From NCBI GenBank assembly GCA_019637875.1, contig JAHBUW010000006.1, positions 124,001-188,000 on the forward strand: a stretch of DNA of 64,000 nucleotides, given 5' to 3'. The first letter of the stretch is position 1. Each line of letters opens with the position of its first letter. Made by a program: the position numbers and the translations under genes. The notes under the pieces are model-generated. The model was not told the origin of the DNA, ran no database searches, and saw only the letters and a list, made by a program, of their open reading frames with translations. This document shows positions 1 to 64,000 of this stretch, one piece after another. The stretch comes from Pseudobdellovibrionaceae bacterium (GTDB taxonomy: Bacteria; Bdellovibrionota; Bdellovibrionia; Bdellovibrionales; Bdellovibrionaceae).

Positions 1-685
1 CCGGTTTGTCGGCGATGGCGCTCGTGAACGAGCCCTTCTTGTGACCGAACATTTCCGATTCCATCAACGACTCGGGAATCGCCCCGCAGTTCACGGTGAC
101 GAAATTTTTGTCTTTCAGGGGACCATTGTAGTGAATCGCCTTCGCGACGACTTCCTTACCCGTTCCGGATTCACCCGTGATCAAAATGTTCGAAGGCGCC
201 ATCGAGACGCGTTTGATCAGATCGAAAATCCGGTGCATCGCCTCGGAATTACCGACGACGTTCTGGAACGAGTATTCTTTATTGAGTTCTTTTTTGAGGA
301 CGCGGTTTTCGACTTCGAGGTTCTTCGAGCGAAGCGCATTCGTCACGTTCATACGAACTTCGTCGATTTTGAACGGCTTCGTCAGGTAATCGTACGCGCC
401 CATCTTCATGGCTTCGACGGCGCTTTCGGTGGTGCCGAAGGCGGTGATCATCATGAAGACGAGATCGGGGTAAGAGTCTTTGACGTGTTTCAGAAGCTCG
501 ATACCCGTCATGTTGGGCATCTGCAAATCCGAGATGACCATGTCGAAGGTCTTCTTCGCGAGGACGTCTTTCGCGCGAGCGCCGTCTTCCGCAATGGTGA
601 TATCATAGCCTTCTTTTTTCAGCATGATCTCGAGAAACTCGCGGATCGATTCTTCGTCGTCGACGACCAAAATTCTTGGCTTCAT
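1..685 (-). CDS. pilR: PilR-like sigma-54 response regulator (C-terminus outside window)
   Basis: NtrC-family transcriptional activator, the likely partner of the PilS kinase encoded immediately upstream, expected to switch on sigma-54 promoters of pilus genes. The 228 residues present hold a receiver domain (acidic pair D9-D10, phospho-acceptor D53 in the ISDLQMP motif, K103) and the start of the AAA+ domain (Walker A GESGTGKE at about 171-178). The sigma-54 contact loop reads GSFTSA (218-223) where the family usually has GAFTGA or GSFTGA. The start is the ATG at 685, preceded by a GAGGGGG ribosome site. The central and DNA-binding parts lie beyond the left edge. It is the last visible gene of the pilB-pilT-pilC-pilS-pilR series, 60 bp after pilS. 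Confidence 0.9.
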   Translation of the reverse strand, partial: MKPRILVVDDEESIREFLEIMLKKEGYDITIAEDGARAKDVLAKKTFDMVISDLQMPNMTGIELLKHVKDSYPDLVFMMITAFGTTESAVEAMKMGAYDYLTKPFKIDEVRMNVTNALRSKNLEVENRVLKKELNKEYSFQNVVGNSEAMHRIFDLIKRVSMAPSNILITGESGTGKEVVAKAIHYNGPLKDKNFVTVNCGAIPESLMESEMFGHKKGSFTSAIADKP

Positions 686-745
686 GGAACGGGCCCCCTC
701 ACAATAGATCTTCGTCTCTTATTGTCAGTGGTTACAGAGGGATGT

Positions 746-2401
746 TCAAACGGTGAATCTAGGGAACTCGACCGAAATCCGGGTCCCTTCGCCGACCTTG
801 CTCTCGACGAAAATCCGGGCCTGATGCGTTTCGAAAATCTTATGTGTAATAGCCAGGCCGAGCCCCGTGCCTTTGGGCTTCGTGGTCATAAAAGGTTCGA
901 ACATCCGGCGCATGACTTCTTCGGTCATTCCGCAACCGTTGTCTTTCACTTCGATCACGACTTTGTCGTCCTTCACTTTCGAAACGACCTCGAGTCGCGG
1001 TTTTTCGGACTGCCCCATCGCCTGGCAGGCATTGATCATCATATTGAGGAAGGCTTGCTTCAACTTGTCACGATGCGCGCGCACCACGGGCTCGCCTTCA
1101 TTCAAGCGGACGTATTCGATATCCGTGCGCAGCTGCGGATTCAGACGCACTTGCGAGAGCGTCTCGTCCAAAAGTTTACCAAGGTCGACCGCGTCCACCG
1201 GAGGTTTTTCCGGTTTCGCGAAGTCCAAAAACTCCGAGATCAGGTGATTCAGGCGATCGATCTCTCTTAAGATGATGCGCGTGAGCTTTTTGTCGTCGTC
1301 CGTTTGCTGCTGCTGACTTAAGAGTTCAATCGAGCCGCTGATGCCGGCCAAGGGATTGCGGATTTCGTGCGCGATCCCGGTCGCGAGCTGCCCCACGGCC
1401 GCGAGCTTTTCACTTTGGCGAACCGCGAACTCGAGCTTTTTGACCTGAGTTTCATCCTCGATCACCAGCAGATAGGCGCTCTGCTCCCCCACCCGCTGCG
1501 GCAGCATTTTGAGGGTCAGGATCTGGGTTTCGGAGTCTTTATTGATTCGGACTTCGCGACGGTTCGCCAGCGGCCATTCCGTGAAGGTGCCTTCGGGAAA
1601 AAGGTCGCGCACGCTCTTTTGACCTTCCTCCATGCCCCGGAGTTTATCTCCCAGGATGCCCACCGCGCCGGGGTTCGCCTGCACGACGAAACCCGACTCC
1701 AGAACGGTCAAAAGACCCGACGGGATCGTGTCGACGATATTTTGGTTCAATCGACGCAGGTCCGAGATGTTGAGTCCCTGAATCTCGAGCTGCTCCGACA
1801 GAAAACCCGAAATCCAAGCGACGCTGAAGAACGCGATGTTGTTCAGCATCAACAGAAAGAAAAAACCGAGCGACTTCAGTTCTTCACCGAAGAGCAGAAC
1901 CACCGAACTTGCCAATGAACAGGCCAGCGCCGTCAGGAGCGCGCCGCGCAGCTGGAAGACCAACCCCGACAAGATGATGGTCATCATGTACAGAAACAGG
2001 AAGATGCTTTGGTTCAAGCGACTTGTCAGCAGGAGCGCCGTGATGAGGACGATATCCAGCGCGAAACTCGCGGCGACCAGACCCCGCTGACGAAAGAAGC
2101 CGTTCAGGAACGGCAACGACACGACGGGGGCCAAGAGCCCCAGCGCGGCGACGGCGTAGAAGTTGCGGTAAACTTCCCAGCTAAAGAACTCGTCTTGGTA
2201 AAGGTGATGCACGAGCGCGAGCGTGAGCACCAGGATGTAAAGTCCCGCGCGCACGCTCTGCACCAGCAGTTTTTCCAGCGGAATTGCGGAAGCCAGTTCC
2301 CCGCGACCGTCACCGACATGCGCGACGAGCGCGGGCGTCGCCGAGGAGGTCTCGGCAGAGCTTGAACGCGTCGGCTGGGGTGTCAGCTTCGGTGCTTCCA
2401 T
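746..2401 (-). CDS. pilS: PilS-like membrane histidine kinase
   Basis: Sensor kinase of a two-component pair with the adjacent PilR-like regulator. The 551-residue protein has a variable N-terminus, about six hydrophobic segments between residues 50 and 200, a PAS-like domain (about 215-320), then a HisKA domain with phospho-acceptor H345 in the motif GIAHEIRNP, and a catalytic ATPase domain with an N box near 453-460, DNGCGM (487-492) and GTGLGL (511-516). All kinase motifs are intact. The arrangement of TM bundle, PAS and kinase is that of PilS. It starts 6 bp after the pilC stop with an AAAGG site in the gap, so it is co-transcribed with the pilus assembly genes. What it senses is not visible. 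Confidence 0.88.
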   Translation of the reverse strand: MEAPKLTPQPTRSSSAETSSATPALVAHVGDGRGELASAIPLEKLLVQSVRAGLYILVLTLALVHHLYQDEFFSWEVYRNFYAVAALGLLAPVVSLPFLNGFFRQRGLVAASFALDIVLITALLLTSRLNQSIFLFLYMMTIILSGLVFQLRGALLTALACSLASSVVLLFGEELKSLGFFFLLMLNNIAFFSVAWISGFLSEQLEIQGLNISDLRRLNQNIVDTIPSGLLTVLESGFVVQANPGAVGILGDKLRGMEEGQKSVRDLFPEGTFTEWPLANRREVRINKDSETQILTLKMLPQRVGEQSAYLLVIEDETQVKKLEFAVRQSEKLAAVGQLATGIAHEIRNPLAGISGSIELLSQQQQTDDDKKLTRIILREIDRLNHLISEFLDFAKPEKPPVDAVDLGKLLDETLSQVRLNPQLRTDIEYVRLNEGEPVVRAHRDKLKQAFLNMMINACQAMGQSEKPRLEVVSKVKDDKVVIEVKDNGCGMTEEVMRRMFEPFMTTKPKGTGLGLAITHKIFETHQARIFVESKVGEGTRISVEFPRFTV

Positions 2402-2407
2402 TGACCT

Positions 2408-3628
2408 TTACTTTCCGGCCGCGACAGAGGCCAGATCGAAGATCGGCAAGTACATGCCCACGACCAAGAAAGCGATGACGCCTCCGAGAATGACCATGAG
2501 CAAAGGTTCGATCAACGAGGTCAGGGCCTTGACGGCGTTCTCGACGTCGTCTTCGTAGAAGTCGGCGATTTTACCAAGCATCTGGTCCATCGTTCCCGAC
2601 TTCTCACCGATCGCGATCATTTGCGTGACCATGTCCGGGATCATCGGCTCTTTCTGCAGGGGCGCCGCCAGCGGACGACCCGCGATCACGGAATCTTTAC
2701 TGCGGTAGAGCGCCTCTTCGATGACGGCGTTCCCCGACGTCTTCGCGGCGATGTCGAGCGCTTCGACCACGCTGACACCCGAGCTGAGGAGCGTCGACAG
2801 AGTGCGGGTCATGCGGGCGACCGAGGCCTTCTGGATCAGCTCTCCGAAAAGCGGCGCCTTGATCAGAAGGCGGTCCATGGTTTCACGGCCATCGGGCGTA
2901 CGGTAGTAATAGACCAGACCCACCGGAATTCCGATGACCACGCCGATCACGACGTACCAACGATGGATCACCGTATTCGACATCGCGATGATCATGTTGG
3001 TCACCGCCGGCAGCTCTTTACCCGCGCTGGAGTAGAGCTTTTGGAATTCCGGAATGATGAACACCAAGATCGCGGTGACCACGCAGATCGAGATCGCGAC
3101 GATCGCCATCGGGTAGGCCATCGCGCCTTTGATTTGCTTTTTCAATTTCTCGGATTTTTCGAGATAGATCGACATCCGGTTCAAGATGCCGTCAAGAATC
3201 CCGGCCTCTTCACCCGCGCGGACCATGTTGACGTAGAAACGATCGAACACCGTGGGATGCTGGGACATCGAATCGCCCAAGCGTTTACCGCCTTCGATCG
3301 AGTCTTTGATTTTAGCGGCGGTTTGTTTCAAGAGCGGATTCCGTTTTCCTTCGCTGAGGATTTTCAACGAATCGACGATCGGAATACCGGCGTTGATCAG
3401 CGTGGAAAACTGACGCGTGAAAATTTGCAGCTCTTTCGAATCCACGCGCGGCGAGAACAGGGAAGCTTGGGGTTGAGACTTCGAACCCCCGCCCGACTTC
3501 ACCAGGCGCAATGGAACGAGCTGTTTGGATTTAAGGCGTGATTGCGCTTCCGCTTCACTCGAAGCTTCGATCGCGCCGGTCGTCACCGTGCCGTTCGCCG
3601 CTTTTGCCTGGTAAATGTAACGAGCCAT
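2408..3628 (-). CDS. pilC: Type IV pilus inner-membrane platform protein PilC
   Basis: Polytopic inner-membrane protein around which the pilus extension and retraction ATPases act. The 406-residue product, starting MARYIYQAKA, is the normal length and has the duplicated type II secretion system F domain: one copy around residues 70-190 and a second around 275-400, with hydrophobic segments near 170-195, 215-240 and 375-400. An in-frame GTG at 3646 would add six residues, but the ATG at 3628 has a GGGAG site five bases upstream, which decides the start. It lies 46 bp downstream of the degenerate pilT-like gene and 6 bp upstream of pilS. Confidence 0.93.
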   Translation of the reverse strand: MARYIYQAKAANGTVTTGAIEASSEAEAQSRLKSKQLVPLRLVKSGGGSKSQPQASLFSPRVDSKELQIFTRQFSTLINAGIPIVDSLKILSEGKRNPLLKQTAAKIKDSIEGGKRLGDSMSQHPTVFDRFYVNMVRAGEEAGILDGILNRMSIYLEKSEKLKKQIKGAMAYPMAIVAISICVVTAILVFIIPEFQKLYSSAGKELPAVTNMIIAMSNTVIHRWYVVIGVVIGIPVGLVYYYRTPDGRETMDRLLIKAPLFGELIQKASVARMTRTLSTLLSSGVSVVEALDIAAKTSGNAVIEEALYRSKDSVIAGRPLAAPLQKEPMIPDMVTQMIAIGEKSGTMDQMLGKIADFYEDDVENAVKALTSLIEPLLMVILGGVIAFLVVGMYLPIFDLASVAAGK

Positions 3629-3674
3629 TCCCACTCCCTTGATCACTCAAGGACACCGGAAACGGCTCGCCTGC

Positions 3675-4709
3675 TTAAACGCCCACTTTTTTGAGAAGTT
3701 CGTCGAGTTCCAGCGGGTTGGGGGATTCATCGAATCCGGTCCGCAGCTCGATTTTTCTCTTCATGAGCAGTTGCAGGAGCGCCTGGTTCAGCGTCCTCAT
3801 GCCCGACTTATCGCCACCTTTGGCCATGACCTCAACTAGACCATGGACATTTCCTTGCGCGAGTTTCATTTTGATCTCGGGACTGTCGACCAGAAGCTCA
3901 AAAACCGGCTGCAGTCCGCCCTCCAGTCCCGGAATCAGACGCAGTCCGAAAGCGGCGACCAAGTTTTCGCCAATTAACTGCCAAATTCTTTCGGCGCTCG
4001 ACGTTCGCGCCGCTTCGGTCGCAAGCCCCATCACCGCCGACGGAATCGACTTCGCGGCGACACCCAGGTAAACGCAAAGCCCCTGCGCCGCCAGCTCCAA
4101 TGCCCGCGCACGCGCCTCGGGAAGTTCGCTGTCGATCACGATGAAACGCGAAAGCTGCGAAAGCCCCGTCATCTTCATGAGGGCCGAAGTCGGCAAAATC
4201 GGCAGCGACGCCTCGGAAGCAAACTCTTCATGATCGGCGAAAAACAGAACGGTTCCGTGCACCTCGACCAAAGTCTTCGCCCAAGCCTTGAGGAAACTCG
4301 ATTTGCCGGAATCGATGGGGCCGGTCACCAAAGTGAGGCCCGACTGACGTTGCATCTTCTCGGTCACGTAGGGCGGCAGGGCCCAACTCGCAAGCCCCGG
4401 CTCGGCCTCACTGTGCCAACTGAAACTGCCGACGAGGCCCGCTTCGTGAAGCAGATATTGAAAACGGATGGGACCACCCTGACCGCGCAAGTAACCATCA
4501 AGAACGCGATCCTGATCGAGCTGCTTCTTTTCCTCCGCGGAGAGCAGCGCCCAGATCGCGCCGCGCACGTCTTGCGCCGCGAGGGTCTGTCCGCCAAAGG
4601 GCACCCACTGACGCCCGTTTTTAAGCTCCATCGGATAGCCGGGAACAAGCCGAAGCCCGGTGCCGCCACGGTTTTGCGCATCGCGAATCAGTTCAACCAG
4701 AGTCTTCAT
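3675..4709 (-). CDS. Degenerate PilT-like ATPase domain protein
   Basis: Occupies the place of the pilus retraction ATPase between pilB and pilC and has PilT architecture over 344 residues, but most catalytic motifs are lost. Walker A survives in altered form as TGPIDSGKSS (129-138). The Asp box is replaced by an acidic stretch near 157-163. The Walker B region reads FIVIDSELPE (189-198), without the GE(M/I)RD glutamate. Where PilT has its His box there is no histidine (about 212-228). The C-terminal AIRNLIRE-like region is still recognisable (ELLVDSPEIKMKLAQG, 271-286). The reading frame is intact and in step with the operon, so it looks like a maintained pseudo-ATPase or regulator rather than a decaying gene. 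A true retraction ATPase may be encoded elsewhere. Confidence 0.8.
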   Translation of the reverse strand: MKTLVELIRDAQNRGGTGLRLVPGYPMELKNGRQWVPFGGQTLAAQDVRGAIWALLSAEEKKQLDQDRVLDGYLRGQGGPIRFQYLLHEAGLVGSFSWHSEAEPGLASWALPPYVTEKMQRQSGLTLVTGPIDSGKSSFLKAWAKTLVEVHGTVLFFADHEEFASEASLPILPTSALMKMTGLSQLSRFIVIDSELPEARARALELAAQGLCVYLGVAAKSIPSAVMGLATEAARTSSAERIWQLIGENLVAAFGLRLIPGLEGGLQPVFELLVDSPEIKMKLAQGNVHGLVEVMAKGGDKSGMRTLNQALLQLLMKRKIELRTGFDESPNPLELDELLKKVGV

Positions 4710-4730
4710 GTCAGGCGTCCCTTCCTACTT

Positions 4731-6425
4731 CTATTCCGAGTCGCGAACCGAGGCGTTCAACACCTCTTGGATCGACGTCTCGCCGCGCTTCAATTTCAGA
4801 AGCGCCGAACGACGAAGTGTCCGCATCCCCTCTTGTCGCGCGAGCGAGCGAAGCTGGGCGGCGGTCTCGCCCTTCAATACGGATTCTTTGATCTTATCTG
4901 ACATCACCATCAATTCAAAGATCGCAATACGACCTTTGATTCCGGTGTTGTTGCAAGTGTTGCATCCGCGACCGTGGAAGACCCGGTATTCCTTCACTTC
5001 CTTGGGTTCGACGCCCAAATCCAGAAGGACTTGTGGCGTGACATCCATTGGCGCTCTGCATGAATCGCAGATCCGGCCGACCAGACGCTGCGCCACGATG
5101 AGTTCGATCGTGGAGGTAACGACGAAGGGCGCGACGCCCATTTCCACGAGACGGGAAATGGTTTGGGGGGCGTCGTTGGTGTGAAGGGTGCTGACGACCA
5201 AGTGGCCCGTGCTCGCGGCTTTCGCGGCGATCTCGGCGGTTTCGAGGTCACGAATCTCTCCGACCATGATGATGTCGGGATCCTGACGAAGGAAGGTCCG
5301 CAGCGCGGCCGCGAACGTCAGACCGATATCGGAATTGACCTGAAGCTGGTTGATCCCTTCGAGGTTGAATTCGACCGGGTCTTCAGAGGTGGAGATATTC
5401 ACATCGGGCTGATTGAGTTCGTAGAGCGCCGAGTAGATGGTCGTCGTCTTTCCCGAACCCGTAGGACCGGTGATCAGCACCATGCCTTGAGGCATTTTGA
5501 TGATGTTTTTGAAGATCTCAAGATCCTCGGGCTCAAAACCGAGCTTCGTCATGTCGAGCTGCAAGTTCGATTTGTCGAGCAGACGGCAGACGACTTTTTC
5601 ACCCCAGATCGTCGGCATGACGCTGACCCGGAAGTCCATGTCCTTCCCGCCTTTGTAGCGGACTTTGATACGACCATCTTGCGGACGGCGTTTTTCGGCG
5701 ATGTCGAGCTTCGACATGATCTTCAAACGGGACGCGATGGCCGGTCCCGATCCCGAAGGCTGTGATGTCGCCTCGATCATGACGCCGTCGACCCGGTAAC
5801 GGACGCGAAATTTCTTTTCGTAAGGTTCGAAATGAATGTCGGACGCTTTCTTGCGGATCGCCTCCGACAAGATGGCGTTCACGAACTTGATGATCGGGCC
5901 CTCATCGCCATCGGCGGAGCTGTCGATCGACTCCGCGCCTTGCAAGATGATGTCGGGTTCGGCATCCATGTCATCTTCGACTTCTTTGACGATGTCGCGG
6001 ACGTTCGCGCCGAAATACTTGTCGATCGCGGACGCGATCCCGAGCTCCGAGGCCAAGACGACTTGGATTTTTCTTCTGGTCAGAAAACGCAGGTCATCGC
6101 GCACTTGAACTTGTCCCGGGTCCAACATCGCGACGACGAGTGTGGTGTCGCCGACTTTCTGGATCGGGATCAACATGTTCTTTTCGCAGTATTCGCGGTT
6201 CACGAGATCGGTCACGCCCTGCTGAACCTGGAAGGTGTTCAGATCGACCCCGGGAATCCCGTAGTGCTTTTCGAGGGCCTTCAGGATTTGGTTGTCCTTC
6301 ACGATGCCCTGCTGAACAAGGACCGTCGACAGGCGCTGTCCACCCTTACGTTGATCGTCCATCGCTTTGGACATTTGATCCGGACGGATCAGGCCTTGCT
6401 TCACTAAAATCTCGGCGAGCTTCAT
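4731..6425 (-). CDS. pilB: Type IV pilus extension ATPase PilB
   Basis: Hexameric cytoplasmic ATPase that powers pilin polymerisation. The 564-residue protein carries an N-terminal GspE/MshEN-type domain (about 1-140), a linker, and the GspE core: Walker A GPTGSGKTTT (320-329), Asp box SEDPVEF (347-353), Walker B with MVGEIRD (387-393), and the His box TGHLVVSTLHT (407-417). A zinc-type tetracysteine pair is present (C453, C456, C488, C491), as in PilB/GspE. All catalytic residues are intact, in contrast to the neighbouring PilT-like protein. The ATG at 6425 lacks a clear Shine-Dalgarno sequence. It is first of the pilus genes, 68 bp after the Rossmann-like gene on the same strand. Confidence 0.96.
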   Translation of the reverse strand: MKLAEILVKQGLIRPDQMSKAMDDQRKGGQRLSTVLVQQGIVKDNQILKALEKHYGIPGVDLNTFQVQQGVTDLVNREYCEKNMLIPIQKVGDTTLVVAMLDPGQVQVRDDLRFLTRRKIQVVLASELGIASAIDKYFGANVRDIVKEVEDDMDAEPDIILQGAESIDSSADGDEGPIIKFVNAILSEAIRKKASDIHFEPYEKKFRVRYRVDGVMIEATSQPSGSGPAIASRLKIMSKLDIAEKRRPQDGRIKVRYKGGKDMDFRVSVMPTIWGEKVVCRLLDKSNLQLDMTKLGFEPEDLEIFKNIIKMPQGMVLITGPTGSGKTTTIYSALYELNQPDVNISTSEDPVEFNLEGINQLQVNSDIGLTFAAALRTFLRQDPDIIMVGEIRDLETAEIAAKAASTGHLVVSTLHTNDAPQTISRLVEMGVAPFVVTSTIELIVAQRLVGRICDSCRAPMDVTPQVLLDLGVEPKEVKEYRVFHGRGCNTCNNTGIKGRIAIFELMVMSDKIKESVLKGETAAQLRSLARQEGMRTLRRSALLKLKRGETSIQEVLNASVRDSE

Positions 6426-6493
6426 GATTTTAGGATAATCGCTCGGGCGCGTGGGTGCACGATCGCGCGGGGCAGGCTAGACGTGAGTCGAGG

Positions 6494-7291
6494 TTAAGGC
6501 GACGTCGCCGCGGCCAGGCGCTGGTGGTACGTGACGATGTCGAGTCCGCTCGGCACGCCCATCAGGTTCAGGAAGAGCAGGTCCCACTCGCTGCGGACCT
6601 CGATTCCCGAAACGGTCCCAAATTCGGAGAGGGCCGCCTCTTTCAGCAGCGCCGACTCGCCGGGTTTGCTTTCGCAGTGATCCACCACCAGACCGGGCCG
6701 ATGCAGGAAGTTCAGGTACAGAAGTGTCTGCAAAAGATCTTCGTCATGGCTGAGGTCTTCGACATTGATGATCATCGAGCCGTTGTTCGGCGCCAGCGTG
6801 AGTTCCGAGCGCTTCTGCAACTCGATGTCGAAGCCGAAGCAGAATTTCGCGAAGTCCTCACGGATCTTGGCGGCGGCCTCGGCCTCTTCGGGGGTATGGA
6901 TCAAACGCAGCTTGCGGTAACCGATCTCGAAGATCGCGACCATCGCCGCTCGGGTCAGCGGCCCCGTCCCGGTCACGAGCGCGTACGCGCGCAGATCAAG
7001 CCCCTTCGCCCGGCGGAAGACGGACTGCTTGAACGCGCCCGTCAAAAGTGAGCGGGGCCATGGTTTCTTGGGATCGCGTTGGTCGATCAAGTCAACGTGT
7101 CGGGTCAACAGGACTTCGCGCGGAATATTGCGCATCTGTTGCAAGCGCTCTTCACTGTCGCGGCCGTTCGTCAGCACGAAATCCGCCGTGGCGGATTCTT
7201 GAACGAACTCGACGGGGAACTTCTCTTGCGCCCAGAGGGCCTCGCGGGTGGGCGATTCGGCGCCGGGGGCCGTATGGACCTTGAAAGTCAT
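6494..7291 (-). CDS. Rossmann-like protein, possibly shikimate dehydrogenase-related
   Basis: A 265-residue protein I do not recognise with certainty. The middle contains VTGTGPLTRAAMVAIFEIGY (107-126), which resembles the nucleotide-binding turn of shikimate dehydrogenase (AroE) and related enzymes, and the C-terminal third (GESALL, then SEWDLLFLNLMG) is arranged like the AroE C-terminus. The catalytic Lys/Asp pair of AroE cannot be identified, so enzyme activity is doubtful. The start ATG has a GGGAG site five bases upstream and overlaps the ribF stop by four bases, so the two are translationally coupled. Its position between ribF and pilB on the same strand suggests one long transcript. 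No signal peptide or membrane segment is seen. Confidence 0.6.
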   Translation of the reverse strand: MTFKVHTAPGAESPTREALWAQEKFPVEFVQESATADFVLTNGRDSEERLQQMRNIPREVLLTRHVDLIDQRDPKKPWPRSLLTGAFKQSVFRRAKGLDLRAYALVTGTGPLTRAAMVAIFEIGYRKLRLIHTPEEAEAAAKIREDFAKFCFGFDIELQKRSELTLAPNNGSMIINVEDLSHDEDLLQTLLYLNFLHRPGLVVDHCESKPGESALLKEAALSEFGTVSGIEVRSEWDLLFLNLMGVPSGLDIVTYHQRLAAATSP

Positions 7292-8277
7292 GGGTGCTCC
7301 CGGTGGTAGCGGCGGGCGGCGGCGCAGTCGGCGTCGATTTGGGCTTTGAGCGCGTCGAGCCCCTCAAACTTGACGGGGTCCCGAAGTTTTTCCAGGAACT
7401 CCACGCGGAGGGTCTCTCCGTAAAGGGCGAGGTCGCGGTCCAAAATGTGGGTTTCTAGGCGCGGCCGGATGTCGCTGAAGGTGGGGATCGGCCCCAAATG
7501 GCTGACCGACGGAAGGACGTTTCCCTGGAAGTGCGTGCGGGTCACGTAAACCCCGAACGCGGGGGTGAGCGTGGTTTTCGCGACGGGATCGACGGAGGTC
7601 GACCACATCATGTTGGCCGTCGGAAAGCCAAGGTTGCGGCCGCGCTGGGCGCCCTTCTCGACGATGCCCTGTAGGAAAAAGGGGAACCCGAGCAACTGGC
7701 CCGCATGATGGACGTCTCCCGCCAAAAGGGCCGCGCGAATTTTCGAAGAAGAGACGGTTTCGTTGAGGTAGTTCACGGGTTCGACGACGAGGATCTTCAC
7801 GCCGTGCCGACTCCCCCACTCCCTCAGAAACTCGGGGGTGCCCTGCCGGCCTTGGCCGAAGCGGAAGTTGAAGCCGACGACAATCGCGGCGGGCTTCACG
7901 GCGGGCACCAGACACTGGTTCAGGAAGTCTTCGGCGCTCGTTTTGGCGAAATCCAGATCGAAGTGTTGGTAGTAGACGCCGCTGGCGCCCCAGTGGCGGA
8001 GCATTTCCGTTTGAACTTCGGGGCTGAAGATCCGGCGGAAATCGGGCTTCCCGGGAAGGACCTGCATGGGGTGCGGGTCGAAGGTGAAAACGACGACGGG
8101 AGCGGCATTGCGGGTGCCGAACTCTTGCGCCACTTCGAGGAGCGCTTGGTGGCCGCGGTGGAGGCCGTCGAGGTTTCCGAGGACGACGGCACTTTGGGCG
8201 AAGCTGTCGGGAACTTCGCTGGGGGCGCGGGCGGTCCAAAATCGGGGTTGGGTCATGGGGTCCAAGGGCTCGATCAT
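7288..8277 (-). CDS. ribF: Bifunctional riboflavin kinase / FAD synthetase RibF
   Basis: Phosphorylates riboflavin to FMN and adenylylates FMN to FAD. The N-terminal nucleotidyltransferase domain shows GNLDGLHRGHQ with the HxGH motif, and the C-terminal flavokinase domain shows GRNLGFPTAN, the family signature with the catalytic PTAN. The length of 329 residues is normal. The frame is open further upstream to 8361, but that would overlap the divergent kinase gene; the ATG at 8277 is preferred, and the ATG at 8256 is a possible shorter start. The stop overlaps the start of the Rossmann-like gene. No FMN riboswitch is apparent upstream. Confidence 0.93.
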   Translation of the reverse strand: MIEPLDPMTQPRFWTARAPSEVPDSFAQSAVVLGNLDGLHRGHQALLEVAQEFGTRNAAPVVVFTFDPHPMQVLPGKPDFRRIFSPEVQTEMLRHWGASGVYYQHFDLDFAKTSAEDFLNQCLVPAVKPAAIVVGFNFRFGQGRQGTPEFLREWGSRHGVKILVVEPVNYLNETVSSSKIRAALLAGDVHHAGQLLGFPFFLQGIVEKGAQRGRNLGFPTANMMWSTSVDPVAKTTLTPAFGVYVTRTHFQGNVLPSVSHLGPIPTFSDIRPRLETHILDRDLALYGETLRVEFLEKLRDPVKFEGLDALKAQIDADCAAARRYHREHP

Positions 8278-8360
8278 AGCGAAGTTTTTGCCTGATTGAT
8301 ACTTCGCAATATGCGTTGGGGGTTTCCCTTTTGCGGTGTGTGAGTGTAGGTTACGGCGCA

Positions 8361-10232
8361 ATGTCCCAACTGATCGCGAAGTCCCTGCAAAGACGCTGGA
8401 AACGGGCGCAATCGCTCTTTTGGCGCGGCTTCGTGTGCTGGGCGCTGGGCTGCTCGCTTTTGCTTGGCGACGAAGTGAAGTCGTTCGACCTGCGCTTTCA
8501 AATGCGGGGGGATCAGCCGACCTCCCACGATGTGGTCGTCGTGAAGATTCATCCCGACGAGGTGATGGCGAACTACCGGCTGCGGGGACGGCTCTCGACT
8601 TGGAAGGACGTCGTCGATGTGACGGACTCCTTCTACTGGGATCCGCAGGCTTGGGGCAACATGCTCGAGAAACTCCTCGCGCAACATCCGCGCTCCATTG
8701 GGGTCACGGTTTACCTCTCCGAAACTTTGCGTAACGCCGCCTTGTCCGAGCGCGGGGTGCGGGCTTTCCTGGATCCGCGCATCACGTGGGCTTCGCCGAC
8801 TCCTGGCGGGGATCGGCCGATTTTGCCATTGTTCGCGGACTCCACTTTGTCGAACGTCGGGATCTACGATCTGGTGCGGGACGAGGACGGGATCATCCGA
8901 CGTTTCGTGAAGGGCCCGGCGGGGATTCCGCACTTGGCCGAGAAAGTGACGGGGGTGAATCTGCCCTTGGACACCACGCTCATGATCAACTACCGGGGAG
9001 GCACGAACGTCTTCACCGAGTACTCGATGACCGAAGTGCTGTCGGGACAAATTCCGGCGGGAGCCTTTCACGACAAGATCATCCTGATCGGCGCGGAGAC
9101 GAACTCGAACTCGCAGTTCCTGACCCCGATGGGGCCCTCGCACCGCGCGGGAGTAATGGCGCAGATCGTGGACAACATCCTGACGGACCGCTGGATCAAG
9201 CGGGCACCGGTGGGGTTCTACATGGCGGGACTCTTCATCGTGCTCCTGCTGTCGGTCGTGATTCTGATTCAGTATCCGCAGTCGGTGGCATTTCTGTTCT
9301 TGATCTGGCTGTCCACGCTGATCACGGCGCTGTCGATTTGGACTTTTGATAGCTTTTCGGTTTGGATTCCGATCTTCTCTCCGCTCGTGCAGATTTTGGC
9401 GACCTGGATCATCTTTTTAGGCTACCAGGCGAACAAGATCGAGCGGAAGAATATGGAACTTCTGCAGGAGAGTCGCTATCTGGCAGAGCTTGAGCAGTTG
9501 AAGAACAACTTCATTTCGTTGATTTCTCATGACCTGAAGACCCCGATCGCGAAGATCCAAGGGAGCGTGGATCGGATGATCGCGCAGCATCCGGGCTCTG
9601 AAATTGCGGGGGATCTGGCGCAGCTGCGGGGTTACTCGGACGAACTGAATCGCTATATTCAGAGTATTTTGAAGCTCCTCCGGGTGGAGTCACGGGACTT
9701 CAAACTGATTCGCACCCTAGGCGACATCAATGAGACGATCGAAAACGTGATCGTGCAGCTTCGCCCCATTGCCGAGAACAAAAAAATCAGTCTGAAGACC
9801 GAGCTAGAGCCCCTCTTTACGATTGAGGGGGATTTCACCCTTCTGCGCGAAGTCATATTGAACCTCGTCGAGAACGCGATCAAATACACGCCCGAGGGCG
9901 GACAGGTGTCGGTGCGGTCCTCGGAACGGAACGATCGAGTGATCGTGGAGGTCCAAGACACGGGCCCCGGTATTGGTAAAGACGAATTACAAAGTGTTTG
10001 GCAGAAATTCGTACGCGGTAAAGACCAAGATCTAAAGACGAAGGGCACAGGCCTCGGTCTTTACCTGGTGAAGTATTTTATTGAACTACATCAAGGACAA
10101 GTCACAGTTGAAAGCGAGCTCGGCCGCGGGACGCTCTTCACGGTGAGTTTGCCGTTGGATCTGGATACCGATAAGGTAGATACGCTGGAGGAAGATGCAG
10201 ATGGATCAAAAGATCTCAGTCTTAATCGTTGA
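8361..10232 (+). CDS. CHASE2-domain transmembrane histidine kinase
   Basis: Membrane sensor kinase of about 623 residues. A TM segment near residues 20-37 is followed by a large extracytoplasmic CHASE2 domain (to about 275), then three closely spaced TM helices (about 285-355), a short coiled coil, a HisKA domain with phospho-acceptor H390 (LISHDLKTP) and an HATPase domain ending with GTGLGLYLVK. This TM-CHASE2-3TM-kinase order is standard for the family. A TTG 45 bases upstream is in frame, but the ATG at 8361 is a better start. The 3' end overlaps the NtrC-type regulator by 32 bases, so the two form a two-component pair. It is transcribed divergently from ribF with an 83-bp gap. The CHASE2 ligand is unknown. 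Confidence 0.88.
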   Translation: MSQLIAKSLQRRWKRAQSLFWRGFVCWALGCSLLLGDEVKSFDLRFQMRGDQPTSHDVVVVKIHPDEVMANYRLRGRLSTWKDVVDVTDSFYWDPQAWGNMLEKLLAQHPRSIGVTVYLSETLRNAALSERGVRAFLDPRITWASPTPGGDRPILPLFADSTLSNVGIYDLVRDEDGIIRRFVKGPAGIPHLAEKVTGVNLPLDTTLMINYRGGTNVFTEYSMTEVLSGQIPAGAFHDKIILIGAETNSNSQFLTPMGPSHRAGVMAQIVDNILTDRWIKRAPVGFYMAGLFIVLLLSVVILIQYPQSVAFLFLIWLSTLITALSIWTFDSFSVWIPIFSPLVQILATWIIFLGYQANKIERKNMELLQESRYLAELEQLKNNFISLISHDLKTPIAKIQGSVDRMIAQHPGSEIAGDLAQLRGYSDELNRYIQSILKLLRVESRDFKLIRTLGDINETIENVIVQLRPIAENKKISLKTELEPLFTIEGDFTLLREVILNLVENAIKYTPEGGQVSVRSSERNDRVIVEVQDTGPGIGKDELQSVWQKFVRGKDQDLKTKGTGLGLYLVKYFIELHQGQVTVESELGRGTLFTVSLPLDLDTDKVDTLEEDADGSKDLSLNR

Positions 10233-11649
10233 TGACGAACCCGAACTTCGGCGCAGTATTGCGTCAGTTCTGACGACACAACTTCCCCAGGTCTCTTTCG
10301 CGATCACCGAGGCCGCGGATGGCTTGGAGGCCGTTTCTAAATTCGACGAGCAAGAATTCGACCTCGTCATGATGGACGTCAAGATGCCGGGCATGAATGG
10401 CCTGGAAGCCCTTTCCCACATCAAGTCGAAGGCACCAGCCACTTTCGTCGTCATCATGACTGCGCACTCCAACCTCCAAGATGCCGTGGTCGCAATTCGT
10501 GACGGCGCCTACGATTACCTCGAGAAGCCGGTGAATCCGGCCCGCCTGGCAGAGATCGTTCTCAAGAGCTTTGAGGCGCGAGAGCTCGTTTCGTCATTGG
10601 CACTTTCGAATCCCATTTTCGACGACGACATTGACTCGGAATTCGTCGGTCACTCGCAACAGATGCGCCAGGTTTTCGACTTGATTTACAAGCTCTGCAA
10701 AGTCGAAACGACGGTTCTCGTTCGCGGCGAAAACGGAACCGGAAAAGAACTCGTCGCTCGAGCGATTCACTTCAACTCCCCTCGCAAAGCCGGCCCTTTC
10801 GTCGCCGTGAACTGCGGAGCGATCCCCGAGTCCTTGATGGAATCCGAATTCTTCGGCCACGAAAAGGGCGCCTTCACCGGAGCGCATGAACGAAAAATCG
10901 GTCGGTTCCAGATGGCGAACAATGGAACCCTCTTTCTGGATGAGATCGGCGAGCTAAAGCCCGAAATGCAGGTCAAATTGCTGCGCATCCTTCAGGAACG
11001 TAAATTCACGCCCGTCGGCGGTTCGCGTGAAGTGAAGACGAACGCACGTATCATCGCGGCCACGAACCGGAACCTCGAAAAAATGATCGACTCTGGAGAT
11101 TTCCGGGAAGATCTATTCTACCGTTTGAACGTGATGCCGATCTTCTTGCCGCCCCTCCGTGAGCGCGCGGATGACATTCCCGCGCTGGTGCAAACCTTTA
11201 TCCGTAAGTTCACAAAAGGCCACCCCCAATCCCCGATTGGCGGCATCTCTGCCGAAGCACTTAAGGTCCTGCAAGCGCACCGTTGGCCCGGAAACATCCG
11301 TGAGCTAGAAAACGCCATCGAGCGCGCGTTCATCGTCGAGACTCAATCGACGATTCAGCCGACGAGCCTACCGGATCACTTGCGCCAAAGTGTTGAACGG
11401 GCGGCACAGTCTACTTCCGGCGCCGGAAGTGAAAAAGGGGCCCCAACGCAAGCTCTCAACTATGAAACTTTCAAAGAATCTTCGGAGAAAGAGTTCATCG
11501 TTAGCGCGCTGAAAGCCAACCGCGGACGGATCAATCAAACCGTTGCGCATGCTAACATTCCCAAGAACACCCTACTCCGAAAGATTAAGAAGTACGGGAT
11601 TAACGTGAAAGAGATTAGCGGTGCGACCTCAAACGAAGAGAACGACTAG
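10201..11649 (+). CDS. NtrC-family sigma-54-dependent response regulator
   Basis: Activator of sigma-54 promoters, presumably phosphorylated by the CHASE2 kinase whose gene it overlaps. The 482 residues contain a receiver domain (D59 in MDVKMPG), a linker, an AAA+ domain with Walker A GENGTGKE, an intact GAFTGA loop, and Walker B LFLDEIGE, and a C-terminal Fis-type helix-turn-helix. An ATG six bases upstream (10195) is in frame, but the GGAGG at 10187-10191 is nine bases from the ATG at 10201 and only three from the first, so 10201 is chosen. The linker before the HTH contains the peptide TSGAGS, encoded by the first copy of an 18-bp palindrome. The stop abuts the HNH gene stop with no spacing. 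Confidence 0.92.
   Translation: MDQKISVLIVDDEPELRRSIASVLTTQLPQVSFAITEAADGLEAVSKFDEQEFDLVMMDVKMPGMNGLEALSHIKSKAPATFVVIMTAHSNLQDAVVAIRDGAYDYLEKPVNPARLAEIVLKSFEARELVSSLALSNPIFDDDIDSEFVGHSQQMRQVFDLIYKLCKVETTVLVRGENGTGKELVARAIHFNSPRKAGPFVAVNCGAIPESLMESEFFGHEKGAFTGAHERKIGRFQMANNGTLFLDEIGELKPEMQVKLLRILQERKFTPVGGSREVKTNARIIAATNRNLEKMIDSGDFREDLFYRLNVMPIFLPPLRERADDIPALVQTFIRKFTKGHPQSPIGGISAEALKVLQAHRWPGNIRELENAIERAFIVETQSTIQPTSLPDHLRQSVERAAQSTSGAGSEKGAPTQALNYETFKESSEKEFIVSALKANRGRINQTVAHANIPKNTLLRKIKKYGINVKEISGATSNEEND
11413..11430. repeat. 18-bp perfect palindrome, copy 1
   Basis: ACTTCCGGCGCCGGAAGT is identical to its own reverse complement. It lies inside the NtrC-type regulator gene, in the flexible linker between the AAA+ and DNA-binding domains, and is read as TSGAGS. 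The same 18 bases occur at 16187-16204 and, with one change, at 12762-12779. By eye no further full copy exists in the window. Confidence 0.85.
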
Positions 11650-12636
11650 CTAGTGAATCATCCAAGGTCGATTCCGGATCAAATCGGGCCGGGATCGATT
11701 GTGGGCCGCGCACAATAAACGTAGGTTCTCTTTGTCGGAGCTTCCGCCCATCGCCAGCGGAAGAATGTGATCGACCTGCACAAAGAGCTTCGATCCACAA
11801 CGCCGCTTCGTTTCGGGATCGACATAGGAACAACCCTCATCCCGGCCGAAAACTTCACGACGGACTTGAGGCGAAATATACCGACGATGCTTCGATAGGA
11901 GGCCCTGCGGATGCTTCCGACCGCGCTTGGCCACCTTATCTTTCTCTCCGAGATCGGTTTTAGAGCTATTTTTCGCCGGGCGTGGCTGAACACCGGGCTC
12001 GCCTCCCGTTGGGTCTTCCGAACTTGGCTTAATGCCAAATCGACGCAGCTCTCGATCCACGAGGGTCTCCAACAAATTCTCGAGACGTAGTTCGGGGTTC
12101 GCATGCGACGTGAGTTCGCGCAATCTCTGAATTTTTTCTTGAAGTGCCATCGAGACCACGAGCGAAATCTTCACTTCGTTCGCCGAAAGAACCTGTAGAT
12201 GTTCCCGCTTGGCAATGCTCGGGTTTGCAATGCTCAGAATGCGCTCGACTTCTCGAGTGGACTTTCCGACAAATCCTGAGAGAAGTTCGTACTTTTCCGC
12301 GGGGGTGTATTCACGATGTTCGCGTTTTTCGGCTCGAAAGAACCTTTGCGCATGGGCAAGAACGCTCAAGTTCAACTCACCGGTTTCGATCTTGGGAGCA
12401 ACCTCGGGAACTTCCCGCATCAAGCGCATCGCGTGGATTCGGCGCTGCGCACCCCCGCTCGAGCATCGGAACTCCTGAACGCACATTTCGAATAGATTGG
12501 GGTATCCCCGCTCCAAGTAAAGCCTGCGCGAATCAATTTCCCGAAGGTGCTCGAGGATTGAAACCTGACCTAGTCTCTCCGTCTTAAAAAGATCAAAAGT
12601 CAGTGATACTAATTTTTCGTTCGACAGTTCGTGAAT
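11650..12636 (-). CDS. HNH endonuclease-domain protein
   Basis: A 328-residue protein with a helical N-terminal region (LREIDSRRLYLERGYPNLF near the start) and a C-terminal HNH nuclease domain: paired Cys-containing loops, then VDHILPLAMGG and LRLLCAAHN. I associate this N-terminal style with a family found in Bdellovibrio. The frame opens at a TTG at 12681, but a GTG at 12636 has GGAG six bases upstream, so that start is chosen. The middle of the protein (about 210-260) is a charged, low-complexity linker. It follows the glycosyltransferase gene on the same strand after 149 bp and its stop abuts the opposing NtrC gene. It could be a solitary selfish or defence nuclease; no modification partner is seen. 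Confidence 0.82.
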   Translation of the reverse strand: MHELSNEKLVSLTFDLFKTERLGQVSILEHLREIDSRRLYLERGYPNLFEMCVQEFRCSSGGAQRRIHAMRLMREVPEVAPKIETGELNLSVLAHAQRFFRAEKREHREYTPAEKYELLSGFVGKSTREVERILSIANPSIAKREHLQVLSANEVKISLVVSMALQEKIQRLRELTSHANPELRLENLLETLVDRELRRFGIKPSSEDPTGGEPGVQPRPAKNSSKTDLGEKDKVAKRGRKHPQGLLSKHRRYISPQVRREVFGRDEGCSYVDPETKRRCGSKLFVQVDHILPLAMGGSSDKENLRLLCAAHNRSRPDLIRNRPWMIH

Positions 12637-12761
12637 CACGGTTTTCTCCAGTCGTTGGTGATCTGGAAGAAGGTTATGCAAAGCTTAGCGGGCAATCAGA
12701 TGAAGTGAGTGCGGCGAGGATGCCTCTGCATAACCGGCGTTCGGACACGTCTGAGGAAGCT

Positions 12762-12779
12762 ACTTCCGGCGCTGGAAGT
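12762..12779. repeat. 18-bp palindrome, copy 2 (one mismatch)
   Basis: ACTTCCGGCGCTGGAAGT, differing from the other copies by one C-to-T change that breaks perfect symmetry. It lies in the 149-bp gap between the glycosyltransferase stop (12786) and the HNH start (12636). Read on the plus strand in one frame it would also give TSGAGS, as in copies 1 and 3. On the minus strand, the transcribed direction, no T-run follows it, so it is not a typical terminator. Confidence 0.75.
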
Positions 12780-12785
12780 AAAAAT

Positions 12786-13859
12786 CTAGTTACTGCTGCG
12801 AATCCGACGGACCATCGATTTCCAGATCTGAAAAACCTGATCGGGCTCGAGTTGCGTCAAGCACTCATGCGAACCCCGCGGACAACGGCGGCTGCCATGG
12901 GGACCGCAGGGACGACAAAAGAGTTCCGCCCGTTCGGCAACGGCGGTCATACGTGCCCACGGGCGGAATCCGAACTCCAATACCGTAGGCCCAAATATTG
13001 ACAACACCGGAGCTCCGGCAATCGCGGCCATGTGCTGACCACCGCTATCGTTGGCAATGACGCCTTCGGCTCGCGAAAGAACGACCAAACTTTCCCAAAG
13101 GCTCAATTGCCCCGCGAGACTCCGAGTCCGCGGAAGTCGTTCGGCCAAACGCTGACAAACCTCTTTTTCGTCGGGACCACCCAACCAAAGAATCTGGACG
13201 TTTTCCGCAATTAACTTTTGCGCCAAGGCTTCGTAGTGCTCTTCGGGCCACTGCTTCGTAGGCCAAACACTACCCGGAAATAGAACCCAAGACCGCGGCG
13301 CCACCGGCGTAACCGGGCTTTCCCGCAAGAGCCGAGACTTCATCTCCATGGAAAGTTCGTCCGGCACTTCGGTCAAGAATCCCTCAGTGGACTTCGCATT
13401 CCAGTCGATGCCTCCCCACTTCGCCATACGTTCCTCTAAATGAGGGACCACGGGTTTCAGCAACGAGAGCTGACGAAGTGGGTCCGGCAAATCCGGAGAC
13501 ATGACTGTTTTAGAGAAGTGAAGCGCATTCCATCCACGCGTGAAACTGATCGTCTGTCCTGCAAACAGTCCCTGTACAAACTGCGCCGAGCGGATGGATG
13601 GATGAGGACAAAGAATCCACTCGAACCGATGTTTTTCGAGCTCGGAATGAGCGTCTTTATAAGTCGAAGAGTCGCCTTTTTTGATCTCGTGAACTTCGTC
13701 GATGAGGCCGAGGCCCTTCATCAGGGTACCAAAGCCACGCCGACAAACGAGATGAATGGGGGCTTTCGGTCGCGCCCGCCGAATTTCCCGCAAAAGGACC
13801 GTGCTCAGCAGGAGGTCCCCAAGGAAAGCGGTTTGTACGACCAAAATGGGCGCGGACAT
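12786..13859 (-). CDS. Family 9 glycosyltransferase (heptosyltransferase-like)
   Basis: Probable LPS core or related sugar transferase using an activated nucleotide sugar at the inner face of the cytoplasmic membrane. The roughly 357-residue protein has the GT9 layout: N-terminal ILVVQTAFLGDLLLSTVLL, a middle VLFPGSVWPTKQWPEEHY, and a C-terminal nucleotide-binding part with ILWLGGP and VIANDSGGQHMAAIAGAPVL (one block, conserved D and H). The ATG at 13859 has GGAG three bases upstream; an alternative GTG lies nine bases further out without a ribosome site. It is the second of two consecutive GT9 genes at the end of the lipid A block. The exact sugar is not predictable. Confidence 0.88.
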   Translation of the reverse strand: MSAPILVVQTAFLGDLLLSTVLLREIRRARPKAPIHLVCRRGFGTLMKGLGLIDEVHEIKKGDSSTYKDAHSELEKHRFEWILCPHPSIRSAQFVQGLFAGQTISFTRGWNALHFSKTVMSPDLPDPLRQLSLLKPVVPHLEERMAKWGGIDWNAKSTEGFLTEVPDELSMEMKSRLLRESPVTPVAPRSWVLFPGSVWPTKQWPEEHYEALAQKLIAENVQILWLGGPDEKEVCQRLAERLPRTRSLAGQLSLWESLVVLSRAEGVIANDSGGQHMAAIAGAPVLSIFGPTVLEFGFRPWARMTAVAERAELFCRPCGPHGSRRCPRGSHECLTQLEPDQVFQIWKSMVRRIRSSN

Positions 13860-13916
13860 AGTCTCCACTTTAGCGGTGAAACTCCATCCTGCGTAGTCTT
13901 TCTAGGGCGAAGCGCG

Positions 13917-15179
13917 TCAGACGGGATCAACTTCCGAGCGCGCTAGGTTTCCCGCGCCGAAACCCACCGTCGCATTCGCAGCCAAGGTTCCCGAAAACCT
14001 TTCCGCTGAAGTCGGAGGCGCAAGGATTGCGCGACCCGTTCGTGAATCGATCACTTCTGCCGCCACCGGCCTGTGCCACCAATTCGCTCCCCGCTGGACG
14101 GCCTCTTGGATCTCACTCATGGACACGCGGTCATAACACATCACTTCCGTTTGGCAGCTGCGCTTCCAACAGGGAGAACAGCCGACCTGGGCGTGCAACT
14201 TCACGCCCCGATCGAAAAGGTCGATTTCATGTGCGCAGCTAGGGCCGAACCAAGCGACCACGAACTTTTTGAGCGCGATCGCGACATGCATTCCGAACGA
14301 GTCTCCAGTCAAAACGACGTCACAGGCCGCAATGCTGGCAACCCCGTCGCGAAGACCTTGGGTGCAAGGACTGCATTGAACCGGTAGTCCGACCGCGATT
14401 TGCCGATTTCGCTCTTCGTCCTCGGGTCCACCTAGAAGAACCAAGTTTTCAAAGCCAAGGGACAGCAGCTTTTCGATAACCTGACGATGAAATTCCACCG
14501 TCCATTTCTTCGCCGGCATCAAAGGCCCACATCCCGTATTGAAACCGATGATGGGTTGGGCAGGGTTTCGTCGCCAAGCCTCCATGCGCTCATGCGACAG
14601 AGCCTTTTCCGATATCGAGAGCGGAAGGTCGTATTCATCTCGCTCGTAGGGTCCGAGTTCAAGGGCCTCGGCAATCAGCTGGTTTTCGGTTTTCTGGTTC
14701 ACGAAAAATTTGAGTTCGTCATCGAGACCCAACTCCCAGAGTTCGACGGCCGCCAGAGTCGCGGGTCCGATTTTTCCGAAACGTGAATCGGTGACGAATC
14801 CGAAGACCTGTTTCGCGCGAACCGTGGACAGAACTCCCGAAGCTTTATCACTTTTGTCGATGACGAGCGCCACATCGAATTCACGCCCCGCAATCGAGAG
14901 CAGGTCCGTCGCATCCGCCCGAACCACTTTGTCGATCCGCGGATGTCCGGCCAGCAGACGATCGCAAGGAGCATCCGTCACCCACGTAATCTGCGCGCCA
15001 GCATATTTACGTTGGATGGGTTCGAGGAGCGCGGTCGAACGAACAACGGCACCCATCGCCCCCAAATGTACGATCAGCACTGAGCTCTTTAAGATATCTC
15101 GCTTCGCGCAGTTCGCATCGCAACGCTGAGACAGACCACAGGGCTTATAACCATTGAAGTGACGGCAACGGACTTCCAT
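13917..15179 (-). CDS. Family 9 glycosyltransferase with N-terminal cysteine cluster
   Basis: A 420-residue heptosyltransferase-like enzyme, longer than its neighbour because of an N-terminal extension rich in cysteine: CRHFNGYKPC followed by two more Cys (residues 5, 14, 20 and 24), which could hold a metal. The GT9 core starts at about 33 (VLIVHLGAMGAVVRSTALL) and includes IIGFNTGCGPL, LVLLGGPEDE and VVLTGDSFGMHVAIAL. A second Cys-rich stretch, CSPCWKRSC followed by C, lies near 340-356. The C-terminal 50 residues look disordered. It lies 53 bp after the DUF3108 lipoprotein gene and 57 bp before the second GT9 gene. It probably acts in LPS core assembly; the substrate is unknown. Confidence 0.87.
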   Translation of the reverse strand: MEVRCRHFNGYKPCGLSQRCDANCAKRDILKSSVLIVHLGAMGAVVRSTALLEPIQRKYAGAQITWVTDAPCDRLLAGHPRIDKVVRADATDLLSIAGREFDVALVIDKSDKASGVLSTVRAKQVFGFVTDSRFGKIGPATLAAVELWELGLDDELKFFVNQKTENQLIAEALELGPYERDEYDLPLSISEKALSHERMEAWRRNPAQPIIGFNTGCGPLMPAKKWTVEFHRQVIEKLLSLGFENLVLLGGPEDEERNRQIAVGLPVQCSPCTQGLRDGVASIAACDVVLTGDSFGMHVAIALKKFVVAWFGPSCAHEIDLFDRGVKLHAQVGCSPCWKRSCQTEVMCYDRVSMSEIQEAVQRGANWWHRPVAAEVIDSRTGRAILAPPTSAERFSGTLAANATVGFGAGNLARSEVDPV

Positions 15180-15232
15180 CCTTCAATTTTAGCCTGAATG
15201 TGGAGTTTGCCCCTAGAGGACCCAGGTCCGGA

Positions 15233-16426
15233 TCAAGGCTTCAGTTCGATCACTTCCGAGACCAAGGTCCCGATCTTGATCTTGGATTCGATCTTCAGAA
15301 TGAACTTGCGATCGTCGTCGCTCAGCCAAATGAAGATATCGCCGACGGGCTTGAACTTCCCCTTCAGCTCGATCTGCGGCTGAATGACGATCGCGTTGAA
15401 ATCACCAGCATCGGTCGAAATGCGTTCACGGCGAATCGCCTTGCCACGGAAAATCAGGTTTTCCCCGTCATCGGCCACACGGAAGGCATTCTCTTGACCC
15501 ACTTGCCAATCGAAGACGCGCAGGTAAAAAGCGGCCGAAAATACGTTCTGTGAGTAGTCGAGGATGTCCCACTCTTTCTTATTTTCTTCTTCACCGTGCT
15601 TCTCGGTGACTTTGCGTTCCCAAAACATCGCCTTACCGTCTTGGAAAAGCATTCTTGATTCTTTAACTTGTCCGGTTTCCCGGACGGCTAACTGATACAC
15701 GGAAGGAACCAAGGTTTCGAAGTCCATGAGTACGGAAACCTTGTCATCGACGGAGTAGATTCCCGAATACCAGCGACTGGTCTTAGCTCCGACGCCAAAG
15801 TGGTAGCTCTTCTTGCCATTCACCTGCGCGAAAGGTTTCACCTCGATCGTCATCTGCCCTGCCGAAACCGCGAAGTAGTGAACCTGATGCACGACCTTCT
15901 CGCCGACGCGGAAAGGGTCTTTGATGGGACGACGTCCCTCAAATCCGACCTCACTTTCAAGCTCGGGCTGACGACGCGACGGAACTGCAGGAGCACTCAC
16001 GGCCCCTCCCTTTGCCTTCGAGGTCTTTGCGCTTTTCGGTGCGGTTTTGGGAACTTTGGTTTTCGAAGTCGCCGGAGGAGTCTTCTTTGCTACCCGTGCA
16101 TCCGCAGCCTTCACCTTAGCCGCGGCCTCGATCTCTGCCGGATTCGGGGTCGCCGTGGGACGGGGCTCGGACGTCTTCGGAGATTTACTTCCGGCGCCGG
16201 AAGTAGATTCACCTGATGTCGATGTCGCCGCCCCCGTCTCGGAAGAATCCTCAGGATCGGCGGGAATGTCGATTTTGACCTTCGATTCGAAGTCGTCGAT
16301 CTTCTTGAAGCTTTGATCCTTCTCGTACTTCAGAAGATTCGAGCCGCAACCCGACGCGACGAGCATTCCCATGCCCGCAAGGATTCCCGCTAAAACGGCG
16401 CCGCGACTGTTTCGCTTCAAGGTCAC
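15233..16426 (-). CDS. DUF3108 lipoprotein
   Basis: Envelope lipoprotein of about 397 residues. The GTG at 16426 overlaps the stop of the upstream acyltransferase gene (GTGA) and gives a clean lipoprotein signal: basic N-terminus, hydrophobic core and lipobox VASGC. The frame is open to 16462, but that would place 12 non-signal residues in front. After the Cys comes a 120-residue Ser/Thr/Pro/Ala/Lys-rich region, including TSGAGS encoded by palindrome copy 3, then the DUF3108 domain (about residues 160-395), predicted mostly beta strand. DUF3108 proteins often sit in LPS gene neighbourhoods; their function is not established. Coupling to the acyltransferase supports an envelope role. Confidence 0.85.
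   Translation of the reverse strand: MTLKRNSRGAVLAGILAGMGMLVASGCGSNLLKYEKDQSFKKIDDFESKVKIDIPADPEDSSETGAATSTSGESTSGAGSKSPKTSEPRPTATPNPAEIEAAAKVKAADARVAKKTPPATSKTKVPKTAPKSAKTSKAKGGAVSAPAVPSRRQPELESEVGFEGRRPIKDPFRVGEKVVHQVHYFAVSAGQMTIEVKPFAQVNGKKSYHFGVGAKTSRWYSGIYSVDDKVSVLMDFETLVPSVYQLAVRETGQVKESRMLFQDGKAMFWERKVTEKHGEEENKKEWDILDYSQNVFSAAFYLRVFDWQVGQENAFRVADDGENLIFRGKAIRRERISTDAGDFNAIVIQPQIELKGKFKPVGDIFIWLSDDDRKFILKIESKIKIGTLVSEVIELKP
16187..16204. repeat. 18-bp perfect palindrome, copy 3
   Basis: ACTTCCGGCGCCGGAAGT, identical to copy 1; flanking T and A extend the symmetry to 20 bp. It lies in the low-complexity linker of the DUF3108 lipoprotein and, on the minus strand, is read in the same phase as copy 1 (TSGAGS). 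Confidence 0.85.
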
Positions 16427-17289
16427 TCCCAATGTTTCCAGCGCCGGTGAACCCACATCCACTGTTCCGGATGAGCGAGGATCAGCCTTTCCAGCACTGA
16501 GTTGTATTTTTGGGTCATTCCCTTCATTTGTAAATCTTTGTCGTCCGAGAAGTGCTCAATTTCCACAGGGGGGCCAAATGCCACATGAATCCGGAGATCT
16601 TCGCCATGATAGGTCCAGACCGGTACCACCGGCGCCCCCGTTTTCATCGCGAAAAGCGAAAGACCGTAGGCCGTCGCCGTCGGGCGACCAAAGAACTCCG
16701 TCGGGATTCCGTACGGTCGCCCCATGAACTGATCGATCACGAATACGACCGACTCGTTCGCCTTCAGCGCCTTCAGAATCTGGAACGCGTTGTCCCTCGC
16801 GTGGGGTTCGATCAGCTTCGTGCCCTTCGCCTCGCGCATCCCGAACCAGAAATCATTCGCCCACTTCACCTTGAAGCGCTTCGAAATCAAATTCAGCTTC
16901 CGACCCATCACCGGAAGTGCCACGGCGGCGATATCGCCGTTCCCCAGGTGAAGGCTCAAAAGCAGTACGCCCTTCCCTTTCGCCAAGGCGGCGTCGAGGT
17001 GCTCTTCGCCCTCGAGGACCACCCACTTCCGCACCCAGTCCGCATCCATCCCCGGGATCAGTAAAGTTTCGAAAAAGTTAAACCCCAGCCAGGAGAGCGA
17101 GCGTTTGATCAAACGCACCCGTTCGGCCTTCGGCAACTCCGGGAAAACAATTGTTATGTTCCGGTACAAAGTAAAGCGCCGGAAGCGGAACACATCCCAC
17201 CACAGCCATCCCAAAACGACGCCCCAGTACCACAGCCACCGCCGCGGAACCAAAGACAGCAGGAACGCCACGAACCTCGCTAAGGCCAC
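16423..17289 (-). CDS. LpxL/HtrB-family late acyltransferase
   Basis: Inner-membrane acyltransferase expected to add a secondary acyl chain to lipid A. The 288 residues include an N-terminal membrane anchor (about 5-35), the family HX4D catalytic motif as HLGNGD (H114, D119), a downstream IDQFMGRPYGIPTEFFG block, and a C-terminal PEQWMWVHRRWK that is typical of LpxL/LpxM. The GTG start lies inside the end of lpxK (10-base overlap). It cannot be assigned to LpxL, LpxM or LpxP from sequence alone. It belongs to the tightly coupled lpxB-lpxK-acyltransferase-DUF3108 run. Confidence 0.9.
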   Translation of the reverse strand: MALARFVAFLLSLVPRRWLWYWGVVLGWLWWDVFRFRRFTLYRNITIVFPELPKAERVRLIKRSLSWLGFNFFETLLIPGMDADWVRKWVVLEGEEHLDAALAKGKGVLLLSLHLGNGDIAAVALPVMGRKLNLISKRFKVKWANDFWFGMREAKGTKLIEPHARDNAFQILKALKANESVVFVIDQFMGRPYGIPTEFFGRPTATAYGLSLFAMKTGAPVVPVWTYHGEDLRIHVAFGPPVEIEHFSDDKDLQMKGMTQKYNSVLERLILAHPEQWMWVHRRWKHWE

Positions 17290-18335
17290 GGTCCCGCCTC
17301 AAGATTCGGCCGCACCCCCGAGTGGTGGACCCCCTGCAACTTCCTACGTGCCGCCGCGAAAAGACGCGCCTCTTCGCCCCGTGCATCCACGTCCAACCGC
17401 AAACTCACGAGTCGCGCCTCGCCCCGTAAAAGCGGACGCAGCTTCGTCTCGTCCTTCTCGGTCGTGAAGACGAGCCCATCCGGATGCCGCGCCCACCAGG
17501 CTCGCAAGCCCTCGACATCCCGAGCCGACCACGGATGGTGATCGCGCTCCGCCACCACCCAATCCAAAGGCCGCTGCAGCACCGACTCGACTTGCGCGCG
17601 CAGAACCTCGTTGCGGCCCACCGCCGACACCAGCGCCACCGGCCGACCAAATCCCAACTCCGCCATTCGCGACAAATCGCGAAAGCCGAAATGCAAATCC
17701 ATCACGACCGCGTCCGCCCGCACGTGCGGCGCGATCTTGGCCCGCAGCCTTTCGACGAACGCCGGCCGCGCCCAGTTCACCTTCGTCAATAAAACCGCAT
17801 CCGCCCGCCGCAGCGACGAGAAATCCTCGCGCAAACGTCCCGACGGCAAAAGCGTATCCCGCTCATCCGTCGCGTCGATCAGCACGATTTCAAAATCGCG
17901 CGCCAAGCGCCGATGCTGAAACCCATCGTCCAACAAAATCAAATCCGGTTTCACGTCTTGATAAGCCTGCAACGCCGTCCGCCACTTCACGGGCCCCGTG
18001 TAAACGAGCCCCCCCGCTTTCAGCGCGAGCTCGACCGCTTCATCGCCAAAGAGACTCGCGCCATCGGGCACGCCCAGCTGCACGGCCCGCGGCCCCCGCA
18101 ACTTCGTCCGGTAGCTGCGGGTCACGATCACGGGCCGCCGGTAGTCCCGCGCCAACGTCCGCGACAACCAGATCACCACGGGCGTCTTCCCGGTTCCGCC
18201 CATCGAGAGATTCCCGACCGAAACCACCGGCACCGGCAAACGCAAAGCTTCGCTAAACCCACCGTCGTAAGCCGCGTTCTTCATCACCGTGAGCCCGCGA
18301 TACAAGGGCACGAGCGCCCCCAGAAGTCCCGTCAC
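17280..18335 (-). CDS. lpxK: Tetraacyldisaccharide 4'-kinase LpxK
   Basis: Membrane-associated kinase adding the 4'-phosphate to the lipid A disaccharide precursor. The 351 residues start with a short hydrophobic anchor and have the LpxK P-loop GNLSMGGTGKTP (41-52), the LLDDGFQHRRL motif and a C-terminal TTEKDETKL block; length and order are normal. The GTG start overlaps the lpxB stop (GTGA). Its presence indicates a 4'-phosphorylated intermediate, which is worth noting because some predatory relatives are reported to have lipid A without phosphate. Confidence 0.94.
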   Translation of the reverse strand: MTGLLGALVPLYRGLTVMKNAAYDGGFSEALRLPVPVVSVGNLSMGGTGKTPVVIWLSRTLARDYRRPVIVTRSYRTKLRGPRAVQLGVPDGASLFGDEAVELALKAGGLVYTGPVKWRTALQAYQDVKPDLILLDDGFQHRRLARDFEIVLIDATDERDTLLPSGRLREDFSSLRRADAVLLTKVNWARPAFVERLRAKIAPHVRADAVVMDLHFGFRDLSRMAELGFGRPVALVSAVGRNEVLRAQVESVLQRPLDWVVAERDHHPWSARDVEGLRAWWARHPDGLVFTTEKDETKLRPLLRGEARLVSLRLDVDARGEEARLFAAARRKLQGVHHSGVRPNLEAGPWP

Positions 18336-19537
18336 CGCAAGAATTCCTCAACCGCCGCCGCCACGCGAGCCGTCGCGCCCCTGTCCCCCAGCTCTTTGCG
18401 TAAAGAGTGAAGATCTTCGCGCACCTTCGCCGTGTAAGCGGGGTCATCGAGATAACGTTTCATCAACGAGTAAAGCTCATCCGCCGAAGCCCCGCCCTGC
18501 CAACGCTCGGGCACCACTTCGCGGTTCTTGATCAGATTCACGATCCCGAAAAATTTCACGCCCCGGACCACCAGGCGCGCCAGAAGGCCCGTCAAGAAGG
18601 TCATCCGGTACATCACGACCATCGGCTTTTCCAGAAGGCCCACCATCAATGTCGCCGTCCCCGACGCCGCCAGCACGAAGTCGGACAGATGGATCATCTC
18701 GAACGGCTCATCCTTCTGCACGATGATCGGAAAATTCACGTCGTCCATCAACGCTTGCAGCTGCTCTTTTTCGAACGTCGGCGCCACCATTAGCAGCACG
18801 CGGATGTTTTTGTAGTTCTTGTACAGACGGCGCGCGACTTCGATCTGGATGTCGAAGTGCCGCTTGATCTCGCCCCGCCGCGACCCCGGCATCAGACCGA
18901 TCACGATATCGTCATCACCGATGCCGCAACGGTTCCGGTGAGTTTTGCGATAGACGGGCTCGTAGTATTTGTCCTGAATCTCGTCGAGAATGGGGTGCCC
19001 CACGAACTCGTACGGCACGCCCTTTTCCTTGTAGAAAGGCACCTCGAACGGGAACAGCAGCAGCACTTTGCGGCAGTATTTTTTGATCGTCTTCACCCGT
19101 CCCTTGCGCCAAGCCCACACCTGGGGGCTCACGTAGTAGACGACCGGGATTCCCAGCGCGTGCAGCTTTTTGGAAAGCATCAAATTGAATTCCGGATAAT
19201 CGAGCACGATGACGAGCTTGGGACGGCGTCGCGCGGCCTCTTCGACCAAACGATTGAAAACGCCCTTCAACAGATCCCACTGCTCGATGATTTCTTGCGC
19301 GCCGACGACGGCCATCTCTTCGGACTTGCCGATGCGTTCAAGGCCGAGCGCTTCCATCTCTTTCGTTCCGACACCGAAGAACTTGAGACCACGGTTCTGC
19401 GAACGCCAATACTCCATCAAACGTTGCGCAAAGAGCGCCGACGACGCTTCGGCTGCGACGAACATCACGCTGTCTTCACGCGCCGGCAAATTCACGGAAC
19501 TGCCGCCGACGCCATTCGCGCCGCCCACGTCACTCAC
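18332..19537 (-). CDS. lpxB: Lipid A disaccharide synthase LpxB
   Basis: GT-B glycosyltransferase (family 19) joining UDP-diacylglucosamine and lipid X to the lipid A disaccharide. The 401-residue protein carries the family motifs MFVAAEASSALFAQRL, VVYYVSPQVWAWRKGR, a block from LLLFPFEVPFY to VGHPILDE, and GLMPGSRRGEIKRH. The first 20 residues are a variable extension; the GTG start overlaps the stop of the oxidoreductase gene (GTGA), which fixes it. It is co-translated with lpxK. Confidence 0.95.
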   Translation of the reverse strand: MSDVGGANGVGGSSVNLPAREDSVMFVAAEASSALFAQRLMEYWRSQNRGLKFFGVGTKEMEALGLERIGKSEEMAVVGAQEIIEQWDLLKGVFNRLVEEAARRRPKLVIVLDYPEFNLMLSKKLHALGIPVVYYVSPQVWAWRKGRVKTIKKYCRKVLLLFPFEVPFYKEKGVPYEFVGHPILDEIQDKYYEPVYRKTHRNRCGIGDDDIVIGLMPGSRRGEIKRHFDIQIEVARRLYKNYKNIRVLLMVAPTFEKEQLQALMDDVNFPIIVQKDEPFEMIHLSDFVLAASGTATLMVGLLEKPMVVMYRMTFLTGLLARLVVRGVKFFGIVNLIKNREVVPERWQGGASADELYSLMKRYLDDPAYTAKVREDLHSLRKELGDRGATARVAAAVEEFLR

Positions 19538-20460
19538 TTGGAGATCCGTTCTTCCACTTGCAGTGCCAAATCCAAAGCCTTACGACCTTGATCGCCCGTA
19601 ATCCACGGCAAAGCACCGCCGCCGATGGCGCTCACGAAACCTTCGGTTTCCAAGAACAGATGATCGGCCTTCGCCAAAGTCTCGACGCGTTTACGGCGGG
19701 GTTCTTCCTGACCCGAAGCCCACTCGAGCTCTTCCACGTCCATCGTTTGGAAGTTCCCCGTGAAATTCGTGAGCCCCTCGACCCCGCGCACGACCCGGGT
19801 CATCGCCGACGCCGTCCGCGACGCCGACACGCGCACGCACGCCCCCGACATCGTTTTGAATTCGGCCTCGGCCCAATCCAAAGTTTCGGAGTGCATGCGC
19901 CCCCCGACCGCCGAAACGAGCTTCAGGTCTTCCTTCACCCAGTTCAAAGCAAGATCCAGATCGTGGATCATCAGATCCAGAACGACCGAGACGTCGCTCC
20001 CGCGCAACTTGAACGGCGCGTGACGACGGAACTCCAAAAATTTCGCTTTCGCATACTTCGGCGCCAGATCGCGGAACACGGGATTGAAACGCTCGGAGTG
20101 GCCGACCGCCAAAACCAGCTTCTTCTCTTTCGCGATTTGGCAAAGTTCGTTCGCTTCGGCCAAAGACACCGTCATCGGTTTTTCCACATTGGTGTGGAAA
20201 CCGGCGAGCAGCGCTTTCTTCGCGAGTTCGAAATGGGTTTTGGTCGTCGAAGCGACCGCGACCGCGTCGACGTGACCCTTCAGCTCATCGAAAGAGCCGA
20301 AGGCCTTCACGCCCAGCTCTTCCGCGACGAACCGACCGCGCGCCGGATCGAAATCCAGAACGCCCACGAGCTGACACTTTCCCTGTTCCGTGAGTTGTTT
20401 GTACTTTTGCGCGTGGAACCGGCCCAGATAGCCGACCCCGATGACCGCCGTCCGCAACAT
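19534..20460 (-). CDS. Gfo/Idh/MocA oxidoreductase, GnnA candidate
   Basis: NAD(P)-dependent sugar oxidoreductase of 308 residues: N-terminal Rossmann motif VIGVGYLG, the family EKP motif (93-95) with the catalytic lysine, and a HDLDLA motif (166-171) in the C-terminal domain. It lies between lpxA and lpxB. In Acidithiobacillus ferrooxidans this position holds GnnA, which oxidises the 3'' position of UDP-GlcNAc on the way to UDP-GlcNAc3N, the diamino sugar precursor for lipid A with only amide-linked primary chains. That role here is inferred from position and family. The partner aminotransferase GnnB is not in the window. The start ATG has GGAGG five bases upstream. Confidence 0.8.
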   Translation of the reverse strand: MLRTAVIGVGYLGRFHAQKYKQLTEQGKCQLVGVLDFDPARGRFVAEELGVKAFGSFDELKGHVDAVAVASTTKTHFELAKKALLAGFHTNVEKPMTVSLAEANELCQIAKEKKLVLAVGHSERFNPVFRDLAPKYAKAKFLEFRRHAPFKLRGSDVSVVLDLMIHDLDLALNWVKEDLKLVSAVGGRMHSETLDWAEAEFKTMSGACVRVSASRTASAMTRVVRGVEGLTNFTGNFQTMDVEELEWASGQEEPRRKRVETLAKADHLFLETEGFVSAIGGGALPWITGDQGRKALDLALQVEERISK

Positions 20461-20485
20461 GGGACCTCCACTGACGAGACTCGAA

Positions 20486-21268
20486 TTACTTCGCGATCCC
20501 CCGTTTGGACGACCGGATGAAGTTCACGAGGTAAGATAAGTTTTCACTCGGCGTGCACTCACGCTCGATGCGGGCGATGCCCTCTTCGATCGTGTCCGAG
20601 CCCATAAGGATAATACGAATCGCGCGGTGGATGTTTTCGACCTCGTCGGACGAATACCCCTTACGCAACAGACCCACTTTGTTCGTCGCCCGGCAGACCG
20701 CGTAGTTTCCCTGCGCGCGCGAGAACGGCAAAATGTCTTTATTCACGACCGAAGACCCCGCGATGAACGAGTTCTTGCCGACCATGGTGTTTTGGTTGAA
20801 CGCGCAGACTCCGCCAATGGTGACGTTGTCCTCGATCACCGAATGTCCCGCGATGTGCGTATCGTTGGCGATGACGACGTGATTGCCGATCCGGCAATCG
20901 TGACCGATGTGCGTGTACGCCATCAGGTAGTTGTGATCGCCGACCACGGTTTCCCGCGTCGCTTTGGTCGTCGCGATGTTCACCGTCGAGAACTCACGGA
21001 AGGTATTGTGGTTCCCGATGATGAGCTTCGTCGGTTCGGCTTTGTAGGTAATGTCTTGCGGCGGTCCGCCGATGACGGCGCCCGGGGCGAAGGTGTTGCC
21101 TTCGCCGATTTCCATGATTCCGTAGCGCGAGCCGAGGGTCACATGACCCTCGACAAATGTTCCGCGGCCGATCTTCACTTTGCCTTGGATCAGGCAGTAG
21201 GGTCCGATCTCGACATCTTCAGCAATCTCGACCTCGGGGCCGATGACGGAGCTGGGATGGATCTTCAT
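20486..21268 (-). CDS. lpxA: Acyl-ACP:UDP-GlcNAc acyltransferase LpxA
   Basis: Cytoplasmic trimeric left-handed beta-helix enzyme, first step of lipid A synthesis. The 260 residues show many hexapeptide repeats from 1 to about 190 and a helical C-terminus, the normal size. The catalytic base corresponding to E. coli His125 is present (THIGHD, H123), as are H120 and H142. The position corresponding to E. coli His160, in the usual HQF motif, is Asn in the sequence AFNQN. This change, next to a GnnA-like gene, may mark use of UDP-GlcNAc3N. It starts five bases after skp. Confidence 0.94.
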   Translation of the reverse strand: MKIHPSSVIGPEVEIAEDVEIGPYCLIQGKVKIGRGTFVEGHVTLGSRYGIMEIGEGNTFAPGAVIGGPPQDITYKAEPTKLIIGNHNTFREFSTVNIATTKATRETVVGDHNYLMAYTHIGHDCRIGNHVVIANDTHIAGHSVIEDNVTIGGVCAFNQNTMVGKNSFIAGSSVVNKDILPFSRAQGNYAVCRATNKVGLLRKGYSSDEVENIHRAIRIILMGSDTIEEGIARIERECTPSENLSYLVNFIRSSKRGIAK

Positions 21269-21273
21269 AGGAA

Positions 21274-21777
21274 TTACTTCGCTTTCTCAAACGCCTTCAC
21301 GACATCGTCAGTCAAATCTGCGTCCGCCACCGAGAACAAAACGTTCTGCGCTTTCTTCTCGAGAACCATGGCGTAGCCTTTTTCTTTCGCGACGGATTCG
21401 ATCACGCCCTTCATCTTTTCGAGGATCGGGCCGACCAGCTCTTCTTCCTTCTTCTGGATTTCCATTTGGTTCTCGCCGACCTGCTTTTGGAACTTCATCA
21501 TCTCTTCTTGGAGTTCCATCTGCTTCTTGCCGAGAACTTCTTCCGACAGAACGGATTTTTTCTTTTCCAGATCTTGGCCCATCTTTTCGATGTCGGCTTT
21601 TTTCTTATCCAGAGTGTCTTTGCGCTTTTTGAACTCGCCATCCAAAGTCGCCTTCGCTTTTTTACCTTGCGAAGTCGCCTGCACGGCTTTTTGGACGTCC
21701 ACGAAACCCACCTTTTGCGCCAAAGCGGGAGCAGCCATCAACAGAGTCACTGCGGTTGCGGTCAGAAAACGGGTCAT
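21274..21777 (-). CDS. skp: Periplasmic chaperone Skp/OmpH family
   Basis: Exported 167-residue chaperone that holds unfolded outer-membrane proteins before delivery to BamA. A Sec signal peptide (MTRFLTATAVTLLMAAPALA) is followed by KVGFVDVQKA, the typical OmpH beginning, then a long Lys/Glu-rich helical region (about 40-125) forming the tentacles, and a C-terminal VVKAFEKAK. The start has AGGAGG five bases upstream. It lies 31 bp after bamA and 5 bp before lpxA, the classical bamA-skp-lpxA order but without lpxD and fabZ. Confidence 0.93.
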   Translation of the reverse strand: MTRFLTATAVTLLMAAPALAQKVGFVDVQKAVQATSQGKKAKATLDGEFKKRKDTLDKKKADIEKMGQDLEKKKSVLSEEVLGKKQMELQEEMMKFQKQVGENQMEIQKKEEELVGPILEKMKGVIESVAKEKGYAMVLEKKAQNVLFSVADADLTDDVVKAFEKAK

Positions 21778-21808
21778 GAATACCTCCTGTATAATAAACT
21801 ACGAAATT

Positions 21809-24454
21809 TTAGAAAGGCGCGCCGATCGAGAATTCGAACACCACCGGGTCCGGCGCCACTTCCAGCGTCCGGAGCGGGAAACCCCACTCGAAACGCAAAG
21901 GCCCGATCGGCGAGAACCAACGGAATCCAAAACCGACGTTGCTATAGAATTTGTCCGCGCCGATCACGTCCTCGGCCTGACCGACGTCGAAGAAACCGAC
22001 GCCCTTGATCCCCGCCTCGGCGATCAGGGGGAACTCGAACTCCATTTGATAGAGGAGCTGCTGTTTTCCACCGAACGGCACCTGCGCGCGGCGAGCGGCG
22101 TCTTCCGCGTTGATTCCGCGACCGATCAAGAAGTCGTAGGTCTTTTGCGAGTACACCGTCTTACCGACGCGGAAGAACTGGTAACCACGCAGACTGTAGG
22201 GTCCCCCGAGCAGGAAAAGCTCGTTGAACGGAGGTTCTTTGCCATCCTCGTGACTATTGATGAACGAGTAGCTCAGGTTGTTCCGCCACACGACTTCCCA
22301 GAAAAGCTTTTTGTAGTAACGAGCGACGTTCGTCCCTTTTGAGTATTTCAGATCCCCACCGAGACCCGCGTACTCCAGCGACGTCGAGAAGAACACGCCC
22401 TTCGACGGCGAGAAGCGGTCATCACGACGATCGTATTCCAAAATCCCGGTCACCGACGACGTCACACCCGACGCCGTCGAAAGCGGGAACAGCGCCTGAT
22501 CGGTCGTGATGTTATTGTTCACGTCCTTCATGACTTCGAGATTCGTCTGATCCAAACGGTAACGGACCGAACCGAACAGGAACTCGCCCAAGGGGTGACC
22601 GAAACGGAATGCGCCACCGCGGCGGTTTTCGTAGTATTCGTAACGATCCGACAAACTTTGATAGACGTCGAAACCCAGCGACCACTCGGTATCCAAGAAG
22701 TAAGGCTCGGTGAAGTTCAGGTTATAGACCTGTGCCAAATCCGAGATATTCAAGCCCGCGCTGAGCTTCTGCCCTTTACCCAGGAAGTTCGACTGGTTGA
22801 TCTGCCCTTGCAGGGTGAACTTCGTCGCCGACCCGTAACCCGCGCCCAACTGAATCGAGCCCGTATTCCGTTCCTTGACCGAAATGTCGATGTTCAAAAC
22901 ATCGGGACGATCCGGCGGCGTGGAGGTGCGGAAGTTCACCTCGTCGAAGAAACCCAAACGCTGCACGTTTTCGAGCGATTCACGGCGGCGGGTCTCGTTG
23001 TAGAGCTCGCCTTCTTTGATCTTCAGCTCGCGGCGCACGACCTTGTCGCGGGTCTTCGAGTTGCCGACGACGTTGATCTGACCGAAATAGACCTGCGAGC
23101 CTTTGTCGAACTCGAAGGTCACGTCCACTTTGCGTTCTTGTTCATTGATCCGCGTCCGCGGAATGATGTTCGCGAACGCGTAACCCAAATCACCGTACTT
23201 TGCCTGCAGGGTGCTCAAGTCTTTTTGTAGAACGTCGTAGCTGAAGACATCGCGTTTATTGATCTCGATCGCTTCGCCGAGCTCATCGCGCGGGAACAGC
23301 AAGTCACCCGCGAAATCGATTTCACCCACGTTGAACTGTTCGCCCTCTTCCACGCGGATCGTGATGTAGATCGTTTTTTTGTCCGGGGTCACGTAGACCT
23401 GCGGACGATCGATCTTCACCTGGACGAAACCTTCATTGAAATACAGGAAGCGCAAGATCTGCGTGTCGCGATCGAACGCATCTTGTTTGTACGAACCCGA
23501 ACCGCTGAGGAAGCTGAAGAAGCCGCCCTCTTGGGTCATCATCCGCCCCTTCAGGAAACCGTCTTTCAGTTTGCGGTTCCCGAGGAAGGTGATCTTCTTC
23601 ACGCGGACTTTGTCGTTTTCGCTGATCTTGAACAGGATTTTGACCGTCTCGTCTTTCGTGACGTCGATCACCTGGGGCTCGATCCGCGCCAGGAAGTAAC
23701 CCTTGTCCTCGTAGAGCTTTTGGATTTTTTCGACCGCGTCGCGCACCTTGGTCATGTTCAGAAGCTCGAACATCTTGATATTCGCGGCTTCCTTCAACTC
23801 ATCGGTTTTGATTTCATCTTGGCCTTCGAAAGAGATCTCGACGACCGAAGGCTTCTCGACCACTTTGAAGATGAGTTCGGTTTGATCGGCGGTTCCATCG
23901 CGCAGCACCTGCACGTCATAGAAAAAACCGCTCTTGAAGATCGACTGCACGTCTTCGCGGATCATCTCCATGGTCCACGGCGAGCCCACCGCGAGTTTCA
24001 TCCGCGCGGTGACGGCATCGGGTTCGATCTTGCGGTGGCCTTCGATCGTGATCTTCGCGACCCGTCCCGAAGCTTCCACCGGGGCCGGTACGGCCTTCGC
24101 CGTGCGCGGCTTGCGCGCGTTGGGTTTTGCGGGAGCGGCATTGGGGCGAACACGGCGATTCGCCGCCGGTTTCGCCGGCCGCGTCCCCGTCGGCCGCGCT
24201 TGCGCCGGGTCGCGATCCGCGACCTCCGTCAGCTCACCGCCCAGATCATCGATGCTGGCAGGCGCACGCTTCGGTTTCGGGACCGAAGTTTCGGAAGGCG
24301 CGGAGGTTTCGGTGGATTCCGACGCTGCAGGCAAAGCCGGGGCGCCGTTCAAAAATTCCGTCTCCTCCGAAGAGGTGCGAGCGTCTTGGGCGAAAACCAC
24401 CGTCGACTGCAGTGAAACTGCGCAAACGAGCGCAAAACACAGCGAAGACTGCAT
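21809..24454 (-). CDS. bamA: Outer-membrane assembly factor BamA
   Basis: Omp85 protein that inserts beta-barrel proteins into the outer membrane. After a signal peptide (core CFALVCAVSLQSTVVFA) there is a Pro/Ala-rich spacer of about 110 residues, longer than in E. coli BamA, then POTRA domains (about five, to near residue 500) and the C-terminal barrel, ending in a beta signal-like strand with terminal F. The barrel includes LFLLGGPYSLRGYQF, the conserved (V/I)RG(F/Y) loop 6 motif. The ATG at 24454 starts the signal peptide; in-frame TTG (24544) and GTG (24529) would add 25-30 residues and cannot be excluded, since no start has a strong ribosome site. Confidence 0.93.
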   Translation of the reverse strand: MQSSLCFALVCAVSLQSTVVFAQDARTSSEETEFLNGAPALPAASESTETSAPSETSVPKPKRAPASIDDLGGELTEVADRDPAQARPTGTRPAKPAANRRVRPNAAPAKPNARKPRTAKAVPAPVEASGRVAKITIEGHRKIEPDAVTARMKLAVGSPWTMEMIREDVQSIFKSGFFYDVQVLRDGTADQTELIFKVVEKPSVVEISFEGQDEIKTDELKEAANIKMFELLNMTKVRDAVEKIQKLYEDKGYFLARIEPQVIDVTKDETVKILFKISENDKVRVKKITFLGNRKLKDGFLKGRMMTQEGGFFSFLSGSGSYKQDAFDRDTQILRFLYFNEGFVQVKIDRPQVYVTPDKKTIYITIRVEEGEQFNVGEIDFAGDLLFPRDELGEAIEINKRDVFSYDVLQKDLSTLQAKYGDLGYAFANIIPRTRINEQERKVDVTFEFDKGSQVYFGQINVVGNSKTRDKVVRRELKIKEGELYNETRRRESLENVQRLGFFDEVNFRTSTPPDRPDVLNIDISVKERNTGSIQLGAGYGSATKFTLQGQINQSNFLGKGQKLSAGLNISDLAQVYNLNFTEPYFLDTEWSLGFDVYQSLSDRYEYYENRRGGAFRFGHPLGEFLFGSVRYRLDQTNLEVMKDVNNNITTDQALFPLSTASGVTSSVTGILEYDRRDDRFSPSKGVFFSTSLEYAGLGGDLKYSKGTNVARYYKKLFWEVVWRNNLSYSFINSHEDGKEPPFNELFLLGGPYSLRGYQFFRVGKTVYSQKTYDFLIGRGINAEDAARRAQVPFGGKQQLLYQMEFEFPLIAEAGIKGVGFFDVGQAEDVIGADKFYSNVGFGFRWFSPIGPLRFEWGFPLRTLEVAPDPVVFEFSIGAPF

Positions 24455-24617
24455 CAAAGAAAAGCAAACACCACGACTCTCAACGAGAGGCGCCGGTTGG
24501 TTCAAGGAAAGCTGTCGCGAAAAGAGCACATCGACCAGTTTCAAAAAAGTTCCGCCGTCATCACTGTTCTCGGTGAGAAAACCCTATGATCTTCACTATT
24601 TATCTTTAACCGGCGTG

Positions 24618-24646
24618 AGCCTAACAAGGGCCATAGGCCTTGTCAA
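24618..24646 (-). promoter_or_regulatory. Putative sigma-70 promoter for bamA block
   Basis: On the minus strand a perfect -35 box TTGACA (24646-24641) is followed after 17 bases by TAGGCT (24623-24618). The spacer contains a near-palindrome, CAAGGCC facing GGCCCTTG, which could be an operator. Transcription would start near 24611, 157 bases before the chosen bamA start. It lies in the 238-bp gap after lolD, the largest gap of the block, which suggests bamA can be expressed independently of prfB-lolC-lolD. Confidence 0.5.
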
Positions 24647-24692
24647 AATCAAAGACCTGTCCTTCGCCTGTGCAGGCGCGTCAGTCGAAGAC

Positions 24693-25376
24693 TCACCGGG
24701 TTTCGACGAACTTCCCGTCCACGATTCGCAACGTCCGCGTGAACTTTTGCGCGAACTGCAAATCGTGCGTCACGACGATCAACGTCAGTCCGTATTTTTC
24801 CTTCAAATGGAAAAAGAGGTTCTGGATGATCTGCGAATTTTGCGAGTCGAGGTTCCCCGTCGGCTCATCCGCGAAGAGAATGCGCGGCCGCCGCACGAGC
24901 GCGCGCGCGATGGCGACCCGCTGAAGTTCCCCCCCCGAAAGCTCGTTCGGAAAGTGATCCGCCCGCGCCGCGAGCCCCAGCATGTCCAAAAGTTCCAGCG
25001 CCTTGATCTTGGCCGAAGCCTTGGAGTCGCCCGCGATGCGACTGGGAATCATGACGTTTTCGACCGCCGTGAACTCCGCCAAAAGATGGTGAAACTGAAA
25101 GACGAAACCCATCTCGCGATTGCGCAGTTTCGCGACTTCCTCGTCCGACAACTCCATCACGTTCGTTTCGCCGAAGTAAAGTTCCCCCTCGTTCGGTCGA
25201 TCCAAGGTCCCCAGGATGTGCAACAGCGTCGACTTCCCCGCCCCGCTGGAGCCGACGATCCCGATGGATTCGCCCGCCTTCACGTCGATATCGACGCCGC
25301 GGAGGATTTCGAGTTCGGAGGTGCCTTGGGCGAAGTGTTTGCGCAGTCCGATTCCGCGAACCAAAATTTCACTCAT
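24693..25376 (-). CDS. lolD: Lipoprotein-releasing ABC transporter ATPase LolD
   Basis: Cytoplasmic ATPase of the LolCDE-type complex that extracts lipoproteins from the inner membrane. The 227 residues contain Walker A GSSGAGKST, Q-loop FQFHHLL, signature LSGGELQRVAIARAL, Walker B ILFADEPTGNLD and the H-loop THD. The ATG at 25376, with AAGGA seven bases upstream, overlaps the lolC end by eight bases and is preferred to an upstream in-frame start. Family members of this size also serve FtsX- and MacB-type permeases; the lolC neighbour decides the assignment. Confidence 0.93.
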   Translation of the reverse strand: MSEILVRGIGLRKHFAQGTSELEILRGVDIDVKAGESIGIVGSSGAGKSTLLHILGTLDRPNEGELYFGETNVMELSDEEVAKLRNREMGFVFQFHHLLAEFTAVENVMIPSRIAGDSKASAKIKALELLDMLGLAARADHFPNELSGGELQRVAIARALVRRPRILFADEPTGNLDSQNSQIIQNLFFHLKEKYGLTLIVVTHDLQFAQKFTRTLRIVDGKFVETR

Positions 25377-26607
25377 AACGGAGTCCTTCCACGGGCGAAA
25401 GCTTCGCCCCTTGCCGCGCGGGCGCGAGCGTCGCGAGCACACAAATCACGAGGGTGACGCCCAGAATCGCGAGGATATCCTGCGGGCGGAAATCGAGTTC
25501 GATGTAGCTGATTTTATAAACGCTGGCCGGAAGCAGCCCCAAGTTGGTCTGCGCCCATTCGAAGAAGTAACCCAAGACCACGCCGAGCCCCAGGCCCGCC
25601 GTGCACCCGATGATCCCGAGCGCCACTCCTTGCAGACAAAGCACGCCGACCATCTGGCGCGGACTCACGCCCAGCGCCTTCAAAATGCCGATCTCGGGAT
25701 AACGTTGGACGACGTTCACGTAAAGACTGGTCGCCACGTTGAATGACGCCGCCACGACGATGACCAAAATCACGAAGAAGACGACGAGCTTTTCGATCTC
25801 GACCGCGTCGAACATATTTTCGTTGATGTCACGCCAGTCGCGTACCCGGAAACCCGGCCCCAGCTGCTCACTCAAACGGAAGCTGGCGGCACGCGCCTTC
25901 AGGCCGTCTTCGACCCGCAGAATGAAACCCGAATCACGACTGCCCACGTCCGCGAGCTTCTGCAGATCCTTGATCGGCATCATGACCATGCGCTGATCGT
26001 ACTCGAACTTTCCGAGCTCGACGACGCCCGCGACTTCGAACACCCCGATCTTGCGTTTGAATTCTTGCGGATCGAATTCGCTGGGCAGCGGGACGAGCAG
26101 GCGAAACGTATCGCCCGGTTTCAAACCGAAGGTTTCGGCGACGCCCTTTCCGATCAGGACGCGCGCGTTCGGCGACTCTTTGGACGCCCCCCGAATCGCC
26201 AGCTCTCCGTCCAGCAAACGACGCTCGAGATTCAGCACCTTCCAAGCTTCGCCCTCGTCGAGGCCCTGCATGAACACACCTTGAATTCGCCCCTTGTGCG
26301 CCAGCACCCCTTCAACACTCAGAAAACGTGTCATCGCTTTCGTTTCGGGAACGATCTTCTGCACGCGCTCTTTGAGTTTCTCGGGCGGCTCATTGCCGAT
26401 CCGGTAGCGGAAAATCTGCACGTGACCGGTCACATCCGAAAGCGACTCACGCAGGGTCTTTTCGAAGCCGCTCATCACCGCCATGCTGACGACCAAACAC
26501 GCCACGCCCATCACCAGACCCGCGAGCGAAATCCAGCCCGTCAGGTCGAGACCGAAGCCGCGTCCCCGCTTCAGCAGGCGATAAGCGATCTCGAGAAGCG
26601 CGGGCAT
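25369..26607 (-). CDS. lolC: Lipoprotein-releasing system permease LolC/LolE
   Basis: Inner-membrane permease of 412 residues with one N-terminal TM helix (about 22-47), a large periplasmic MacB-like domain (50-265), and three TM helices in the C-terminal FtsX domain (about 275-300, 325-355 and 375-400). It matches the LolC/LolE family over its length. Only one permease gene is present, so the transporter may use a homodimer (LolF-like use) rather than a LolC-LolE pair. The start ATG overlaps the prfB stop by one base (TGATG). Confidence 0.9.
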   Translation of the reverse strand: MPALLEIAYRLLKRGRGFGLDLTGWISLAGLVMGVACLVVSMAVMSGFEKTLRESLSDVTGHVQIFRYRIGNEPPEKLKERVQKIVPETKAMTRFLSVEGVLAHKGRIQGVFMQGLDEGEAWKVLNLERRLLDGELAIRGASKESPNARVLIGKGVAETFGLKPGDTFRLLVPLPSEFDPQEFKRKIGVFEVAGVVELGKFEYDQRMVMMPIKDLQKLADVGSRDSGFILRVEDGLKARAASFRLSEQLGPGFRVRDWRDINENMFDAVEIEKLVVFFVILVIVVAASFNVATSLYVNVVQRYPEIGILKALGVSPRQMVGVLCLQGVALGIIGCTAGLGLGVVLGYFFEWAQTNLGLLPASVYKISYIELDFRPQDILAILGVTLVICVLATLAPARQGAKLSPVEGLRYE

Positions 26608-27756
26608 CAGCCGCGGGCTCCGGGCGCGTTGTCGCCGGTGGCCGTCGTCAAATTCGATTTCAGGTAGGCCATGATGAAATCCTGGATCTCGCCATTCGTG
26701 ACATCTTGGATTTGGTTCGTTTCATGACCCGTCCGGTGATCCTTCACCATTTGGTAGGGATGCATGACGTAAGAGCGGATCTGCGACCCCCACTCGTTCG
26801 CTTTTTTGCCCGCTTCTTGTTCGGCTTTGGCCTTTTCGCGCGCTTCGACTTCGCGTTCGTACAACGCCGCCTTCAGCATCTTCAGCGCTTTTTCACGGTT
26901 CTGAATCTGCGAGCGTTGGTTTTGGCAGCTGACGATGATCCCGCTGGGCAAGTGATACATACGGACCGCGGAGTCCGTCTTGTTGACGTGCTGTCCGCCC
27001 GCCCCGCTCGAGCGGAAAGTCTCGACCTTCAAGTCCTCGGGACGGATCTCGATTTTGATGTCGTCGTCGATTTCGGGCCAGCAGAAAACCGAGGCGAAGC
27101 TCGTGTGGCGACGCGCGTTCGAGTCGAAGGGCGAAATCCGCACCAGACGATGGACGCCCGACTCGGCCTTCAAATAGCCGTAGGCGTAGGCGCCTTCGAT
27201 CAAAAGCGTGACCGATTTGATCCCCGCCTCTTCGCCGTCGGACATCTCCATCACGTCGACCGAATAGCCGCTCTTCTCGGCGAAGCGCATGTACATTCGC
27301 ATAAGGATGGAGGCCCAGTCTTGAGCCTCGGTCCCGCCGGCGCCCGAGTTGATCGAGATGTAGGCGCTATTCGCATCGAGCTCGCCGTTCAAGACGCGTT
27401 TGATCTCGAGTTCGCTACCCAGTTTTTTGAGTTGGTCGATTTCGCTTTTCGCTTCGGTGAAGGTATCTTCGTCCGACGCTTCGGTCGCCATCTCGATCAG
27501 GACCTTCGCGTCTTCCAGACGTTGGTGAAAGTCTTCGTATTCTTTGATCGATTTATCGAGGAAGGAGCGCTCTTTGTTGAGCTTCTGCAGCTTATCGGGG
27601 TCATTCCAGATCGCGGGGTTCTCCGCGCTCATCGCTAGTTCTTCGAGCCGACGCTTTTTGGCGTCGAGGTCAAAGATACCCCCGAAGGTCTTCCGACAAG
27701 CGCGTGAGCTCGCCGAGGTTTTTGTTTACGTCGTACATTTCCGAAGCGATCGACAT
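26607..27756 (-). CDS. prfB: Peptide chain release factor 2 (programmed +1 frameshift)
   Basis: Releases peptides at UGA and UAA. Synthesis needs a +1 frameshift: 28 codons from the ATG at 27756 reach an in-frame UGA (27672-27670), and translation resumes one base on, at GAC (27671), for 354 more residues. The joined product of 382 residues has the RF2 specificity tripeptide SPF (RISPFDSNARRH) and the catalytic GGQ (SSGAGGQHVNKTDSAVR). The start has AAGGA eight bases upstream. A release factor that needs UGA readthrough for its own synthesis autoregulates. The gene leads directly into lolC, an unusual neighbour. The 3' region has an extended charged segment near 300-320 and an Ala/Gly-rich tail. 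Confidence 0.95.
27669..27684 (-). promoter_or_regulatory. RF2 programmed frameshift site
   Basis: On the minus strand the codons CGG GGG TAT CTT precede TGA and C. This matches the classical prfB site: an internal Shine-Dalgarno-like GGGGG, a slippery CTT at the P site and the weak stop context TGAC. Confidence 0.95.
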
Positions 27757-27794
27757 CGATGGGATCCTTTGCAGACAAGAGTCTTAGGGGTCCC

Positions 27795-27824
27795 ATTCTG
27801 GCCGAGGGCGGGGCGGCGGGTCAA
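27795..27824 (-). promoter_or_regulatory. Putative sigma-70 promoter for prfB
   Basis: TTGACC (27824-27819) and CAGAAT (27800-27795) are spaced by 18 bases on the minus strand. Transcription would start near 27788, about 32 bases before the prfB ATG, a reasonable leader length. The spacer is extremely GC-rich. Confidence 0.4.
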
Positions 27825-27847
27825 ATCCCGCGCGCCGCGTTTGGCTT

Positions 27848-28390
27848 TTAAAAGTCGCTCTGACGGAGCGTGCACTCGACCCAGCCGCGCGCCCGCAGCC
27901 GGTCCCCTTTCGGTCCCGTCAGCTGCTCGCAGTCGAACTTGATGTCGAGCTTCGTTCCCGAAAGCGACGCTTGAAAGTCGCAGGCTTTGCCGTCGGGCGA
28001 AAACGAACCGTCCGCATCCTTGTACTCTTTCAAAGCCACGTAGACGTGAGTGTCGACGTCGCGACCGACTTCCGAAACGTCCTGCGGGCGGGCCGAGCGG
28101 TAGAACGAAAAATAGACGCCGTCGTAAGCCCAGCCGGTGTTCTTGCGGTTTTCACCCTTCTCTTGAAGGCTGATGAGATAACCGCTTTTCCCGCGCGCGC
28201 AGTACACCGCCGTATTCGGATCGGTGCCGTACGCGGTCGTACGACTGTGCGCGCCCGAGTAGGTGACCGACGACGTGCCGTCGGAGGGTTGGCCCTGCGC
28301 CGAAACTCGCGCCCCGTCCCCACCGGACGGCGAGCAGGCCGCCAGTGTCGAACAAATCACCACTCCCGAAAAAGCTTTCATGACGCCCAT
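27848..28390 (-). CDS. Small predicted lipoprotein
   Basis: A 180-residue exported protein of unknown function. The start ATG (28390) has AAGGGGAG five to six bases upstream. A short signal peptide ends in the lipobox STLAAC (C19), giving a lipoprotein with Ser after the Cys. The mature part is rich in Tyr, Ser and Asp and has four more cysteines (for example TAVYCARG, KACDFQ, FDCEQL and WVECTL) that could form two disulfides. I recognise no family. It lies between ybeY and prfB on the same strand. Confidence 0.75.
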   Translation of the reverse strand: MGVMKAFSGVVICSTLAACSPSGGDGARVSAQGQPSDGTSSVTYSGAHSRTTAYGTDPNTAVYCARGKSGYLISLQEKGENRKNTGWAYDGVYFSFYRSARPQDVSEVGRDVDTHVYVALKEYKDADGSFSPDGKACDFQASLSGTKLDIKFDCEQLTGPKGDRLRARGWVECTLRQSDF

Positions 28391-28456
28391 CGCGACTCCC
28401 CTTGAATTTCATCGATTTCAATCTTCGCGCAGGGGGAGAGCAAAACCGATGCCCCG

Positions 28457-28891
28457 CTAGAGGCTCGCGCGCAGCTTTTCGAAAATGGCGTCTTGAAGCG
28501 TGAACATCTTTTTCGCGTCCCGCTCGTTCGTTTCGTGATCGAAACCCAGAAGATGAAGCATCCCGTGGATCACCATGTAGCCGAGCTCTTCGCGAAACGA
28601 CAGCTCGTGCTCGCGTGCCTGGCGTTCGAGAACCTGCGGGCACAACACCAGATCCCCCAGGGGCTCTTCGTTTTGAAAGCTCAGAACGTCGGTCGCGTAT
28701 GCGCGCCCCCGGTATTCGAGGTTCAAGGCCTTCGCCGGCCCCGGATCCATGAAGACGATACTGAGCTCCGCCGCGCGCGGCAGCTTCACGCGCCGGGCGC
28801 GCAAAGCTCGCTCGACGTCGGCGACCCACGTTTTTAAGAAAGCGCGCGGCAGCGGCTTCTTCGATTGATTGATCAGATTGAGTTCGATCAC
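28457..28891 (-). CDS. ybeY: Endoribonuclease YbeY
   Basis: Zinc-dependent rRNA maturation and quality-control nuclease. The 144 residues hold the family motif HGMLHLLGFDH with the three zinc ligands H109, H113 and H119, and the upstream RGRAYATDVLSF block. The GTG start overlaps the stop of the PgpH-like gene (GTGA), a pairing common in many bacteria where ybeY follows the 7TM-HD gene. Confidence 0.94.
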   Translation of the reverse strand: MIELNLINQSKKPLPRAFLKTWVADVERALRARRVKLPRAAELSIVFMDPGPAKALNLEYRGRAYATDVLSFQNEEPLGDLVLCPQVLERQAREHELSFREELGYMVIHGMLHLLGFDHETNERDAKKMFTLQDAIFEKLRASL

Positions 28892-31314
28892 GACGCGGGC
28901 TTCCCGGTCGGACGATTGAACATGGGGGTCGTATTTTCCGAGGCGCCCCCACCTTGCGCGCGCGGGTAATCGATGCGCTGGTGATAAATCCCGAGCAAAA
29001 TCCGCGTGAACGCGGCTTCCACTTTAGAGAGGTCCTTCAAAGTCAAAGAACACTCATCCAACTGTCCGTCCAAAAACTTTCGCTGCACGATATTGCGGAC
29101 GATGTTCTGCAGACGCACGGGCGTCGGCTCGTCCAGCGAACGTGCGGCCGCCTCGATGGAGTCCGCGAGCATACACAAAGCGGCTTCCCGGAACTGAGGT
29201 TTCGGTCCCGGATAGCGGAACTCTTCTTCGGGGACCTGCTTTTCGTCGTCCCCGCAGCGTTCCAGCGCCTTGTTGTAGAAATACGAGATCAACGTCGTTC
29301 CGTGGTGCTGCAGGATGCCCGCGATGATGGGTTCGCCCAGCTTGTGCTCCATCCCGAGCTCCACGCCGTCTTTCACGTGCGCGATCAGGAGCGTCTTCGA
29401 CATATAGGGCGAAATGTGATCGTGCGGATTGTGACCGGGCTTTTGGTTCTCGATGAAGTAGTTCGAGTGCTCCATCTTCCCGATGTCGTGGTAATAACAC
29501 ATGACTTTACCGAGCAGCGAGTTCGCGCCGATCTCTTCCGCCGCGGCTTCGACCATCGAGCCCACCATCATCGAGTGGTGGTAAGTGCCCGGTGCCTTCA
29601 CGATCATGTCTTTGAGCAGCGGATGGTTCAGATTCGAAAGCTCCAACAGCTTCACGTCCGTGGTGTAGTTGAAGAGGCTTTCCAATCCCGGCACCACCAT
29701 CATCGCGACGAACGACGACAAGATCCCGCCGATCAAACCCGCGGGGACCATCCACATCAGCTCCGAGCCCAGTAGCGTGGGCTGATCGGCCTTTTGGATC
29801 AGGACGATCAACGCGACCACCGCCGCCGACACGAGCCCCGTACGCACGCCCGCCCAGTAAATGTCGTTGCGCTTTTTGCAGCTGAAAACTCCGCGCGCCG
29901 CCGCGATGCCGCCCGCCATGGTGACGAGCATGACCGGAAAGTTGAAGTCCGTCATGACCCCCATCGCGATCGCCAGGAATGCGGTGAACAGCCAAATGAC
30001 TTCGCCCGATTGAATCAAAAGACCCAAAAGCATCGGTCCCGCCGCCACCGGGGCCGCCAGGATGAACGCCGTCGCCGGAATCGCCGTCCCGAACTTGGCG
30101 ACCAGCGAATCCTCGGTGAAGAACAAAAAGGTCTTCGTCATGATCACGCAGCCGATCGCGATCATGCCCATGACCGTCAGGTCACGACTCGCGATCTTCA
30201 CTTTCCCCATCGTGTAACGACGCAGGTACGAGAAGAAAACCACGACGATTCCCAGGAAAAGAAAAGTCGTCGCGAGGAGCACCAGTTCGTAACGCCCTTC
30301 GGACTTCACGGACTTGATCTTGTCGAGCCACGCATCGTGATAGGGCTGAATGACGCTGCCTTTTTGAATGAGCACCTGATTCCGTTTGACGGAAACGGTG
30401 ACCGGCAAAACGGAATCCCGCGCCTGCGCGCGCCGCGTTTCCGTTTCTTGCACGTTCACGGTCAGATTGGGACGCACGAGGGTGCGCGCCAAATTTAGAA
30501 CGGCGACCTGTTCGGTCGGAGAAAGTCCCCGCGTCTCGCGCAACTGAAAGAATTCGTCTTCGTTCAGATCGACGAGGTCGGTCTTGCGGATGTGGAACTC
30601 GCGTCCCCCGTTGTTCTTCTGCACCACGCGGGCCAGAACCATTTGGGTCTTCGACTGGATATTTTTGGCGACGCCGTCGATGATTTTGTCGCGGTACCAG
30701 AAATCGAGGTTCCGCAAGAGCGCATTCTCGATGCGCGCGTTGAAGCGGTTTTCGACCAGCCACTCGAACATGTACTCATTCACCGCGAGCCCGAGCTCTT
30801 TGTCGAACTCGCCTTTATGGATGAAAAAATCCTTCACCATTTCGGCGCGGAGCGAAGCATTTTTCGGCCACGGCATCTGCTTGAGTTTCGCGCGCATCAG
30901 CCGGAATGACCGGTAGACGTGATTGGAAACCTGCTCGAAAACGTGGGGATCGAAATCGAAAACCGTCGGTACGCTTTCCGTCGCTTTCGCCCGACGTTCG
31001 TCGGTCGTGAACTGATCGACCATCGTGAACGCCACGGGCGAAACGATGTCTTCCTTCGCGATATCGCCGATCTCGTACTCGACGTGGGTCCGGATCTCGA
31101 AGTTCATCGCGATCGCAAGCAAAAGCGCGAACAGAAAAACGACCGAAAAACGCCGCAAATGGAACTTTTGATCCAATTTGAACAGGAGGTGCAGAAGCGG
31201 CGAGCGCTCCAAACCCATGCGCTGCACCCAATCGTGGAACTTCTGACTGTGGTCAGAGTACCTCTCGCGGATGTGCAGATCTTCGTCTTTAAGACTCGGC
31301 GGTTTCTTAGGCAT
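28888..31314 (-). CDS. 7TM-HD phosphohydrolase (PgpH-like)
   Basis: Membrane phosphodiesterase, family member of PgpH, which degrades cyclic di-AMP in Gram-positive bacteria. About 808 residues: an N-terminal TM helix (about 60-78), a large extracytoplasmic 7TMR-HDED domain (80-335), seven TM helices (about 340-560) and an HD domain with the metal ligands in YHHSMMV, YHDIGK and LQHHG. Whether cyclic di-AMP is made by this organism is not shown here. The ATG at 31314 has AAGGG six bases upstream; a GTG at 31335 is an unlikely earlier start. Coupled to ybeY. It is divergent from mazG. Confidence 0.9.
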   Translation of the reverse strand: MPKKPPSLKDEDLHIRERYSDHSQKFHDWVQRMGLERSPLLHLLFKLDQKFHLRRFSVVFLFALLLAIAMNFEIRTHVEYEIGDIAKEDIVSPVAFTMVDQFTTDERRAKATESVPTVFDFDPHVFEQVSNHVYRSFRLMRAKLKQMPWPKNASLRAEMVKDFFIHKGEFDKELGLAVNEYMFEWLVENRFNARIENALLRNLDFWYRDKIIDGVAKNIQSKTQMVLARVVQKNNGGREFHIRKTDLVDLNEDEFFQLRETRGLSPTEQVAVLNLARTLVRPNLTVNVQETETRRAQARDSVLPVTVSVKRNQVLIQKGSVIQPYHDAWLDKIKSVKSEGRYELVLLATTFLFLGIVVVFFSYLRRYTMGKVKIASRDLTVMGMIAIGCVIMTKTFLFFTEDSLVAKFGTAIPATAFILAAPVAAGPMLLGLLIQSGEVIWLFTAFLAIAMGVMTDFNFPVMLVTMAGGIAAARGVFSCKKRNDIYWAGVRTGLVSAAVVALIVLIQKADQPTLLGSELMWMVPAGLIGGILSSFVAMMVVPGLESLFNYTTDVKLLELSNLNHPLLKDMIVKAPGTYHHSMMVGSMVEAAAEEIGANSLLGKVMCYYHDIGKMEHSNYFIENQKPGHNPHDHISPYMSKTLLIAHVKDGVELGMEHKLGEPIIAGILQHHGTTLISYFYNKALERCGDDEKQVPEEEFRYPGPKPQFREAALCMLADSIEAAARSLDEPTPVRLQNIVRNIVQRKFLDGQLDECSLTLKDLSKVEAAFTRILLGIYHQRIDYPRAQGGGASENTTPMFNRPTGKPAS

Positions 31315-31435
31315 CAGAAGCCCTTTTTCTCTCACAATTATCGGTTGGAAGACATCAAAACTCCAAGGCGTCTATCGCTGCGCGCTGGACTTTTCGCTTG
31401 GAAAAATGCCCGATTTCTCTGCTACAACGGAACAT

Positions 31436-32272
31436 ATGCAAACCCGCTCCCCGTCCCGCGAGGCCCTAGTCCAAGAATTCCTGCGTTTGGTCGATATCGT
31501 CGCGAGATTGCGCGGACCGGACGGTTGTCCCTGGGACAAAGAACAGACCCAGAAATCGCTCACCAAGTACGTCCTGGAAGAGGCTTTCGAACTCGCCGAG
31601 GCGATCGACTCCGGAAACCAAAAGCACATCCTCGATGAACTTGGCGACTACCTCTTTCAAGTCGTCTTGCAAGCCCAGGTCGCGCAGGATGAAAACCTCT
31701 TCGCGCTGACGGACATTCTGAAGAACCTGTCGGACAAAATGATCCGCCGCCACCCTCATGTCTTCGGCGACGTTAAAGCCGAAACCAGCGCCGAGGTCCT
31801 CGTGAACTGGGCCAAAATCAAAGCGGCCGAGGTCGAAGCAAGCCCCGAGCCCGCCAAGCCCTTCCGCCTGGCGAAAGAGCTGCGCGGCTTTCCGGCGCTC
31901 TTAACCAGTTACAAAATCGGCAAACGCAGCGAAGACTGGAAGTTCGACTGGGACACACCCGCCCAAGTCGAAGCGAAGGTCACCGAAGAGTTTCGCGAGG
32001 TCCAAGAGGCCATCGCGCAGAAGGATCCGGCCGCGCAGCTCGATGAAATGGGCGATCTGCTGTTCGCGGTCGCGCAGTGGGCCCGTCATTTGGGAATCGA
32101 TCCCGAGGCCGCGCTTCGCCAGGGCAATCTGAAGTTCGAAAAACGCTTCTCGGTGATGATCGAACACGCGAAACTCACGCAGGATCAGTTCCGCGCGCTG
32201 CCTCTAGACGAGAAAGAGGCCCTCTGGGCGGACGCGAAAAAGTTCGTCAGAAAATCCGCAACCCCGACCTGA
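31436..32272 (+). CDS. mazG: Nucleoside triphosphate pyrophosphohydrolase MazG
   Basis: Hydrolyses NTPs and dNTPs to monophosphates, a house-cleaning enzyme. The 278 residues contain two MazG domains: N-terminal RGPDGCPWDKEQT, then EEAFELAEAI and DELGDYLFQ, and a C-terminal repeat with EEFREVQEAI and DEMGDLLFAV. The EXXE and EXXD metal motifs are present in both. The frame is open far upstream (to 31271, overlapping the PgpH-like gene); starts at 31406 and 31436 both fit the family length, and 31436 is chosen from the usual distance to the CPWD motif. No strong ribosome site is seen. Confidence 0.92.
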   Translation: MQTRSPSREALVQEFLRLVDIVARLRGPDGCPWDKEQTQKSLTKYVLEEAFELAEAIDSGNQKHILDELGDYLFQVVLQAQVAQDENLFALTDILKNLSDKMIRRHPHVFGDVKAETSAEVLVNWAKIKAAEVEASPEPAKPFRLAKELRGFPALLTSYKIGKRSEDWKFDWDTPAQVEAKVTEEFREVQEAIAQKDPAAQLDEMGDLLFAVAQWARHLGIDPEAALRQGNLKFEKRFSVMIEHAKLTQDQFRALPLDEKEALWADAKKFVRKSATPT

Positions 32273-32548
32273 AATCCGCTCCCCGAAAGGGGCTGCCGTA
32301 AACTTCGACGAAAGCGCCGGAACATTCCCGCGCTTTCTGCCCAAGATTTTTTCGACGCAAATATTTTTTAAAGCTGGTCTGATTCGAGAATCGCTCGCGC
32401 TTCCGCGCACTTCGACGCGTTCGATTTTGGATCGCGCCCCCAATCCCGCATTGATCACGCGAGCTTAGCATCGGCTTCGCGAAAGTTTCAAAGTCCGGGG
32501 CGCGCCTCTAATCTGAGTTCCATGGAACACATGGCTCAAGGAGGAATC

Positions 32549-33616
32549 ATGAATGGAAGCACCCAACGCGCACGGATGCGCGTCGCTTCAGGAGCGCTGA
32601 TGCTCGCGGGACTCATGCTGGTCATCACCGCTTGCGAGAAAGGCGACCGGAGCTACTCTCTGCTTTCAGATACGGAAGCCTTCCAGCAGAACGCGACCTA
32701 CGTTCCGCGCAAAATCGATGTCCTTTGGATCATCGATAACTCGGGCTCTATGAAGTCGAGTCAGGACAATCTGACCGCGAACTTCGCCTCCTTTATCAAT
32801 CGCTTCAAAGCACTCAATTACGACTTCCGCATGGGCGTCAATGCCACGGATGCATGGCTCGGACGCTACAATTCTTCACGGATCGGGCTGCGCCGCCTCA
32901 GGGATGGGGCGGGGTCCAGCCATAGCGGCGTGTTCGTGATGGATCGCAATACGGCCGACATCCAGAACGTGTTCATGGTGAACGCGACCCAAGGAATCAG
33001 CGGCTCGGGCGACGAACGCGCGTTCAGCTCGATCGAAGACACCCTCAATCATATCGACAACGCGGACTTCCGCCGCTCCGACGCTTACCTGGCCATCATC
33101 ATTCTGTCGGACGAGGACGACTTTTCGGCGACGACCTCGGCGCACCTGAACAACAACTACAATAGTTCGCGCCTGATCCCGGTCAGCTACTACAAGAACT
33201 ATCTCGACGGCAAAGTCGGCGCGGGCAACTGGTCGGTCAACGCGATCACGATCCTGGACGCCCAATGCCGCGACGATCTGAACGCGCAAAGCTCCGGCCG
33301 CATCATCGGTAAACGTTACGTCGAACTGTCGAAAGCGTCGGGCGGCGTGCAGACCTCGCTCTGCGGTGACTTCGGCGAAAGCCTGACTTTGATTTCGGAC
33401 CTTTTGATCGAAGTGTCGTCGAGCTTCAAACTCGACCGCGAGCCGATCCCCGCCTCGATTCGGGTGCTGGTCGACGGTCAAGCCGTCACCCAGAATGCCA
33501 CGAACGGTTGGGATTACGACCCCGCGACGATGACGGTCACCTTCCACGGATCGGCGGTTCCGGCGGCGGGACAAAAGGTCATGATCAGCTTCGATCCGCT
33601 GGCACCGAAAAACTAA
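32549..33616 (+). CDS. VWA-domain lipoprotein
   Basis: First gene of the envelope cluster. A roughly 355-residue lipoprotein: signal peptide with lipobox ITAC, then a von Willebrand factor A domain with the MIDAS motif DNSGS (in IIDNSGSM) and a later LSDEDDF acidic strand, and a C-terminal beta domain after residue 270 (IPASIRVLVDG). The ATG at 32549 has AAGGAGG four bases upstream, which beats an ATG at 32522. VWA domains bind protein partners through a divalent metal; here it could link the motor to the cell wall or a surface ligand. It lies 45 bp upstream of the TolQ-like gene. Confidence 0.8.
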   Translation: MNGSTQRARMRVASGALMLAGLMLVITACEKGDRSYSLLSDTEAFQQNATYVPRKIDVLWIIDNSGSMKSSQDNLTANFASFINRFKALNYDFRMGVNATDAWLGRYNSSRIGLRRLRDGAGSSHSGVFVMDRNTADIQNVFMVNATQGISGSGDERAFSSIEDTLNHIDNADFRRSDAYLAIIILSDEDDFSATTSAHLNNNYNSSRLIPVSYYKNYLDGKVGAGNWSVNAITILDAQCRDDLNAQSSGRIIGKRYVELSKASGGVQTSLCGDFGESLTLISDLLIEVSSSFKLDREPIPASIRVLVDGQAVTQNATNGWDYDPATMTVTFHGSAVPAAGQKVMISFDPLAPKN

Positions 33617-33661
33617 GTTTCCAAAGTATGGATGGACGTTTCTTACAAGGAGGATTTTGAG

Positions 33662-34285
33662 ATGGGCGCAGTATTACAGTTTATGAATGATTCGGGTATC
33701 GTGGGTTGGGCCATTTTGGGGATCGGTCTCGCGACTTTCGCGCTGATCGGCGAACGGGCCTACGCACTTTACTTCAAGGTTTCGCTGAAAGGCGACGACC
33801 TTTACAGCAAGATCCGCGGCCTCGTCTCGGCACGTAAAACCGACGAAGCCCTCGGCATCGTGCACGATCTCAACCAGAAACCCCTCGCATCGGCGTTCCG
33901 CACGATCCTGGAAAAAGCGGATCGCGATGACGACACGATTTTCCAAGCTCACGATATCGCGCTCGCCGAAAATATCCCGCAGCTGACGCGCCGGACGCAT
34001 TACCTGTCGATGCTCGCCAACGTCGCGACGCTGATGGGACTGCTCGGTACGATCCACGGTCTGATTCTTTCCTTCGCGGCGGTCGCGTCCGCCGATCCGA
34101 CGCAGAAGCAGGCGCTGCTCGCGCACGGGATCTCGGTTTCGATGTACACGACGGCGCTCGGCCTCGTGGTCGCGATTCCCGCGATGGTTTTCTACTCGTT
34201 CCTGATCAGCCGACAAAACTCGCTGGTCGATGAAATGACCGAAAAATGCGGCAAGCTCACGGAGCTGCTGACGAGCCACCACTAA
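33662..34285 (+). CDS. MotA/TolQ/ExbB-type proton channel protein (AglR-like)
   Basis: Inner-membrane stator component, 207 residues, with three TM helices: about 13-38, 115-142 (LMGLLGTIHGLI) and 156-183 (TTALGLVVAIPAMVFYSF). The size and layout match TolQ, ExbB and myxobacterial AglR. In TM3 the sequence reads GISVSMYTT; many ExbB/TolQ proteins have Glu at the position of V159, so a residue linked to proton flow is missing. The TM2 Thr (T130) and TM3 Thr pair (T163, T164) are kept. The ATG has AAGGAGG eight bases upstream. It should pair with the two TolR-like proteins encoded next. Confidence 0.87.
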   Translation: MGAVLQFMNDSGIVGWAILGIGLATFALIGERAYALYFKVSLKGDDLYSKIRGLVSARKTDEALGIVHDLNQKPLASAFRTILEKADRDDDTIFQAHDIALAENIPQLTRRTHYLSMLANVATLMGLLGTIHGLILSFAAVASADPTQKQALLAHGISVSMYTTALGLVVAIPAMVFYSFLISRQNSLVDEMTEKCGKLTELLTSHH

Positions 34286-34356
34286 GACGGTGCTGGGCCA
34301 ATCCTTCGCGGCGGGGACGACCGCGAAGGAATGAAAACTAACTTCAGGAGGATGGG

Positions 34357-34902
34357 ATGAGAGGCAAAAGATATACACCTCGCCGCGAGGCGAATCACGA
34401 ATTCGAACTGGATCTGGCACCGCTGCTGTCGGTGTTGGTCAAACTCGTACCGGTGCTGCTCATCTCGTCGGCCTTCGTACAGGTGATGACGATCGAAAGC
34501 GATCTTCCGGGCTCGCTCGCCAAAGCGGTCGAGCAAAGCCACGAGCAAAAAGTCCAAATCAAAATGGTCGCCGAGAACGATAAAGACGTCACCCTCGTGA
34601 TGACCATCGACGGTAAAAACGAGGAAGTTCAAATTCCCGCCAAAGAGGGCGTCATCGACTTCGAAGCCGTGCACGCGGGACTCGTCGAAATCAAAAAGCG
34701 TTACCCCGAAAGCTTCCACTTGATCCTCAAGGCTTCGGGCACCGTCACGTATCAAGAGACCGTTTCCTTGATGGACGAAGCCCGCAAGTCGAAAAGCGAA
34801 ACCGTGGAGTTCACTTACCGCGACAAAGAAAAACCCGATCAACCGCAGAAGACTCAGTGGATGTTCCCCGAAGTCATGATCGAACCGTCGGAGGCCACAT
34901 GA
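34357..34902 (+). CDS. TolR/ExbD-like protein 1, membrane Asp replaced by Ser
   Basis: A 181-residue protein with a short cytoplasmic N-terminus, one TM helix (about 18-45) and a periplasmic domain, the TolR/ExbD layout. The helix reads LAPLLSVLVKLVPVLL; TolR has PLLDVL, so the proton-carrying Asp of TolR (D23) or ExbD (D25) is Ser (S25) here. The downstream SDLPG aligns with VDLP of TolR, which supports the alignment. The periplasmic part is rich in charged residues. The start has AGGAGG upstream. It may act as an inactive partner for the second TolR-like protein. Confidence 0.83.
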   Translation: MRGKRYTPRREANHEFELDLAPLLSVLVKLVPVLLISSAFVQVMTIESDLPGSLAKAVEQSHEQKVQIKMVAENDKDVTLVMTIDGKNEEVQIPAKEGVIDFEAVHAGLVEIKKRYPESFHLILKASGTVTYQETVSLMDEARKSKSETVEFTYRDKEKPDQPQKTQWMFPEVMIEPSEAT

Positions 34903-35378
34903 GACGCTCTAGAAAACCCGCGCGCCGCGAATCGGGCACCTTCCCCCTGAATATCACCTCGATGTGCGACATGTTCACCCTGCTGCTGGTCTTCCTGCTG
35001 CAGACTTACGCCACCTCGGATTTCAACGTCGAGATGGACCCGACCACGAAGCTGCCGATGTCGAGTTCGATGAAAGAGCCCAAACGCGTCCCGCAAGTGT
35101 TGGTTTCCAAAGACGCGATCAAAATCGACGGCGTGGTCGTCGCGAAGCTCACCGACGGACGTCCGCAGGCGAGCGACCTGGATCCGCACAATCCCGCGCT
35201 CGTGAAACCCCTGTTCGAAGCGCTGAAAGGCAAAGCGCCGACCGAACCGTCGGTGAACGATGCGGTCATTTTGTCGGCGGACTCACGTCAGAACATGGCT
35301 TCGCTGGCCCCTTACCTCACGACCATTTCGGCCGCGGGTTTCGCCAAGGTGAAATTGGCGACCGTGCTCGGGCGCTAA
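34899..35378 (+). CDS. TolR/ExbD-like protein 2, membrane Asp present
   Basis: A 159-residue TolR/ExbD-type protein: basic N-terminus, one TM helix (about 17-40) with the key Asp at residue 24 in TSMCDMFTLLLVFLL, and a periplasmic domain ending near the C-terminus. This is the only member of the trio that keeps the expected proton-binding aspartate. The ATG overlaps the stop of TolR-like 1 (ATGA), so the two are made in fixed ratio. In Myxococcus, AglQ and AglS are likewise two TolR-type subunits partnered with AglR. Confidence 0.87.
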   Translation: MRRSRKPARRESGTFPLNITSMCDMFTLLLVFLLQTYATSDFNVEMDPTTKLPMSSSMKEPKRVPQVLVSKDAIKIDGVVVAKLTDGRPQASDLDPHNPALVKPLFEALKGKAPTEPSVNDAVILSADSRQNMASLAPYLTTISAAGFAKVKLATVLGR

Positions 35379-35388
35379 GGAGGATCGC

Positions 35389-38037
35389 ATGAAGACGTCG
35401 CGTTTCCTCCTTCCCCTGCTGCTTTTGACCTCGCCCGCTTTCGCGCAGAAAGAGATCGTCAAAGATCCCGTCGCGTCCGAAGCGCTCGTATCGATGAGCG
35501 AACAAAAAGCCATCGAGGCCTTGGAGCGCATTCTTGAAAAACGCCGCGGTTCGCCCGACGAGCCCGATCTGCTCGAGCGCTTGTCGGAACTTCACCTGAA
35601 GCAGGCGAAGTCCGTGCGTTTTTTCAATTTGAACCGCACAAACGACAAGAACCTGTCGCTGCTTCCGCCCGTCATCAAAGAAAAGGCCGCGCTGCGCCCG
35701 CTGAAAAAAGCGGTGGAGTGCTTCCAGCAGATCCAGACCAAGTCCCCGAAATACGCCCACGCGGATCGCGTGCACTTCCACAAAGCCCTGACCCTCGCGC
35801 AGATGGGCCTTTTCAAACCCTCGACCGTGGAAGTCGAAATGCTGCTGGCGAAGTATCCGAAATCGGAATGGCGTTCCGACGCGCACCTGCTGATCGGCGA
35901 AGTCTTCTACGACAGCCAACGCTATACCCAGGCCCTCAGCCATTTCAACGAAGCCGCGACCAGCGATAAAATCAAGATCTCGCACTACGCGCAGTACAAA
36001 GCGGCGTGGACCCTTTACAACCTGGAACGCAACGAAGACGCGATCGCGAAGCTCATGGGCTTGGTCAAAGCCGTCGATCCCGAAAAACCCGAAGGCTTCG
36101 CGTTACGGAGCGAATCGTTGCGGGACATCGCCCTGTACCTGACCGAAACCCGCGCCTCGAACGAAGCTTTCGACTTCTTCCAAAAGTTCACCACGCCCCA
36201 AGAAACGGCGGCGGGCCTTTACCGGATGGCGAACATCTACCGCTCGCACTCCAAACATAAAGACGCGCGCTTGATCGCGAACGAATACTTGAAACGCGGC
36301 ACCGACGAAACCGGCAAAATCCAGTTTCGCCTGCTGATGGCGAAGGACGCCAAAGAACGCAAAGATCCCACCGATCAGGTCGCGCACTTGAAAGCCGCCT
36401 ACGACCTGTGTTTGATCCAACCCGACGACGCCGAGGTCTGTAAACAGGACCTGCGCGTGCAGCTGACCGAATCGGCGGAAGACGCATGGAAATCGTGGGA
36501 AAAAACCAAAAATCCCGCGGCCCTGAAAGCCACCAAAGAGATTTTCGAGATCGAAATTCAGCGCAATCCCGATCCCCGCCCGAAAACGCTGGAGGCTTAC
36601 GCCGAACTGCTTTTCCAATCCGACGATTTCGAAAATGCCGCGCGGATTTACCGCGAACTGGTCGCGAAAACGAAAAATGATAAAACTCCCAAGGCGGACG
36701 CGAAACTCAAAGAAAAGGCCCTCGAGAAATACCAGTACGGAAGCCTCGTTTCTTTGGACCGCTGGATGGATCAGAACAAAAATGCCGTCCTCGCCCCCGA
36801 GTTTTATAAAGAAGAAGTTCTGGTCCACCTGAAGGACTTCCCGCAAACGCCCTTCAAGGCCGAGCTGCTCTTGCGTCTGGCGAACATCCAGTACGCCGAA
36901 ATGGATTTCGCGAAAGCCGAAGCCAACTTGCGCACCGTGCTCGCCACCAACGTCAAAGCGAAGGATGCCAAAGAAGATCCCCGCGTCCCCGCCGAGAACT
37001 TGCTTCTGGAAACGCTGAAAGCGCAGAACAAGACGGCCGAGTTCCGTAAAACTTTGGACGGCATCACCGAAAAAACGACCGACACGACCCGCAAAACCGA
37101 ACTGCGCCGCTTGGTCGCACAGCTGGAGCTCGAAAAACTCGAAACGGCCCCCACCGGGACCGATGGCGATGCGAAGAAGCTGAAGGAATATCTGGATTTC
37201 ATGCAGGCCTACAAAAACGACGTCAAAGTCACCGAGCCCGTCTACTGGAAGACGCTCGCGCTCGCGTTGACCATGAACGAAGACAAAGTCGCCTTCGAAC
37301 TGATCGAGCGTAAAGCCGACAGCAAAGACGTGCGTTTGTGGGACGGCCTGAAACAGATCCTGGTGCGTTTCGATAAGACGCCCGCCGCGAAACGCCCGGG
37401 CAGCGTCGAGCTTTTCGAAACCTCGCTGAAACGCGCGAACGGCAACGAGGTCGCCAAGATCCTGTGGACCTACCGCGAAAACCTGATCCAGTACAACGGC
37501 TCGCCCGCGCGCATCGCCGCACTGGAAAACGAGATTTTAAAACGCGGCATGGAGCCCGAAAAAAGCCTGATCCTGGTTTCCCGTCTGGAAAAGGATTTCG
37601 AAGCCGGCAAAGTCGAAAAGGTTTTCAACGAGTCGCGTGCCCTGGTCGCTTCCTCCAAACCCGCGATCGTGCGCGCCCGCGCGCGCCTGTTGCAAGCGCG
37701 CGTCCTGGAGCAAGAACTCCGTCGCCAGAGCGTGAAGAGCTCGCTGACCCGTTTGCAAATGGTCATCGGCATGAAACTCGAAAAACTCGGCAAAGCGCAA
37801 GAAGCCTTCATGTCCACGATCCAAATGGCGGGCCAAGACCCGGCAACATCCCGTGACGCCCGCGAAGGCCTGAAACGTTGTTTCCAGCACTCGATCGAGG
37901 CCCTGAAAGCCGTCGAGATCAAAGAAGAACTGAACGCTCAAGAGAAGAAATCCCTGGATGAACAGATGCAGAATCTGATCAGTCCGCTCGAGCTCCAATT
38001 GAAGGAGCTCATCGCATCGGAAGAGGTGAAGTCATGA
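35389..38037 (+). CDS. Large exported TPR protein (GltE-like position)
   Basis: An 882-residue periplasmic protein: signal peptide cut after SPAFA, then tetratricopeptide-type helical repeats through most of the length (for example HADRVHFHKALTLAQMGLF, then a repeat ending SHFNEA, and repeats around residues 220-320 and 410-520), with a Lys/Glu-rich middle and a helical C-terminus. There is no lipobox. The start has GGAGG in front, 10 bp after the TolR-like gene. Large periplasmic TPR proteins occur in the Glt machinery (GltE), where they link the motor to outer-membrane parts. That assignment is by context, not by sequence match. Confidence 0.82.
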   Translation: MKTSRFLLPLLLLTSPAFAQKEIVKDPVASEALVSMSEQKAIEALERILEKRRGSPDEPDLLERLSELHLKQAKSVRFFNLNRTNDKNLSLLPPVIKEKAALRPLKKAVECFQQIQTKSPKYAHADRVHFHKALTLAQMGLFKPSTVEVEMLLAKYPKSEWRSDAHLLIGEVFYDSQRYTQALSHFNEAATSDKIKISHYAQYKAAWTLYNLERNEDAIAKLMGLVKAVDPEKPEGFALRSESLRDIALYLTETRASNEAFDFFQKFTTPQETAAGLYRMANIYRSHSKHKDARLIANEYLKRGTDETGKIQFRLLMAKDAKERKDPTDQVAHLKAAYDLCLIQPDDAEVCKQDLRVQLTESAEDAWKSWEKTKNPAALKATKEIFEIEIQRNPDPRPKTLEAYAELLFQSDDFENAARIYRELVAKTKNDKTPKADAKLKEKALEKYQYGSLVSLDRWMDQNKNAVLAPEFYKEEVLVHLKDFPQTPFKAELLLRLANIQYAEMDFAKAEANLRTVLATNVKAKDAKEDPRVPAENLLLETLKAQNKTAEFRKTLDGITEKTTDTTRKTELRRLVAQLELEKLETAPTGTDGDAKKLKEYLDFMQAYKNDVKVTEPVYWKTLALALTMNEDKVAFELIERKADSKDVRLWDGLKQILVRFDKTPAAKRPGSVELFETSLKRANGNEVAKILWTYRENLIQYNGSPARIAALENEILKRGMEPEKSLILVSRLEKDFEAGKVEKVFNESRALVASSKPAIVRARARLLQARVLEQELRRQSVKSSLTRLQMVIGMKLEKLGKAQEAFMSTIQMAGQDPATSRDAREGLKRCFQHSIEALKAVEIKEELNAQEKKSLDEQMQNLISPLELQLKELIASEEVKS

Positions 38038-38333
38038 TGAAATTCACTGTCCTTATCACGTTGGTTTCGGTTTTCCTGGCACTGCCCGGCTACGCGCAGT
38101 TCAAAAAGGGCGCCGGCTCCGAAAAACGTTCGAAAGTCCAAGAGGTCAACTTCGAAGAGATGACCATGAAAGGGACGATTCGTAACCCCGAGGGCGCCTT
38201 CCTCGTGCAGAAGAAGAACCTGAAGTTCTTCCCGCTGTACGAAGTTCAGAAAGACATGGATGCCCGGATCCGCGGGAGTGAGCCCGACGAGATTCTGAAT
38301 ACCACAATGACCCGTACCCGGAGCGCGAAATGA
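38034..38333 (+). CDS. Small exported protein
   Basis: A 99-residue exported protein: a signal peptide cut after PGYA, then a charged mature part (about 78 residues) with no recognised domain. It begins with an ATGA overlap on the upstream TPR gene and its stop overlaps the next gene in the same way, so all three are translated together. A function in the envelope cluster follows from the coupling only. Confidence 0.75.
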   Translation: MMKFTVLITLVSVFLALPGYAQFKKGAGSEKRSKVQEVNFEEMTMKGTIRNPEGAFLVQKKNLKFFPLYEVQKDMDARIRGSEPDEILNTTMTRTRSAK

Positions 38334-39685
38334 ATCAGCTCTTCGTCACGCAAAAAGGCCAGGACGGCCGCGAAAAAATCTACCGTTTCGATCACGACCG
38401 CGAGCAGGTGGTCCTGGGCCACTCGCGTAAGGCCGATATCCGTCTGCCCAAAGCGATGTCGGAACACATCGAAGGCTGCATCCTTTTCGAAGATGGCGCG
38501 TGGACTTACCACTCGTTCAGTCTGAACGAAAAGGCGCCGATCCTGGTGCCGTTACGCGGGACCGGAAAATTCCGCATCGGTGAGTTCGTGTTCTCGACCG
38601 AAATCGTCGAGCAAAAGTCGATCTTCGACGACGCGCCGACCGAAGGCGAGCTGGGCGAGCAGATCGTCCTGTTCCATAACCGCGGTCACCTGTTCCACTC
38701 CGCTCGCGTTCAACCCGGCGAAACTTTGAACCTGGAACTCGCGGGCGAAAATATGTCCGTGAAGACCCAACCGTCACGCACGTGGATTTATGAAACCCAA
38801 GGCTCCTTCGAAATCCGCCAGAAAACCCTGGCCCGTCAGGGGGTCGCCGCCTACCTGAAGAGCTTGAAAGAGAGCTTCGAGACCTCGCGTCACGACAAAA
38901 TCGTGATGGCCTCGATCCTGGCGGTCTTCATGATCGGCGCGCTTTCGACGTCGTTCGTTAAAAAGACCTCGGTCGAAGTGGCGGCGGATGAAATTCCGAA
39001 ATCCTCGCAGCCCTTGGTCATGAAGCTCGTGCCTCCGACCGAGCGCCGCGCCCCCGAAGCCCCCGGCAAAAAGAACGAAAACCAAAACAACCGCGTGGCC
39101 CGCATCCAAGATCTTTCGCAATCCATCGCCGCCCGCGCCGGAAAATTCCTGAAGCGAGCGTCGCGGATGCCCGCCTCGATCGGCCCGAACGGCACGTTGA
39201 ACGCCCCCGCGATGGGCGTCGCGAATCTCGATGGACCGTCGACGGACTGGAATACTGCGGCCGGCACCAAAGTTTCGGGGCAAGTCGGCGGCTCGCTGGC
39301 GGGCGGGACCGGCGGCAACGCCCGTCTGGCCGGTAACGGCATCGGAACGTCCGGCGTGAATCTGCTGGATCAAGAATCCGAAGTCACCGGAGGACTCGAC
39401 CGTGAAGTGATCGCGGATTTCATCCGCCGCAACATCGGTCACATCCTGTACTGCTACGAACGCTCTTTGTCCGCGAACCCGAATCTGTTCGGGAAGGTGT
39501 CCGTCCGCTTCGTGATCGGGGCTTCGGGGAAAGTCGAAACGCAGAAGATCGGCGAATCGACCCTGAAAGACCAACGCGTCGAGGGCTGCATCCTGGACAA
39601 GGTCGCCCAGTGGAAGTTCCCGACGCCGAAAGGCGGGGTCCAAGTTTCGGTCAACTACCCGTTCCTGTTTAAGACGACGAATTAA
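38330..39685 (+). CDS. FHA-like / TM / TonB-C (AgmX-type) protein, GltG-like
   Basis: A 451-residue inner-membrane protein. N-terminus: an FHA-like domain (about 1-90) with VVLGHSRKADIRL and MSEH; the phosphothreonine-binding Arg of the GR motif is replaced by His (G30-H31), so phosphopeptide binding is doubtful. A second beta domain follows (110-165), one TM helix (about 188-210), a periplasmic Pro/Lys/Gly-rich linker, and a C-terminal AgmX/TonB-type domain (355-451) with two Cys (C375, C420) fit for a disulfide. This layout matches GltG/GltJ-type proteins of the myxobacterial gliding machine, which connect the motor to the outer membrane. Confidence 0.86.
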   Translation: MNQLFVTQKGQDGREKIYRFDHDREQVVLGHSRKADIRLPKAMSEHIEGCILFEDGAWTYHSFSLNEKAPILVPLRGTGKFRIGEFVFSTEIVEQKSIFDDAPTEGELGEQIVLFHNRGHLFHSARVQPGETLNLELAGENMSVKTQPSRTWIYETQGSFEIRQKTLARQGVAAYLKSLKESFETSRHDKIVMASILAVFMIGALSTSFVKKTSVEVAADEIPKSSQPLVMKLVPPTERRAPEAPGKKNENQNNRVARIQDLSQSIAARAGKFLKRASRMPASIGPNGTLNAPAMGVANLDGPSTDWNTAAGTKVSGQVGGSLAGGTGGNARLAGNGIGTSGVNLLDQESEVTGGLDREVIADFIRRNIGHILYCYERSLSANPNLFGKVSVRFVIGASGKVETQKIGESTLKDQRVEGCILDKVAQWKFPTPKGGVQVSVNYPFLFKTTN

Positions 39686-39738
39686 AAGAAAAGAATAAAA
39701 GGTCAGACACACACTTGAAAGAACATCGGAGGTTCTTC

Positions 39739-40494
39739 ATGCAGACGACAAAAACAATCCCCCACGCAATCAAAATTGGACTCTTGGCTTTGATGTGCGG
39801 AATTTCCACCCCGGCCTTCGCGCAAAATGCGGACTCGGACAAGGTGGACTTGAAAAAACTCGAAGAGAAATACTGGGCGGCGAAGGACAGCGACTATTCG
39901 GTGGTCCAAAACCGCACGTACACGAAAGCGAACCGCCCCTACATCTCACTTTCGTACGGCCCCCTCCTCAACGACAGCTACTCTACGGGCCGGATGACGA
40001 ACGCGGCCATTGGGTACTTCTTTAATGAGCGCTGGGGTGTCGAGTTCGCATACGAAAAAGGCGACTTAAAAGATAACGACGGCGTGACGAAATATCGCGA
40101 CCAGTACGGCGTGCAAGTCGACTATAATAAATTCGTGAGCAACAAATCTTTAAACGTCATCTTCGTTCCCCTCTACGCGAAAATGAGTTTCCTGGACACG
40201 TCGATCCTGTACTTCGACATGCAGTTCGCGGCGGGCATCGGACAAACGGAATATGAAGTCCAACGCAATATCGGCCCGGAAACGAAATCGGCGACCTCGT
40301 TCAACTTCGATATCACCCAGCAGTTGTTCTTCCACGAACACATCGCCCTGCGCTTGGACATCAAGAACAAGTGGTCCAGCCAGGATCGTCAGCGCTACCA
40401 GCTGAGCGGCAGCCAAACGGAGGCTGATCGCGGACTGCCCAACCTGAGCGCGCAGGATACGAGCATCCTGCTGGGCGTGACTTTCTTTTACTAA
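39739..40494 (+). CDS. Outer-membrane beta-barrel protein
   Basis: A 251-residue exported protein. The ATG at 39739 has GGAGG six bases upstream and begins a signal peptide (cut after TPAFA); a TTG at 39715 is a less likely start. The mature protein has a short N-terminal helical part, then alternating beta strands from YISLSYGPLL onward and a final strand TSILLGVTFFY, ending in the aromatic residue typical of outer-membrane proteins. It looks like the family of barrels found with AgmX and TPR proteins in myxobacteria. It lies 53 bp after the GltG-like gene and could be the outer-membrane part of the machine. Confidence 0.8.
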   Translation: MQTTKTIPHAIKIGLLALMCGISTPAFAQNADSDKVDLKKLEEKYWAAKDSDYSVVQNRTYTKANRPYISLSYGPLLNDSYSTGRMTNAAIGYFFNERWGVEFAYEKGDLKDNDGVTKYRDQYGVQVDYNKFVSNKSLNVIFVPLYAKMSFLDTSILYFDMQFAAGIGQTEYEVQRNIGPETKSATSFNFDITQQLFFHEHIALRLDIKNKWSSQDRQRYQLSGSQTEADRGLPNLSAQDTSILLGVTFFY

Positions 40495-40539
40495 TTAAGA
40501 ACCGGATATCAGAACTAAAGGCAGAAAAGGACTTTCGCC

Positions 40540-42573
40540 ATGAAAAGACAAAACCAGGTTCGCTACGCTCCCCTTATGCTCGCCGCCCTCGTCGGTAGCG
40601 CGAGCTTCGCGCAAGCCGCCGGCCCCACGAAAACCTCCGCTCCCGCGAAACGGATTGCGCGCGCGCCGCAGAACGCGGGCGGCAAGCCTGTCGTGATCCC
40701 GCGGCATCAACTGCCCAACGAAAAGAACTTCGAATTTCAGCATCGCCCGTCGGTGATTCCCGACGTGCCGGCGCGCTTTCAAGCGCCCGCGGCCCGTGGC
40801 GCACGTCCCGAGACTTCGCTGAAGGGTTTGGACATGAAACCCGAAGCGCCCGTCGCCCAACCCAAAGGCGCGGCGGCGTTTCAACTTCCGAAAGGGGCCA
40901 TGCCCGCATTGGGGGCCGAAGCCGTCCTGCAGCTCAAAGAGACGAACGATCAACTGAAAACCGTCGAGAGCTACACCGCCGACGAGCTTCGTTTGTTCGA
41001 AGCTTACGTCCTTCTGGAAGATCAGAAAAAACCGCTCCCCGCTTTGGGAAACTTCGCGACCTTGATGACGAAAAAGTCGGCGCTACAAGACTCGGCCCGC
41101 TGGGGTTACGCGCACGCGGCCCTCGCGCTCGGACTACGCGTCCAATATGAAGTGACGCTGCTGGAGTTCTTGAGTCGCGGAACCCCCGCATGGTCCACGC
41201 GTGCGACCGAAAGCCTGGTGCGCAACTCGGATATGGATAAATCGGTGTGGGTGCAACATTTAAGCGAAACGCAATTTGGGTCGCTCAAAGTCGAGGCCCC
41301 TTCGGACGCCTACCTGATGTTACGGGTCCACCGCCAAATCGCGCAGAAACAGGTCAAAGACGCGCTCGAAACTTTGAAACAGATCGCGCCGAACTCAAAG
41401 ATCTTCGGTCTGCGCGCGTATTTCGAGGCGCTGTTGGAATACCGTCAAGGCAGCCTCGCCCCCGCGAAGACCTCGCTCGCGACGGCGCTGAAACAGCACC
41501 CCGAAGCCTTCCGCGAAAACGAGATCAAAGCCAAAGCCAATATGCTTATGGGACGTTTGAGCTTCCAGAGCCGCGACTTCAACAACGCGTTCGAAGCCTA
41601 CCGGAACGTCCCGAAGAACAACCCCGTCTGGCCCGAAGCCATGATGGAGCAAGCCCTCAGCCAAATCCTTTATGAAGACTTCGAAGGCGCGGCGGGGAAT
41701 ATGTTCTCGCTGCATACGGACTTCTTCAAGAAGTCGTATTCGCCGGACAGTTACCTGATCCGTACGGTCGGCTACCTGAACCTGTGCCAGTACGCCGATG
41801 CCCTGCAGGTCGTGCAGGATCTGCAACGCAAATACAAACCGATTCTGGAAGGTCTTGAGCGATACGGAAAAGTCAAAGGCACGTCGGACTACGATACGAT
41901 CCGCGAGTTCGCGAAAAACCCGGGTGTCAGCGACGTCAAGGGTGTCGCCCGCCCGTTCCTGTTCGCCTGGACGCAAGATCCGGACTTCCAACGCCACCAG
42001 GTGCGCATCAACCAATTCGAAGACGAACTCGAGGCGTTCCGTGGCCTGTCGTTAACCGTGGTCAAGCAAGAGCGCGAACTCTCGAAAAAGATCGCCGAGG
42101 CTTCCGACGCCGTTTCTGCGGCCGTCGCCGCGAAAGCGGACGCCGAAAAAATGGCGAAGCTGAAAAACCAATTGGAATCCGCGAAAGTGGAATCGAAAAT
42201 GTTGCAGCTCGCGCGTAAGTCGCTCGCCCAGATCCGTCCCGAAATCACCGCGAAGCTGGAAGGATTGAAGGACGAACGTAAGGCCCTGGCCCTCGAGGCG
42301 CTTTCGCAGCGTCGCACGTCCCTGCACGGCGCGCTGAAAGGCGTGATCGATCAGTCGGAAGTTCTTTTGTACGAAATCTACAACGGCGCCGGCGATCACC
42401 TGCGCTTCCAAGCGGCGGGCGGCGAAATCGAAGCCCGTCGAACAGCAAGCCTCAATCCCAAGAAGGACGAGGCCGTGAATTGGAAGTTCAAAGGTGAAAT
42501 TTGGGAGGACGAGCTCGGACATTTCCGTTCATCGCTCTCGAACGTCTGCGCCAAAGAAACCGCTAGCAACTAA
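40540..42573 (+). CDS. Exported TPR / coiled-coil protein
   Basis: A 677-residue exported protein: signal peptide, a Pro/Ala/Lys-rich extended segment (25-120), a TPR-type helical region (about 135-420), a coiled-coil Lys/Glu/Ala-rich segment (490-590) and a C-terminal block with NWKFKGEIWEDELGHFRS and a Cys near the end. The start has AAGGA eight bases upstream. No enzyme motif is seen. Its partner is the next, coiled-coil, gene 22 bp downstream. It probably forms a periplasmic scaffold of the envelope machine. Confidence 0.8.
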   Translation: MKRQNQVRYAPLMLAALVGSASFAQAAGPTKTSAPAKRIARAPQNAGGKPVVIPRHQLPNEKNFEFQHRPSVIPDVPARFQAPAARGARPETSLKGLDMKPEAPVAQPKGAAAFQLPKGAMPALGAEAVLQLKETNDQLKTVESYTADELRLFEAYVLLEDQKKPLPALGNFATLMTKKSALQDSARWGYAHAALALGLRVQYEVTLLEFLSRGTPAWSTRATESLVRNSDMDKSVWVQHLSETQFGSLKVEAPSDAYLMLRVHRQIAQKQVKDALETLKQIAPNSKIFGLRAYFEALLEYRQGSLAPAKTSLATALKQHPEAFRENEIKAKANMLMGRLSFQSRDFNNAFEAYRNVPKNNPVWPEAMMEQALSQILYEDFEGAAGNMFSLHTDFFKKSYSPDSYLIRTVGYLNLCQYADALQVVQDLQRKYKPILEGLERYGKVKGTSDYDTIREFAKNPGVSDVKGVARPFLFAWTQDPDFQRHQVRINQFEDELEAFRGLSLTVVKQERELSKKIAEASDAVSAAVAAKADAEKMAKLKNQLESAKVESKMLQLARKSLAQIRPEITAKLEGLKDERKALALEALSQRRTSLHGALKGVIDQSEVLLYEIYNGAGDHLRFQAAGGEIEARRTASLNPKKDEAVNWKFKGEIWEDELGHFRSSLSNVCAKETASN

Positions 42574-42595
42574 GATCTAAGGAAGGATCAAACAC

Positions 42596-43252
42596 ATGAA
42601 CTCGCATCAATTACTTCAACGTCTTGCCCTGTTCGCCGCCGTCAACGCTTTTGCCGCCTCACTCGCGTGGGCGCAAAGCTCCAGCCCCGAAGTCTTCAGC
42701 CGCGTCGAGAAGAACATCGAAAACGCGAAGGCCAACCGCGAAGACAACGCGCGTAACCTCGGGGTCGTGACCGAAAATCTCGGCCAAGTGGGACGCGCGC
42801 GCGGCAGCGTGCAGGCCGACATGACCAAACTTAAAGGCGAAATCGCCGTGAACCAGAAAACCACGGGCGAAATCGAAAAGTCCCTGGATCAATTCAAGAA
42901 GAGCGAAGAGGCCGAAAAGAAAGCCATCGCCGCCGAGGAACGGAAAATCCAAGAGCTCGAAAAAGCCGCCCAGCTGCTGCGCGACTCGATCGACAAACGC
43001 CGCACGAACCTGACCCAAATCACGAGCGAACGTGAAAAGGTCGGCGCGGCCCACGCCGAGTGGAAATCGCGGGGCGACCAGCTCATGAAACTCCAAGCCG
43101 AAGCCAAAGTCCGCGACGACCGCTTGGCCGGCGAAGAAAAAGAGTGGCGCGGCAAGAAATCGCGCTACGAAAAAGACTCGGCGAAGTGGGATAAGGCTTT
43201 GACCGAACAAGAAACCGTGAAGAAAAACTTAGCTTCCCTCAAGGGCGGTTAA
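42596..43252 (+). CDS. Exported coiled-coil protein
   Basis: A 218-residue exported protein with a signal peptide (core LALFAAVNAFAASLAWA) and an almost wholly helical mature part rich in Glu, Lys and Ala with heptad spacing, so a long periplasmic coiled coil. No lipobox, no catalytic motif. AAGGA lies upstream. It is the last gene of the cluster: a strong terminator begins 13 bp after its stop. Confidence 0.78.
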   Translation: MNSHQLLQRLALFAAVNAFAASLAWAQSSSPEVFSRVEKNIENAKANREDNARNLGVVTENLGQVGRARGSVQADMTKLKGEIAVNQKTTGEIEKSLDQFKKSEEAEKKAIAAEERKIQELEKAAQLLRDSIDKRRTNLTQITSEREKVGAAHAEWKSRGDQLMKLQAEAKVRDDRLAGEEKEWRGKKSRYEKDSAKWDKALTEQETVKKNLASLKGG

Positions 43253-43264
43253 GCGTCGAGGCGG

Positions 43265-43295
43265 GCGCGGGTGAACGGACCCGCGCTTAGCTTTT
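43265..43295 (+). terminator. Rho-independent terminator of the envelope cluster
   Basis: The stem GCGCGGGT pairs with ACCCGCGC around a six-base loop (43265-43286), followed by TTAGCTTTT. It marks the 3' end of the ten-gene plus-strand cluster; no comparable hairpin is seen inside it. Confidence 0.8.
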
Positions 43296-43345
43296 CGGCG
43301 GTGGCTCTTCGGACTCCGTCGCTCGCTTCGCCAAGGCTTGGGCCA

Positions 43346-44980
43346 TCATGCCTCCCCCTTGAACCAACGCGGATAACGGCGGCGGAGCTTACGCACGAAG
43401 ATCTCGGACGTATTTTTGAATTCCGAAACCGACATGTAGTAGCTCAAAACCGCGAAAATGATCACGCCCACGGCGATCGTGAACGCCAAGACCAGCATCT
43501 TCATGATGAACGTATCCCCGACCAGATAACGCGAAAACGAATAGCTCTGGAGCCACACGAAGAGCCCCGCCAGCGGCACGCTCCATTTCAGCATCGACCA
43601 CAGAAGCGATGTCCACGGGAAGCTGCCGATCAAGATACGGAACGCGATCAAAAGCAAAATCCAATTCAGCGTCACGCTGATGAGCGTGGACAGGTTCAGG
43701 CCCGTCAGCCCCCACGTTTCCATCAGCATCGGGGCGATGTAGATGTGCAGAAGGAGACAAACCACCGAAACGCCCGCCGGAAGCCAGGTGTTTTTGATGG
43801 CGTAAAAGGCCGGAACGAAAACCCGCACCGAACTCGTGAAGATCATGATGACCGAGTAGACGCGAATCACGCTCGCGACGATTTCGGTTTCAAAGCTGCG
43901 AAACTCGCCGCGCTCAAACAAAAGCTCCACGATGGGCCGGGCCAGGCAAAATAGCCCCACCGCCGCGGGCAAGCAGATGAAGAGGTTCAGACGGAAGTAT
44001 TCATCCGCCGTTTCGATCATCATGGTTTTGCGCTCTTCGCTCCAAAGCCGACTGAGCGTCGGCAGGAGCGCGGTGCCGATCGAGACCGAAACGAGGCTCA
44101 GCGGTAGCTCCATCAGGCGGTCCGCCAGATTCAGGTACGAGATCGGGCCCTCGCCCAGGGAACTTGCGAAGTTCATATTCACCAGAGTCGTGATCTGTAA
44201 AAGCCCCATCCCCAGAAGCCCCGGTCCCATGGCGCGCAAAACCCTGAGGACATCGCGGTTCCAGAAGTTGAATGAAAAGACCGGCAAGTACCCCAGCCGA
44301 TGCAGCGACGGCAGCAAGACCGCCATCTGCAGCGCCCCGCCCACGATCACGCCCCAGCTGAGCGCCTGCCCCGGCCACCCCAGGTAGTGGATGGGGATCA
44401 GGGTCGATGCCACCATGGCGATATTAAAGAACGTCGGCGCCAGCGCGGGCCAGCCGAACTTCCCCAGGGCATTCAAAATCGCCATGAAATAGGCGTAAGT
44501 GCAGACCAAAAAGACGTAGCCAAACATGATCTGACTCATCCGCAGCACCATCTCGCGGCGTTCGGGTTGGGAAAGAAAGGCCTCATCCAGAAGATAAGGC
44601 AGGATCGTCTCGGCGCCGAAAATCCCGGCGGCGGTCAGAGCCGAAATCACGATCAAAAACAGGGTATAGAAGCTGTTCACCAGGTTGCGCGCCCGGGCGC
44701 TGGATTCCATTTGGGCTTCGACGAAGACCGGGATGAAGCTGACCGAAAGGGAGCCCTCCCCCAGCAAACGGCGGAAAATATTGGGAAGTCGGAAGGCCGC
44801 GTACCACGAATCGGTGATCGCCCGGCTGAAAAGAGCGGCAAAAAGGACTTCCCGCACCAAACCCAGCACACGGCTGGTCAGGGTCCCCATCGCCATGAAA
44901 AGGGCTTGGACCACCACGGAGCGCGAAGCATCGTCTTGATTTGGCTTGGTTTTTTGCTGTTGATTCAAAGCATCGGCCAT
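43346..44980 (-). CDS. murJ: Lipid II flippase MurJ
   Basis: Inner-membrane MOP-family flippase that moves lipid II to the periplasm for peptidoglycan synthesis. The 544 residues have about 14 hydrophobic helices and the MurJ N-terminal region SRVLGLVREVLFAALF, followed by DSWYAAFRLPNIFRRLLGEGSLS, well conserved. The short N-terminal extension (about 20 residues) is hydrophilic. It stands alone on the minus strand, divergent from rpsT with a 64-bp gap. Confidence 0.95.
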   Translation of the reverse strand: MADALNQQQKTKPNQDDASRSVVVQALFMAMGTLTSRVLGLVREVLFAALFSRAITDSWYAAFRLPNIFRRLLGEGSLSVSFIPVFVEAQMESSARARNLVNSFYTLFLIVISALTAAGIFGAETILPYLLDEAFLSQPERREMVLRMSQIMFGYVFLVCTYAYFMAILNALGKFGWPALAPTFFNIAMVASTLIPIHYLGWPGQALSWGVIVGGALQMAVLLPSLHRLGYLPVFSFNFWNRDVLRVLRAMGPGLLGMGLLQITTLVNMNFASSLGEGPISYLNLADRLMELPLSLVSVSIGTALLPTLSRLWSEERKTMMIETADEYFRLNLFICLPAAVGLFCLARPIVELLFERGEFRSFETEIVASVIRVYSVIMIFTSSVRVFVPAFYAIKNTWLPAGVSVVCLLLHIYIAPMLMETWGLTGLNLSTLISVTLNWILLLIAFRILIGSFPWTSLLWSMLKWSVPLAGLFVWLQSYSFSRYLVGDTFIMKMLVLAFTIAVGVIIFAVLSYYMSVSEFKNTSEIFVRKLRRRYPRWFKGEA

Positions 44981-45044
44981 GCTACGAAACCACTCCTCGA
45001 AGCTGTCTATTCAAGCATTCAAAGTGTCCTTTAGGAGGTCTCAC

Positions 45045-45320
45045 TTGGCAAATCATAAGTCCTCAGAGAAACGCGCTCGTCAAACGATCAAACGTGCCGC
45101 TCGCAATTCGCAAGCTCGCAAAGGTGTGAAGACCGTCGAAAAGACCCTGACCACCGCCATCGCCGCAAAGTCGAAAGACGTTGAGCAAGCCCTCCGCGAT
45201 TTCACCGCGAAGATCATGGCTTCGGTCAACAAAGGCGTGATCAAGAAAGAAACCGCTTCGCGCAAAATCAGCCGTATTTCGAAGCGCATTTCGAAAATGG
45301 CCGCAGAAGCGACCAAGTAA
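45045..45320 (+). CDS. rpsT: Small-subunit ribosomal protein S20
   Basis: Primary 16S rRNA-binding protein of the 30S subunit. The 91-residue sequence begins (M)ANHKSSEKRARQTIKR, the standard S20 N-terminus, and is rich in Lys, Arg and Ala. The start is a TTG at 45045 with AGGAGG six bases upstream, a strong site that makes up for the weak codon. The frame is open upstream, but nothing there is S20-like. A terminator follows. A TTG start is common for rpsT in other bacteria, where it takes part in autoregulation. Confidence 0.96.
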   Translation: MANHKSSEKRARQTIKRAARNSQARKGVKTVEKTLTTAIAAKSKDVEQALRDFTAKIMASVNKGVIKKETASRKISRISKRISKMAAEATK

Positions 45321-45356
45321 GAAGACTCTTTCGTTCCGTTTTTGAATGGACAGTCG

Positions 45357-45389
45357 AAGAACCGCCGGCGTTGCTGGCGGTTTTCTTTT
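45357..45389 (+). terminator. Rho-independent terminator of rpsT
   Basis: AACCGCCGGC (45360-45369) pairs with GCTGGCGGTT (45373-45382) around a three-base loop (one G-U pair), followed by TTCTTTT. It lies 40 bp after the rpsT stop. Confidence 0.85.
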
Positions 45390-45416
45390 GAGCACGGCCT
45401 CAGCCGCCAGAGTCTG

Positions 45417-45436
45417 GGCGCGGCCTAGGCCGCGCC
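45417..45436. repeat. 20-bp perfect palindrome spanning a stop codon
   Basis: GGCGCGGCCTAGGCCGCGCC equals its reverse complement and can fold as an 8-bp stem with a CTAG loop. The stop codon of the minus-strand TPR gene (45427-45425) sits at its centre. No T-run follows, so termination, if any, would be Rho-dependent; it may instead protect the 3' end of the mRNA. Confidence 0.7.
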
Positions 45437-46225
45437 GGCCTTCAGCATCTCGAGATTGCGCCAGGCTTCTTCGATGTGGTCGGGGCTTTCGATGTACTCG
45501 GCGATGGCGAGTTGGCGTTGGAACCACTCCATCGCTTTTTCGCGGTCCCCCCGCTCGACGCACAGGGCGCCCAATTGAAATAAAAATTCGAAGGCCTGCT
45601 CAGGGAGCTGCGCGCAGATCTCGTAGCCCCGCTCCAGATAAGCCAGTGCCGAGGCGAAGTCCCCCGTGTCGAAAGTGTTCGCCGCCAGGTTGGTGAGCAC
45701 CGACGCCAAAGTGGGATCCATCGGCCCGAAGAAGGCCTCGGCCCGCAACAGAAGCCCGCGGTTGACCTCGAGCGCCTCTTCGCTGCGACCCGCATGATGC
45801 AAGCAGTAGCCGATCTTTTCGAGCGTCCCCAGTTTCGCGTCGGACTCTTCCGGCGATTGCAAATTCAAGGCATTGAGCGTGCGCTCATAGTACGGGATCG
45901 CGTCTTCGAAATGGTCCAGCCGCAAACAACACTCGCCCATGCGGTAAGGGAACATCAAAGTCGCATTGGGCGACAGATGCCGGATCTCGGGAAAAGCCGT
46001 CAGGGCCCGGTAGCCGTAATCGAAAGCCTCTTCGAAACGGTCGATCTTATAGTTCACCAAATGGATCAAATGCAAACAGCGCTGATGATCGCGCGCTTCC
46101 GCCCCGTCGGCGTGAAGAGATTCGAGTACCGTCGCGAGTTCGACCAGCGTTTCTTGGGCACTGAATCGCGCGCCGGCGTCGAGGATCAGGGCCTCTAGTC
46201 CTTCGAGCTTCGCCATCGTGGTCAT
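45425..46225 (-). CDS. Cytoplasmic TPR protein
   Basis: A 266-residue helical protein with four to five tetratricopeptide repeats (for example ALTAFPEIRH, ECCLRLDHFEDAIPYYERTL, YCLHHAGRSEEALEVNRGLL, then GDFASALAYLERGYEIC and GDREKAMEWFQRQLAIAEY). No signal peptide or TM helix; a protein-interaction scaffold. It starts 5 bp after the PilZ-type gene and ends the lptE-holA-PilZ-TPR series. Its partner may be the PilZ protein; this is inferred from position only. Confidence 0.8.
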   Translation of the reverse strand: MTTMAKLEGLEALILDAGARFSAQETLVELATVLESLHADGAEARDHQRCLHLIHLVNYKIDRFEEAFDYGYRALTAFPEIRHLSPNATLMFPYRMGECCLRLDHFEDAIPYYERTLNALNLQSPEESDAKLGTLEKIGYCLHHAGRSEEALEVNRGLLLRAEAFFGPMDPTLASVLTNLAANTFDTGDFASALAYLERGYEICAQLPEQAFEFLFQLGALCVERGDREKAMEWFQRQLAIAEYIESPDHIEEAWRNLEMLKAGAA

Positions 46226-46230
46226 GACGA

Positions 46231-46587
46231 TTAAACTTCGCTTTCGGCGCGGTTGGTGACGAAGTTGCGGATCTCGCGTTTGCGCTCGAAAACCAGATTC
46301 TCGAAAGCGCAGCCGTAGACGACCTCGCCGGGATGCGTGTCGGCCAGCACTTCGGTATTCCGAATTTCGGCGCGGACGCTGATGAACTCCCCTTCAGGAA
46401 CCTGGAAATTCAAGACGACCAGTGCGCCCATCCGGATGACCTTTTCCGAGCGGAAGGAAAGCCCGCCCTCACCGATTTCAAAACCGGTGGTCATGAAGTA
46501 CTTGCCGCCCGATAAAACGCCGATGGAGCGTTTGAAGCGACGACGGGGGAACTTGCGGCGGTAGATGTGCGCGTTCGTGTTTTCCAT
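46231..46587 (-). CDS. PilZ-like domain protein, partly degenerate
   Basis: A 118-residue single-domain protein. The arginine-rich loop RRKFPRRRFKR resembles the first cyclic di-GMP motif RxxxR, but the second motif, (D/N)xSxxG, reads EIGEGG, with Asp/Asn and Ser missing. The beta-rich fold (GVLSGGKYF, ALVVLNFQVP, ISVRAEI, YGCAFENL) fits PilZ. It may therefore be a non-binding PilZ relative, or bind the nucleotide differently. It lies 39 bp after holA and 5 bp before the TPR gene. Confidence 0.75.
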   Translation of the reverse strand: MENTNAHIYRRKFPRRRFKRSIGVLSGGKYFMTTGFEIGEGGLSFRSEKVIRMGALVVLNFQVPEGEFISVRAEIRNTEVLADTHPGEVVYGCAFENLVFERKREIRNFVTNRAESEV

Positions 46588-46626
46588 GTCTTACGGATCG
46601 GAAATTCCCGAACGAAAGATGAGGAC

Positions 46627-47730
46627 TTACGACAAAAGCGAGAGCGTGCTGGGGACGGGTTTCGACTCGACCGAGGTCTGGTGAAGCTCGCAGATTTTCG
46701 AAACCATGTTTTCGATCCAGATCGCCGAGGAAAACGGCGAACTTTTGAGCGCCTTTTCGGTTTCGGACAGAATCAAAAGCACGTTCTCGACTTTGCGCAC
46801 GGACCACATCCGCGCCTGACGGACGTAGTCCCCCAGAAAGTAGGACGGGACCTGGGCGTGGGTAGCGAGCTTCTGTCCGGCCAGACCTTGCGCCTCGCCC
46901 AAACGAACCATCAGCAGAATGCGGAAATGGCGCGCGGCGAGCGCGATGATGCCCAGTTCACTTTGCCCCTGATCGAGCAAATTCACGGCCTGCAAAAGCG
47001 CGCTCGGCCGGTCGCCGGTCGCCAAAATTTCGCAGAACTCGAAAACGTTCTCTTCGCGCAGACGCGACACGCACTGGGCGACATCCTCGCGGCGAACTTC
47101 GTTACGGTCACCGATGAAGCTGCGCAGTTTCTGCACTTCGCGCTCGATCTCGACCAGCTGCGAACCCACCAAACGGTGGAACAGCTGTAGTCCCTCTTCG
47201 TTGAACTGCATCCCGTGGGCTTTCGCGATGTGCTGAATCCAACCGGGAACTTGGTTTTCGTAGGGCTTTTTGAACTCGACGCTGACCGCGCTTTCCAGAA
47301 GTTTCTGGTGCGTCTTCTTCCGGCGATCGAGTTTGCTGGCCGTCATCATCAGCACCGTCGTATCGACAGGGTTTTCAATGAGGGGACGGAGCGTTTCCCA
47401 TTCGTCCTCGCGGAAGTCATTCACTTCGCGCACGAGCACCACTCGGCGCGAGGCCATCATGGGGAGCGTCTCGACTTCGTCACGAATGGCGCCGACGTCG
47501 GCGTCCGCGGCCAGATAGGAATTCCAGTTGAAATCGGCCGCGCCGCCGTGAAGGGCGCAGACTTTCAAATACTGCACGGCTTGATTCAGAAGATAGGGCT
47601 CATCGCCGAAAAACAGATACAGAGGTTTGAAACTTTGATCTTCCACGGCCGCTTCGACCTGCTGGTAGAACTGTTGGGGCTCCACCTGCGAGGACGCTTT
47701 CGCGTTTTTCTTATCGGCCTTGAAACTCAT
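46627..47730 (-). CDS. holA: DNA polymerase III delta subunit HolA
   Basis: Clamp-loader subunit that opens the beta sliding clamp. The 367 residues follow the HolA pattern: LYLFFGDEPYLLNQAVQYL at the N-terminus, MMASRRVVLVREVNDF, and a helical C-terminal domain with FEFCEILATGDRPSALLQAVNLL. The ATG at 47730 overlaps the lptE stop by one base (TGATG) with GGAG eight bases upstream; the TTG three bases earlier is rejected. The lptE-holA pairing is the same as in E. coli. Confidence 0.93.
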   Translation of the reverse strand: MSFKADKKNAKASSQVEPQQFYQQVEAAVEDQSFKPLYLFFGDEPYLLNQAVQYLKVCALHGGAADFNWNSYLAADADVGAIRDEVETLPMMASRRVVLVREVNDFREDEWETLRPLIENPVDTTVLMMTASKLDRRKKTHQKLLESAVSVEFKKPYENQVPGWIQHIAKAHGMQFNEEGLQLFHRLVGSQLVEIEREVQKLRSFIGDRNEVRREDVAQCVSRLREENVFEFCEILATGDRPSALLQAVNLLDQGQSELGIIALAARHFRILLMVRLGEAQGLAGQKLATHAQVPSYFLGDYVRQARMWSVRKVENVLLILSETEKALKSSPFSSAIWIENMVSKICELHQTSVESKPVPSTLSLLS

Positions 47731-48359
47731 CAAAAATTCTCCGACATCCGGTCGTGGGCCTCCGACATCAAGTCACTGGCCATGTTTTCAATGTTTTGCC
47801 GTCTGGCCGAAAGATTGTAAAGTGGATTCACCGTGTTAACTCCGGCCTGCAGAACCTGCGGTGCCACGTAAGTGCGCTCCCCCTGGAAGCTTCCGCTCCA
47901 CAATTCGGCATTGTCGGACTTGCGTTTCAAAGCCACCCGCACGACGAGCAGCACCCGGTATTCCGACGCCAGCACGGAACCCTTCGGAAATTTGTCGCCG
48001 CCTTGGATACCGCCGGGCTGGTAGATCACGCTTTGAATTTCACCTTCGACTTCGGCCTCGGCGTATTCGGGCGAAACGACCCGCGCGCTGCGCGAACGTT
48101 CGAACTCCTGCACGAGCGCGTTGGTGAATCCCACCTCGATACCGACCTCTTGGGTTTTATTTTTGAAGATCGGGATATGGATCTGCGTATAGCCCCCCGG
48201 AAGGGAGCGATCGGGGCCGCCCGTCCGGTAAGCGCAGCCCGACAGTGCGACTGACGATGCGATGAGCCCCACCAACGCAATCACGCGCACGGCTGCGATC
48301 AATGCTTTGATGACAGCGGGAAGGCGGCTCGGGTAAATTTGCGTCAAGCGCATCTGCAT
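47730..48359 (-). CDS. lptE: LPS-assembly lipoprotein LptE
   Basis: Outer-membrane lipoprotein that plugs the LptD barrel in LPS export. The protein (about 209 residues) has a signal sequence (IALVGLIASSVALSGC) with lipobox LSGC, then CAYRTGG, a block from SLPGGYTQI to IPIFKNKTQEVGIEVGFTNAL, the usual LptE beginning. Frames are open upstream to 48476, but only the ATGs at 48359 and 48353 leave room for the divergent aminotransferase gene; 48359 is chosen without a clear ribosome site. Confidence 0.87.
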   Translation of the reverse strand: MQMRLTQIYPSRLPAVIKALIAAVRVIALVGLIASSVALSGCAYRTGGPDRSLPGGYTQIHIPIFKNKTQEVGIEVGFTNALVQEFERSRSARVVSPEYAEAEVEGEIQSVIYQPGGIQGGDKFPKGSVLASEYRVLLVVRVALKRKSDNAELWSGSFQGERTYVAPQVLQAGVNTVNPLYNLSARRQNIENMASDLMSEAHDRMSENF

Positions 48360-48389
48360 GAAAGCAACTCTAGAGCCAGAAGGATGACG

Positions 48390-49532
48390 ATGCAAGCCTA
48401 CAACGTACTCGCCCCCGGGCCCGTCAATTTGCATCCGGATGTGGAAAAGATCTTGGCCGCGCCCATGATCCATCACCGTACGCCCGAATTCGACGCCATC
48501 CTGAAACGCGTGCTCTCACGACTGCAAAACCTCTTCGAAACCGCAGAGCCTTGCTACGTGCTGACCGCCACGGGCTCGGGCGGCATGGAATGCCTGCTGG
48601 TCAACGTTCTACATCCGGGGGACGAGGTGCTCGCCATCGACTCGGGCAAATTCGGCGAACGTTGGGCCGAAATGGCCGAGGTCTTCGGCGGCCGCGTGCA
48701 CCGGCTGAAAGTGCCGTGGGGTGAACCCGTGAAGGTCGCCGACGTTCAAGAGATGCTCACCAAAAATCCCGGCATCCGCGCCGTTCTCTGCCAGGCGTGC
48801 GAGACCTCCACCGCCGTCGCGCATCCCATCCGCGAACTCGCGGCCTTGATCCGCACGCGCCCCGAAACCCTTTTTCTGGTGGACGGAATCACGGGACTGG
48901 GCGCCTTCCCGCTCCCCATGGATGAATGGGGACTCGACGGTTTGGTCGGCGGCTCGCAAAAAGCGCTGATGCTGCCCACGGGCCTTGCGGTCTTGAGCTT
49001 TTCGAAAAAGGCGTGGGCGCGCATCGAGAAAAACCCCACGCCCCGCTACTACTTCGACTTGCGCCGTGAACGTGCGGCCAATCAAAAAGGCGAAACCTTC
49101 TTCAGCTCCAACGTCACCCTGATCCGCGCGCTCGACGTGGTGCTGGATAAAATCACCGCGCAAGGACTGCCCGCCCTCTTCCAAGAGATCCGTCAGCGCG
49201 CGGACTTCACCCGGACCTTCGCGCCGCGCTTGGGGCTCACACTTTATGCCCCTACCGCGCCCTCGGACTCGGTGACGGCCCTAAAAGTGCCCGCCGGAGT
49301 CGACTCGCAGAAGCTGCGCGGTTGGCTTGAGGAGACGTACAAAACCACGATCATGGGCGGACAGGATCAAGCGAAGGGCAAGATCATCCGCATCGGGCAC
49401 ATGGGCTACATCCGTCCCGAACAGATGATCACGTTGATGTTGAACCTGGCGGAAGGCTTGAAACACTTTGGCGCGACGACCCCCAGCGATCTCGCGGCAC
49501 TTGAGCGCGAGATGCGCGGATTCTGGAAATAA
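48390..49532 (+). CDS. Class V aminotransferase (serine-pyruvate / alanine-glyoxylate type)
   Basis: PLP-dependent enzyme of 380 residues. The N-terminus (LAPGPVNLHPDV) and the PLP lysine in GGSQKALMLP (K191), with the VDGITGLGAFPL Asp upstream, match the serine-pyruvate/alanine-glyoxylate aminotransferase group, which also includes phosphoserine aminotransferases of some lineages. The ATG at 48390 has AAGGA five bases upstream; the one at 48384 lies directly on it. The following dehydrogenase gene, 5 bp on, suggests a joint role, possibly serine synthesis from 3-phosphoglycerate or glyoxylate/hydroxypyruvate metabolism. Confidence 0.87.
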   Translation: MQAYNVLAPGPVNLHPDVEKILAAPMIHHRTPEFDAILKRVLSRLQNLFETAEPCYVLTATGSGGMECLLVNVLHPGDEVLAIDSGKFGERWAEMAEVFGGRVHRLKVPWGEPVKVADVQEMLTKNPGIRAVLCQACETSTAVAHPIRELAALIRTRPETLFLVDGITGLGAFPLPMDEWGLDGLVGGSQKALMLPTGLAVLSFSKKAWARIEKNPTPRYYFDLRRERAANQKGETFFSSNVTLIRALDVVLDKITAQGLPALFQEIRQRADFTRTFAPRLGLTLYAPTAPSDSVTALKVPAGVDSQKLRGWLEETYKTTIMGGQDQAKGKIIRIGHMGYIRPEQMITLMLNLAEGLKHFGATTPSDLAALEREMRGFWK

Positions 49533-49537
49533 AGCTC

Positions 49538-50512
49538 ATGGAGAAAAAGAAAATCCTCGTCACCGACCGCCTGTCCCCCGAAGCCCTTTTGATGCTGCAA
49601 GGGCAGGACTTCGTGCAGGTCGAAAAAACCAAATCCCATGACATCTCGGCGGAAGAGATCGCGGGCGCACACGCGCTCTTGATCCGCTCGCGGACCAAAG
49701 TGGACGAGCGGCTTCTCTTGCAAGCGAAAAACCTGCAGGTCATCGTGACCGCGACCACCGGCTTTGACCACATCGACTTCGACGCCTGCGAAAAATGGGG
49801 CGTGACCGCCATGAATTGCCCATGGGCGAACGTCCCCACGACGGCGCAGCTGACCTGGGCGCTCGTGCTGGCCTGCGTGCACAAGGTCAATGCGGGACAC
49901 GCGATGATCAGGGGCGGACTGTGGGACCGCCACCTTCTGCAGTCCATGGAGCTTGCGGGCAAAACCTACGGTATCGTGGGGCTGGGACGCATCGGCTCGA
50001 AAGTCGCGCAGCTGGCGGAAGCCTTCGGCATGCACGTCGTCGCCTACGATCCTTACTGCGAAGACAAAAACTTCACCGAGGTGGACGCGGAAAGGGTCTC
50101 GTTCGAAGAGTGTTTGAAACGCGCCGACGTCCTGAGCTTCCACGTGCCTTTGACGAAGTCGACTCACCACATGCTGAACCGCTCACACTTCGAGTACATC
50201 CACCGCGGCGCCATCGTCGTGAACACTTCGCGCGGCTCGGTCATCAACGAACCCGATCTCGCCGAGGCCATCGAGAAGGGCTGGGTGTTGGCCGCGGGCC
50301 TTGACGTCTTCGAAAAAGAGCCCCTGCCGCGGACCTCGCTTCTGTTGAAAATGCCCCAGATCGTGATGACCCCCCACGTGGGCGCCAACTCCCGCGAAGC
50401 CTTCGAGAAGGCCTCGGAGCAGGCCGCGCTGAAAATTTTAGCGTTTTTCCGCAACGGTTCGACCTCGGATGTCCTTCCGCCGAAGCGCTATCCTGAAAAT
50501 CCGTGGACTTAG
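49538..50512 (+). CDS. D-2-hydroxyacid dehydrogenase, SerA-like without ACT domain
   Basis: NAD-dependent dehydrogenase of 324 residues. The nucleotide-binding GLGRIG (148-153) follows NVPTTAQLTWALVLA; the catalytic Arg (NTSRG, R232), Glu (near 261) and His (TPHVGA, H280) are present. It resembles 3-phosphoglycerate dehydrogenase (SerA), glycerate or hydroxypyruvate reductases; the C-terminal ACT regulatory domain of many SerA proteins is missing. With the aminotransferase 5 bp upstream it could form the first two steps of phosphoserine synthesis; a phosphatase (SerB) is not in the window. Confidence 0.85.
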   Translation: MEKKKILVTDRLSPEALLMLQGQDFVQVEKTKSHDISAEEIAGAHALLIRSRTKVDERLLLQAKNLQVIVTATTGFDHIDFDACEKWGVTAMNCPWANVPTTAQLTWALVLACVHKVNAGHAMIRGGLWDRHLLQSMELAGKTYGIVGLGRIGSKVAQLAEAFGMHVVAYDPYCEDKNFTEVDAERVSFEECLKRADVLSFHVPLTKSTHHMLNRSHFEYIHRGAIVVNTSRGSVINEPDLAEAIEKGWVLAAGLDVFEKEPLPRTSLLLKMPQIVMTPHVGANSREAFEKASEQAALKILAFFRNGSTSDVLPPKRYPENPWT

Positions 50513-50534
50513 GGACAATTACGCAGTTTGTTAG

Positions 50535-51920
<1,386 letters not shown>

Positions 51921-52184
51921 TTATTCGGTTTGCGAGTCCATCGCCTGGTTCATATCCTGGCGATTGGCCTCGACCCGCGCCTTTTGCACGTCGGCCTTCG
52001 CGCGGCCGATCGCCTCCGGAGGCGCGTCCCGTTTCAGCTCTTTTTTCAGTTTTTTCTGATGAAGTTCGACTTGATCGTGAGTCGTTTGTTGCTCCGGCGT
52101 GACCGGATCCACACCCGTCGCGCGGGTCTGACCGTAAACGGGAGTCGCGCCCAGCAAGATCGTCGCAAGTAGTAAGCGAGTCAT
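51921..52184 (-). CDS. Small exported charged protein
   Basis: An 87-residue exported protein: signal peptide (MTRLLLATILLGATPVYG, cut before Q) and a short mature part rich in Gln, Lys, Glu and Asp, likely helical. The ATG at 52184 has GGAGG five bases upstream. I recognise no family. Confidence 0.7.
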   Translation of the reverse strand: MTRLLLATILLGATPVYGQTRATGVDPVTPEQQTTHDQVELHQKKLKKELKRDAPPEAIGRAKADVQKARVEANRQDMNQAMDSQTE

Positions 52185-52238
52185 CACCACCTCCGAGCCT
52201 CTAGACTCGCAAAGGTCGTGCCGATGAAAGAGCGGGAA

Positions 52239-52463
52239 TTACGTCCCAGGATCCTTCGTTTTGTAACCGAAGCCGTGTTTATCGAGATGCGCGGCATCCG
52301 TCGTATCCACGGAGCCCTCTTCGTGGCTTTTTTCGATGGATTTGGCGACCTTGCCGGTAATTCCAACCCACTCGGGAAGGAAGACCATGAACAGCACGTA
52401 AACGAGCACCGAGGCCACGAAAACCCCGAAACAAGCGATCAGCACTAACGTTCCCGTATCCAT
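52239..52463 (-). CDS. Small single-pass membrane protein
   Basis: A 74-residue protein with one TM helix (about 5-30, TLVLIACFGVFVASVLVYVL) and a charged C-terminal tail of about 40 residues (THGFGY-type ending DKHGFGYKTKD). The start is the ATG at 52463, preceded by AAGGGAG. The frame is open to 52538, but that stretch has no ribosome site. No family is recognised; it is close to, and on the same strand as, the small exported protein. Confidence 0.65.
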   Translation of the reverse strand: MDTGTLVLIACFGVFVASVLVYVLFMVFLPEWVGITGKVAKSIEKSHEEGSVDTTDAAHLDKHGFGYKTKDPGT

Positions 52464-52577
52464 TTTGGCTCCCTTCCTTTGGAATTCTAAGTGATCCCGC
52501 GCCCAAACGCCAGAGACGGACTTCCATTTGACTAGCACAAACTTCCCGTAAGGTGGCTTTCATGGCAGACTGGCCAC

Positions 52578-53444
52578 ATGAAACGCAACCTCCGCATTCA
52601 TCACAATCTGAGCGAGCTGGGGCTAGAGAAGATCTCGCCCGGCGAAATCCGCGTCGAAGCGCTGGAGCGACGTTTCGAACCGCGCGTCCCCTTTCCGCAT
52701 CGCCACGCTTTCGTGCAGCTCTGCTGGATTTCGCGGGGGCGCGGCTGGCACGAGATCGATTTCGTCCGGTATCCCGTCGCACGCCACACGCTTTTCGTCA
52801 TGAAACCGGGACAAGTGCACGATTGGAAAATGTCGCGCGACACGCGCGGCGTGCTCGTGGAGTTCGACGCCGGCGCCTTCGCGAGCGACCCGCGCGCCGA
52901 CCTTTTGGCCGCGATCCTGCGCGCCCCCGACCGCCTGATGATCGCGGATCCGGCGCGACTGGATGAACTTCTCGACCTGATGCGAACCGAGTTCGCGCGC
53001 AAAGAGGCCTACTACGAACTGGCGCTCGAAGCCGAGCTGCGAGCGCTCCTGATCTTCATCGCCCGCGAGGCCCCCGCTCCCACTCGCGCCGCCGCCGGAA
53101 ACGACCTTGCGCGGAAGTTTCAAGCACTGGTGGAAAAAAACTATGCCGTCGAACATCGGGTGGAAGATTACGCCCGCCGGCTGGGGCTGACCGCCAAAGC
53201 CCTGACCATGCGGCTCACGCGAACGCTGCGCCAATCGCCGCGCAAGATCATCCAAGACCGCGTCTTACTTGAGGCGAAGCGACTACTTACTTTGACGGAT
53301 CTCAGCGTCGGCGAGGTGGCCCGCGAGCTGGGCCTTGAAGACGCGAACTATTTCACGCGGCTGTTCCGTGCGAAGCTCAACCTGACCCCGTCGGAGTTCC
53401 GTGCGCGACACCGCTACGCCATGGGAATCGCGAAGCAGAACTGA
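52578..53444 (+). CDS. AraC-family transcriptional regulator
   Basis: A 288-residue regulator: an N-terminal cupin-like sensor part (about 25-130, with HRHAFVQLCWISRGRGWHE and MKPGQVHDW) and a C-terminal double helix-turn-helix (about 190-285, ending with VARELGLEDANYFTRLFRAK and LTPSEFRARHR). The ligand is unknown. It may control the convergent hydrolase gene 41 bp downstream, or a target elsewhere. The ATG at 52578 is the likely start. Confidence 0.88.
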   Translation: MKRNLRIHHNLSELGLEKISPGEIRVEALERRFEPRVPFPHRHAFVQLCWISRGRGWHEIDFVRYPVARHTLFVMKPGQVHDWKMSRDTRGVLVEFDAGAFASDPRADLLAAILRAPDRLMIADPARLDELLDLMRTEFARKEAYYELALEAELRALLIFIAREAPAPTRAAAGNDLARKFQALVEKNYAVEHRVEDYARRLGLTAKALTMRLTRTLRQSPRKIIQDRVLLEAKRLLTLTDLSVGEVARELGLEDANYFTRLFRAKLNLTPSEFRARHRYAMGIAKQN

Positions 53445-53485
53445 CCGATGCCGCCCGTCGACTGCCAGTAGATGACCGATTTTTC

Positions 53486-54760
53486 TCATAACGAGTTTAA
53501 GAACTTTTCGAACCGGCTGAAAACCGCCATCGGCGCGCCGGGGAAGAAATCGTGATCGGCCTCCGGCACCACGTCGTGGGTCGCCTTCGGCATCCGCGCG
53601 GCGAAGTCACGTTCGCTTGCGGGCGGCACGATCACGTCGCGCCCTCCGGCCAGGAAGACCGTGGGTGTGTTGATCCGCTCGGCTTGCGGCTCCCATGCCG
53701 ACGCATTCTCGGGAAGCGCGTAGTCGCCCCACAACTCGCCGAGCGTGATCCCATCGTAAACGGACGCGGACGCGAGTTCTTTCGCCAATACGCCCTCGCC
53801 CCCCATGATCAGACGCTGGATCATCGCTTTCGGCCCCAGCCACTCCGGCGGCAAATCGTCCGCGCGCAGACGCGCGTCCCGGAGCGCACGGGGAACGAGT
53901 TCGCCGTGGATAGATTGCAAACGGTCGATCTCCATCGCGACGCCGCGAATCCACTCGATCGCCGCGGCTCCGGAGGGATCTTGGTTCATCCGCAGGATCA
54001 GCTGTTGGCGCAGCACCATCGGCGTCAGCACGCGAAAGTTCGGGATCGGGTTCATGTTCAAAAGACGAGCCTTAAGCTGCTGGCGCGCGAGATCTTCCGC
54101 ACGCAGATAGTCCGCGGCCACCGACGCGAGCGCCGGCGCCCGCGCGAGGCTTTCCTCCCAGAGGAGTGGCGCCGCGCCCATGAGCTTGATATTTTGGACG
54201 GCCATCCGTCGCGGACTCGTCGAGACCGAGACCAGAAAAAGACCTTTCACGCGTGCGGGATAAGCTTGCGCGAAGCGAAGGGCCACGTGTCCACCCGCAC
54301 TGTGCGCGAAGAGGATCACGGGTTTCCCCGGACTGTGCTCATCGATGACGGCAAGGAGGTCCTCGACCGCGCGTTCGGTCGAAATATCATCCGCGGTCCA
54401 CGTCGGCGAAGGGGTTTTCAACGGCGACATCCCCGTCCCGCGCGGATCGAACATGACGACGTTCACGTTCAGCGACGCCATGAAGCCATTCACGATCTCG
54501 CGTTTTTGCAGCGCCGTTTTCAAAGGCTCGGCCGAAGAGCCCGGGCCTCCCGGTACGAGCACCACCGTCTCCTGCATCGGAGCACGCGACAGGTCTTTCG
54601 CGAGAAGCACGCTGTGGATCGTGAAGTCCTTCATGGCCTCGGGACGAACGTCCGCGCAGCGGCCTTGGAAATAATGAAGGAGCGTAAACTCGATGGCGCA
54701 GATGTCGTGGGCGAAACTGGAAACCGGGAAAAGAAAAAGCAGAGCGAGAATTTGACGCAT
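53486..54760 (-). CDS. Exported alpha/beta hydrolase
   Basis: A 424-residue exported protein with signal peptide (MRQILALLFLFPVSSFA). The alpha/beta hydrolase core shows an oxyanion-hole GGPGS, the nucleophile S154 in HSAGG, an Asp in GGRDVIVP and the C-terminal His in EADHDFF. The order HGGPG-type loop, nucleophile and long lid resembles tripeptidyl or proline aminopeptidases (TAP/S33 family). The mature N-terminus has two Cys. The ATG at 54760 is preferred to a GTG at 54775. Its role may be peptide or ester hydrolysis in the periplasm or outside the cell. Confidence 0.82.
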   Translation of the reverse strand: MRQILALLFLFPVSSFAHDICAIEFTLLHYFQGRCADVRPEAMKDFTIHSVLLAKDLSRAPMQETVVLVPGGPGSSAEPLKTALQKREIVNGFMASLNVNVVMFDPRGTGMSPLKTPSPTWTADDISTERAVEDLLAVIDEHSPGKPVILFAHSAGGHVALRFAQAYPARVKGLFLVSVSTSPRRMAVQNIKLMGAAPLLWEESLARAPALASVAADYLRAEDLARQQLKARLLNMNPIPNFRVLTPMVLRQQLILRMNQDPSGAAAIEWIRGVAMEIDRLQSIHGELVPRALRDARLRADDLPPEWLGPKAMIQRLIMGGEGVLAKELASASVYDGITLGELWGDYALPENASAWEPQAERINTPTVFLAGGRDVIVPPASERDFAARMPKATHDVVPEADHDFFPGAPMAVFSRFEKFLNSL

Positions 54761-54916
54761 GGCTATTCGGACCACGGATGTCTCAAGATAGGGAGCCCAC
54801 GGAAGGGCCTTGAAAATTTTGGAGCTTCAAACGCACGCATTTCACGTTTCAGAGCGAAACGCTGTCCCAAATCGGACCACCCCAGATGGAATCGAGACCC
54901 GTAACGTCCGAGGACA

Positions 54917-54944
54917 TTAAGTTTCATTAAAACTAAACCGATCT
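54917..54944 (+). promoter_or_regulatory. Putative sigma-28 (FliA) promoter
   Basis: TTAAGTTT (54917-54924) matches TAAAGTTT at seven of eight bases and is followed after 12 bases by ACCGATCT (54937-54944), which keeps the CCGAT core of GCCGATAA. The usual spacer is about 11. It lies 38 bp upstream of the chemoreceptor ATG, as expected for a motility regulon gene. Confidence 0.45.
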
Positions 54945-54981
54945 TTAACATCACGAATAGCTGTTACACACCGAGGTCGCG

Positions 54982-57120
54982 ATGCGGAAAACGAAAGCTA
55001 CGAAATCCCCCAAGACTCCCGATGCCTTTGAAATGGAGTCGATGCACCAGGCCCTTCATCGCGTTCAAGCGGTGATTGAATTCGACCTGGATGGGCGGAT
55101 CCTCAACGCGAATCAGAATTTTCTATTCGCCCTGGGCTACACGGCCGAAGAAGTCGTCGGACAACATCATCGTCTTTTCTGCGATCCAGACTACGTACTG
55201 ACCTCCGACTATCGGAAATTTTGGGAGCGTCTTTCCCGCGGGGAATTCGACTCGGGTGAATACCGTCGAATCGCCAAGAATGGCAAAGAGATTTGGATTC
55301 AAGCTTCGTACAATCCCGTGCTGGGCTTGGACGGCAAACCCTTCAAAGTCGTCAAATTCGCGACCGAAATTACCGCGCAAAAGCTGAAGAGCTCGCAAGA
55401 TGAAAGCATCGTGCGCGCGATCCACCGTTCTCAAGCGGTGATCGAATTTAATCTCGAAGGGAAGATCCTCTCGGCGAACGAGAACTTCTTGAGCACGGTG
55501 GGTTACCATCTGGAAGAGATCCGCGGTAAACATCACCGCATCTTCTGTGACGAAAGCTATGCGGGCACACGCGAATACGCGCAGTTTTGGGAAAAACTCG
55601 CGCGCGGCGAATTCGACTCTGGAGAATACCGCCGTCTTGGTAAAGACGGTCGCGAGGTTTGGATTCAAGCCTCGTACAATCCCGTCTTCGATATGAATGG
55701 CAAGCCCTTCAAAGTCGTCAAATTCGCGACCGACATCACCACGGCGAAACGCCACAACGCCGAGTTCGAAGGCAAAGTGAACGCCATCGGCAAGTCCCAG
55801 GCGGTGATCGAGTTCAACCTCGACGGTACCATCCTTTCGGCGAATGAAAACTTCCTGGCGACTCTCGGATACACGATCGACGAGATTCGCGGTAAACATC
55901 ATCGCATGTTCTGCGACGCCAAGTACGTGGCGACTCTGGACTATCGCGAGTTCTGGACAAAACTCGCCCAGGGACAGTTCCAATCGGGCGTCTACAAAAG
56001 AGTCGGACGTGCGGGCCAGGACGTCTGGATCCAAGCAACGTACAACCCGATCCTCGATACGAACGGACGTCCCTTCAAGGTCGTGAAGTTCGCCACCGAC
56101 ATCACGCACGCGCGGATGCGTTCGGCCGACTACGAAGGCAAGATGAACGCGATCAGCAAATCGCAAGCGGTCATCGAATTTGACCTTACGGGCCGGATCT
56201 TGAGTGCGAATGACAACTTCCTCAAAACCATGGGTTATGGCGAAAGCGAGCTCGTCGGCGGTCATCACCGCCTGTTCTGCGACAAGGCCTACGGCGAAAG
56301 CGCCGAGTACCGTCTGTTCTGGGATAAACTCGGACGCGGTGAATACGACGCCGGAGAATACCTGCGCTACGGCAAAAATGGGGAAGAAGTCTGGATCCTC
56401 GCTTCCTACAATCCGATCATGGATTTGGAAGGCCGCGCTTTCAAAGTCGTGAAGTTCGCAACCAACATCACTGCGGAAAAGCACCGCGCACAACAACTCG
56501 CACGCACGGCCGCAAATGTGGGCGAGTCCATCGGCCGCCTGACGTCGTCGATCGATCTGGTCGCAAAAAGTACACGCACCGCCAGTGAACTCGCCCGTGA
56601 AAACCAAACGCGCACCGGGCAAGGGAAGGCGACCATCGGCGATGTCGTGCTTTCGTCAGAGAAAATCCAAAGCTCAGCCAAAGAAATTGTCGAAATCGTC
56701 GGGGTCATCCGCGACATCGCCGAACGCACGAATTTGCTCGCCTTCAATGCCGCGATCGAAGCGGCGCGCGCGGGCGAGCACGGCCGCGGCTTTTCCATCG
56801 TCGCGGACGAAGTGCGTAAGCTGGCCGAACGGTCGGCCGACGCCACAAAAGACATCTCGAAGTTGATCACCGAAACTTTGGCGCTGGCCGAAACGGGTCG
56901 CGATTTGTGCCGGACGACGAATGAAACCTTCGGCCAGATCGATCACGGTGTCGAATCAACATCGACCTCCATCAGCGAGATCACCAAAGAAACCCAAGAT
57001 CAGCTGACGCTCGCGATGGAGATCGGCGAAGCGATGCGCGACCTCGTTCCGGGGCCGGCCGGTGAGCCCTCCCCCGCGAAGTCCGCCGCCACGCCTCGGC
57101 CCCACCGCCAGGCGGCCTGA
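54982..57120 (+). CDS. Soluble methyl-accepting chemotaxis protein with four PAS domains
   Basis: A 712-residue cytoplasmic chemoreceptor with no TM helix and no HAMP domain. Four PAS repeats of about 122 residues start at about 29, 151, 274 and 396; each carries QAVIEF, HHR(L/I/M)FCD with an invariant Cys, and PFKVVKFAT or close variants. The MCP signalling region (about 500-690) holds the hairpin tip [20 protein letters not shown] and the flanking [12 protein letters not shown]. The C-terminus is Pro/Ala-rich with no CheR-binding pentapeptide. GAGG precedes the ATG. The repeats suggest several redox- or ligand-sensing units in one receptor. The next gene, abutting the stop, is CheW-like. 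Confidence 0.9.
55066..56490 (+). repeat. Four tandem ~366-bp PAS-coding repeats
   Basis: The PAS units of the chemoreceptor repeat about every 366-369 bases with strongly similar protein sequence, indicating internal duplication. Codon choices differ between units, so the duplications are not very recent. Confidence 0.8.
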
Positions 57121-58353
57121 TTGAAGGACTCCCTCTGCGCCTTTCAGATCGGTGCGGGGACGCTGGCCGTTCCCGAAGATTGGATCGTGGGGGCCTACCC
57201 TCTGGTGAATCCGTCCGTTCACGGTGAATTCATCCCCCTCGAGCAACTGCGCGGAGCCTTGCTGGGCGACGGCGAGTTGCGTTTGGTCACGCTCCCCGAG
57301 CGGTCCACCGGCGAAGGACGTATCGTGCTGGTTCTACGCGACGGCGATCGTCGCGTGGGCCTACGGATCGACCGCATCCTTTCGGGCGCGGTTCCCGAGG
57401 ACGCTTTGCGGCCAGCGCGCAGTTCACTCTTTCGACCCGGCGATCTTTTGCGGACGCCTGTGACGACCACGTCTACGCACACGGACAGCGGCACGACCTA
57501 TCTGCTCGGAGAATCGGATTTAGGTTTGATCGCGCTCGACATTCGCGACGTAGTGGAAGTCGTGCATATCCGCGAGATGAAGAGCCGGCGTTTGGTTCAC
57601 GAGCGCACGATCGGTTTTCTGAACCATCGTGGGCCCGCCGTCCCCGTCCTGGCGCTTCACGAAAATCCCGCGCCCGCTCCCGATCCGTCGCTCGTCGTCT
57701 TACAGGCCGAGGGCCTGGCGTTCGCGGTCCCGCTTCACCGCGTTCACGCTCTAGCAACCGAGCCGCGCTGGAGCGAGCGGAGCGCACGCGTACTGAAGCC
57801 CACCGACGCGATCCCCTTCGGCGATTTGCCCGAGATCCGCCGTGGCTACGACCGCATCTTCCCCGACCAAACCGACCGGCAGCTGGTCCGCACCCGCGGA
57901 GCGGAACATACCTATCTGGAGTTCGTGCTGGGGGACGCGACGATGATTCCGATCATTGACGTCCTCAGTCTGGAAGAGGTGCAGCTCGCACCCGGGCGCG
58001 CCGCGCCCACGGGCGGCGTCGGTTACCAAAACGTGCATGGCCAGGACGTCCCGATCTACGACGGCCGCGCGCTTTACGGTTTTCCCGCGCTCGCCACCCC
58101 GACGGGCCGCGAACGCGTCGTGGTTCTACGTAACGGCGACCATCCTTTCGGCGTGATCGTCGACGAGATCTCGAACATCCTACGTATCGACTCGGCCTCG
58201 CGTTTGGACTTCCCGCGCTTGATGCTGGACTCTTTCACGCCGCGCTACCGCGATGACGTGACGGAGTTTTTCCAGGCGTTGGATCAGCGCCACGAGCGCA
58301 CGTTGAATATGAAGGTGCTGACGTTCGCGCATTTACGGGCGGGATCGCCTTGA
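57121..58353 (+). CDS. Multi-domain CheW-like protein
   Basis: A 410-residue protein starting at a TTG immediately after the chemoreceptor stop. I read three CheW-like units: about 1-135 (LCAFQIG, VLVLRDGDRRVGLRIDRI), 136-235 (RTIGFLNHRGPAVPVLAL, LVVLQAEGLAFAVPLHRV) and 265-405 (VVVLRNGDHPFGVIVDEI). The units are divergent and the middle one short. It should couple the receptor to CheA, which is not in the window. The absence of a receiver domain argues against CheV. Coupling to the receptor gene suggests a dedicated adaptor. Confidence 0.78.
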   Translation: MKDSLCAFQIGAGTLAVPEDWIVGAYPLVNPSVHGEFIPLEQLRGALLGDGELRLVTLPERSTGEGRIVLVLRDGDRRVGLRIDRILSGAVPEDALRPARSSLFRPGDLLRTPVTTTSTHTDSGTTYLLGESDLGLIALDIRDVVEVVHIREMKSRRLVHERTIGFLNHRGPAVPVLALHENPAPAPDPSLVVLQAEGLAFAVPLHRVHALATEPRWSERSARVLKPTDAIPFGDLPEIRRGYDRIFPDQTDRQLVRTRGAEHTYLEFVLGDATMIPIIDVLSLEEVQLAPGRAAPTGGVGYQNVHGQDVPIYDGRALYGFPALATPTGRERVVVLRNGDHPFGVIVDEISNILRIDSASRLDFPRLMLDSFTPRYRDDVTEFFQALDQRHERTLNMKVLTFAHLRAGSP

Positions 58354-58379
58354 ATACAGGCGGAGTTCAGCGCAAATTT

Positions 58380-58410
58380 GGGTGCAATCCCGGTAACTTG
58401 CACCCTTTTC
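58380..58410 (+). terminator. Rho-independent terminator of the chemoreceptor operon
   Basis: GGGTGCAA (58380-58387) pairs with TTGCACCC (58398-58405) around a ten-base loop, followed by TTTTC, 27 bp after the CheW-like stop. Confidence 0.8.
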
Positions 58411-58430
58411 AAGCAAGACCAAATTTCTGT

Positions 58431-58458
58431 TTGACTCCCATCACTATCTGAATAAATT
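58431..58458 (+). promoter_or_regulatory. Putative promoter of the tRNA pair
   Basis: TTGACT (58431-58436) and TAAATT (58453-58458) are 16 bases apart, about 20 bp upstream of tRNA-Lys. Five and four of six consensus bases match. Confidence 0.5.
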
Positions 58459-58477
58459 CACGGTTCTTCGCGCAAGT

Positions 58478-58553
58478 GGTTCGCTAGCTCAGCTGGTAGA
58501 GCACTTCACTTTTAATGAAGGGGTCGATGGTTCGAATCCATCGCGAGCCACCA
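58478..58553 (+). tRNA. tRNA-Lys (UUU)
   Basis: A 76-base cloverleaf: acceptor GGTTCGC with GCGAGCC (one G-U pair), D arm with GCTCAGCTGGTAGAGC, anticodon stem CTTCA/TGAAG around the loop CTTTTAA (anticodon TTT at 58511-58513), T arm GGTTCGAATCC, discriminator A and encoded CCA. Confidence 0.97.
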
Positions 58554-58601
58554 ACTTTCCTCCCCAAATAGGGTTCTTGGAAGCGACGAAGATTTTCCCG
58601 G

Positions 58602-58677
58602 GTCCCCATCGTCTAGAGGCCTAGGACACCTCCCTTTCACGGAGGATGCAGGGGTTCGAATCCCCTTGGGGACGCCA
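58602..58677 (+). tRNA. tRNA-Glu (UUC)
   Basis: A 76-base cloverleaf: acceptor GTCCCCA with TGGGGAC, anticodon stem CCTCC/GGAGG around the loop CTTTCAC (anticodon TTC at 58636-58638), T arm GGGGTTCGAATCCCC, discriminator G and encoded CCA. It lies 48 bp after tRNA-Lys, presumably one transcript. Confidence 0.97.
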
Positions 58678-58953
58678 CTTTGAAGAGCAGAGATCCTGCT
58701 CATTTCCTTCAGAAATTTCGCCAATCTTCGTCGTTGTTGTTGAACCCCGCCGCTAGGGCGTCGGGGCCCCCCGGTCGCTGCGCTCCCTCATTTTTTTTAT
58801 CGAGCTTCGATTGTCTTGTCGGTGGCGTCGTAGCCCCGGGGCTTCGTTGTGGTCGCAGATCCGGTATTAAGCTGTTCAAGACCACGTTCATCGCATTCTC
58901 ACCAACGGACGGCCCCTTGTTCTTTAAGCTCGGAATACCGTAGAATCAAACCC
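58678..58953. other. Intergenic stretch after the tRNA genes
   Basis: No gene is apparent. A weak hairpin GAGCAG/CTGCTC (58685-58701) directly follows tRNA-Glu, and a run of eight to nine T after a GC-rich stretch (about 58790) may end the tRNA transcript. Short GC-rich inverted segments are present, but I recognise no known element. Confidence 0.4.
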
Positions 58954-59529
58954 ATGGCGAAACTCGTGAGCTCGATCAATGTGAGTTGGGGTGGACACTG
59001 CGGCCACGAGGCCGGGATCCACGACGCGGATATGCACGCCGTGATGATGGAATCGGTCCGTAACGCGGGCTCGATCCTTCTGGGCCGCAAGACCTTCGAG
59101 CTTTTTGAAGCTTTTTGGCCGAAAGCCGCGCGGAATCCGAAGGCGACGCCCGATCTGCGCGCGATGGGACAAGCGCTCAGCCTGGCCTCGAAAGTTGTGA
59201 TCAGTTCGACCCGTCAGCGCAGCGAGTGGTCGCATACGACCTTTGTCGACGGGCAGCCGGATTTCGCGACCGCGATTCAGAAACTCAAAGCCGACACGCC
59301 GAAGATGCTTTTGCTATTCGGGAGCGTCGCGCTTCATGAGAAACTCAGCGAATTGAACCTCGTCGACGAATACGAATTCGTCCTGCAACCCATGGCGATC
59401 CCCGGCGGACCGAAACTTTTCGAAAATCTAAGGGAACGCCGCGATCTGGCGCTCGTCTCGATGAAATCGCTCGCTTCGGGCGTCGTGATTTTGCGTTACC
59501 GCCCCGTCGCCCCCCGGAGCCCCACATGA
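58954..59529 (+). CDS. RibD C-terminal / dihydrofolate reductase-like protein
   Basis: A 191-residue protein with the RibD-C (DHFR-like) fold: start AKLVSSINVSWGG, ILLGRKTFELFEAFWP, KVVISSTR, and C-terminal DEYEFVLQPMAIPGGPKLFE. Such stand-alone proteins often act as NAD(P)H-dependent reductases of unknown substrate. No strong ribosome site precedes the ATG. The stop overlaps the FKBP start (ATGA). Confidence 0.83.
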   Translation: MAKLVSSINVSWGGHCGHEAGIHDADMHAVMMESVRNAGSILLGRKTFELFEAFWPKAARNPKATPDLRAMGQALSLASKVVISSTRQRSEWSHTTFVDGQPDFATAIQKLKADTPKMLLLFGSVALHEKLSELNLVDEYEFVLQPMAIPGGPKLFENLRERRDLALVSMKSLASGVVILRYRPVAPRSPT

Positions 59530-59858
59530 CCGAACTGAAGATCACCGACACCGTTGAAGGCACCGGGACCGCCGCCGTGAAGGGCGCGCTTTGCCTGTGC
59601 CACTATGAAGGCTTTCTCGATGACGGGACGAAGTTCGACTCGTCCCGCGATCACGGCCGCCCCTTTCAATTCGTGATCGGCGTCGGCCGCGTGATCAAAG
59701 GCTGGGACCAAGGGATCATGGGCATGAAAGAGGGCGGGAAACGTACGCTCTACGTTCCCGCGCATCTGGGTTACGGCGAACGTGTGAAATCGACCATTCC
59801 CGCTCATTCAAACCTCACTTTCCATGTCGAGATGATCGAAGTGCGCCCGCGCGAATGA
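59526..59858 (+). CDS. FKBP-type peptidyl-prolyl isomerase
   Basis: A 110-residue single-domain FKBP without signal peptide, so cytoplasmic. The typical core is present: HYEGFLDDGTKFDSS, FQFVIGVGRVIKGWDQGI and YVPAHLGYGER, with the usual aromatic pocket residues. The start overlaps the RibD-C-like gene by four bases. Confidence 0.94.
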   Translation: MTELKITDTVEGTGTAAVKGALCLCHYEGFLDDGTKFDSSRDHGRPFQFVIGVGRVIKGWDQGIMGMKEGGKRTLYVPAHLGYGERVKSTIPAHSNLTFHVEMIEVRPRE

Positions 59859-59902
59859 TCCCCGCGTGACCGGGCACCGGCGTTCCGGTAGGATCTTGAC
59901 CC

Positions 59903-60844
59903 ATGTCCAATTCGTCCGCCCTGCTTCGTGGAACTCTGCTGACCCTGCTCGCCGCTTCGCTGTGGGGAGTTTCGGGCTCGTTCGCGCAGTTTTTGTTCGA
60001 GCAGCGCGGGATCGATCCCGAGTGGCTCGTCACCGCACGACTGCTGAGCGCGGGCCTTATCCTGAGCGCGATCGCGCTTTGGGAGGCGCCTGCGGAAGTG
60101 AAACGCATTTTCCGCGACCCGCGCGATTTCACGCGCCTTTTTTTCTTCGCGCTCTTCGGGATGCTCGCCGTGCAGTACACCTACTTCGCGGCGATCCACC
60201 ACTCCAACGCCGCGACCGCGACGATTTTGCAGTATCTCGGTCCGGTCTTCATCGCGATCTACTACTCCGGAATCGAAAGACGCCTGCCCACCCGCCTGGA
60301 GGTGCTCGCGATCGCGCTGGCGCTCGGGGGGACGTTCCTGCTCGTCACGCACGGGGATCCTTCGCAACTGCAGATCTCGCAGCTGGGGCTTTTCTGGGGA
60401 ATCGCGTCCGCCGTCGCGCTCGCGACCTACTCGATCCAACCGCTCACGCTCTTACGAACCTACAAGGCGTCGGTCGTCATCGGTCCGGCGATGCTCATCG
60501 GCGGCGCGCTCATCGCCCCCTTCAGCGGACTCACGCGACCGCCGGGCACCTGGGACGCGGGCACCGCCGTTTCGTTCGCGTTTATCGTGCTGTTCGGGAC
60601 GCTCATCGCGTTCTACGCTTACCTGACGGCCGTCCGTATGATCGGCGCGACGAAAGCCAGCGTGCTCGCTTGCGCCGAGCCGCTTTCGGCCGTCATCACG
60701 GGCGTGTTGTGGCTCGGGACGCCCTTCGCCTTGACGGACTGGATCGGAACCGCTTTGATTCTCTTAACGATTGCCGTGCTGACCGCCGGCGACCGGAAGG
60801 AGAAAAGCGATGTCCCACGACCGCGTGATCCCGCTTCGCTGTGA
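59903..60844 (+). CDS. EamA/DMT-family transporter
   Basis: An inner-membrane protein of 313 residues with ten predicted TM helices and a duplicated EamA domain, first copy about 8-135 and second about 150-295. Motifs such as LAASLWGVSGSFAQFL and GTLIAFYAYLTAVRMIGATKA (split here by position) are typical. The transported compound cannot be told. The 3' end overlaps the next gene by 35 bases. Confidence 0.88.
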   Translation: MSNSSALLRGTLLTLLAASLWGVSGSFAQFLFEQRGIDPEWLVTARLLSAGLILSAIALWEAPAEVKRIFRDPRDFTRLFFFALFGMLAVQYTYFAAIHHSNAATATILQYLGPVFIAIYYSGIERRLPTRLEVLAIALALGGTFLLVTHGDPSQLQISQLGLFWGIASAVALATYSIQPLTLLRTYKASVVIGPAMLIGGALIAPFSGLTRPPGTWDAGTAVSFAFIVLFGTLIAFYAYLTAVRMIGATKASVLACAEPLSAVITGVLWLGTPFALTDWIGTALILLTIAVLTAGDRKEKSDVPRPRDPASL

Positions 60845-61418
60845 ATGCGGAAAATTCCAAGGCCAGGCCCAGCTTGACGGAACGAACGGCCGTTTCGTCT
60901 GTTACTGCGACGACTGCCAAGCCTACATGAAGTACATCGGACAAGAGAAACGCGTCCTGGACTCCGCCGGTGGCACCGAAATCACGCCCGTCATCCCCAC
61001 GCGCATTCAGCTCGCCGGCGGTGCGCGCGAACTGCTCTCCTGCGTGCGTTTGACCGACCGGGGAATGTACCGCTGGTACACGAGCTGCTGCCGATCCCCC
61101 ATCGGCAACGTTCACGGCGCGAAGATGCCTTACGTCGGCATGATCTCGACCATCTTCGCCTTCAAAGACGAAAACGATCGCCGCGAAGTCCTCGGCGAAA
61201 TCCGCTCCCGCGTCATGGGGAAGTTCGCGCGCGGAACGCCACCCCCGGGCACGGCGGAGACGATGGACCTGGGAACGCTCTGGTGGGTCGCGAAATTCAT
61301 GCTGCCCGCATTTCTGAAGCGGCAGCATAAGCCTCATCCATTTTTCCAGAACGCAACGCCCGTCGTGCCCCCGCGCGTTCTGACCCCCGAGGAAAATAAA
61401 GCGGCCCACGTCCACTAG
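60810..61418 (+). CDS. Cysteine-rich GFA-like (DUF6151-type) protein
   Basis: A 202-residue protein with paired Cys motifs typical of a zinc-binding GFA-like fold: CECGKFQG, CYCDDCQ and SCCRSPIGN. The arrangement matches small proteins annotated DUF6151, of unknown function. The start has GGAG about eight bases upstream, inside the end of the EamA gene. Confidence 0.72.
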   Translation: MSHDRVIPLRCECGKFQGQAQLDGTNGRFVCYCDDCQAYMKYIGQEKRVLDSAGGTEITPVIPTRIQLAGGARELLSCVRLTDRGMYRWYTSCCRSPIGNVHGAKMPYVGMISTIFAFKDENDRREVLGEIRSRVMGKFARGTPPPGTAETMDLGTLWWVAKFMLPAFLKRQHKPHPFFQNATPVVPPRVLTPEENKAAHVH

Positions 61419-61442
61419 AAAACGCGGAAGGAGAAGATCCCG

Positions 61443-62846
61443 ATGAACATGACGGAAAAGGAACTCGACGACGAAAAAATGCGGAGTCCCATCGACGGGC
61501 TACGAATCACGTTCCGACGCCTACGCCTTCTGTTGAATCTGCGGGGCGATACCGACGAAAAGGGAACCGTCGAAAGCATTCGCGAAAACGTGGATTTCAA
61601 AAGCGCGAACGCCTGGACCCTCGTGTTCGCGATCTTCATCGCCTCGGTCGGTCTCGACACCAATTCCACGGCCGTGATCATCGGCGCGATGTTGATCTCG
61701 CCCCTGATGGGCCCCATCATCGGCATGGGCCTCGGACTCGGCGTCAACGATCCGGTTTTGGTTCGGCGCGCGGCCCGCAATCTGGCTTTCGCCGTCGGCA
61801 TCAGTATCGTCACTTCGACGATTTATTTTCTGATCTCGCCCCTTTCCCTCGCGCAAAGTGAGCTGCTCGCGAGAACTCGCCCCACTTTCTTCGACGTCAT
61901 GATCGCGTTTTTCGGCGGCGCCGCCGGCATCGTGGCCCAATCCCGACAGACCAAAGGCAACGCCATCCCCGGAGTCGCCATCGCGACGGCCCTGATGCCC
62001 CCACTCTGCACCGCGGGCTTCGGCATCGCCAGCGGACAGCTCGGTTACGTTTTGGGAGCCCTTTACCTGTTTCTGATCAACTCGGTCTTCATCTGTATCG
62101 CGACTTTTCTGTTCGTGCGCTATTTGAAATTCGCGAGGGTCAGCTACCAAAACCCCGTGCAACAAAAACGCATCCAGCGCTGGGTCGCGATCGTCGCCAT
62201 CCTGGTCATTCTTCCGTCCCTTCTGCTCGCGTGGCAACTGCAACGCGAGACGATTTTCACGAATCGGGCCGCGCAGTTCATCGAACGCGAAATGAAATTC
62301 CCCCGCACGTTCGTCGTCGACCGCGAAATCGCCTACAACTGGACCAAACCCATCCTAAATGTCGGGTTGATCGGCGACACCCTGTCCCCCGCGCAAATTG
62401 ATACTCTCAAGGCGAAGATGGGGAGCTATGACTTGCCGGCCGACGCCCTCACGCTCCGCCAATCTTCACTCGAAGAGGACGTCGAGCGCCGCCTGAACGA
62501 AAAGCTACGTTCCCAAGATACCGCCGCCCAGCAAGCGGAATCCAAGCTGTCGCAACTCGAAGTCCGGCTGCGCGCGCACGAACTCAATCGTGAGCTGGGC
62601 GGCAAGATCACGAGCGAAATCAAAGGCCTTTTCCCGCAGGTGGCCGAAATTTTGGTTTTGGGAGGCAGCCAAGAGGGCGAACGAAGGCTTTGGGTTCTCT
62701 GGCAAAAGCCTCCCGGGACGGAAGAACGAAAACGTTTCGACGATTTTCTGAAAGCCCGCACCGACGCGCCGAACGCCCTTGTCGAACATACCGTCGCGGT
62801 CGTCGATCCCCCACCTCCCGCCGCGCGCAAACGTCGTTCGAAATGA
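61443..62846 (+). CDS. DUF389 (TIGR00341-type) membrane protein 1
   Basis: A 467-residue inner-membrane protein. A soluble N-terminus, then the DUF389 core of about six to seven TM helices (55-270) with SVGLDTNSTAVIIGAMLISP, PLMGPIIGMGLGLG and a TALMPPLCTAGFG motif, and a cytoplasmic or periplasmic C-terminus with a coiled coil (about 340-400). The function of DUF389 proteins is unknown. AAGGAG lies upstream of the start. Its stop overlaps the start of a second, similar gene. Confidence 0.87.
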   Translation: MNMTEKELDDEKMRSPIDGLRITFRRLRLLLNLRGDTDEKGTVESIRENVDFKSANAWTLVFAIFIASVGLDTNSTAVIIGAMLISPLMGPIIGMGLGLGVNDPVLVRRAARNLAFAVGISIVTSTIYFLISPLSLAQSELLARTRPTFFDVMIAFFGGAAGIVAQSRQTKGNAIPGVAIATALMPPLCTAGFGIASGQLGYVLGALYLFLINSVFICIATFLFVRYLKFARVSYQNPVQQKRIQRWVAIVAILVILPSLLLAWQLQRETIFTNRAAQFIEREMKFPRTFVVDREIAYNWTKPILNVGLIGDTLSPAQIDTLKAKMGSYDLPADALTLRQSSLEEDVERRLNEKLRSQDTAAQQAESKLSQLEVRLRAHELNRELGGKITSEIKGLFPQVAEILVLGGSQEGERRLWVLWQKPPGTEERKRFDDFLKARTDAPNALVEHTVAVVDPPPPAARKRRSK

Positions 62847-64000
62847 AGTCCGCACCGGTGAATCCACTCGAAGTCGAGGGCGGTTTCTGGGGCGCGCTGG
62901 ATCGCACCCTGACCCGTCTGCGCGAACTCCTTCATCTGCGGGCGGACACCGACGAAGCCGGAACGATCGAGACCATCCGTCGCAATGCCACCTTTCACAG
63001 CGCGAACGCTTGGACGCTGGCTTGCGCGATCCTCATCGCCTGCATCGGCCTGGACACGAACAATACGATGGCGGTCTTCGGCGCGATGCTGATCTCTCCA
63101 TTGATGGGGCCCGTCGTCGGAGTGGGGCTTGGCCTCGGGATCGAAGACTCCGCGCTCCTGAAGCGGGCCATCCGAAATTTGCTTTTCGCGGTCGGCATCG
63201 CCCTGACGGTCTCGCTCCTGTACTTTCTGATTTCCCCTCTCGCCATCGCCCGATCCGAGATTTTGTCCTATACGCGCCCGACCTTCTTTGACGTGCTGGT
63301 CGCGATCTTCGGTGGGGCCACCGGCATCGTCGCCCAATCGCGGCGCTCCAAAGGCACGTCCATCGCTGGCGTCGCCATGGCCACGGTCATGATGCCTCCA
63401 CTTTGCACGACCGGCTTCGCCTTGGCGACCCTGCAGCCGGAGCTCGCGCTCGGCGCGTTTTATCTTTTTCTCATCAATTCGGTGTTTATCTGCCTTTCGA
63501 CCTTCACTTTCGTCCGCTATTTGAAGTTCGAGCGCATCGGATCCCCGGACCAGGAGTTACGCCGATTGACCCGTAAACGGATGGCGATTCTGGCGTTGAT
63601 CGTTATGACCCCTTCACTCGTCTTAGCTTGGCGTTTGCAACAAGAGACCCAGTTCATTGGCCGCGCGCGCGAATTCGTCAACAAGGACATTCGGTTCGCG
63701 CATAGCTTCGTGGTGGATCACGAAATCGTCTACCACTGGTACCGTCCGCGCATTTCGGTCACGCTGATCGGCGAACCTCTTCTCGCTGCGGAAACGGAAA
63801 CCTTGCGCGCGCGGCTCGTCGCGCGCGGGTTGCCCGCGACGGCGTTGGAGCTTCACGAAACAGAGCTCGACACGACTTTGGAGAGACAGCTACAAGATCG
63901 TCTACGCTCCCGTGACGCCGCCGAGCGAATCCGCGAGACACGAATTTCCCAATTGGAATCACGATTGAGCCGCGAGGAAGAGCGGCGCTCGCTCGGAGAG
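62843..64000 (+). CDS. DUF389 membrane protein 2 (C-terminus outside window)
   Basis: A paralogue of the preceding gene, starting with an ATGA overlap and open to the window edge (386 codons, no stop). It repeats the same layout: ATFHSANAWTLACAILIA, CIGLDTNNTMAVFGAMLISP, PLMGPVVGVGLGLG, MMPPLCTTGFA, FLINSVFICLSTFTFVRYLK, then an Arg/Glu-rich coiled-coil region at the end. The clear similarity over the whole length indicates tandem duplication followed by divergence. The two may form a hetero-oligomer. Confidence 0.87.
   Translation, partial: MKSAPVNPLEVEGGFWGALDRTLTRLRELLHLRADTDEAGTIETIRRNATFHSANAWTLACAILIACIGLDTNNTMAVFGAMLISPLMGPVVGVGLGLGIEDSALLKRAIRNLLFAVGIALTVSLLYFLISPLAIARSEILSYTRPTFFDVLVAIFGGATGIVAQSRRSKGTSIAGVAMATVMMPPLCTTGFALATLQPELALGAFYLFLINSVFICLSTFTFVRYLKFERIGSPDQELRRLTRKRMAILALIVMTPSLVLAWRLQQETQFIGRAREFVNKDIRFAHSFVVDHEIVYHWYRPRISVTLIGEPLLAAETETLRARLVARGLPATALELHETELDTTLERQLQDRLRSRDAAERIRETRISQLESRLSREEERRSLGE

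Follow-up and report, generated by a model that had tools for sequence, protein, structure and literature searches.

A conserved Agl-Glt-family operon with a predicted integral MIDAS adhesin and a TolR-type protein lacking the canonical membrane aspartate in a Pseudobdellovibrionaceae bacterium

The DNA analyzed here (the window) is a stretch of 64,000 nucleotides from a Pseudobdellovibrionaceae bacterium (contig JAHBUW010000006.1, positions 124,001 to 188,000). An operon of ten genes, all on the forward strand, was located at positions 32549-43252 (Table 1), and ATGA overlaps joined its genes at three junctions (34899-34902, 38034-38037, and 38330-38333). Both the ten same-strand reading frames and the overlaps had been described in an earlier reading of the letters (the sequence-only reading), and all of them were recovered at these coordinates. 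The same reading had closed the cluster with one strong terminator. A GC-rich hairpin does follow the last gene and is succeeded by TTAGCTTTT, but it was not picked up by a consensus terminator scan and its stretch folded no better than its own shuffles (z -0.2). The operon was preceded, on its own strand, by a MazG-type gene and followed by a convergent MurJ-type gene, both named by reading the sequence. A stand-alone PilZ-domain protein was encoded about 3 kb beyond the 3' side of the operon (46231-46587, minus strand; Pfam 1.1e-10). At the other end of the window (749-6425, minus strand), PilC-like, PilT-like, and PilB-like genes were recognized by eye as parts of a type IV pilus or type II secretion system; genes for a response regulator and a sensor-like protein adjoined them.

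Table 1. Genes and features of the operon, with the evidence for each assignment
Feature	Position	Strand	Evidence
VWA/MIDAS lipoprotein, 355 aa, predicted outer-membrane surface adhesin, orthologue of Bd1483	32549-33616	+	lipobox, MIDAS, NF052240, CglD, model
AglR/TolQ-type proton-channel subunit, 207 aa	33662-34285	+	MotA_ExbB 3.1e-26
TolR1, ExbD/TolR-type axle protein without canonical TM Asp	34357-34902	+	ExbD 3.9e-15
TolR2, ExbD/TolR-type axle protein with TM Asp (Asp24)	34899-35378	+	ExbD 4.6e-13
GltD-like exported TPR protein, 882 aa	35389-38037	+	TPR matches
GltF/CglF-like small exported protein, 99 aa	38034-38333	+	NF033764 2.1e-5; position conserved
GltG-like protein, 451 aa	38330-39685	+	NF033760 9.3e-35 over C-terminal part; myxo_SS_tail 3.7e-32; TonB_C 1.3e-4
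Outer-membrane beta-barrel, GltA/B/H-like, 251 aa	39739-40494	+	TIGR04565 OMP_myx_plus 7.4e-20; OMP_b-brl 4.6e-7
GltC-like exported TPR/coiled-coil protein, 677 aa	40540-42573	+	NF033756 4.1e-28; orthologues to 5.8e-109
Exported coiled-coil protein, last gene, 218 aa	42596-43252	+	generic coiled-coil matches only; position conserved
GC-rich hairpin, possible terminator, weak T tract	43265-43286	+	3' of last gene, sequence reading

Nine of the ten proteins matched known Agl-Glt parts or domains, the tenth being the coiled-coil protein. Significant matches to families of Myxococcus gliding, to Bdellovibrio MIDAS families, or to a myxobacterial outer-membrane protein domain were obtained for five proteins (VWA, GltF-like, GltG-like, and GltC-like proteins and the barrel). 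The OMP_myx_plus match of the barrel was above the family cut-off. Apart from the barrel and the tail of the GltG-like protein, the gliding-family matches fell below the equivalog cut-offs, as is expected for a paralogue outside the Myxococcota. The model of the GltG-like protein contained a TM helix and a long disordered linker in addition to an FHA fold and a TonB-type C-terminal domain, the latter two with fold matches. The domain calls of the sequence-only reading were upheld by the Pfam and NCBIfam profiles and by the FHA and TonB C-terminal folds of this model.

A MotA/TolQ/ExbB-type channel gene followed by two ExbD/TolR-type genes was identified by Pfam, in an order that is conserved, and was accompanied by GltC-, GltF-, and GltG-type proteins and a GltA/B/H-type barrel. 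On this gene content, the operon is securely classed as a predicted Agl-Glt-family, proton-channel-powered, envelope-spanning gene cluster, and the family named at first sight is borne out by the profile matches (Glt families, MotA_ExbB, and ExbD) and the kept gene order. A bona fide energizer of Tol-Pal or Ton transport is very improbable. Although the TolQ and ExbB equivalogs were the best named matches of the channel (1.3e-17 and 8e-15), these matches lay far under their cut-offs (64 of 221 bits and 55 of 206), no pal, tolB, or TonB-dependent receptor gene was found in the operon with Pfam and NCBIfam profiles, and TolB (C2:222863) was located beside the genome's best TolQ-type match (C2:221033), separate from the operon. 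A Tol-Pal or Ton identity, which the sequence-only reading had named as the outcome that would speak against it, was already contradicted by these data and was rejected on the equivalog scores and the location of TolB; the profile search proposed with that reading matched Glt-type families instead.

The same genome contained at least five clusters that combine TolQ-TolR-TolR with Glt-type genes (the window, C9:37-50 kb, C9:116-130 kb, C16, and C7), and MglA was also found (66% identity). In a tree of TolQ plus TolR2, the window-type rows formed one fully supported clade (100). The Myxococcus AglRQS rows, recognized by the Asp at residue 28 of the AglQ-type protein (D28 of PMC3858216), fell outside it and grouped with the Bd0828-type and two other clusters. 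The same view of Bd0828-0838 as AglRQS-related was reached by Luciano et al. (PMC3169522). The likeness to the Agl-Glt motor that was noted earlier is therefore not to be taken as orthology to AglRQS: by this phylogeny, the window cluster is a paralogue of the Myxococcus gliding motor and an orthologue of Bd1473-1483. It shares with the Myxococcus machine a channel with two TolR-type proteins, the GltC, GltD, GltF, and GltG types, an outer-membrane protein, and VWA lipoproteins in the pathway (CglB and CglD), whereas the two motors are non-orthologous, the TM Asp present in both Myxococcus TolR-type proteins is replaced by Ser25 in TolR1 of the window, and the Myxococcus adhesin genes lie apart from the other gliding genes (PMC4488436), unlike in the window operon.

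The closest AglRQS-Glt relative in the genome was a separate stretch (C9:37000-49500; L075, L246) encoding an outer-membrane protein, GltC, GltD, a GltE lipoprotein, GltF, an FHA-type GltG, AglR, and two TolR proteins with the Asp. This Bd0828-0838-type cluster has the same kinds of parts as the window operon (GltG 1.3e-67, GltC 1.9e-53, CglF 3.5e-9), but it is nearer to AglRQS, has its GltE lipoprotein as a separate gene, keeps the Asp in both TolR proteins, and no VWA gene was seen in the stretch. One relative, presumably B. exovorus JSS, demonstrated a Bd0828-type motor only, among the motors found.

Conservation was surveyed with the best VWA match and its flanks among the 60 genomes nearest to this one, plus this genome itself. 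The VWA gene was found directly upstream of the TolQ-TolR-TolR-GltD-GltF-GltG-OMP-GltC-coiled-coil series in 28 other Bdellovibrionaceae genomes, with some clusters cut by contig ends, and the best VWA match was unlinked to the cluster in three genomes (G003, G007, and G008). Retention of this order in about 28 further genomes shows that the cluster is not a chance arrangement, and the co-occurrence across relatives proposed as a check by the sequence-only reading was observed. In one relative (L088, genome G036), which we take to be Bdellovibrio bacteriovorus HD100, the cluster lies at 1.39-1.40 Mb, where the Bd1473-1483 gene numbers would fall. Bd1473-1483 is one of four agl operons of Bdellovibrio with differing expression (PMC2797640), and PMC2277423 gives the name aglR to Bd1481 and places Bd1483 in the gliding cluster. 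The cluster type is therefore already known, and the related clusters that the sequence-only reading had mentioned for Bdellovibrio include this very type. The ten genes are shared with HD100 in the same order, VWA first, and the motors of the two fall in one monophyletic clade.

HD100 differs from the window in that its VWA and TolQ genes are separated by one of the GYF_2-PilZ type and its GltD and GltE are fused into a single protein (1247 aa). The GYF_2-PilZ gene occupied this position in most relatives (such as L091:4817-5395, with PilZ 1.7e-10 and GYF_2 1.1e-9, and L115:4944-5546), and none was present between VWA and TolQ in the window. Its presence in the relatives suggests that the motor may be under c-di-GMP control there. 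GltD and a second TPR protein of about 310 aa are encoded by two genes in other families, and the Bdellovibrionaceae have one fused GltD-GltE protein of about 1240 aa. The GltD-like protein of the window stops at the GltD/GltE junction (HD100 residue 984) without the GltE-like C-terminal part of about 260 aa. Neither the customary GYF_2-PilZ gene nor this GltE-like domain is present in the operon of this genus. No GltE-like part was found in the operon, and a single search of the genome, run without a positive control, was empty; a different GltE-like lipoprotein is present in the C9 cluster.

The VWA protein demonstrated the features of a MIDAS-family adhesin, including a lipobox (ITAC) with Cys29 and a MIDAS (D63-x-S65-x-S67), both invariant in 26 aligned homologues, downstream acidic MIDAS residues, and a VWA fold. 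It matched the MIDAS adhesin family NF052240 (8.8e-16) and CglD (5.9e-10). A sequence search of solved structures gave no match, and the best match of the model (pLDDT 87.6) was the integrin beta I and hybrid region, the MIDAS/VWA domain being inserted into a second beta domain in the manner of integrin beta subunits. The model agrees with the L-shaped two-domain architecture of Bd0875 and Bd1483 given in PMC11003981, where Bd1483, the known counterpart of the VWA protein, is also reported in a surface secretome. The Bd0875 adhesin is alike in having a lipobox and a MIDAS in a second beta domain, but the window protein scores 58 bits against the NF052240 cut-off of 700, so that the superfamily is shared and the equivalog is not. 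A metal-binding type of lipoprotein, as proposed earlier, is predicted from the lipobox and the invariant MIDAS residues. Its description as an unusual extra component did not hold up, as three of the five clusters in the genome carry such a lipoprotein, Bd1483 is known, and Myxococcus gliding itself involves the VWA lipoproteins CglB and CglD (PMC4488436).

The slot before TolQ was filled by a different VWA subtype in families f2, f3, f5, f6, and f9; on the f3 contig, this subtype sat before the GltD-type gene and no TolQ was found there. Its relative in the genome under study was an orphan (C3:339476), and the window's own subtype likewise stood apart from the cluster, as an orphan, in the order's other families. 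One f4 genome (G058) had three tandem VWA genes, copies of the window's subtype, after the Glt cluster (L121:8379-12524) and none preceding it. The simplest reading of these arrangements, given a VWA subtype tree whose long branches make its details unsure, would be that the machine was conserved and the surface head exchanged. Such an exchange of subtypes within the slot speaks for the VWA protein being a working part.

The sequence of TolR1 (EFELDLAPLLSVLVKLVPVLL) has Ser25 at the canonical TM Asp site, together with Asp19 and Lys29, and this lack of the proton-carrying Asp had no place in the sequence-only reading. The register was set by a profile comparison with structurally solved TolR and ExbD proteins, which placed the essential Asp at Ser25 and the Asn at -6 at Asp19. 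In the 55 window-type TolR1 rows, Asp at -6 was combined with Ala, Ser, or Gly at 0 in 42, and the other 13 kept Asp at 0 and had Asn or Ser at -6; no row was mixed. HD100 TolR1 is alike in this respect (canonical Asp lost to Ala, Asp at -6, Lys at +4). Lys at +4 was found in 28 of 28 family rows, and the TM Asp of TolR2 was retained in 83 of 83 rows. The other TolR1-type rows (paralogues in this genome, HD100, Myxococcus, and other classes of the phylum) retained the canonical Asp with the sole exception of L308 (G084), which has Asn at both the canonical and the -6 sites and represents a separate loss outside the window-type clade. The TolR2 proteins of four distant-family clusters (L298, L299, L301, and L309) carry Asp at both sites; the -6 Asp can therefore coexist with the canonical one.

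Four changes were the fewest needed on the 83-row tree. The 42 rows as a single clade were not rejected (p-AU 0.225), and Fisher's p of 7e-13 for the -6/0 swap therefore overstates independence given shared ancestry. The TolR1 swap may represent two to four changes, and the perfect swap one or two events. The invariant periplasmic residues of TolR1 were kept in the alignment, so the protein is not decaying; within-family mean identity was 46% for TolR1 versus 48% for TolR2. In TolQ, the two channel Thr of the family were invariant.

The residue pattern suggests that the working axle may be a TolR1-TolR2 heterodimer with one canonical proton site (TolR2 Asp24). In models of MotAB and ExbBD, two Asp are protonated in turn and the axle turns 36 degrees per proton (PMC12215075, PMC9389320). 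In the heterodimer, TolR2 Asp24 would be the only canonical proton carrier, and TolR1 Asp19 would be relocated near the cytoplasmic end of the helix; if the 5:2 rotary model applies, each subunit passage (72 degrees) would involve a single canonical proton step, versus two alternating sites (36 degrees). We tentatively propose a natural asymmetric ion motor of the 5:2 type, with an obligate TolR1-TolR2 heterodimer, one canonical Asp, the other carboxylate shifted six residues cytoplasm-ward, and stepping that would be coarser or directional within a machine that moves an adhesin. No report of a one-Asp axle of such motors was found in the openly accessible papers searched.

It is also possible, rather than probable, that TolR1 conducts no protons and has a regulatory or wall-anchoring role, its missing Asp simply mirroring a release from proton transport, with TolR2 homodimers as the axle; TolR1 could then be accessory. 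The invariant Asp of TolR2 would fit such an axle, as would a TolR1 that lacks the canonical Asp yet conserves its periplasmic residues. Mere loss, however, would not predict Asp at -6 in 42 of 42 rows lacking the canonical Asp and 0 of 13 keeping it, nor Lys at +4 fixed in 28 of 28 family members. The two TolR1 states are also distinguished by TolQ and TolR2 sites adjoining the ion path, a comparison confounded by shared ancestry.

For the machine as a whole, we consider it probable that the operon encodes an Agl-Glt-family force machine, with a putative heterodimer axle and a predicted MIDAS adhesin, that drives gliding or holding on. In the membrane topology and force path that we infer, the AglR-type channel and the two TolR-type axle proteins would lie in the inner membrane, and proton flow through TolQ-TolR would turn or strain the axle. 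The GltG-like and GltD-, GltF-, and GltC-like proteins would carry force across the wall to the outer-membrane barrel, which would display or move the MIDAS adhesin, and the adhesin, if exposed at the surface as predicted, would grip a surface or prey so that the cell glides, possibly through the one-site mechanism, or holds on. Biofilm predation was weakened by a transposon insertion in either Bd1481 (aglR) or Bd1483 (PMC2277423); the Bd1483 phenotype may be polar on aglR, and a clean bd1483 deletion left prey invasion normal (PMC11003981). Expression of Bd1476-1481 falls after prey entry (PMC2797640) and therefore fits an attack-phase role.

Family membership does not give function, since Myxococcus motility does not depend on the paralogues M2, G4, and G5, and G3 (Nfs) has its role in sporulation (PMC3169522). 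A machine of the Nfs or Ton kind, which would move polysaccharide, lipoprotein, or a large substrate along the outer membrane or across it instead of moving the cell, and in which the VWA protein would hold the substrate or serve as an envelope anchor, is unlikely but has points in its favor: the Nfs paralogue of Glt acts in spore coat assembly with AglRQS (PMC3858216), the AglRQS orthologue of this genome is another cluster, and not all of the five clusters here, or of the four differently expressed operons in Bdellovibrio (PMC2797640), can be the gliding motor. Such a machine is at odds with a first gene encoding a MIDAS lipoprotein with an integrin-like head, with the surface secretome entry of Bd1483 (PMC11003981), and with attack-phase expression, and no obvious export or glycan gene was seen in or beside the operon.

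The data indicate that the operon is real, conserved, and of the Agl-Glt family, and that a predicted adhesin is integral to it. What is new here, as read from the alignments, is the loss of the canonical TolR1 Asp and its apparent relocation, and the interest of the locus rests on the putative asymmetric axle. A 2026 review describes the gliding motor, adhesins, and force path of Bdellovibrio as unidentified (PMC13104615), and in this operon the genes for a motor, for transducers, and for an integrin-like adhesin are kept together as one conserved unit. A motor review states that the pairing of AglQ and AglS, as homodimers or as heterodimers, is not known (PMC9389320); the natural loss of one axle Asp makes this question testable by simple mutants. 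If one site suffices, models that require two alternating sites must change.
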